Shown in pieces: positions 1-27,358 of a stretch of DNA of 27,358 bases. Source of the DNA: Spirogloea muscicola (Eukaryota; Streptophyta; Zygnematophyceae; Spirogloeales; Spirogloeaceae); assembly GCA_009602725.1 (NCBI GenBank), contig WELB01000032.1, positions 792,947-820,304 of the forward strand, written 5' to 3'. The translations under genes were made by a program, and so were the position numbers. The number at the start of each line of letters is the position of its first letter. Positions within the stretch are counted from its first letter, which is position 1. The notes beneath the pieces were generated by a model, which was not told where the DNA came from, did no database searches, and saw only the letters and a list, made by a program, of their open reading frames with translations.

Positions 1-78
1 AAGTGGCGACTGGAGGCACTTGGAAAAGCCAGAATCGAGAGTGGCAGGGCGGGCGAGGGCCTGCTGAGCCGGCTGCAG

Positions 79-112
79 CGGCAGCGGCGGCGCCGGCGGC
101 GGCGGCGGGTCC
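79..112 (+). repeat. CGG-rich leader before the UBP start codon
   Basis: Run of CGG/CGC triplets ending about 7 bases before the ATG at 119. It probably lies in the 5' UTR. The other three genes here have comparable tracts. Confidence 0.7.
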
Positions 113-118
113 TCCTTG

Positions 119-293
119 ATGGGCAGCTCGGGGTCGAAGCTGGAGAAGGCGCTGGGCGACGCCTTCCCCGAGGGCGAGCGCTACTTTGGCCTCGAGAACT
201 TCGGCAACACCTGCTACTGCAACTCCGTCCTGCAGGCGCTCTACTTCTGCGCGCCCTTCCGCGAGCGTCTGCTCGAGTACCAGGCCCGCAACC

Positions 294-335
<42 letters not shown>

Positions 336-2200
336 ACGGCGAGAACCTGCTCACCTGCCTGGCGGAGCTGTTCCACCAGATCCAGGTGCAGAAGAAGAAG
401 ACGGGCGTGATCGCGCCCAAGCGCTTCGTGCAGCGCGTCAAGAAGCAGAAGGAGCTCTTCCGCTCCTTCATGCACCAGGTACCGCCCACTCTTCTTCATG
501 TGCTTCAGACCCGCGGTTACTGAGCCGGTCACTTGGCTAACGCACGTCAATTAGATGTGCTTGCCTCTGTATTTGTAGTTGGCCACTTTGGCCGTCGCTC
601 ATACACGAAACTATTCACGCACAAAATCGCCTGCCGCCCGCATCGCCCATTCTGAGCTCCGGAAGCTCACCAGTGAGCGCTATGGCTCACTAGTGAGTGG
701 AATCTCACTGAGGACTCTTACCTTCCATAGGCTCACTGGCGAGTGCTACGGCTCACTGGGCAAGTGGGCTTCATCAGCAAAAGCTGAAATGCGGCCTGCC
801 TGACATTTGCCTCTCAGCCGGCTCTCACGCTCTTCGTGAGCGTGCGACTACGCAGGACGCGCACGAGTTCCTCAACTTCTTGCTCAACGAGCTGGCTGAC
901 ATCCTGGAGAACGAGGCCAAGGCCGGCAAGGCCGAGGCGGGCCGCGTCGTCCCGGGCGCCAAGGGCGAGCCGCCCACTGTGGTCACGTGGGTGCGCGAGA
1001 TCTTCCAGGTACTGCTTGCCGGGCGCGCTCGCTTTCGCCAGAGCCAGCCTGCTCATGACAGCCTGCTGCAGCACCCGTGCCTCCATGGCTGCCAGGGTCG
1101 TCGCGGCCATGGCAATCAATCACAGAGTGAAGGGCTGCTGTGCAAGCCTTGCTCAGGATGTCCAGGAATTTTCTGTGAAGAGGACCATTCAGCCTCCTCG
1201 TTCTGCGCGTGGGCTCTTGTTGGACGCAGGGCACGCTGACGAATGAGACACGGTGCCTGTGTTGTGAGACCACAACCGCGCGCGACGAAACGTTTCTGGA
1301 CCTGAGTCTCGACATCGAGCAGAACAGCTCCGTGACCAGCTGCCTCCGCAACTTCAGCTCCACCGAGACGCTCAATGCTGAGGACAAGTTTTTCTGCGAT
1401 AAGTGCTGCAGGTCGGCAGAGCAGCACCTTCTGTACCTTGTCTGCCTTGCCATGAGTGGGACAACTTCTACGCCCTCTCGGGTAGTGGTGCAGGAATACT
1501 GAATAATCTATCACGCCTGAGGCAGCTTGCAGGAGGCGCAGAAGGGCATGAAGGTGAAGGTGCCCCCCCGCGTGCTGGCGCTCCACCTCAAGCGCTTCAA
1601 GTACATTGAGCAGTTGGGGCGATACAAGAAGCTCTCCTATCGCGTTGTCTTCCCGCTGGAGCTCAAGCTCTGCAACACCACGCACGACGCCCCTGGCTCT
1701 GAGGCCGAGTATTCGTTGTTTGCTGTCGTTGTGCACGTTGGCAGGTGAGCGGCTTTGGTAGACTTATGATCTGCATTCAATTGCTGTCTGTGTATTCCTG
1801 AGCACTTGCCCATATTTTGCAGCATGCTTCAAGTCATGCTAGCTATTTCATATTCTTGAAAGGGTGCTGCAAAGTCGTGGACGCAACACGGCGCTTGTGA
1901 GTCCATGTCCACTCAAAAATTGCTTCTTGCACGTCTGGCCCAGCGTCCTGCCGGATGTCTGTCACACTGACAATTACCACACGTGAATCTTTTGTCGCTT
2001 TCAGCGGTCCGAATCACGGGCACTACGTGAGCCTAGTGAAGAGCCACGGGCATTGGCTCTTCTTCGACGACGAGAATGTTGAACCAATTGACGAGTCCAT
2101 GGTGCAGACCTTCTTTGGCAGCACGCAGGAGTACTCGTCCAATACTGATCACGGCTACATCCTCTTCTACGAGTCGCTCCAGCCGGAGCTGCTAGACTGA
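119..2200 (+). CDS. UBP3/4: Ubiquitin carboxyl-terminal hydrolase, UBP3/UBP4 (USP12/USP46) type
   Basis: Cysteine protease that removes ubiquitin from proteins. Exons: 119-478, 856-1008, 1230-1411, 1526-1744, 2005-2200. All introns are GT-AG, phases close, and the product is 369 aa, close to the roughly 370 aa of plant UBP3/UBP4. The start at 119 gives the [14 protein letters not shown] opening that plant orthologues also have. Visible motifs: Cys box GNTCYCNS with catalytic Cys32; QDAHEF at the exon 1/2 junction; two CxxC pairs (CLCC, and the one in FFCDKCC) of the zinc-binding fingers; LHLKRFKY; His box NHGHYVSL with His311; then FFDDEN with the catalytic Asp. Oddity: 11 consecutive glycines after residue 59, inside the catalytic domain where the family has a short variable loop. 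Plant UBP3/4 are linked to pollen development and nuclear deubiquitination (family knowledge). It is convergent with the next gene. Identification is very secure; exon ends are inferred from splice consensus and family alignment from memory. Confidence 0.96.
296..328 (+). repeat. (GGC)11 microsatellite coding polyglycine
   Basis: Eleven pure GGC codons in exon 1 of the deubiquitinase gene. It is in frame, so length changes would only alter the glycine run. Confidence 0.95.
491..615 (+). mobile_element. Retroelement 3'-end remnant inside intron 1 of the UBP gene
   Basis: Shortly after the exon 1 donor the sequence reads as [10 protein letters not shown]-stop (stop at 521-523). This is close to the C-terminal end of the retroelement copies further on (for example D-M-H-V-L-T-R-R-Y-stop at 26622-26651). 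The bases that follow (GGTTACTGAGC..., GATGTGCTTGCCT, TTGGCCAC, ATACACGAA) align in the same order with 11615-11740. I infer an old 5'-truncated insertion that sits harmlessly in the intron. Confidence 0.6.
665..765. repeat. Cluster of small palindromic repeats in intron 1
   Basis: Three to four degenerate copies of GGCTCACTxGxGAGTG follow a near-palindrome, GCTCACCAGTGAGC. One copy contains the perfect palindrome CTCACTAGTGAG (686-697). No function is evident. Confidence 0.55.
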
Positions 2201-2335
2201 TAAATGGCTGAGCACCATGTGCTTCTGTAAATGCAGCAGTTCCAAACAGGAAGGCAGCAGAGTCCTCTACTCTTGACAAATTGTGTATCCACTACTCTAT
2301 TCTGATCTTGATAAATATATCTCCTGCATATGCCA

Positions 2336-2861
2336 TTAATATTCAGGGACGTTCATCCCACCAACTTTGAATACCATCCTGCAGGATAATTCAGGTGGCA
2401 TACACGATTATCATGTTGATCCTTTGGCTCCTAAGTCTAGATGTGCCAAGCAAGGACGGGCTTGCACGCAAAGTACACCCAAATTATGTGTCCTGTCAAC
2501 ACTGCTCCACCTCAGCTGCAAGTTTTTGTCTTGCCTTATAGCTGCCAGATAGCTGAGAGACTTGTCCAAGTATCAATCATTCTACTAAAGCCTGAGGCTT
2601 AATATTCAGGGACGTTCATCCCACCAACTTTGAATACCATCCTGCAGGATAATTCAGGTGGCATACACGATTATCATGTTGATCCTTTGGCTCCTAAGTC
2701 TAGATGTGCCAAGCAAGGACGGGCTTGCACGCAAAGTACACCCAAATTATGTGTCCTGTCAACACTGCTCCACCTCAGCTGCAAGTTTTTGTCTTGCCTT
2801 ATAGCTGCCAGATAGCTGAGAGACTTGTCCAAGTATCAATCATTCTACTAAAGCCTGAGGC
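2336..2861. repeat. Exact tandem duplication, 2 x 263 bp
   Basis: Copy 1 is 2336-2598 and copy 2 is 2599-2861. I found no difference between them. They fill most of the gap between the stop of the UBP gene (2200) and the stop of the convergent WSS1B-type gene (3010). No coding sequence is recognisable. Either a very recent duplication or an assembly artefact. The rest of the gap, 2201-2335 and 2862-3009, should be the 3' UTRs of both genes; AATAAA is absent, and only weak AT-rich stretches such as ATAAATATAT (about 2310) are present. Confidence 0.95.
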
Positions 2862-3009
2862 CTTCAGAATCATCTACTTGTGATCGACCTGAGCTAACAG
2901 CAGAGGTGCCACACCTCAGAGAGGAGACTGTGGGTGTGATTGTCTCCATCGAAGTTCTAACTTCATGGAGTCAAGCTTCACCTCAAACAGAGCCTGCCCT
3001 TCATTGCCG

Positions 3010-6000
3010 TTACACTGACGTTAGGGACTGAGAGACAAGCCATAGAAGTCCAGGATCATCTCTGCGAAGCACTAGTAAGTCACCGACAAACTCACTCGTC
3101 TTGAGGTCCTCGTCAACAAAGCCAGCTGCATGAAGGACCTCCAATGCATCTGCACACCGCAAGCACACCCATTGACGATGATTTAGCATGCCAATACCAT
3201 TTCGTTTGATGCAGTTGATGTCAACCTATAATCAACAGTCAGAAAACTGTGGGGCTGTTTCGTGACTACATAGCCAATCCATCCTCGTGCTTACAATGTC
3301 ATTCCACAGAAAAAGTCAAACGTATCCTAGGTGCAGGTTTTCTTGTCCAGCTTATGACAAGTTCGTATTGTCGTATGTGCAAACTGCTCACCACTTTGTG
3401 CCTATCCATAACTGAGGACAACAGCTACACGGAAGGTGAAGAATGGCGCACAGATTGATGAGTTTGTGAAGAAGTTCTTACCTGGATAGATTCCAACCCG
3501 CTCATGAAATTTCTTGTTCGCCTGCATTGAAGGAAGAACACGATACTTGATTAGACTTGCCCTGAACGTGCAACATTATAATACATTGTAAAATCAAGTC
3601 AAAGACTGCCTAAATTACCAGAATGAACAGTTATGCAGACCTATGCAAACCAAGCTGAAAAATTCGTGGATGCAACTCAGTAGTCAACTAGCACCACTGA
3701 CGCTACTGTAGAAAATAGATTGCTAGCCTTGATTTGCCCATACTTCCTGCACAACATTAAAAGCTGCACGTGTCCATGAAGAACACTGACCTTTCGCAGT
3801 TGCCTGAATTTGGAGTTTCTGGTGTAGTACATGGCATTCCTGCAAAGTGACAGAAGACGAGAGTACTTAAAGGCAGCTGTTGGCTTCCTGGTCAGAACTG
3901 ATCAAAAGTTTGAAGCTGACAACTGCTGTTGACACAAAGACACAAAGATAACAGCTAGAGATGTGCCTGACATAGCTTCATTCTGCACCATGCAGCCCTC
4001 TTCAATAAGGAGTTGTACTTGTCCGCGCGTAATGGAGAGAGTACGTATCAAGCCCACACCTGAGAATTGTTAACAATGTTTCAAGAGTCTCCTTGACATC
4101 CTGCTCAGGCAGCTCGCTCCTCAATCTTCGCGTAGCCTCCTCAACTCGCCTTGTCACGCTGGCTGCAGCATCTTGGAGCCTCACAACCTCTGGTTGCTCA
4201 GTGACTTCAGCCATCTCCAAATCTGACTTGCCAGCAGCAGATTTGTGTGAAGCATCGCTAATGCCCACACCCAGTCCCCTTCCATAATCATCGTCTCTTG
4301 CAGCCATCGACTTATCCCCGTGAGCGTCGAGAACTCCTAAATCTTTTGCAGATGAGCTCTGCTGTTCTGCTTCTGCGATGCCTTCATCAGCAAGGATTAC
4401 CTCACCACAATTACCTGCTCCTGTTCGATTACTAATCTCTGACAGTGGCCCCCTCTCTGACAGTGGCCCCCTCTCTGCACTCTGGCTGTCCTCTGCTGGC
4501 AAGCTCGGAGCTGGGCTGCACGCTGCTCTAGAAATTTGTGCTGTATCTGACCCAAGGGAAGGAGGCTCCTTGTCGAGAAAGTCCACGACCACATTGTCCT
4601 GCTTCTGCTGCACACCATTGCTGATACCACCATCATGCTGCATCTGTGATGCTTCCCTAGGCTCTGCATTCCTGTCAAGAGGGTCCGGCAGGCTGGCCCC
4701 TGATGGTAGGTCTTGTTGTGCCTCGTGCAAGCTCTGGTGGCTATTGCTGTGAGCGTGTCCTAGCCTCCGCATAGCTGCCGCGCCGGCCGCTGCCTGCGGA
4801 TTCCACAGGCTTGGCGGAAAGCTGCCACCGGTTAGGCTCCCACTGCCACGCCTGGTAGCTGCCATCACGTCACCCTCAGTGAAATCCTCTTCCTCGGAGC
4901 TTGACTCGTTTGTGCTCAATCCGCCTCGGCCTTGCAAGCCACCCAGACAGTGACTGCTCTGGCGAGTCCAGTCCAAGGTCTCTACCTCCTTATTCAACTG
5001 CAGAAAGAGATTGTTCACAGAGGAGCCCACTTAAAGGCGGCACTGATGAGATGTTAGAGCTTGCCTATGCACAGTATCTGTGCACATACAGGTCCTTCAG
5101 AGCAGTCCAAAGACACATCACTGTATCCTCATGCCAGTGGCACAATAAGGTCACGGCATGCAGGGCATAGCCACCGACCCAAGGGATTGCATATGGCACC
5201 TGGCTGTCAAATGCCTTGAAGTGGACATTGTGTTCATCATGCACCATGTGAGCCTGCATAAGTCGTGAACGGCAGTACTCAGCGGGTGCGTTCAAGACGG
5301 GGCTCAAGAAAGGGGGCTCAAGGGTTCAAGAAGGGCTCAGCTGTATCCTTCCTTCTGAAATGCTCTCATGAAATGCAAGATCCCTACCACCTGCACTACT
5401 CACTCCAGCATAATCAGGTCCACTGGCAAACCATGGTTTGCCATTAAAACATTGTTATTTGCAAGTGTCCCTCGTGCCAAAATCAGGGCTTGGTAAGCTC
5501 ACCAGCTCATGCAAAAGTGTCTTCTTTATGCTGATGTACTTTCGGAACCCGTCAAGATTGTCTGTCCGCAGACGTAGCGATATTTCCTCCCCACGATTCT
5601 GTGACACACAATGAAGTCCCCTCGGCATAAGAATACAGGCTATGTAATGGCAATAATCACAGCTAACTCTATGTCCCTGTCTAACATTCCTCATCTCTGC
5701 CTCTGCAAAAACTCATCCATGGACATCAAATGCTCTTCACTTTAACAAGCCTCAACTCCGCCTCTGCAAAATCGCAGTCACAGACATAGAATGCCCTGAA
5801 TCGAATAAGCTTCTTCGATCACGCCAATGAGTACTTGCAATCATGAACCGTAGTTGCACCGCTGAGGATTCTCAGATATCAGTCTTCTTGCAGGCCAGGA
5901 GAAAGTGCACGGGAAACTTACCTTGTTGAAACCCAGAAGGCACTTTGGGCTAAGCCCAACATATCCGACTGGTGGAAGTTCAGTCATGAGTCCTATCCGC

Positions 6001-7487
6001 CACTTGTACTGCGTGCAATTGACACAGGACATGAGTACTCAACTGTTGAGCTCTCCTTGATGTTGTAGTGCTTGAGAAGCCAATGTTGGTAAGCTCAGCG
6101 TCAGCAGCAATCATACTTGCAATTGCCTACACAACATGAACAAGAGTATCCACGGAGCGATAAGACCACGCCAACACTAATGTTTACCTTATTAAGTAGC
6201 GCAACGATTCCTGGGTCGCTGGCAAGCTTGTGCATGAGTTGTAGAGCTTTGCTGGGAGGGGGTGAAAGCTGCAGCCAACAAGAAATGAGACAAGCTGCAG
6301 CTTGCTAAGTGACTGCTTTGAGAAGTGTATGTGTGTAGCAGAGCCTTGCTCAAGAGTGGAGGACCGAGCAGCTCAAGTGAGGATTATAGTGATTAACCTG
6401 GGAGACAAACAATCTACTTCTGAATGCAAAGCTTAGGCATGGCCTTGAGACGCATGCGCTTGGGTGAGCAGTAATTGAACTCTCGCAAGCAAAAAGGAAA
6501 ATCAAGGTCAAGTACCTCAATGTTAGGCAGGTGCAGCACTCGGAATTCAGCAAAAGTGTAGGGGCCAGGTGGCAACTGTCTCAATGTATCACTGCTGTGG
6601 ACTTGCCGAGCCCTCTCACGTCTAGCTTCTTGAGCAAACCCCAACGTCCTGTCTGCAGCATCCTCAACTGGCTTGGAGAGCAAAGCGAACTCCTCCTTTG
6701 TTGCTCCCATTAAGCGTAAAGTGTCATTCTGGCAGTACAAGAGGATTGAGCAAGCGCTGACATGAGAGGCCTACTTAAGAGGGGTTGAGACGGTGTAGAG
6801 TAACATCACTCAAGTCATGCAGTGGCTGTGCATTCTTGCTGGCACCCCTTCCCAAAGGCCCCTTCTCATACCTCTGCAACTAAGGCTAATGCAATTGCCA
6901 AACCCACTCACTGCATTGCAAGTTTTCTGCTTTCGGTACTTCAAGCCTACGAATCAGAAGTAGATGCAATCGGCACTGATTGATCCTCATCTGGCTGGCA
7001 AACTTATTGCATACGAGTCCTCCTCAATGACACCATAGATTCGTGGAGTCCGAAAGGCCAAGCTGGGCTGGTGCTAAGCGGAAATCCGCACCTGCTGTAT
7101 GCCAGACTGAGAGAGTGTCAGCGATCGCCAGGCGTCTGCCGCGGGCTGCAGCCCCGCTGCAGCCGTGGAGGCTGCTCTGGCTCTTCTGGGAAGCAGGATC
7201 CGCTGCGTGGCCTTGTCGGCGCCGGTCAGCCGCTCCAGCTCCTCAGCGAGGTCCGCCAGCGTCTCGTCCTCCCGGCGCGCCAACTCGAACCTGCGAGAGC
7301 CGGCGCGGAGGCAGGCGTCTCGTCACATCACCAACAGCCGGCGACGAGGGCCCCTGACAGTGCGAGGGACTGCGAACAACAGCAAGGACCACAAGTGAGA
7401 GCGCGCGCACCTCTTGCCGCGGAAGGCGACCGCGAAGCACAGCGCCGCCGGCCTGTCGCCGCCGGAGACGGCGCTTGGCGCAGCCAT
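3010..7487 (-). CDS. WSS1B: UBL-WLM-PUB zinc metalloprotease, WSS1B type
   Basis: Wss1/SPRTN-like protease family, tied to removal of DNA-protein crosslinks and SUMO/ubiquitin/Cdc48 partners (family knowledge). Eleven exons, in gene order: 7487-7411, 7290-7092, 6728-6516, 6268-6188, 6008-5922, 5598-5503, 5253-5200, 4997-4060, 3839-3791, 3521-3482, 3149-3010. All junctions are GT-AG and phases close to 657 aa. Domains: ubiquitin-like about 16-100 (ends G-I-Q-Q-N-D-T-L-R-L-M-G); WLM about 150-290, with the zinc site split over two exons as HEL|AHMVHDEH, an intact HExxHxxxxxH with His249, His253 and His259; long low-complexity acidic/Ser-rich linker coded by the 938-nt exon; PUB about 560-650, the domain that in other proteins binds the Cdc48/p97 tail. 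The start ATG sits in GCCATGG. The low-complexity linker holds a 6-residue repeat. Strong call; linker length may vary if that exon hides an unseen intron. Confidence 0.93.
4441..4476 (-). repeat. 18-bp tandem duplication in the WSS1B linker exon
   Basis: GACAGTGGCCCCCTCTCT occurs twice in a row on +. On the coding strand this gives E-R-G-P-L-S twice. In frame, in a disordered region. Confidence 0.9.
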
Positions 7488-7512
7488 GGCGGCGGCGGCG
7501 GCGGCGGCGGCG
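7488..7512 (-). repeat. GCC tract directly before the WSS1B start codon
   Basis: About eight GCC triplets on the - strand run straight into the GCCATGG start context. This is the 5' UTR equivalent of the CGG tracts at the other genes. Confidence 0.8.
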
Positions 7513-7619
7513 AGGTGCGCAGGCGAGCGGGTGCTGCGCGGAGTGGTGCCAGCGTCGGCAGCGGCAAGGCCGCCATGGCGCCGGCCCGCTGGAAGCTTCG
7601 GGCGTTGGACACGCCTTCG

Positions 7620-7893
7620 CCTTCCCCATTAGGACGGAAGCAGCTCTTCCAGAAGAGAGAAGGCGCGTGTGAAATGAGAGGGAGGCCAAATCAAGCCAAT
7701 ACAGTGTTCAGGCAGAAGAATGGAAACGGCTGCTGACGTTAAATAAGCGGCTGTCAAAGCCAGCCAGGTGCGTACAGAAGCGAGAGAGAGCAGCGCGGTG
7801 CGCATGATCGGGACGGGAGGCCAGATCAAGGCAATACGCTCTTGTTCCAGCTGACAAGCTACTCCGACTTGCGGCTGCTCACTCGGGGTTACT
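7620..7893. mobile_element. Retroelement tail fragments upstream of the WSS1B gene
   Basis: Two copies of a dispersed repeat (7655-7735 and about 7785-7850), recognised by GAGAAGGCG, GTGCGCATGA, and GCCAAATCAAGCCAATAC with TTCAGGCAGAAG. Related copies lie at 18500-18590 (+) and 26692-26757 (-), and a partial one at 12700-12765 (-). Between the two is a hairpin core (GGCTGTCAAAGCCAGCC, about 7748-7764). At 7859-7893 the + strand reads S-Y-S-D-L-R-L-L-T-R-G-Y, the C-terminal signature of the local non-LTR element with its stop codon lost (TGG). These insertions begin about 130 bases from the WSS1B start codon, so they sit in its promoter region. Confidence 0.7.
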
Positions 7894-8596
7894 GGGCTTC
7901 GTTCTGTCTGGCCCCTTTCTCTGCCTCTGCGTTGCCTTCTGCATGAGCAGCTTGGTCTCCCTTTCCAGTCCATGCGCACTGCATCAGCTCCTGCTGGCTC
8001 CAACGAACCTGGCTTTGGTGGCCGTTGAGGTCATTGCTGCTCCACAGATGCCGAGCCTAGCCAGATCATTGCTGCTTAGAACTGAGCCTACAGGATGCCA
8101 ATTTCTGACAGCTGCCACCATCAGGTATAGCTTTCGCCAGCCCTACACGCTGCCGAAACACAAGCTAGCAAGCAACTGGAGTAGCTGCCTCTTTCCATCA
8201 TACAGACTGGCCCATCACTCAGCCATCATCGTGACAACGCCCGGCCTGTGTGACGACCACATCTCAGTCCGACTGTGGGGAAGTGGTCAGATAGACGTAG
8301 CAGGAGCAGGAGTAGTTGCAGCACCCACGAGACGTCAAGCGCCGGACATTCCATTGATGGATAACACCACTAGGAAGAACAGTGTGCCTCGACCAACCCA
8401 GGATGCTCAAGGTACACATACACTCTGAAACTACAAATTGGAACACACACGTCCAGGCAGGCAACTTCGCCACCCGCTCACTGGATGCTCTGTACATGCT
8501 GTGCTCACCTAAGTCAAGTGGCACTCACTAGATGATCAGCTTCATACACAGCCGAGCTGCTGCAAGTGCGACATCTGCCAGTCGAAGAGATGGCCC
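7894..8596. other. Spacer, no gene recognised
   Basis: Lies between the repeats upstream of WSS1B and the 3' end of the DUF604 gene. It has a 161-codon open frame on + (7943-8428) with no recognisable domain, biased Ser/Leu/Ala content and no exon partners; I treat it as chance. The part nearest 8596 is probably the 3' UTR of the DUF604 gene. Confidence 0.6.
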
Positions 8597-10904
8597 TCAA
8601 GCAATCACTTCCCCAGGGGCACAGGGGTGGACGTGGACGTCAATAATGTCTGCCGCCAAGGGTGGAGTCAGCTGGCAGCAGTACCTGCGGGGAGCCTGAA
8701 AAGACATTGGACCAACCATGTGTGAGTCCCTCTGTTGACCTGCTTCCGTAAACCAAGTTTGAAGCCCACACCCTTGAAGCTCTGCCTTACTTGTATCTCG
8801 AACCCCTGGCTCTGGCAGTAGCACAGGCCCCAAGATTGCTCATGACTTAAAGAAGTACTGAGAGAGATGAGAGCTGGAGCGATGCTTGAGATTTGTTGCC
8901 ATCATAACAGCTCAACCCACCTTTAACCATCGCTCATCAACTGGCTGCTTTGTGATTCTGAAACGTTGCACCTGCTGTGGTGGCCGGATGAGAGACGAAC
9001 ATCTCGCCGCAACCTTCTTCACGTCATTGCATGCATCGCGAGCATACACACTGACGAACTCATTGGTGGCATTGACGCAGCTGATATCTTCCATGAAGAA
9101 GATAGATGGCCGCAGGCAAGCCTGAATGCAAAGCAAAGTGAGCTTGTGTGATCCAAGAGACGCATGATCTGCAATTATACAGCACCAGAGCAGCACTACA
9201 ACGCAGCAGCAGGAGGCGGTGTCTTTTCTCAGGGACAATTTGCAGGAGCTACTTAAGCATACATGTCTTGCTGGACTCCTGGTGTTGAAAGCGAACTCTG
9301 TGGCCACTCGTTTTCGATACCAGGACTGGAAGGTCATCTCTGGACGCTCCAGCTCCCTTGCCGAGACAATGCCAGGAAAAACCTGGACACCCACAAGCAA
9401 GTGACAAGGCAACAATGTAACCGTTGCCACAAAAGGGACACCGACACCCCATAGCTCAGCTTCAATGTCCTTCTCAAATGCAGATGACAAGATTGGGTCT
9501 ACTAACCTGCACTACGAAGCCCCAGGCCACTGAGATGGACCACTTCCGCGTATGGTCATAACAGTAGGAGTGCTGGAGGAAGCTCCCAGGGTCCATGTGC
9601 ATCGCTCCACTGAGGTGACGCAGCCCGGCCAGCACAGACTTGTTGGGGAAGATGGGGTCTATAAGCTCCACGTGGTGGAGAGAAACAAACGGTGCAACGG
9701 GGTGGGCTGCCAGGATGCCAAATGCGTTGCCATAGATGTCGAGCTGCAGCACAAGTGGCGTTTCTTCAATAAAGCACAGTGGTTGCTGACTGCAATTATG
9801 TGCATGTATCAAAGGGCTGTAGCACTGGTGTGATCATCTCGACAAGGACACTGTTTTCAATGACATCCACCCACGAGGAACAGGAAGTGCACACTGTTAT
9901 GGAGGAGCACAAGTAATTGTCTTGTTGACCAATCCACTGGAGCTGCTAGGAGGGACGCTGCCGGGCAGGCGGTGGTTGACCTGGTGGAAACCAGGCTCCT
10001 TTGTGAGTGGGATGCCCAGCTCCGCCATGCAGGCCTGCATGCGGTCATCGCTGCCGAAGAGCTCCGCATGGCGCTCAAGGCAGCTGTCCTGGACCTGCTC
10101 CAGGGCTTTGGCGAGGGGGTAGCTGATGGCGAAGCCGCCGCCGCCATAGGCCATGTTGTACGAGAACTTGACATTCTGGACGTGGCTCTCGGAGCTGCTC
10201 CCAATGTAGTGCATCTCGGTGTGGTCGTACTTAGCGAGCACCCGCACGAGGTTGTCGGGCGAGAAGACGGTGTCGTCGTCGCCAAGCACGAACCACCGCA
10301 CGTCCTTGAGGCCGAGGCGGACCATCTCGGAGACGACGCGCGAGATGCGGATGGCGGCCGGGTGGCCCTGGGGGTTGGTGTACGTGAATCGGGAGATGTC
10401 CTCCGAGACGAGGCAGGGCGGCAGCAGGTCCGCGTCGCCGGCAGGCGCCACGGGCTCCTCCAGCCACACGAAGCCCCGCATGTGGCCGGGCCGCCACCAG
10501 AGCTTGATGAACTCCTTGCGCTTGCTCCACAGCGACGCCGAGGCGGCCACGCCGAACACGACGTGGCCCAGCGACGTCGGCCCGTCGTCGTCTCCGTCGA
10601 CGTCGTCGCCGTGCGGGAATGGCGCGCCGGTGCCTCGCAAGGGTGGGAGCCAGCGCGGCTGCCCTCCGCCGGCGGCGACCATGACCGGCCGTCCGCCGCC
10701 GCCGCCGCCGGAAGCGGCCGGGCCTCCTCCCCAGCCGTCCGCCGGCGCCAGCACGTCCCGCTGCGCGGACGCCGGCTCATGTGCGCGGCGCGAGCCGCTG
10801 AGCACGAGGATCCAGGCCGCGAAGGCCAAGGCCAGAGCGCTGGCGGCAACGGCCGCGCTGCGGCGGTGCGCGCCCGCGTCCGCGCCGCGCCGCAGCAGCG
10901 ACAT
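8597..10904 (-). CDS. DUF604 / fringe-like glycosyltransferase, type II membrane protein
   Basis: Belongs to the plant DUF604 family, predicted beta-1,3-type glycosyltransferases of the Golgi related to animal fringe; substrate unknown. Exons in gene order: 10904-9981, 9743-9507, 9382-9263, 9121-8921, 8695-8597. All introns are phase 0 and GT-AG, giving 526 aa, close to plant members at about 500-550. Start ATG at 10904 is the only in-frame one upstream of the domain. Residues 16-37 form one hydrophobic segment after an Arg-rich stub: a signal anchor. A Gly/Ala-rich stem (about 40-105) follows, then the catalytic region from T-S-L-G-H-V-V-F-G, W-W-R-P-G, I-S-R-F-T-Y-T-N, and the metal-binding DDD motif at 209-211 in FVLGDDDTVF. 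Then SSSESH, MAYGGGGFAISYPLAKAL and GSDDRMQACMAELG. The C-terminal Cys-rich part (RRYCCQL) matches the family end. Very similar to land-plant members, which supports a streptophyte host. Confidence 0.93.
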
Positions 10905-11065
10905 AGCGGCGGAGGCCCCGTGCGAGGGAGGATCACGGCATGACGCGCCGGCCCCGCCGCCGCCGAGCAACGCCGTCGGCCGTGCTGCCTGTGTTGCCGC
11001 TCATGGCCCCATCGCCGGCTCTCCGGTAGAGACGTCCCCGCGCAACAACGACGGCGCGCCCGCGT

Positions 11066-11067
<2 letters not shown>

Positions 11068-11099
<32 letters not shown>

Positions 11100-11101
11100 T
11101 N
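11068..11101 (-). repeat. (CGG)n tract with an ambiguous base, upstream of the DUF604 gene
   Basis: About ten CCG units on + (CGG on the gene strand), about 165 bases before the start codon, ending in an N at 11101. Probably 5' UTR or core promoter. The N suggests that the true length is unresolved. Confidence 0.85.
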
Positions 11102-11510
11102 CTCCGAGTGCGGCCTGGCGGTGCTTGCACGGCGGGCCTTTCAAGCGGAAACCCGGAGTGGGGGGGTGACAATTTTCTCACGGAATGTATTACGGGTCCA
11201 AGATTTTGGCGGGTCCCCGTAGACGTGACTTTGCCCGAGAGCTGCGAGAAAACGACCCCGGATTGGCGTTTGCGCCAGTCCCCCGAAACCCCCCGGTTTT
11301 TCTTCCTCCAGTCCGGCTCCGCACGTGCTGCCGGCGCGGAGTCAGCCGCGGGGCGACGGGGACGGCGGTTCGATTCGCACGGCCGGGATCGCCCGCCGAC
11401 CTTTCCCCGAACGAGCCGCCCCCCCCCCCCCCCCAATTAGAAGCAAGCGCGGCCGGATTTACTAACCAATTAGTATTCAGGCTGCGATTTTTTTTGTTTT
11501 TTTGGGTGAA
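11102..11510. other. Upstream region of the DUF604 gene, no gene recognised
   Basis: GC-rich sequence likely holding promoter and transcription start for the - strand gene; no TATA box is convincing. It contains a 16-base C homopolymer (11419-11434) followed by AAGCAAGCGCGGCCGGATT, a motif that recurs in retroelement tails at 11920, 12425 (reverse) and 25550. A T-rich run lies at about 11488-11503. Confidence 0.5.
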
Positions 11511-11745
11511 AAGGAGAAGTGGCGCTCCCAATGGGGGCAAGGGCTGTGAGAAGCCAGCCCGTGAAGAATTGACAAGGTTCGAAGGGGCCAAATTACGGGC
11601 TAAGCAGCATTGGTGAACTCTATGTTTTGACCCGTGGTTACTGACCGGGTCAATCTGCTGTAGGTTATGTAGGTCTTCGGATGTGGCTTGCCTTTGTACT
11701 TGGCCATTAGGCCTTCGTTTGTTTCGAATACACGAATCCGCCCCC
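11511..11745 (-). mobile_element. Hairpin tail (T2 type, -) next to a second 3'-end remnant (+)
   Basis: 11512-11605 matches the T2 tail in reverse orientation: AAGTGGCGCTCCCAATGGG, hairpin core GGGCTGTGAGAAGCCAGCCC (11541-11560), then AATTGACAAGGTTCGAAGG. From about 11620 the + strand reads Y-V-L-T-R-G-Y-stop and continues with a segment that aligns with the UBP intron 1 remnant. The two pieces are separate fragments of opposite orientation. Confidence 0.65.
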
Positions 11746-11857
11746 CCCCAATAGGTGATCTACATCTGTTGATGTACTTGCAACTTTGCTTGGCCACTCA
11801 GCACCTCCTTCACTCAAGGCAGACTCCATTTCTAAAAGTTCCTATTCCTTCAGACCT

Positions 11858-11978
11858 TGTCCATTCTTTTGGGCTGGCCTCTCCCAGCCACCAGTTAATC
11901 TGGCCGCGCTTGATTTAAGAAATCAAGCGCGGCCAGATTAACTGGTGGCTGGGAGAGGCCAGCCCAAAAGAATGGACA
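11858..11978. repeat. Perfect 59-bp inverted repeat with a 3-nt loop
   Basis: Left arm 11858-11916, loop AAG 11917-11919, right arm 11920-11978; every base pairs. Each arm holds a complete T4-type retroelement tail, with its own internal hairpin GGGCTGGCCTCTCCCAGCC followed by CACCAGTTAATCTGG and CCGCGCTTGATTT. It is thus two tails joined tail to tail. Confidence 0.95.
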
Positions 11979-12450
11979 CTGGGTACTGAGCTTCCCTCTG
12001 GATCGTCTCTGTGTCTGCAGTGTTTTGTAGTGTAGTCCTTTTTCCGGCTCCTCTTTCTTTGGCTTTGGACATTGTCCATTCTTTTTTGGGCTGGCTTTGC
12101 CAGCCCCTCTTTTCTATGGGCGCGCACTCTTCTTTGGCTTTGGACATTGTCCATTCTTTTTTGGGCTGGCTTTGCCAGCCCCTCTTCTCTATGGGCGCGC
12201 ACTTCTTTCTTTGGGCTGGCCTCTCCCAGCCCTCCCCCGTTCTGCCATAGCCTCTTCAGGCCCCGCAGTCGCTGCTTAGCTCGTAGTTTGGCGCCTTCGA
12301 ACCTTGTCAATTCTTTTCGGGCTGGCTTCTCACAGCCCTTGCCCCCCTTGGGAGAGCCACTTCTTCTCACAGCCCTTGCCCCCATTGGGAGAGCCACTTC
12401 TTCTCTCCCAGCCACCAGTTAATCTGGCCGCGCTTGCTTTATTTCTTAGA
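11979..12450 (+). mobile_element. Array of truncated retroelement 3' tails (T1, T1, T4/T2, T2, T4)
   Basis: Starts at GGGTACTGAGCTTCC, which elsewhere follows the retroelement stop. A T1 3' UTR comes next (GTAGTGTAGTCC, TGGACATTGTCCA palindrome, hairpin GGGCTGGCTTTGCCAGCCC at 12088-12106, end CTATGGGCGCGCACT). A second T1 tail repeats 75 bases later (hairpin 12163-12181). A third hairpin at 12213 leads into T2 sequence (CGTTCTGCCATAGCCTC, GCCTTCGAACCTTGTCAAT, hairpin near 12320). A 37-bp segment of the T2 end is duplicated (12329-12365 and 12366-12402) and then joins a T4 end (CACCAGTTAATCTGG). Confidence 0.75.
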
Positions 12451-12840
12451 ACAAGAAAGGGCTCGCCCATTGAGGATAGAAAATGGAAAATTAGCCCAAA
12501 AAGAAGGAACAAAGTACGAGAAGGGGGCCAGGGGAAGCGCTAAGAAAAACAAGCACAACAAGAAACAAAGCACTTCCTTACATTTCTTACATCCCGGCGC
12601 ACCACCATTTCGGCCTGGCCTCGCTGCCTTGTCCTAATTTACCCATCAATCATGACCAGCAGCAGCCGCCCGCCCCTGAGCTTCGCTTTGTGTAACCCCA
12701 TCCTCCTGCACTAGCTTTTGCCTGAACAAACTTATTGGCTTGCTTTGGCCCTCCTTATCCCTGGGCTGGCCAATCACAGCCATCGCCCCAACTGGAAAGA
12801 GCCCTCTCTCTCCAGGAAGAGCAGAGCGAGCAGCCTGGCT
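12451..12840. mobile_element. More tail fragments: T1b reverse, then a further tail forward
   Basis: 12455-12590 resembles T1b in reverse: GGGCTCGCCCATTGAGGAT, then ACGAGAAGGGGGCCAGGGG and AACAAGCACAACAAG, all repeated at 25890-26010 and 23100-23190; the hairpin core is damaged here. About 12705-12830 has GCACTAGCTTTTGCCTGAAC (reverse of 18570-18590) and a hairpin GGGCTGGCCAATCACAGCC from 12773. No host gene is seen in 12590-12700. Confidence 0.55.
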
Positions 12841-12849
12841 TCAGTGTCG

Positions 12850-13135
12850 TCGGGTCGCTTTCTCCGCCGTCCACACGCGAGCAGGCCGTGCTATGGCCGC
12901 CGCCTCTTGGGTCTCGGCGGAGTGCCTCATTCCCTGCAGCGAGCTACTCAGACCTGATGTTGCTCACTCGTGGGTACTGAGCTTCCCTCTTCATCGTCTC
13001 TGTGTTCTGCAGTGTTTGAAGTATAGTCCTTTTTCCGGCTCCTCTTTCTTTGGCTTTGGACACTGTCCATCTTTTTTGGAATGGCTTTGCCAGCCCCTCT
13101 TCTCTATGGGCAAGCACTCCTTCCTTTCTTTTCTT
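12850..13135 (+). pseudogene. Retroelement C-terminal fragment with T1 tail
   Basis: Reads, across frame breaks, as the last part of the element protein (T-R-A-G-R-A-M, then F-P-A-A-S-Y-S-D-L-M-L-L-T-R-G-Y-stop, stop at about 12978-12980), followed by the T1 3' UTR with a mutated hairpin (GGAATGGCTTTGCCAGCCC) and CTCTATGGGCAAGC. Truncated at the 5' end. A short unexplained coding-like bit (G-Q-V-R-D-R-L-P-E-H-I-stop) follows at 13160-13198. Confidence 0.7.
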
Positions 13136-13199
13136 TTTCTCGGCACGCCGTCTTTCGCCGACGGGCAAGTGCGCGACCGGCTGCCGGAGCACATCTAGC

Positions 13200-13652
13200 C
13201 CGGTTTAGGGTTGATGTACACGGGGCTTTCGGCAGCCGCTGGCTGGATCTCATTCAGCGGCTTGCCCGCCAGGCCATTGATCGGCAGCCGGGTCTGCCAG
13301 GGGCGATGCCCGGCTTCAACGCCGCCGGGTCGCTCGCGCAAGTCTTCCGCATGCGCCTGGCCGTATCGATTCAACGCTCCCTTGCCCACGCCGTCCACAC
13401 GCGAGCAGGCCGTGCTATGGCGCAGCCTCTGGGTCTCGGCGGTGTGCCTCTTTCCCTGCAGCAAGCTACTCAGACCTGATGTTGCTCACTCGTGGGTACC
13501 GAGCTTCCCTCTGCATCGTCTATATGTTCTGCAGTGCTTTGTAGTGTAGTCCTTTTTCCGGCTCCTCTTTCTTTGGCTTTGGACATTGTCCATTCTTTTT
13601 TGGGCTGGCTTTGCCAGCCCCTCTTCTCTATGGGCGCGCACTTCTCTCTAGC
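13200..13652 (+). pseudogene. Retroelement C-terminal fragment with T1 tail
   Basis: Begins at V-D-V-H-G-A-F-G-S-R-W-L-D-L and continues through F-N-A-A-G-S-L-A-Q-V-F-R-M-R-L-A-V-S, then H-T-R-A-G-R-A-M, to L-T-R-G-Y. A frameshift precedes the end and the terminal stop has become CGA. The T1 tail follows, with hairpin 13600-13618 and end GGGCGCGCACTTCTCTC. It provides an empty site for two insertions described at 15.6-16.1 kb. Confidence 0.75.
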
Positions 13653-15142
13653 CGGTGGCCCGCCTCCCGGAGCTGCAGGAGATGCACCTGGCGCTTCCTA
13701 TGCTCACCAAATGCATTGTGCAGCATCCCCACTACCTGGCGCGGACGACCCCTCCCTGCCCCGAGGTGCTGGGAGCCTACACCAACTTCAACGCGGGCGT
13801 CATGGAGAGCGTGGCGGCCCTCATCCGTCACCCGGGCTTCCTCGACTCGCCCGCTACGGCGCACCAGGCCACTCTGCCCCCGGGCCATGGCGGCCTCGGC
13901 TGCCGCTCGCTCACTCGCATCTGTAGGCCAGCGTTCCTTGGCAATTGGGCTCAGGGCGCCACGTCGGTGGCACAGCGCTTTCTCCATAATGGGCGGCCCG
14001 CGCTGCAGCAGGCTGTGGCGGAGGTGGCGACCGGCTCGTTGCCTTCTCAGGTGGCACTCCGCTCAGCTCAAGACGAGTTACTTGCGGAGCACCCTGCCCT
14101 CGCAGAGAGCGTGGTCCCGTTTGCCCACCTTGCCCACTCCACCGACTCGCAAGTGCAGGCGCAGTACAGGGTGCAGTCGACAAGGCGTCCTTCACGGCCA
14201 CGCTGCAGCTCCTTCCTCCCACAGACGTGCGAGGCCATGCACGGCTGCTGTCGGCCGCCTCCCCTGGCGCGGCAGCCTGGCTCTGCGCGCTCCCTCTGTA
14301 CGACGCCCTCAGGATGCCAGATGAACTCTTCTGTACGGCAATCAATCGCCTGTTGGGTCTCCCCCCGTCCTGTCTGCTTGGCGTGCTGCAGTGTGAGTGG
14401 GGGGAGCGGTTGACGGACCCGGCGGAGCTGGCGGCGCATATCCTCCGCTGCGCGACTGGAGGCGAACATACAGCTGCTCACGACCTCCTCCGAGATGCAA
14501 TGTTCGGCATCTTCCAGGAGGCCGGATACACGGTGGCAATGGAGAATACGTTGGTCATGCCCATTCTCCAGAGGGCCGACGGACTCCACACGCGCCGCGT
14601 CGACCTGGTGGCGTCCACGCCGGGCGGCGGCGCGCTGATGTGGTCACCACTGATGTGGTCGACCGCTCCGACCCGGGGCCCTCTGCCTCGCGGGCTGGCC
14701 ACGCTGCGGCGAAGGCCGCTCGCAGCAAGGCGGCCAAACACGCCGACCACCCGGCTGCAGATAAGTTCGTACCCCTGGCCGTGGAACGTGCAACGCCGCT
14801 GGCTCGTGGGCTCAGGTATATCGTATGCGATTGTCCGACTCCCTTCAGCGGTCCAAGGCCCACGCCTTGCATCTGCTTGCTGGCCGTGCTCTCGCTGCGG
14901 CCTCCGGCTTTCGTCAGGGGGATAGTTTTCCGGCAGCTAGTCTGTCGGATCTGAGGCTCCTCACTCGTACCTACTGAGTGGTCCATCCTCCCCCGTTCTG
15001 ACATAGCATCTTCAGGCCCCTTCGTAGCTGCTTAGCGCGTTTTAGGCCCCTCCATTGTTTGGCCCCTTTCGAACCTTTGTCAATTCTTTCGGGCTGGCTT
15101 TTTACAGCCCTTGCCCCCATTGGGAGTGCCACTTCTCGAGTG
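13653..15142 (+). pseudogene. Longest retroelement copy: end of reverse transcriptase, Cys/His cluster, endonuclease-like domain, T2 tail
   Basis: Three consecutive frames are needed, so it is dead. Frame 1 (to about 14170) has the region after the reverse transcriptase core, with L-P-P-G-H-G-G-L-G-C-R-S-L, typical of LINE proteins. Frame 2 (about 14200-14640) has Q-C-E-W-G...H-I-L-R-C, then H-D-L-L-R-D and R-R-V-D-L-V-A. Frame 3 (about 14630-14790) has the Lys-rich K-A-A-K-H-A-D-H-P block. This resembles the Cys/His knuckle plus PD-(D/E)xK endonuclease of R2-like non-LTR elements (inference). After an internal deletion (the I-D-V-H-G-A-F-G part is missing), 14798-14977 reads to S-L-S-D-L-R-L-L-T-R-T-Y-stop. 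The T2 3' UTR (CATCTTCAGGCCCC, TTTCGAACCTTTGTCAATTC, hairpin 15091-15110) follows. The polymerase active-site part is absent. Confidence 0.8.
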
Positions 15143-15311
15143 CTCGAGTTTACGGGATGCGCCTTGCAATATCTTTGCAGCGGTCCTCCTTGAGACGCTC
15201 CAGCAGAAGGGTGACGGCCTCCACGCCAGACGAGTCGACCTACTGGCCACCCTACTGGCCGGTGGACCGCGCCTAATCTCGGATGTGGTGACCGTGCCCA
15301 TCAGGAAGAAA

Positions 15312-15481
15312 GCTCTCCCAATTGAAGAATCGGCTCTCCCCAAGGAAGAAAAAACTCAGCAAATACGCGGATCACCCGGTTGGTGATGAATTCGCGGCTC
15401 TCCCAATTGAAGAATCGGCTCTCCCCAAGGAAGAAAATACTCAGCAAATACGCGGATCACCCGGTTGGTGATGAATTCGCG
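15312..15481. repeat. 85-bp tandem duplication inside the composite copy
   Basis: Units 15312-15396 and 15397-15481, one mismatch seen (AAAAAACT versus AAAATACT). Each unit ends in the element's own sequence (A-D-H-P-V-G-D-E-F-A), so the duplication arose within the element. The unit also holds two CGGCTCTCCC/GCTCTCCCAATTG motifs that look like T2 tail ends (GGCTCTCCCAATGGG). Confidence 0.9.
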
Positions 15482-15576
15482 GCTCTGGCAATCGATGTCC
15501 ACGGAGCTTTCGGCGTCCGCTGGCTGGATCTCCTCCAGCGGCTTGCCCGTCAGGCCATTGACCGGCGGCCGGGTCT

Positions 15577-15750
15577 GCCAGGGAGAAAAGCGCGCCCATA
15601 GAAAAGAGGGGCTGGCCAAGCCAGCCCAAAAAAGAATGGACAATGTCCAAAGCCAAAGCAAGAGGAGCCGGAGCAAGGACTACACTACAACATACTGCAG
15701 AACACAGAAACGATGCAGAGGAAAGCTCAGTACCCACGAGTGAGCCAGGG
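15577..15750 (-). mobile_element. 160-bp T1 tail inserted antisense, with 7-bp target-site duplication
   Basis: Insert 15584-15743 is flanked by GCCAGGG at 15577-15583 and 15744-15750. The uninterrupted site is seen at 13297-13304 and, on -, near 16690. The insert is the T1 tail in reverse, from its 3' end (CGCGCCCATAG) through the hairpin (15609-15627) to a 5' truncation inside the L-T-R-G-Y-stop codons. Confidence 0.85.
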
Positions 15751-15759
15751 GCTGCCCGG

Positions 15760-16135
15760 CTTCAACAAGAAAGAAGTGCGCGCCCATAGAGAAGAGGGGC
15801 TGGCAAAGCCAGCCCAAAAAAGAATGGACAATGTCCAAAGCCAAAGAAAGAAGAAGTGGCTCTCCCAATGGGGGCAAGGGCTGTGAGAAGCCAGCCCGAA
15901 AAGAATTGACAAGGTTCGAAGGGGCCAGACTACGAGCTAAGCAGCGACTGCGGGGCCTGAAGAGGCTATGGCAGAACGGGGGAGGATGGACCACTTAGTA
16001 GTTACGAGAGGAGCCGGAAGAAGGACTACACTACAAAACACTGCAGAACACAGAGACGATGCAGAGGGAAGCTCAGTACCCACGAGTGAGCAACATCAGG
16101 TCTGAGTAGCTCGCTGCAGGGAAAGAGGCTTTAAC
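15760..16135 (-). mobile_element. 362-bp T1 tail inserted antisense, itself carrying a nested T2 tail
   Basis: Insert 15767-16128 lies between CTTCAAC (15760-15766) and CTTTAAC (16129-16135), a 7-bp duplication with one change. The uninterrupted site is CTTCAAC at 13314-13320. The T1 part (hairpin 15797-15815) is broken at AAAGCCAAAGAAAG by an about 150-bp T2 tail (15850 to about 15997, hairpin 15878-15897), after which T1 resumes with AGGAGCCGG and runs to codons upstream of L-T-R-G-Y. The order of events is readable: host copy, then T1, then T2. Confidence 0.8.
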
Positions 16136-16214
16136 GCAGCCGGTTCGCTCGCCCATGTATTCCGTATGCGCCTGGCGGTCTCGAAGGGGCCAAATGAAGG
16201 TATCCCAATATAAG

Positions 16215-16385
16215 GTATCCCACTCTGTCTGCCTCCAAGGCAGGGCATGTGGTGGCCTGTGCCGCCCAGTTGCAAAGTATCGAAGTATGTGGACCACCCG
16301 AAGGAGGACGGGTTTCTCCACCTAGCCATCCCCTTGTCTTTCTTTCTTTTCGGGCTGGCTTCTCACAGCCCTTGCCCCCATTGGG
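16215..16385 (+). pseudogene. Small retroelement fragment and T2 tail
   Basis: 16215-16330 resembles K-A-G-H-V-V-A-C-A-A followed, in another frame, by K-Y-V-D-H-P-K-E-D-G-F-L-H-L-A-I, the block just after the endonuclease-like motif. A T2 tail (hairpin 16352-16371, CCTTGCCCCCATTGGGA) follows at once. Confidence 0.65.
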
Positions 16386-16779
16386 AAAGAAGAAAGGGCT
16401 CCCCCATAGAGAAGAGGGGCTGGCAAAGCCAGCCCAAAAAGAACGGACAATGTCCAAAGCCAACGAAAGAGGTGCCGAAAAACGAAAGGAAAGGAAAAGA
16501 GAGAAGGGCTCGCCCATTGAGGATTGAAAAGAACTACACTACAAAACACGAGACGATGCAGAGGGAAGAGGCAGCAGCCATGGCACGGCCTGCTCGCGTG
16601 TGGACGGTGTAAGCAAGGGAGCGTTGGAACGAGACCGCCAGGCGCATACGGAATACCTGGGCGAGCGAAGCGGCTGCGTTGAAGCCGGGCAGCGCCCCGG
16701 GCAGACCCGGCCGCCGGTCAATGGCCTGACGGGCAAGCCGCTGGAGGAGATCCAGCCAGCACTCAGTAACCCCTACCAA
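16386..16779 (-). pseudogene. Retroelement C-terminal fragment with T1 tail
   Basis: Coding part 16779 to about 16570 on -: W-L-D-L-L-Q-R-L-A-R-Q-A-I-D-R-R, then F-N-A-A-A-S-L-A-Q-V-F-R-M-R-L-A-V-S and H-T-R-A-G-R-A-M. The stop-proximal codons are deleted. The T1 3' UTR holds a foreign segment (about 16470-16530) that includes a T1b end (AAGGGCTCGCCCATTGAGG). Hairpin 16417-16435. The 5' end abuts the stop of the next copy. Confidence 0.7.
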
Positions 16780-17460
16780 GCTGCCTCAGGTCAGAGAGAC
16801 TGGGTTCCTGGAAGCGGGTCCCCTGGCCAGAGCCAGAGGCAGCAGCGAGGGCTCTGCCTGCACGCAGGTGCAGCGCGGTGCAGCGCGCGGGCCATAGACC
16901 TCTGCAGCGAGACGGCCAAGCGCATGCGGTACACCTGCGCTAGCGACCCTGCTGCATGGGAGTCCACCGACCCCCCATGGAAGCGGCGGACAATGGCGTG
17001 GCGTGAGAGCTGGTTGAGGAGCTCGAGCCACCGAGCGCCTAGCGCCCCGTGCGTTCCGATGGCGAGCGGGAAGGAATCGTCTTCCCGCGGGTGATCTGCG
17101 TATTTTAGCTCCCTTGCCCGAGCGGCGCAGGCTACCGCATACCCAGCCTTGGTGGCACACTGGGTTGGGTGTGAGCGGTCGTATGAGGCAGTGGTCACCA
17201 CGTCCAGGAGAAGACGTGGCCCGCCTGCTGGTGGGGTGGCCACAAGGTCGACGCGACGAGCGTGGAGACCATCGGCCCGTTGCTGGAGTGGCATGACGGC
17301 GGAGTTCTCGGCTGCCACCGAGAAGCCAGCCTCCACAAGGATGCCATGCATCGCATCTCGGAGATGGTCGTGGGTCGTTGTCCGCTCTCCACCGTGGAAC
17401 AGCGCAGAACATGAGCGGCCAGCTCCCCAGGCTCGGCCCCTCGCTCGCCACAGCTGCAGC
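16762..17460 (-). pseudogene. Retroelement C-terminal half, frameshifted
   Basis: From about 17455 downwards on -: C-G-E-R-G-A-E-P-G-E-L-A-A-H-V-L-R-C (Cys/His cluster), E-A-G-F-S-V-A-A-E-N, G-L-H-A-R-R-V-D-L-V-A, G-G-P-R-L-L-L-D-V-V-T-T, K-A-G-Y-A-V-A, E-L-K-Y-A-D-H-P-R, H-G-A-L-G-A-R-W-L-E-L, A-A-G-S-L-A-Q-V-Y-R-M-R-L-A-V-S, and in another frame S-L-S-D-L-R-Q-L-G-R-G-Y-stop near 16768. This copy shows the best preserved D...D-V...K-Y pattern of the endonuclease-like domain. Confidence 0.75.
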
Positions 17461-18092
17461 CAGCGGCCGCCGAAAGCTCCGCGGACATCGATTGCTAGAG
17501 CCGCGAATTCATCACCAACCGGGTGATCCGCGTATTTGCGCTCCTTGCCCCGGGCCGCCAGGCCGACCGCGTGCCCAGCAGTCGACGCCGATCTGGTGAG
17601 ATTGGCGGAGTCGACGCAGAATTGTCACAACATCGGCGATGTTGCGGGGACCGCCGGGGGGCAAGATGGCGACCAGGTCGGCGCGATGGATATGGAGCTG
17701 GCCGTCCGCACCCTGCTGGATGGGCAATATTGAGGTATTTTCCACGGCCACCTTGTAGCCTGCCTCCATGAATGCTGCATGCCATCGCGCAGGAGGTCAT
17801 GGGAACCGGTCCTCTGGCCCCCGTGCGCGCAACGTAGCATGTACGCAGCCAGCTCCGCAGGGTCGGCGTGACGGGCACCGCACTCGCACTGAGGGACGCC
17901 CACGAGGCAGCTAGGGAGGAGGCCCAAGAGCCGGTGGACTGCCGTCCGGAAGACCTCATCTGGCATGGTGAGCGCCGCGTATAGTGGGAGCGCCGATGAC
18001 CAAGCCGCCGCCCCAGGGGAGGAGGCTGAGAGGAGCCGGGCGCGCCAGCGGAGGGAGAAGCTCCACCACCTGCTCAATAGCCGCCAAAAGAA
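17461..18092 (-). pseudogene. Retroelement fragment with Cys/His cluster and endonuclease-like block
   Basis: On - from about 18060: R-A-R-L-L-S-A-A-S-P-G-A-A-A-W, P-S-C-L-V-G-V-P-Q-C-E-C-G-A-R-H, A-A-Y-M-L-R-C, S-H-D-L-L-R-D, then in other frames E-A-G-Y-K-V-A-V-E-N-T and H-R-A-D-L-V-A. At about 17500-17460 it runs from A-I-D-V-R-G-A-F-G-G-R-W-L-Q-L directly into the Cys/His cluster of the neighbouring copy, a chimeric junction. Confidence 0.72.
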
Positions 18093-18500
18093 GGTGCCAT
18101 CGACGTCCACTGGGCATTCGGCGCTCGGTGGCTCGAGCTCCTACACCGGCTCTCGCGCAGCGCCGTGTCCCGCCGCTACCACGGGGAGCAGGCTGACTTC
18201 AACGCGGCAGGCTCTCTCGCTCAGGTGTATCGCATGCGCCTGTCAGTCTCGCTGCAGCGGTCAGTGGCATGCGCGTTGCATCTGCGTGCCGGTTGCGCTT
18301 TGGATGCTTCTTGTAGGCATCATTTCGGCGCTTTGGAATTTGTCCAATCTTTTCGGGCTGGCCTCTGCCAGCCCCTCTTCTCTATTGGCGCGGACTTTCT
18401 TTCTTTGGATGCAGCCTCTGGCTCTGGCCAGGGGACCTGCTACCCGGAGACTAGTTTCTCCGACCTGCGGCTGCTCAATAACAAGGGTGCTCTCTTATAG
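18093..18500 (+). pseudogene. Retroelement C-terminal fragment carrying a dated insertion
   Basis: Head to head with the previous copy. Reads I-D-V-H-W-A-F-G-A-R-W-L-E-L-L-H-R-L-S-R, F-N-A-A-G-S-L-A-Q-V-Y-R-M-R-L-S-V-S, R-A-G-C-A-L-D-A, then after the insertion T-S-F-S-D-L-R-L-L-N-N-K-G; the usual R-G-Y-stop is altered here. Its closest relative is the copy at 23.3-23.9 kb. Confidence 0.75.
18298..18412 (+). mobile_element. 95-bp hairpin tail insertion with 10-bp target-site duplication
   Basis: CTTTGGATGC occurs at 18298-18307 and 18403-18412. Between them, 18308-18402 is a minimal tail: TTTGTCCAATCTTTTC, hairpin GGGCTGGCCTCTGCCAGCCCC (18355-18375), TCTATTGGCGCGGACTTTCTTT. The related copy on - at about 23475 has CTTTGGCTGC once and no insert, which gives an empty site. 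Confidence 0.9.
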
Positions 18501-19090
18501 TAGGGGCTGGGAAAGAGAGAAGGCGCGCGCGGTGCGCATGAAATGGGGACCAATTCAAGCCAATACATTGTTCAGGCAGAAGCTAGTGCAGGATACACAA
18601 GGCTATATGAAACGGAGCCCTATGCTAAGGTGCCCAAGGTAACAGGGTGACAATAGTACCCAAGGTTGAGCACATGCAAACCCGACAAGCAGAAGAAGAA
18701 GTGGCTCTCGCAATGGGAAAGGCTGGGAAAGGCCAGCCCGTAAAGAATAGACAACGTTCAAAGAGCCGGAAGCTCCCTAAAACCACACAGCTTAATAGGG
18801 ATCATTGAGTGCCAAGTAGCCACTTGAGTCGCTGTGTGCTTTAGCGCTTTTTTGGCCCCTTCGAGCTTTGTTCACTCTCTTTCTGGGCTGGCCACTTACA
18901 GCCATCGCCCTCTCCTAGAAGAGTCTTTTCTTATATCCGAAGGGGCCTGAAAGTGTAGAAACTACTGAGGGTGCCTGCTCAGTAATCCTTCGGTCTTTTC
19001 TGGGCTGGCCTTGCACAGCCATCAGAGAGAGAGACGCTTCCAGGAGAGGGCGGTGGCTGGGAGAGGCCAGCCCAGAAAAATGAATGAACA
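18501..19090. mobile_element. Tail fragments between the last coding copy and the RWD gene
   Basis: 18505-18590: the GAGAGAAGGCGCG / GTGCGCATGAAAT / TTCAAGCCAATAC repeat also seen at 7.7 kb. 18700-18770: tail in reverse, hairpin 18721-18739. 18800-18930: T3 tail forward (GCGCTTTTTTGGCCCCTTCG, hairpin 18885-18903, ACAGCCATCGCCCTCTCC). 18990-19090: hairpins near 19002 (forward) and 19054 (reverse). No coding part. Confidence 0.65.
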
Positions 19091-19537
19091 GCCATCGCCC
19101 TAGTCTTTGAGAAACGTTCTACTTAGTCAGCCCCTACCTTCTGTGGAGGAGCACGTTCTTTCCTAGGCAGCAGCCGCAAGTCGAATAGGTCCGCTGTACG
19201 CATAGATGATGATTGGGAGGGCCAAAGCAGGCCAGTACAGCGGTCGTAAGGACGGCGACTCTAGCCGGTGCGTAAGGCCAGCCCAAATCGGACCCGACTG
19301 ACTTCCGTGGCACTGGGTTGGGTTCACCGCAAGGGTTGGAGGTTGTGGCGCCCAACCCCCGGACCCCTGGGACCCCCGCCCCACGCGCCGCATTCCGCGG
19401 CGGCGATTCCGGGGGGCAGCCCGGCACTCGGGCCGCGCCGCCGCCGCCGCCGNCCGCCGGCGTGCCTGCGACGGGCGTCGCGGCGGCGGGGAGGCTGAGG
19501 GGCCTCGCCGCTCGCCCGGGCTGCCGAAAGCAGAGCC
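19091..19537 (+). promoter_or_regulatory. Upstream region of the RWD gene with a CGG/CCG tract and an N
   Basis: Turns GC-rich from about 19330. A CCG tract with an N at 19453 lies about 85 bases before the ATG, as at the DUF604 gene. Probably 5' UTR and promoter. No TATA box or defined element is recognisable. 19196-19225 has a weak match to the 7.7 kb dispersed repeat. Confidence 0.45.
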
Positions 19538-22358
19538 ATGACGGGTGCGTGCCGGATGCCTCGGCGCCGTCGCTGCGCTCCGGGCCTCGCCACCATCGCG
19601 CGCTGCCTCTCAAGGCCGCCGCTCCCGCCGCCGCGAGCGCGCCCGCGTCCGCGCAGACTATGCGGCGGAGCAGGCCATGGAGATTGAGGCGCTGGAGGCG
19701 ATCCTCATGGACGACATGCGAGGTGCGCAACGGGGGCAGGTCCTTGCCCTAGCATTAAGATTCCAGTATGCAAGTCTAGTGATCCGAGTCCAAGACATCA
19801 AGGCACGCTGCCTGCTGGCCCGGCGGCGCCGCTTGGTTGCTGCCCTCCTGCTCGCTTTTTGGCGACTGTGGCGCTCAAGGCGCCAGGCCCGCTTCTGCGG
19901 CGAGCCCGCCGGGCGCCAGAGCTCGATGGCCCGGAGGACGGAGGCTTCGGCGGCGCGGCGGCGCCCAGCTACCAGATCACCGTCTCCCCCAAGGTATGCC
20001 GCACCATAACTTGATGACCCCCCAAGGGGCCTCCGAAAGGGCATGTTCCCAGCCCCCCTTCGCCTTGCAATGCTGTGCTGGTGTGTGGTGCCGCACTGCT
20101 CCAGTCTTCCCAACTCAAAAGGCTTCTCTATCTGAGCTCGGTGCATAATCACAGCTTGGTGGCCGCCGCTGGGTGCGGCGCGCGCTCGAGCGGCGGGGGG
20201 GCGCGTTCGTCTGACGAGGGCGCGCGCCACTGGCACCGCAGGGCGACGATGAGGAGGAGCCCACGGAGCTGCCTGGTGCGTTGCGTCGTCCCAAGCCCAA
20301 ACCCCATCGTCCTCTCTCCTGCCTGTCAAGCCAAGGGGACCCACAGAAAAGGCAGCGGGGCTCTGGCAGCCTCCTCTGTCTCCGGGCAAGCGGATGTTCT
20401 CTAGGCTTGTCGCCGTCAGAGCCTGGGGGGAGGTGTGCCTCCGTGTTCAAGCTGCGAGGCCGAGGCTTTGCAACTGTGGCCCTCCTCCTTGGTCGGATAT
20501 GCCCGAGCTCTCAGCTGCAATGCTGCGCGGCTGCTTGGCTGCCACTTGGTCAGTAGTTGGCGAGAAATTTGTAGGCCACAAGCGCTGCTGAAATAATATG
20601 GCGGCAGTTACCACGCGTTATGCCGCATGCCTTCTTACGGCTGAGCAACGCTGCTGCTGCTCTCTCGCCTCTTACAGTGCGGGTGGCTTTGGTCTTCGCG
20701 CACACGCCACGCTACCCGGACGAGCTCCCGCAGCTCGCCATCCGCAGGTATCCTCAAGTGATAGATGCGAAAACTCTAGCTATTCCCCTGGGATTTGCCG
20801 GTGCCATTTGGTTGCTGTGAGCAGCGTGGCTGTGAGATGGATGGGTAGAAGGATGCATTGGGGCCACTGCGACTGCCATTCCAGAGCTGGAGCACAGAAC
20901 AAGGAGTGCTTGGTCGTGCCCCGTCCCCTGGACAGTCCATATCGGCTGTGGCTTTAAGGATCACAAACTCAGCGGACGGGGTCTTGCATGCCACACAGGA
21001 TGCAGGTGTAAGACTTAGTGCTAGCAGTGGCGCAGGACAGGGAGCACCACCAGTCGACCTCAAAGTAGGACATAGATGGCAGCAAGAGCTCGTTGCTCGC
21101 ACTGCACCTTCAGTATAGCACTTTTGCACCGCATCGCTTACTGGAGGAGGACACACTCCGTGGTGATGCTGCAGCCTGCAGGGCCTCAAGGCGTCGGAAC
21201 TGGACGAGCTGCGTCAGAAGTTGGGAGAGGAGGTGCACAGGAGCGTCGTCTCTCCTCAGCAGCGCATTTGCATACAAAATGTGTGGCAGCATTGATTGAG
21301 TTGAGTGCATTGGTCCACTTCTCCCCCAGGCGGAGCAGAATCTGGGCATGGCGATGATGTACACGCTAGCCACATCGGCCAAGGAGTGGCTGCGGGCTCG
21401 CTTCGGCCAGGAAGAAGCTGAGGAGGATGAAGATGCGGAGGAGGGCGAGAAGGAGGAGGTAAGCAGAAGGCCAGCGTAAGCCGTGAGCAGCCTGTCAGGC
21501 TGCAAGAGCTTTGGCGCTCCGCCTGCAGATGCCGACAGGCTGCTGAAAGGTATCAGTCTGCTGCCTTCTGCTGTTCTGCGCTGCAGGTGATTGAGGCGCA
21601 CGGGTTGCCTGTAACTGTGGAGACGTTCCTCGAGTGGCGGGACCAGTACGAGGGTGAACTGGCGCTGGAGCAGGCCAAGTAAAGCAGCTTGACTTCCAGC
21701 CGGGCAATTTCTTGTGCTTAGTGCTCATTTCAAGAGTCCAGCTGCTGACTGGGCAAGGGAAGTTGAGTGCCTGCACAGGCTGATGTCGGACTCGGCGCTG
21801 GCGGCGCCCAAGGAGCAGAAAATGACGGGGCGGAAGTGGTTTGAGAGCGGCGGCGCATCTCAGGTGCGTGAGCACACCAGCCATGCTGCCTAGCCGCCTG
21901 CGTGTCAGCCTTCAACCTCTGTCCTTGGTAGTATAGGGCGATACATGTTGGGCTGCTCTGTCACAAACCAGTGTCCACAGACCTGAGGCATGCACCTTCT
22001 GTGGAGCCTGGTTGAGCAGAAGGGCCGATTGGGGGTCGTGGAGGGCGAGGATAGCGAGGAAGAAGGCGATGAGGACGTTGACTTTGAGGAGGACTTTGAC
22101 GAGGAAGGTAAGGGTGGACCCAAGATTGTGGTCACTCTCGGGTGTTGGTCCGCCAATGCCGTTCTTGGAGAACAAAAAGCAGTTGGTCATGACAGTGAGT
22201 AGCGAAGTAGTCAAGCACTGCGGCATGCTCAGAGAGGGGGCCTTGACTGCCACCGTGTTCCCTGGCGGCTTGCAGATGGCGACGAAGAAGACATGCTGCA
22301 GCACTTTCTGGCCACAAAGGCTGGCGAGACGCGCAAGGACCAGCAAGATGGCGGCTGA
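19538..22358 (+). CDS. RWDD1: RWD-domain protein, RWDD1/DFRP2 (GIR2) type
   Basis: Small acidic protein; family members bind and stabilise the translation-linked GTPase DRG2 (DFRP2 role) and, in yeast Gir2, Gcn1 (family knowledge). Exons: 19538-19544, 19657-19722, 19920-19993, 20242-20275, 20678-20747, 21175-21232, 21330-21458, 21587-21678, 21779-21863, 22020-22107, 22276-22358. All GT-AG; phases close to 261 aa, near the about 250 aa of plant homologues. The first coding exon is only ATGACGG, and its G joins AC to make M-T-D-Y, the usual family start. RWD domain about 8-115: MEIEALEAILMDD, YQITVSPK, VALVFAHTPRYPDELP, NLGMAMMYTLATSAKEWL. Acidic stretch follows, then FLEWRDQYEGELALEQAK, LTAPK-like ALAAPKEQKMTGRKWFESG, an Asp/Glu tract and DEEDMLQHFLATK at the end. 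High confidence; the tiny first exon is inferred from the family start. Confidence 0.94.
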
Positions 22359-22830
22359 GAGACAGCCCCAAACTGAAGAGACTTCTCTTCGTCTCGCCTG
22401 GCTTTTGCATGGGCCTTCAGTGCCCCATGCGCTAACTGAGTCATTTCCATTGCTGCTGCTCACACAATCCCCCCATACATAGGCAAGACTGCGCAGTCAT
22501 CTGCCGATGCTTGCCAAGGAGATGGTGGTGCTGCTCTGGAAAGGCTGACACTAATTATATTGTTCAGAATGTGGAATGGTGATGCAGCTGACCGTGTGCA
22601 ACATCAACATCAGCAATGCCGGGGGCGGCTTGGATGACTCTCAAGCCTAACTCATGAGAAGCATTAGAAGGTCACTCCGAAGTTGACAGATCGCGCTAGT
22701 CATTATTAAGCACACCATCCGCATGCATGATATTATCATTCAAGAGGGGCCGGAGAGCGAGACAGGAGACACTTTCAGAACACCTGAGCTAGATGAGCAT
22801 CTTTCTTAGAGTGGGCGAGCGCTGCACAGC
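22359..22830. other. 3' flank of the RWD gene, no gene recognised
   Basis: Probably 3' UTR and spacer. No open frame resembles a known protein. No AATAAA or obvious terminator. Confidence 0.5.
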
Positions 22831-23239
22831 ACAAATTGCTCTTCTAAACGGGCGAAGGCTGCAAAGGGCCAGCCCACATAGAGCGAGATGGCAGCAGTGA
22901 GCAGGAGCATCAGTAGTGGCGGGCTTGCCGCGACTGCGTGCAAGGTAGTGATTTGGGGACCAGGAGCGGTGGCTGGCGGCTCGCCAAGAAGAAGAAGAAG
23001 CGGCTCTTGTAAAGAGAGAAAGAAAGACGCTTACAGTAGAGGGCGATGCCTGTGGGAGGCCCTGAAGAAAGTATGGAGAGAGAGTCTCTTCCAGTAGAAG
23101 AAGAAGGCTCGCCCATAGAGGATAGTGGCTGGGAAAAGCCAGCCCAAAATAGGACGAGCATGGGCAAGGGGAAGCACGAAGTAAAACAAGCACAAGGAGA
23201 CACTAAGCAACTACGAAGCACTCAGTAACCCCTGCTAAG
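22831..23239 (-). mobile_element. Retroelement tail fragments, reverse orientation
   Basis: Decayed hairpin at about 22855-22880 (AAGGCTGCAAAGGGCCAGCCC). T1b tail in reverse at 23095-23200: GGCTCGCCCATAGAGGAT, hairpin 23127-23145, then ACGAG...GGGCAAGGGGAAGCACGAAG. Purine-rich stretches (GAAGAAGAAGAAGCGGCTC, near 22986) resemble tail ends. Confidence 0.55.
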
Positions 23240-23920
23240 CCCTGTTCCAGTAGAGGGCTGTGGCTGAGATTGGCCAGCCCAGTGAAAAAAACTAACAAAT
23301 TTCGAAGGGGCCAAAAAAGCGCTAGAGCACACAGTGACTCAAGTGGCCACTGGGTGCTCAACATTATCTCCTGGAAGTGTCCACTTTCAGACTAATATCC
23401 CCTGTTGAGCAGCCGCAGGTCAGAGAAACTAGTCTCCGGGTAGCGGGTCCCTGGCTATAGACAGAGGCTGCAGCCAAAGCGCGACCGGCACGCAGATGCA
23501 ACGCTTGTGCCACTGACAGCTGCAGCGAGACTAACAGGCGCATGCGATACACCTGGGCGAGAGAGCCTGCCGCGGTGAAATTGGCCTGCTCCCCGTGGTG
23601 ACGTCGGGACACAGCGCTGTGCAAGACCTGGTGCAGGAGCTCGAGCCACCGAGCGCCGAACGCCCCGTGGACGTTGATGGCAAGGGGGAAGGACTCGTCC
23701 TCCCTCGGATGGGCAGCATTCTTCGCCTCCTTGCCTTGGGCGGCGCTGGACACCGCATGCCCTGCCTTGGATGCAGAGTGAGTAAGTTTGGCGCAGTCGA
23801 ACACGTCCTTTGTCACCACGTCCGCGGTTAAGGCGCGGTCCACCAGCCAGTGGAGTGGCCAGCAGGTCGACTCGCCGGGCGTGGAGCCGTCGCCTTTCTG
23901 CTAGAGCGGCTGAACCCAAA
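23240..23920 (-). pseudogene. Retroelement C-terminal copy with T3 tail
   Basis: On -: L-H-A-R-R-V-D-L-L-A-T-P-L-A-G-G-P-R-L near 23890, K-A-G-H-A-V-S-S-A-A-Q, A-H-P-R-E-D-E-S-F-P-L-A-I-N-V-H-G-A-F-G, A-A-G-S-L-A-Q-V-Y-R-M-R-L-L-V-S, H-L-R-A-G-R-A-L-A-A-A-S, then a frameshift and S-F-S-D-L-R-L-L-N-R-G-Y-stop near 23396. The T3 3' UTR follows (CACTGTGTGCTCTAGCGC, TTTTTTGGCCCCTTCG, hairpin 23262-23280). One of the least damaged C-termini, and the empty site for the 18.3 kb insertion. Confidence 0.8.
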
Positions 23921-24655
23921 ATACTAAAACAAAAAGGAGTTGTTCTTGTTAAGGGGGCGAGGGCTGCCAACGAAAGTGGAGCGTGTTTTTTAGTGATTGA
24001 GGACCTGAGTGGCCAAGTACAATGGAAGCACATTGACATATGTACATCACCTGCTGCTAAGCTGAACCACTCGGTAATCGCAAGTCAGCATGTAGGCAGT
24101 CGCTAAGCGATGCCCAAACACTGGACATCAATTGAGAAGCCCTTCTGTCATCAGCTAATACTTGACCAGCTATCTTGTGCCAGCATGAGCCAGAGCTCGC
24201 TGTAGACTGGCTGAGACACGACGGAGCAAAACGACATTCATGCTGCCGGCATGTCCATCTCGACTAAAAGCACATCCTCACGTCGTAGACTGACTATGTT
24301 CACAAGTTCGGTGTAAAGCGCGGACTGATGCAGCCAAAAGTGTCGTTGGTCGCCGGTGGGAGGTGCTTGCTGCTGGGGCAGTCAAAGCGCAGCAGCTCTC
24401 TCTTCTTGGCACTTCCCACTGCTTGGCCAGCAACGCGGGTCAAGGCTGTACGGCTCGCTCTCTTCTTGGCACTTCCCACTGCTTGGCCAGCAACGCGGGT
24501 CAAGGCTGTACGGCTCGCTCACAACCACACGACCGAGACATGTGGATCTTCGCCAGTTGTACACCACAGTAATTTGTATGCAACTTTGATGGCATCCCTA
24601 CGCGTCCGTGGTCATGGGCATGATATTGACCATCTCAACAATAGCGCGGTAGCCG
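23921..24655. other. No gene recognised
   Basis: Contains short chance frames only. A 60-bp tandem duplication at 24398-24517 is listed separately. A 'GTTAAGGGGGCGAGGGCTGCC' type tail remnant lies near 23950. Confidence 0.45.
24398..24517. repeat. 60-bp tandem duplication
   Basis: Units 24398-24457 and 24458-24517, identical as far as I can read (CTCTCTTCTTGGCACTTCCC ... GCTGTACGGCTCG). Its 60-base length keeps frame, but no credible protein is coded. Confidence 0.95.
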
Positions 24656-24659
24656 GCGT

Positions 24660-26010
24660 GAAAGAGAGAAGAAGCAGCTCTTTTAAAGGGGGCGAGTGCC
24701 GCGAAGGGCCAAACCACAAAAGAATGTGGGTAAAGGGTCAGAACAGTCGGAAGAGAAGTGCAGAAGAAGGTGCTCGTGTCATCTGTAACGGATGCTTTGT
24801 CACTTGCTAATGATTGACTTCGCCAAGGGGTCCAAAGTAAGTGGCTCTTCCAAAAGGGCCGAGGGCTGTGGAAGTGATTAGCCAGCCCAGGAAAGTGGAC
24901 AAGGTCCAGACAGGCCGCACAAGGAGCTCATAAAATAGGGGCGATGGCTGTGACCTGCCAGCCGAGATGGAGCAGGCAATCTCGAAATCTGGACTGCGCA
25001 AATGTGGCTGCATAGGTTGCACTTTCCGGCCCCTTTGCACCCTGTCCACTTCTTCATGGGCTGGCCTCTCACAGCCATCGCCGTTCTGTGGGAGTACTCT
25101 TTTTCTTTTGGGCTGGCCTCACAACAACAAGAATGCAAGAAACAGCTCTTCCAATGTAAGGCAATGGCTGTGAGGGGCCAGCTCGAAAAGATGCACAAGG
25201 TGTGAAAGTTGTCGAAGCCCCCTGTGGAAGAGCTACTTTTTTCGTTTGTCAGGAGAGCTACTCTTAAGACGTGAGTTCTTCCGAAGGGGGTGGGGGCGGT
25301 GAACGCCAGCCCAGCCAAGAACGGACAAGGTCCACAAGGCGGAATGCGCCAAGACCACACAGCTCTGCAAGAGACTACAGCGAACAGCGAGCTTCTTAAT
25401 CCCGAGTCAGCAGCCGTAAGTGGGAGTAATTTGCAGCTGGAAAAGAGGCACCCCCACGAGAACAAGGAGCAGCAGCCAAAGCGCGGCCTGCCGGAAGTGC
25501 ACTGCGTGTGCCTGGGAACGTTGAAAGCGCGTCCGAACTAAGAGAGGAAGCGCGGCCAAATTGATTGGTGGCTGTGAGGCCAGCCCACAGGAATGGACAA
25601 GGTCTGAAGGAGCCGGATTGCGCAGAAACTAAGAGCAGTGGCTGTAAGAGCAGTGGAAAGAGGTGGACAGCCGCAAACGGAATGCCTGGGCAAGCGGCGG
25701 CTCTTTCTATAACTATTCAGCAGACCAGACAACATTACCACGAAGAAGGGCTCGCCTATTGAGGTTAGGATAAGGGCTGGAAAAAGCCAGCCCAAAAACG
25801 GAAGCCAGCCCACGAACGGACTAAGTACGGACGACAGAGATTCGGAGTAGTTCAGAGTCTCGGTCAGGGTTGAAGGACGAGGAGGAGCAAAGCGAGAGAA
25901 GGGCATGCCCCATTGAGGATAGGGGCTAGAAAAGCCAGCCCAGAAAAGAATGAACAAAGGACGAGAAGGGGCCAGGGGAAGTACGAAGAACAATAAGCAC
26001 TAAAAAGAAA
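24660..26010. mobile_element. Dense run of about ten hairpin tails in both orientations
   Basis: Hairpin cores at about 24863, 24945, 25165, 25291, 25570, 25774 and 25923 (reverse orientation) and 25058 and 25109 (forward); a decayed one near 24690. Typical flanks: AAGTGGCTCTTCCAAAAGG before the hairpin and GGACAAGGTCC after it, in reverse orientation. No retroelement coding sequence is visible, so these are tails alone. The copy at 25774 has the cleanest stem, GGGCTGGAAAAAGCCAGCCC. Confidence 0.7.
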
Positions 26011-26258
26011 CGAAGCTCCCTTGCCCACGCCGTCCCCACGCGAGCAGGCCGTGCTATGGCCGCCGCCTCTGGGTCTCGGCGGAGTGCCTCTTTCCCTGCA
26101 GCGCGCGCTACTCAGACCTGATGTTGCTCACTCGTGGGAGCCACTTCTTCCCTCTGCATCGTTTACATGTTTCGCAGTGTTTTGTGGTGTAGTCCTTTTT
26201 CCGGCTCCTCTTTCTTTGGCTTTAGAAATGCTTTGTCCATACTTTTTAGGGCTGGATT
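26011..26258 (+). pseudogene. Retroelement C-terminal fragment with T1 tail
   Basis: CACGCGAGCAGGCCGTGCT (T-R-A-G-R-A) and, frameshifted, Y-S-D-L-M-L-L-T-R-G, with a change at the last codon. The T1 3' UTR follows (CTGCATCGTTTACATG, GTAGTCCTTTTTCCGG, CTTTGGCTTTAGAAATG) and stops in the hairpin's left arm (AGGGCTGG), where the next copy begins. Confidence 0.65.
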
Positions 26259-26398
26259 TGCGATTGTCCGTCTCCCTTCAGCGGTCCATGGCCCACGCCT
26301 TGCATCTGCGTGCTGGCCGTGCTCTCGCTGCGGCCTTCCGGCTTTCGTCAGGGGGATCGTTTCCCGGCAGCTAGTCTGTCGGCCCGCAAGCCATCGTT
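26259..26398 (+). pseudogene. Retroelement C-terminal fragment
   Basis: In frame, L-S-V-S-L-Q-R-S-M-A-H-A-L-H-L-R-A-G-R-A then, after a shift, F-R-Q-G-D-R-F-P-A-A-S-L-S. Cut off before D-L-R-L-L-T-R-G-Y. Closely related to 14825-14960. Confidence 0.7.
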
Positions 26399-26498
26399 GC
26401 ATGCTATAGAATGGCCCCTGGCCCCTTCTCGTCCTTTGTTCATTCTTTTCTGGGCTGGCTTTTTCCAGCCCCTATCCTCAATGGGCGAGCCCTTCTCT
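26399..26498 (+). mobile_element. T1b hairpin tail
   Basis: CCCCTGGCCCCTTCTCGTCC, TTTGTTCATTCTTTTC, hairpin GGGCTGGCTTTTTCCAGCCCC from 26452, and CTCAATGGGCGAGCCCTTCTCTC. It lies between two coding fragments. GAATG at 26409-26413 and 26500-26504 could be a short target-site duplication, but it is too short to trust. Confidence 0.75.
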
Positions 26499-26651
26499 CG
26501 AATGCGGCTATCATTGAGTCTACAGCGCTCCCAGGCACTCGCGATACACCAGCGTGCTGGTCGTGCATTAGCACAGGCTAATGGCTTCCGTGGTGGTTTG
26601 GCGCCTCAGCTTAGCTTGTCAGATATGCATGTGCTCACTCGGAGATATTAG
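26499..26651 (+). pseudogene. Retroelement C-terminus, divergent subfamily
   Basis: In one open frame: R-M-R-L-S-L-S-L-Q-R-S-Q-A-L-A-I-H-Q-R-A-G-R-A-L, then L-S-L-S-D-M-H-V-L-T-R-R-Y-stop. This is the closest relative of the remnant in UBP intron 1 (V-L-Q-T-R-G-Y). Confidence 0.75.
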
Positions 26652-26689
26652 TGTCCCCCTTAGCCAGCTCATTACCCAGTTAACAGGTC

Positions 26690-26870
26690 ATTTGTAAGGC
26701 TTGAATTGGCCTCCCTTTCAATTTCATGCGCACCGCACGCCTTCTCTCATCTTTCAGGCCCCGCAACCGCTGCTTAGCTCGTACTTTGGCCCCTTCGAAC
26801 CTTGTCAATTCTCTACGGGCTGGCTTCTCACAGCCCCTTGCCCCCATTGGGAGAGCCACTTCTAGCAAGG
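26690..26870 (+). mobile_element. Dispersed repeat joined to a T2 tail
   Basis: 26695-26757 is the 7.7 kb / 18.5 kb repeat in the other orientation (GGCTTGAATTGGCC, TTTCATGCGCACCGC). It runs into T2 sequence (CAGGCCCCGCAACCGCTGC, GGCCCCTTCGAACCTTGTC), hairpin 26817-26836 and CCCCCATTGGGAGAGCCAC. Confidence 0.7.
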
Positions 26871-26894
26871 ACCATGTAGGATAATTATTTGGTA

Positions 26895-26960
26895 ACCTAC
26901 AGTTAGTAGCCGCAAGTCAGCCGCCGGGGAAGCGATTCCCTTGACGAAAGCCAGGGAGGG
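26895..26960 (-). pseudogene. Retroelement C-terminal remnant
   Basis: On - it reads G-F-R-Q-G-N-R-F-P and, after a frame shift, A-D-L-R-L-L-T, the end of the element protein. No tail of the known types follows. Confidence 0.55.
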
Positions 26961-27358
26961 GGGCACAATCATTGGCCCCGGGGGCCCGGGCTGCAGCGCA
27001 CGGGTGGCGGGTCCCCAGCGGGCAGGCGCGCGAAACCTTTCGCGCGCTGCCCGCGGAGGCGGCGCTGGCCGCGGGGCGGGGGGGCCAGGCTGGCGGGGCG
27101 GGCCGGACGGGCCACGGCGCTCGGAGGCAACGTCTCTGCGCCTTCAAAGGCAGCGGAGAACTAAGCTGACACTGTGTAAACGGCGAGGAGGAGTGCCTCG
27201 CGGGGCGAAGCACGGGGGGCAGGGGGCCGGGGAGCCGGGGGGCCGGCCTGTCGGCAGGCGTACCTCGCCCCCGCGCGCCGGGCCCAGCCAGCATGGCCTG
27301 CCGCCGCCGGCCGCCATGGTGGCGCAGCCCGTCGTGAGGCGCGCTCCATGGCGGCCCT
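26961..27358. other. GC-rich edge of window, possibly the 5' end of another gene
   Basis: Very GC-rich. An imperfect hairpin lies at 27018-27054 (17-bp arms with one bulge, loop CC). On -, an ATG at 27349 in a good context, and a second near 27316 in CCACCATGG, lead to a possible donor (GAG|GTACGCC) near 27263, but no family is recognisable and the sequence downstream is low in complexity. GCCGCCGCCGG near 27300 resembles the triplet tracts at the other gene starts. It may be the promoter or first exon of a gene outside the window. Confidence 0.3.

What the first reader, a model, noticed from the sequence alone, without database searches (positions are those of the whole stretch)
11511..26960. 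About 35 copies of one hairpin-centred sequence, best explained as the 3' tail of a local non-LTR retrotransposon
The motif GGGCTGG(C)...(G)CCAGCCC or its GGGCTGGC...ACAGCC variant occurs about 35 times, on both strands, mostly in isolation. Wherever a retroelement C-terminus is preserved (12.9, 13.5, 15.0, 16.5, 23.4 kb) the hairpin lies downstream of the S-D-L-x-L-L-T-R-G-Y-stop end. So the short repeats are 3' tails: either extreme 5' truncations or SINE-like parasites using the same reverse transcriptase. A stem-loop kept across diverged subfamilies suggests the recognition site for the element's reverse transcriptase, as known for stringent-type LINEs.
Basis: partly seen in the sequence, partly recalled or inferred. 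Interest (0 to 1): 0.75.

Follow-up and report, generated by a model that had tools for sequence, protein, structure and literature searches.

The report
Hairpin 3' tails of algal LINEs
The repeated hairpin is the 3' end of an abundant family of copy-and-paste elements in a green-lineage genome, and many copies are short stumps that look like copying that stopped early; the mechanism is of a known type, but the swarm of stumps and one natural tail swap make it a good test system.

Summary
A covariance model finds 32 tails in the window at E<0.001, all at 11.5-26.9 kb. Genome-wide an exact hairpin pattern matches 5,041+4,998 times against 2+2 for the reversed pattern.

The hairpin is the 3' tail of single-ORF non-LTR retrotransposons with N-terminal zinc fingers, an R2-like reverse transcriptase and restriction-like-endonuclease (RLE) motifs. 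It follows the stop codon in 17 of 18 readable A-type flanks and 6 of 7 B-type ones. Sister families Y (0 of 11) and M (0 of 8) end differently. So it marks one clade, not all local LINEs.

Short copies look like 5'-truncated LINE insertions, not SINEs: repeats of at least 8 nt flank 19 of 160 tails (5.1 expected), inserts run 49-239 nt, and no shared non-LINE head was found.

Recognition by the element's enzyme is inferred. The main stem is invariant, so covariation cannot test it; an outer stem predicted in A and B failed an arm-swap test. Support comes from tail conservation and an A-ORF/B-tail chimera with four distinct 3' flanks.

New member of a known kind.

The parts
11509..11578 (-). 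tail copy, C type
   Evidence: E=3.4e-14; type
11854..11922 (+). tail copy, E type
   Evidence: E=1.4e-10
11914..11982 (-). tail copy, E type, tail-to-tail with the one before
   Evidence: E=1.4e-09
12069..12138 (+). tail copy, B type
   Evidence: E=2.6e-12
12144..12207 (+). tail copy, B type
   Evidence: E=2.8e-12
12213..12257 (+). partial tail copy
   Evidence: E=0.00017
12301..12370 (+). tail copy, C type
   Evidence: E=1.8e-14
12448..12515 (-). tail copy with damaged hairpin
   Evidence: E=1.9e-07
12742..12814 (+). tail copy, D-like
   Evidence: E=6.4e-08
13060..13128 (+). tail copy, B type, after the C-terminus ending at about 12,973
   Evidence: E=1.7e-10
13583..13652 (+). tail copy, B type, after the C-terminus ending at about 13,495
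   Evidence: E=9.6e-14
15074..15142 (+). tail copy, C type, after the C-terminus ending at 14,974
   Evidence: E=3e-12
15577..15646 (-). tail copy, B type
   Evidence: E=2.4e-11
15765..15834 (-). tail copy, B type
   Evidence: E=3.9e-14
15846..15915 (-). tail copy, C type
   Evidence: E=2.7e-15
16331..16391 (+). tail copy, C type
   Evidence: E=3e-07
16385..16453 (-). tail copy, B type
   Evidence: E=5.8e-14
18337..18406 (+). tail copy inside a LINE ORF, 95-nt insert flanked by CTTTGGATGC
   Evidence: E=1.9e-12
18691..18757 (-). tail copy
   Evidence: E=2.2e-11
18865..18936 (+). tail copy, D type
   Evidence: E=5.6e-10
19022..19094 (-). tail copy, D type
   Evidence: E=3.6e-09
22824..22892 (-). 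tail copy, diverged
   Evidence: E=0.00011
23094..23164 (-). tail copy, A-like, after the C-terminus ending at 23,395
   Evidence: E=1e-11
24831..24905 (-). tail copy, enlarged loop
   Evidence: E=9.4e-09
25039..25110 (+). tail copy, D-like
   Evidence: E=5.9e-10
25132..25201 (-). tail copy, D-like
   Evidence: E=2.6e-08
25262..25331 (-). tail copy, diverged
   Evidence: E=5.2e-05
25537..25603 (-). tail copy, E type, 82-nt insert flanked by CTCTTAGTT
   Evidence: E=8.4e-10
25737..25810 (-). tail copy, A-like
   Evidence: E=2.7e-05
25890..25960 (-). tail copy, A type
   Evidence: E=2.8e-10
26433..26503 (+). tail copy, A type
   Evidence: E=1.3e-14
26799..26869 (+). tail copy, C type
   Evidence: E=9.5e-12
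13652..14631 (+). LINE ORF fragments (RT thumb/linker to RLE region)
   Evidence: tblastn with the A protein, E=1.17e-108
14801..14977 (+). C-type LINE C-terminus and stop
   Evidence: E=7.95e-33 (query partly typed by analogy)
16878..17411 (-). A-type RLE region; source of the genome query
   Evidence: E=6.26e-83
17391..18104 (-). LINE ORF fragment, frameshifted
   Evidence: E=6.93e-49
23496..23886 (-). A-type C-terminal fragments
   Evidence: E=2.32e-37
26499..26651 (+). M-type LINE C-terminus and stop (family without the hairpin)
   Evidence: E=8.63e-29

Best explanation
The hairpin unit is the 3'-terminal RNA module of one clade (subfamilies A to E) of single-ORF, RLE-type non-LTR retrotransposons. 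Shown: it ends the 3' UTR after the ORF stop; it is more conserved between subfamilies than the rest of the UTR; dispersed copies have a fixed 3' side and variable 5' limits, with flanking repeats in excess of chance; 98 of 135 sampled tails lack the LINE C-terminal motif; an A-ORF/B-tail chimera sits at four places with distinct 3' flanks. Inferred: the enzyme binds the hairpin, nicks DNA at a pyrimidine-rich site, primes cDNA from the CTTCT end by target-primed reverse transcription, and often stops after some 50-250 nt, leaving tens of thousands of tail-only stumps.
For: Tail after the stop: 17 of 18 readable A-type flanks, 54-94 nt after the stop (20 chosen by me from the 150 listed; 2 came back all N); 6 of 7 B-type copies and 6 of 6 further A-type copies, one with an altered 3' arm and one displaced by a nested insertion (read by eye). 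Full-length open frames with a hairpin tail: C20, C135, C63. Flanking repeats of at least 8 nt: 19 of 160 tails against 5.1 in swapped pairs, inserts 49-239 nt; at junctions fixed by alignment to a full-length copy, at least 7 nt in 7 of 15 against 1.3 expected. Truncation: 37 of 135 tails keep the C-terminal motif; exact 30-mers of one A subfamily count 1,058, 673, 75 and 27 from the hairpin to about 3.6 kb upstream; of 100 listed hairpins 46 have the word 93 nt upstream and 5 the one at about 690 nt. Chimera: 5 places, 4 distinct 3' flanks. Conservation: tail identity in excess of shuffled exceeds that of the upstream UTR in 14 of 15 subfamily pairs.
Against: No binding or retrotransposition assay. 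Main stem invariant, so no covariation. The outer stem predicted for A and B failed: matched arms pair no better than swapped ones, -6.56 against -6.54 kcal/mol, z=-0.2. 141 of 160 tails show no qualifying repeat of 8 nt or more; decay is likely but unshown. A first, looser version of the repeat test gave 44 of 160 against about 27 expected; the stricter rules were set after seeing it. The 30-mers also drop out by sequence divergence, so they overstate truncation. In a hairpin-independent scan 50 of 80 scored C-terminal hits had a same-strand tail within 300 nt and 11 an opposite-strand one; that set includes M and Y ends and weak hits up to E=0.5. The RLE fold model failed.
Confidence: 0.85

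Rival explanations
1. The short copies are a SINE: a separate short RNA with its own promoter and head that borrowed the LINE tail.
For: Short copies outnumber copies with a LINE C-terminus (98 against 37 of 135), and green algae are known to have SINEs sharing LINE tails (PMC3747384, passages).
Against: No shared non-LINE head in 91 testable copies: upstream homology ends at varied points, median 24 nt above the tail; the 10 longest extensions, as I read them, are LINE sequence (in two cases reversed LINE sequence) or neighbouring tails. Insert lengths spread over 49-239 nt.
Confidence: 0.06
2. The hairpin is an inverted-repeat DNA transposon or MITE.
For: It is palindromic and occurs on both strands.
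Against: It sits inside a larger asymmetric unit with unlike ends, follows LINE stop codons, and copies have variable 5' limits.
Confidence: 0.02
3. The tail is conserved as DNA or for RNA stability or 3'-end formation rather than for recognition by the element's own enzyme.
For: Main stem invariant in sequence; no covariation; no binding data.
Against: Conservation is specific to one LINE clade, sister families have other ends, and tail-only copies inserted with flanking repeats suggest that the tail is enough to start an insertion.
Confidence: 0.12
4. Short copies arose from full-length insertions later cut up by nested insertions and deletions.
For: The window is a nest of LINE fragments.
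Against: Short inserts of 49-239 nt are themselves bounded by flanking repeats in excess of chance.
Confidence: 0.1

Closest known systems
R2-type (RLE) non-LTR retrotransposons, e.g. R2 proteins in PDB entries 9nl2, 9nl3 and 9dou
   Same: Single ORF, N-terminal C2H2-like fingers, RT matching R2 (profile E=4.9e-09), RLE-like motifs R-x-x-D-(L/I)-V...D-V-V and K-x2-(K/H)-Y, a C-terminal Cys/His knuckle.
   Different: Dispersed on many contigs rather than at one rDNA site; knuckle spacing CX1CX11-12HX3C (read) against the published CX2-3CX7-8HX4C (PMC5678591, passages); the PDB match covers the RT region only; flanking repeats of about 6-14 nt.
Stringent-type LINEs with a 3' stem-loop (zebrafish ZfL2-1 and ZfL2-2; UnaL2)
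   Same: A conserved stem-loop near the 3' end of the UTR. In ZfL2 it is bound by the protein and swaps between the two LINEs abolish retrotransposition (PMC4176376, passages).
   Different: Those are APE-type L2 LINEs (recalled); here only RVT_1 passed Pfam's cut-off. Here an A-ORF/B-tail chimera did insert. Recognition untested here.
RandI/Dualen LINEs and SINEX families of Chlamydomonas
   Same: Green-lineage LINEs with 3' tails; one SINEX family has a (CTTT)n 3' repeat (PMC3747384, passages).
   Different: RandI has an APE domain besides the RLE (recalled); none passed here; no SINE partner found.
Utopia and NeSL RLE LINEs
   Same: One to three N-terminal zinc fingers, RT, a C-terminal zinc finger and RLE (PMC4640811, passages).
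   Different: Utopia targets U2 snRNA genes; here insertion is dispersed. The clade was not resolved by a tree.

Membership tests
Non-LTR retrotransposon | reverse transcriptase in an ORF | tested here: met
   PF00078 58.8 bits, cut-off 29.6
Non-LTR retrotransposon | fixed 3' side, variable 5' limit, target-site duplications | tested here: met
   19 of 160 against 5.1 expected, inserts 49-239 nt; 7 of 15 with 7 nt or more against 1.3; 141 of 160 and 8 of 15 show none at those cut-offs
RLE-type LINE (R2-like) | RT closest to R2 among solved structures | tested here: met
   three R2 sequences only, E=4.9e-09 to 8.8e-09, cut-off 0.001, profile A2
RLE-type LINE (R2-like) | KX2KY motif, first K catalytic, second less conserved | tested here: met
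   KELKY in A, KEKKY in B; Y has KLRHY, i.e. not the second K; motif from PMC5678591 (passages)
RLE-type LINE (R2-like) | zinc knuckle CX2-3CX7-8HX4C | tested here: not met
   no match in A, B or Y; the alignment reads CX1CX11-12HX3C
RLE-type LINE (R2-like) | restriction-endonuclease-like fold | tested here: inconclusive
   model of a window fragment, mean pLDDT 43.4
R2 proper | insertion at one 28S rDNA site | tested here: not met
   copies on many contigs with unrelated flanks
Stringent-type LINE | conserved stem-loop near the 3' end | tested here: met
Stringent-type LINE | stem-loop required and recognised by the enzyme | not testable with these tools
   covariation uninformative; arm swap of the outer stem negative, z=-0.2
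SINE | common non-LINE 5' head | tested here: not met
   91 of 98 tails without C-terminus tested, none seen
SINE | internal Pol III promoter | not tested
   only an ARAGORN tRNA scan: none in the window, one tRNA gene in the 80-kb sample
MITE | two matching inverted termini | tested here: not met
   internal hairpin, unlike ends, variable 5' limit

The most novel reading that the evidence does not exclude
The hairpin tail is a portable, enzyme-readable tag that has moved between LINE subfamilies, so that a pool of related reverse transcriptases copies any RNA bearing it, while the sister Y and M families run on separate tags in the same nucleus. The genome would then hold at least three parallel tail codes, each with its own swarm of aborted stumps.
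Probability: 0.3. Interest if true: 0.6.

Novelty: new member of a known kind. Interest (0 to 1): 0.42.

Why it matters
It supplies a natural experiment on how RLE-type LINE enzymes choose their RNA: one genome with related full-length elements, sequence-distinct 3' ends (A-E hairpin, Y, M), a natural A-ORF/B-tail chimera found at four places with distinct 3' flanks, and many short insertions that may record where copying stopped. It also warns annotators that a large class of short hairpin repeats here is LINE debris and not a SINE or MITE.

Tried and rejected
SINE head: sought by anchored all-against-all alignment of upstream flanks; none seen. Covariation: RNAalifold on A1 chose another, weak fold (-2.78 kcal/mol, 0 of 6 pairs with two-sided change); counting the drawn stem showed it invariant. 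A second small helix (columns 50-53 with 59-62) had two-sided changes at 3 of 4 pairs, but sliding all partners by one column gave similar counts, so it is not claimed. Outer closing stem: strong in single A and B folds (z=-2.85 and -4.14), absent in the C and E folds, and rejected as a coevolved helix by the arm-swap test. Template jumping as the cause of tandem tails: of 38 neighbouring pairs within 150 nt, 22 are same-strand, 11 tail-to-tail and 5 head-to-head; no clear same-strand excess. Pyrimidine-rich targets: 13 of the 19 repeats start with at least 3 pyrimidines in 4 letters, but the pyrimidine-rich tail end can lengthen such matches by chance, so this stays inferred. RLE structure from window fragments: mean pLDDT 43.4, not used. 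Rfam at gathering thresholds: no match in 11.0-27.4 kb. Organism: no tool names it; a rubisco small-subunit exon matches best chains that I take from recall to be land-plant (120.8 bits) and less well ones that I take to be Chlamydomonas (88.1 bits); a streptophyte-type green alga is inferred. Paper searches listed no description of this family; that is not proof that it is unpublished. No paper was read whole; passages only.

Rows dropped before counts: I used 32 of 40 rows, 27 of 39, 76 of 83 and 37 of 42, leaving out the weakest; that makes 172 tails. 12 of 172 lacked flank for the repeat tests and 25 of 172 were left out of the arm test (147 used). The 37 tails of alignment A1 were chosen by me for diversity. 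Of 16 Y and B copies with a compared full-length relative, 15 entered; L078 was left out because its 5' junction lies outside the fetched stretch.

Full report
Setting. The window is G000:C32:792947-820304 of a 153-Mb, 471-contig genome that is searched with introns in mind. Window genes include a ubiquitin hydrolase and a DUF604/Fringe-like gene. A rubisco small-subunit exon is most like chains that I take from recall to be land-plant rubisco. I infer a streptophyte-type green alga; no tool names it.

Observation. A regex for the hairpin gives 39 rows, or 29 distinct places, and a related pattern 24 matches against 0.09 expected in shuffles. A covariance model built from 37 aligned tails finds 32 tails at E<0.001, all between 11.5 and 26.9 kb. 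The unit is about 65-70 nt: an upstream TTGTYCATTC box, the GGGCTGG...CAGCC hairpin, a TGGGCGAGC-like box and a CTTCT end. Genome-wide the exact hairpin pattern matches 5,041+4,998 times against 2+2 for the reversed pattern. Eight 10-kb stretches hold 27 tails, unevenly, so a figure near 50,000 per genome is only a rough extrapolation.

What carries it. Searching the genome with a C-terminal fragment from the window gave 11,894 candidates, 150 of them scored. Of 20 downstream flanks that I chose from those 150, two came back as N; 17 of the other 18 carry the tail on the same strand, 54-94 nt after the stop. In the exception, L003, the UTR is broken about 40 nt after the stop. The A open frame (1,318 aa read, cut by the end of the fetched stretch) has two C2H2-like fingers by regex (Pfam's zf-C2H2_4 is below its cut-off), a reverse transcriptase (PF00078, 58.8 bits) and RLE-like motifs. 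A profile of A, B and Y matches only R2 retrotransposon proteins in the PDB at E<=0.001, in the RT region. The KX2KY motif named for LINE RLEs in PMC5678591 (passages) is present in A and B; Y has KLRHY; the published zinc-knuckle spacing is not met in any of the three.

Sister families. B (1,406-aa open frame, 71% identical to A in the aligned part) carries the hairpin in 6 of 7 copies; in the seventh, L086, one arm is deleted. Y (1,267 aa, 46% identical to A; 9 of 150 listed hits have an open frame of that length) has a nearly identical, different 3' end in all 11 copies read and no GGGCTGG hairpin in it. M lacks it in 8 of 8 copies (read by eye; these copies were picked for short open frames). 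Tails of other types do lie downstream of some of them as separate insertions. Y and M ends fold into other short hairpins, with modest z-scores (-1.55 and -1.37).

Short copies. I pooled 172 tails: 32 from the window, 27 from the 80-kb sample, 76 from 40 loci on contig 1 and 37 from C-terminal loci. Of 160 with enough flank, 19 have an exact repeat of at least 8 nt that starts within 16 nt after the GAGC box and recurs upstream, against 5.1 in swapped pairs; the inserts are 49-239 nt. A looser first version gave 44 against about 27, and the stricter rules were set after it. An independent test at junctions fixed by alignment to a full-length copy gave repeats of at least 7 nt in 7 of 15 Y and B copies against 1.3 expected, and at least 6 nt in 10 of 15 against 3.5. 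Window 18,337 is a clear case: a 95-nt insert inside a LINE ORF between two copies of CTTTGGATGC. Among the 135 tails outside the C-terminal loci, 37 keep the LINE C-terminal motif and 98 do not; 91 of the 98 were tested for shared upstream sequence, with a median extension of 24 nt and no common non-LINE head. In one A subfamily, exact words count 1,058 at the hairpin, 673 at 93 nt, 75 at about 690 nt and 27 at about 3.6 kb upstream; of 100 listed hairpins 46 have the word at 93 nt and 5 the one at about 690 nt. Sequence divergence adds to that fall, so it is an upper bound on truncation.

Recognition. Over 15 subfamily pairs, tail identity is 66-88% against 37-48% shuffled, and upstream-UTR identity 48-83% against 35-63%; the excess is larger for the tail in 14 of 15 pairs. 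The main stem does not vary, so it offers no covariation. The outer stem seen in A and B folds failed the arm-swap test. The best positive evidence for a functional module is a chimera: an A-type ORF end and UTR start joined to a B-type tail occurs at five places. Two of them share one 3' flank, so they are best read as one insertion later duplicated; the other three have flanks of their own, and two of these are truncated at different points. Whether the A or the B enzyme copied it is unknown.

Mechanism. Most likely: RLE nicking at a pyrimidine-rich site, priming from the CTTCT end of the hairpin tail, and early stopping. The DNA-level signs (fixed 3' side, variable 5' limit, flanking repeats in excess of chance) are shown; hairpin binding, target preference and early stopping are inferred, by analogy with R2 and with stringent-type LINEs whose proteins bind their cognate stem-loop (PMC4176376, passages). 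In those fish LINEs swapped stem-loops abolished retrotransposition, whereas here an A/B chimera did insert; A and B hairpins are, however, nearly the same sequence.

Novelty. The kind is known. The paper searches that I ran listed no description of this family, which does not prove absence; Repbase was not at hand.

Noticed in passing
L071; L073-L082: The Y family looks very young: the 150 listed C-terminal hits are 96-100% identical to the query and 9 have 1,267-aa open frames.
   Followed up: partly
L067:395-449: A tail insert flanked by GATGAGCTG begins with what reads as a reversed piece of a tail, like a 5' inversion (twin priming).
   Followed up: no
window 11854-11982: Two E-type tails meet tail-to-tail as a near-perfect palindrome around GATTTAAGAAATC.
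   Followed up: no
window 2336-2861: A 263-bp unit repeated twice in tandem with 100% matches.
   Followed up: no
window 11611-11750 (+): A Y-like C-terminus (GELYVLTRGY and stop) with a Y-like 3' end lies between tails of C and E type.
   Followed up: no
G000:C20:1130895-1135896 and C338:9408-14409: In both contigs two LINE C-termini point away from each other 4,597 bases apart, with the long open frame on opposite sides; they look like copies of one segment in opposite orientation.
   Followed up: no
window 1399-equivalent tail at 25890-25960(-) and L041:371-433: Two A-type tails have reversed LINE C-terminal sequence directly upstream, with different junctions.
   Followed up: no
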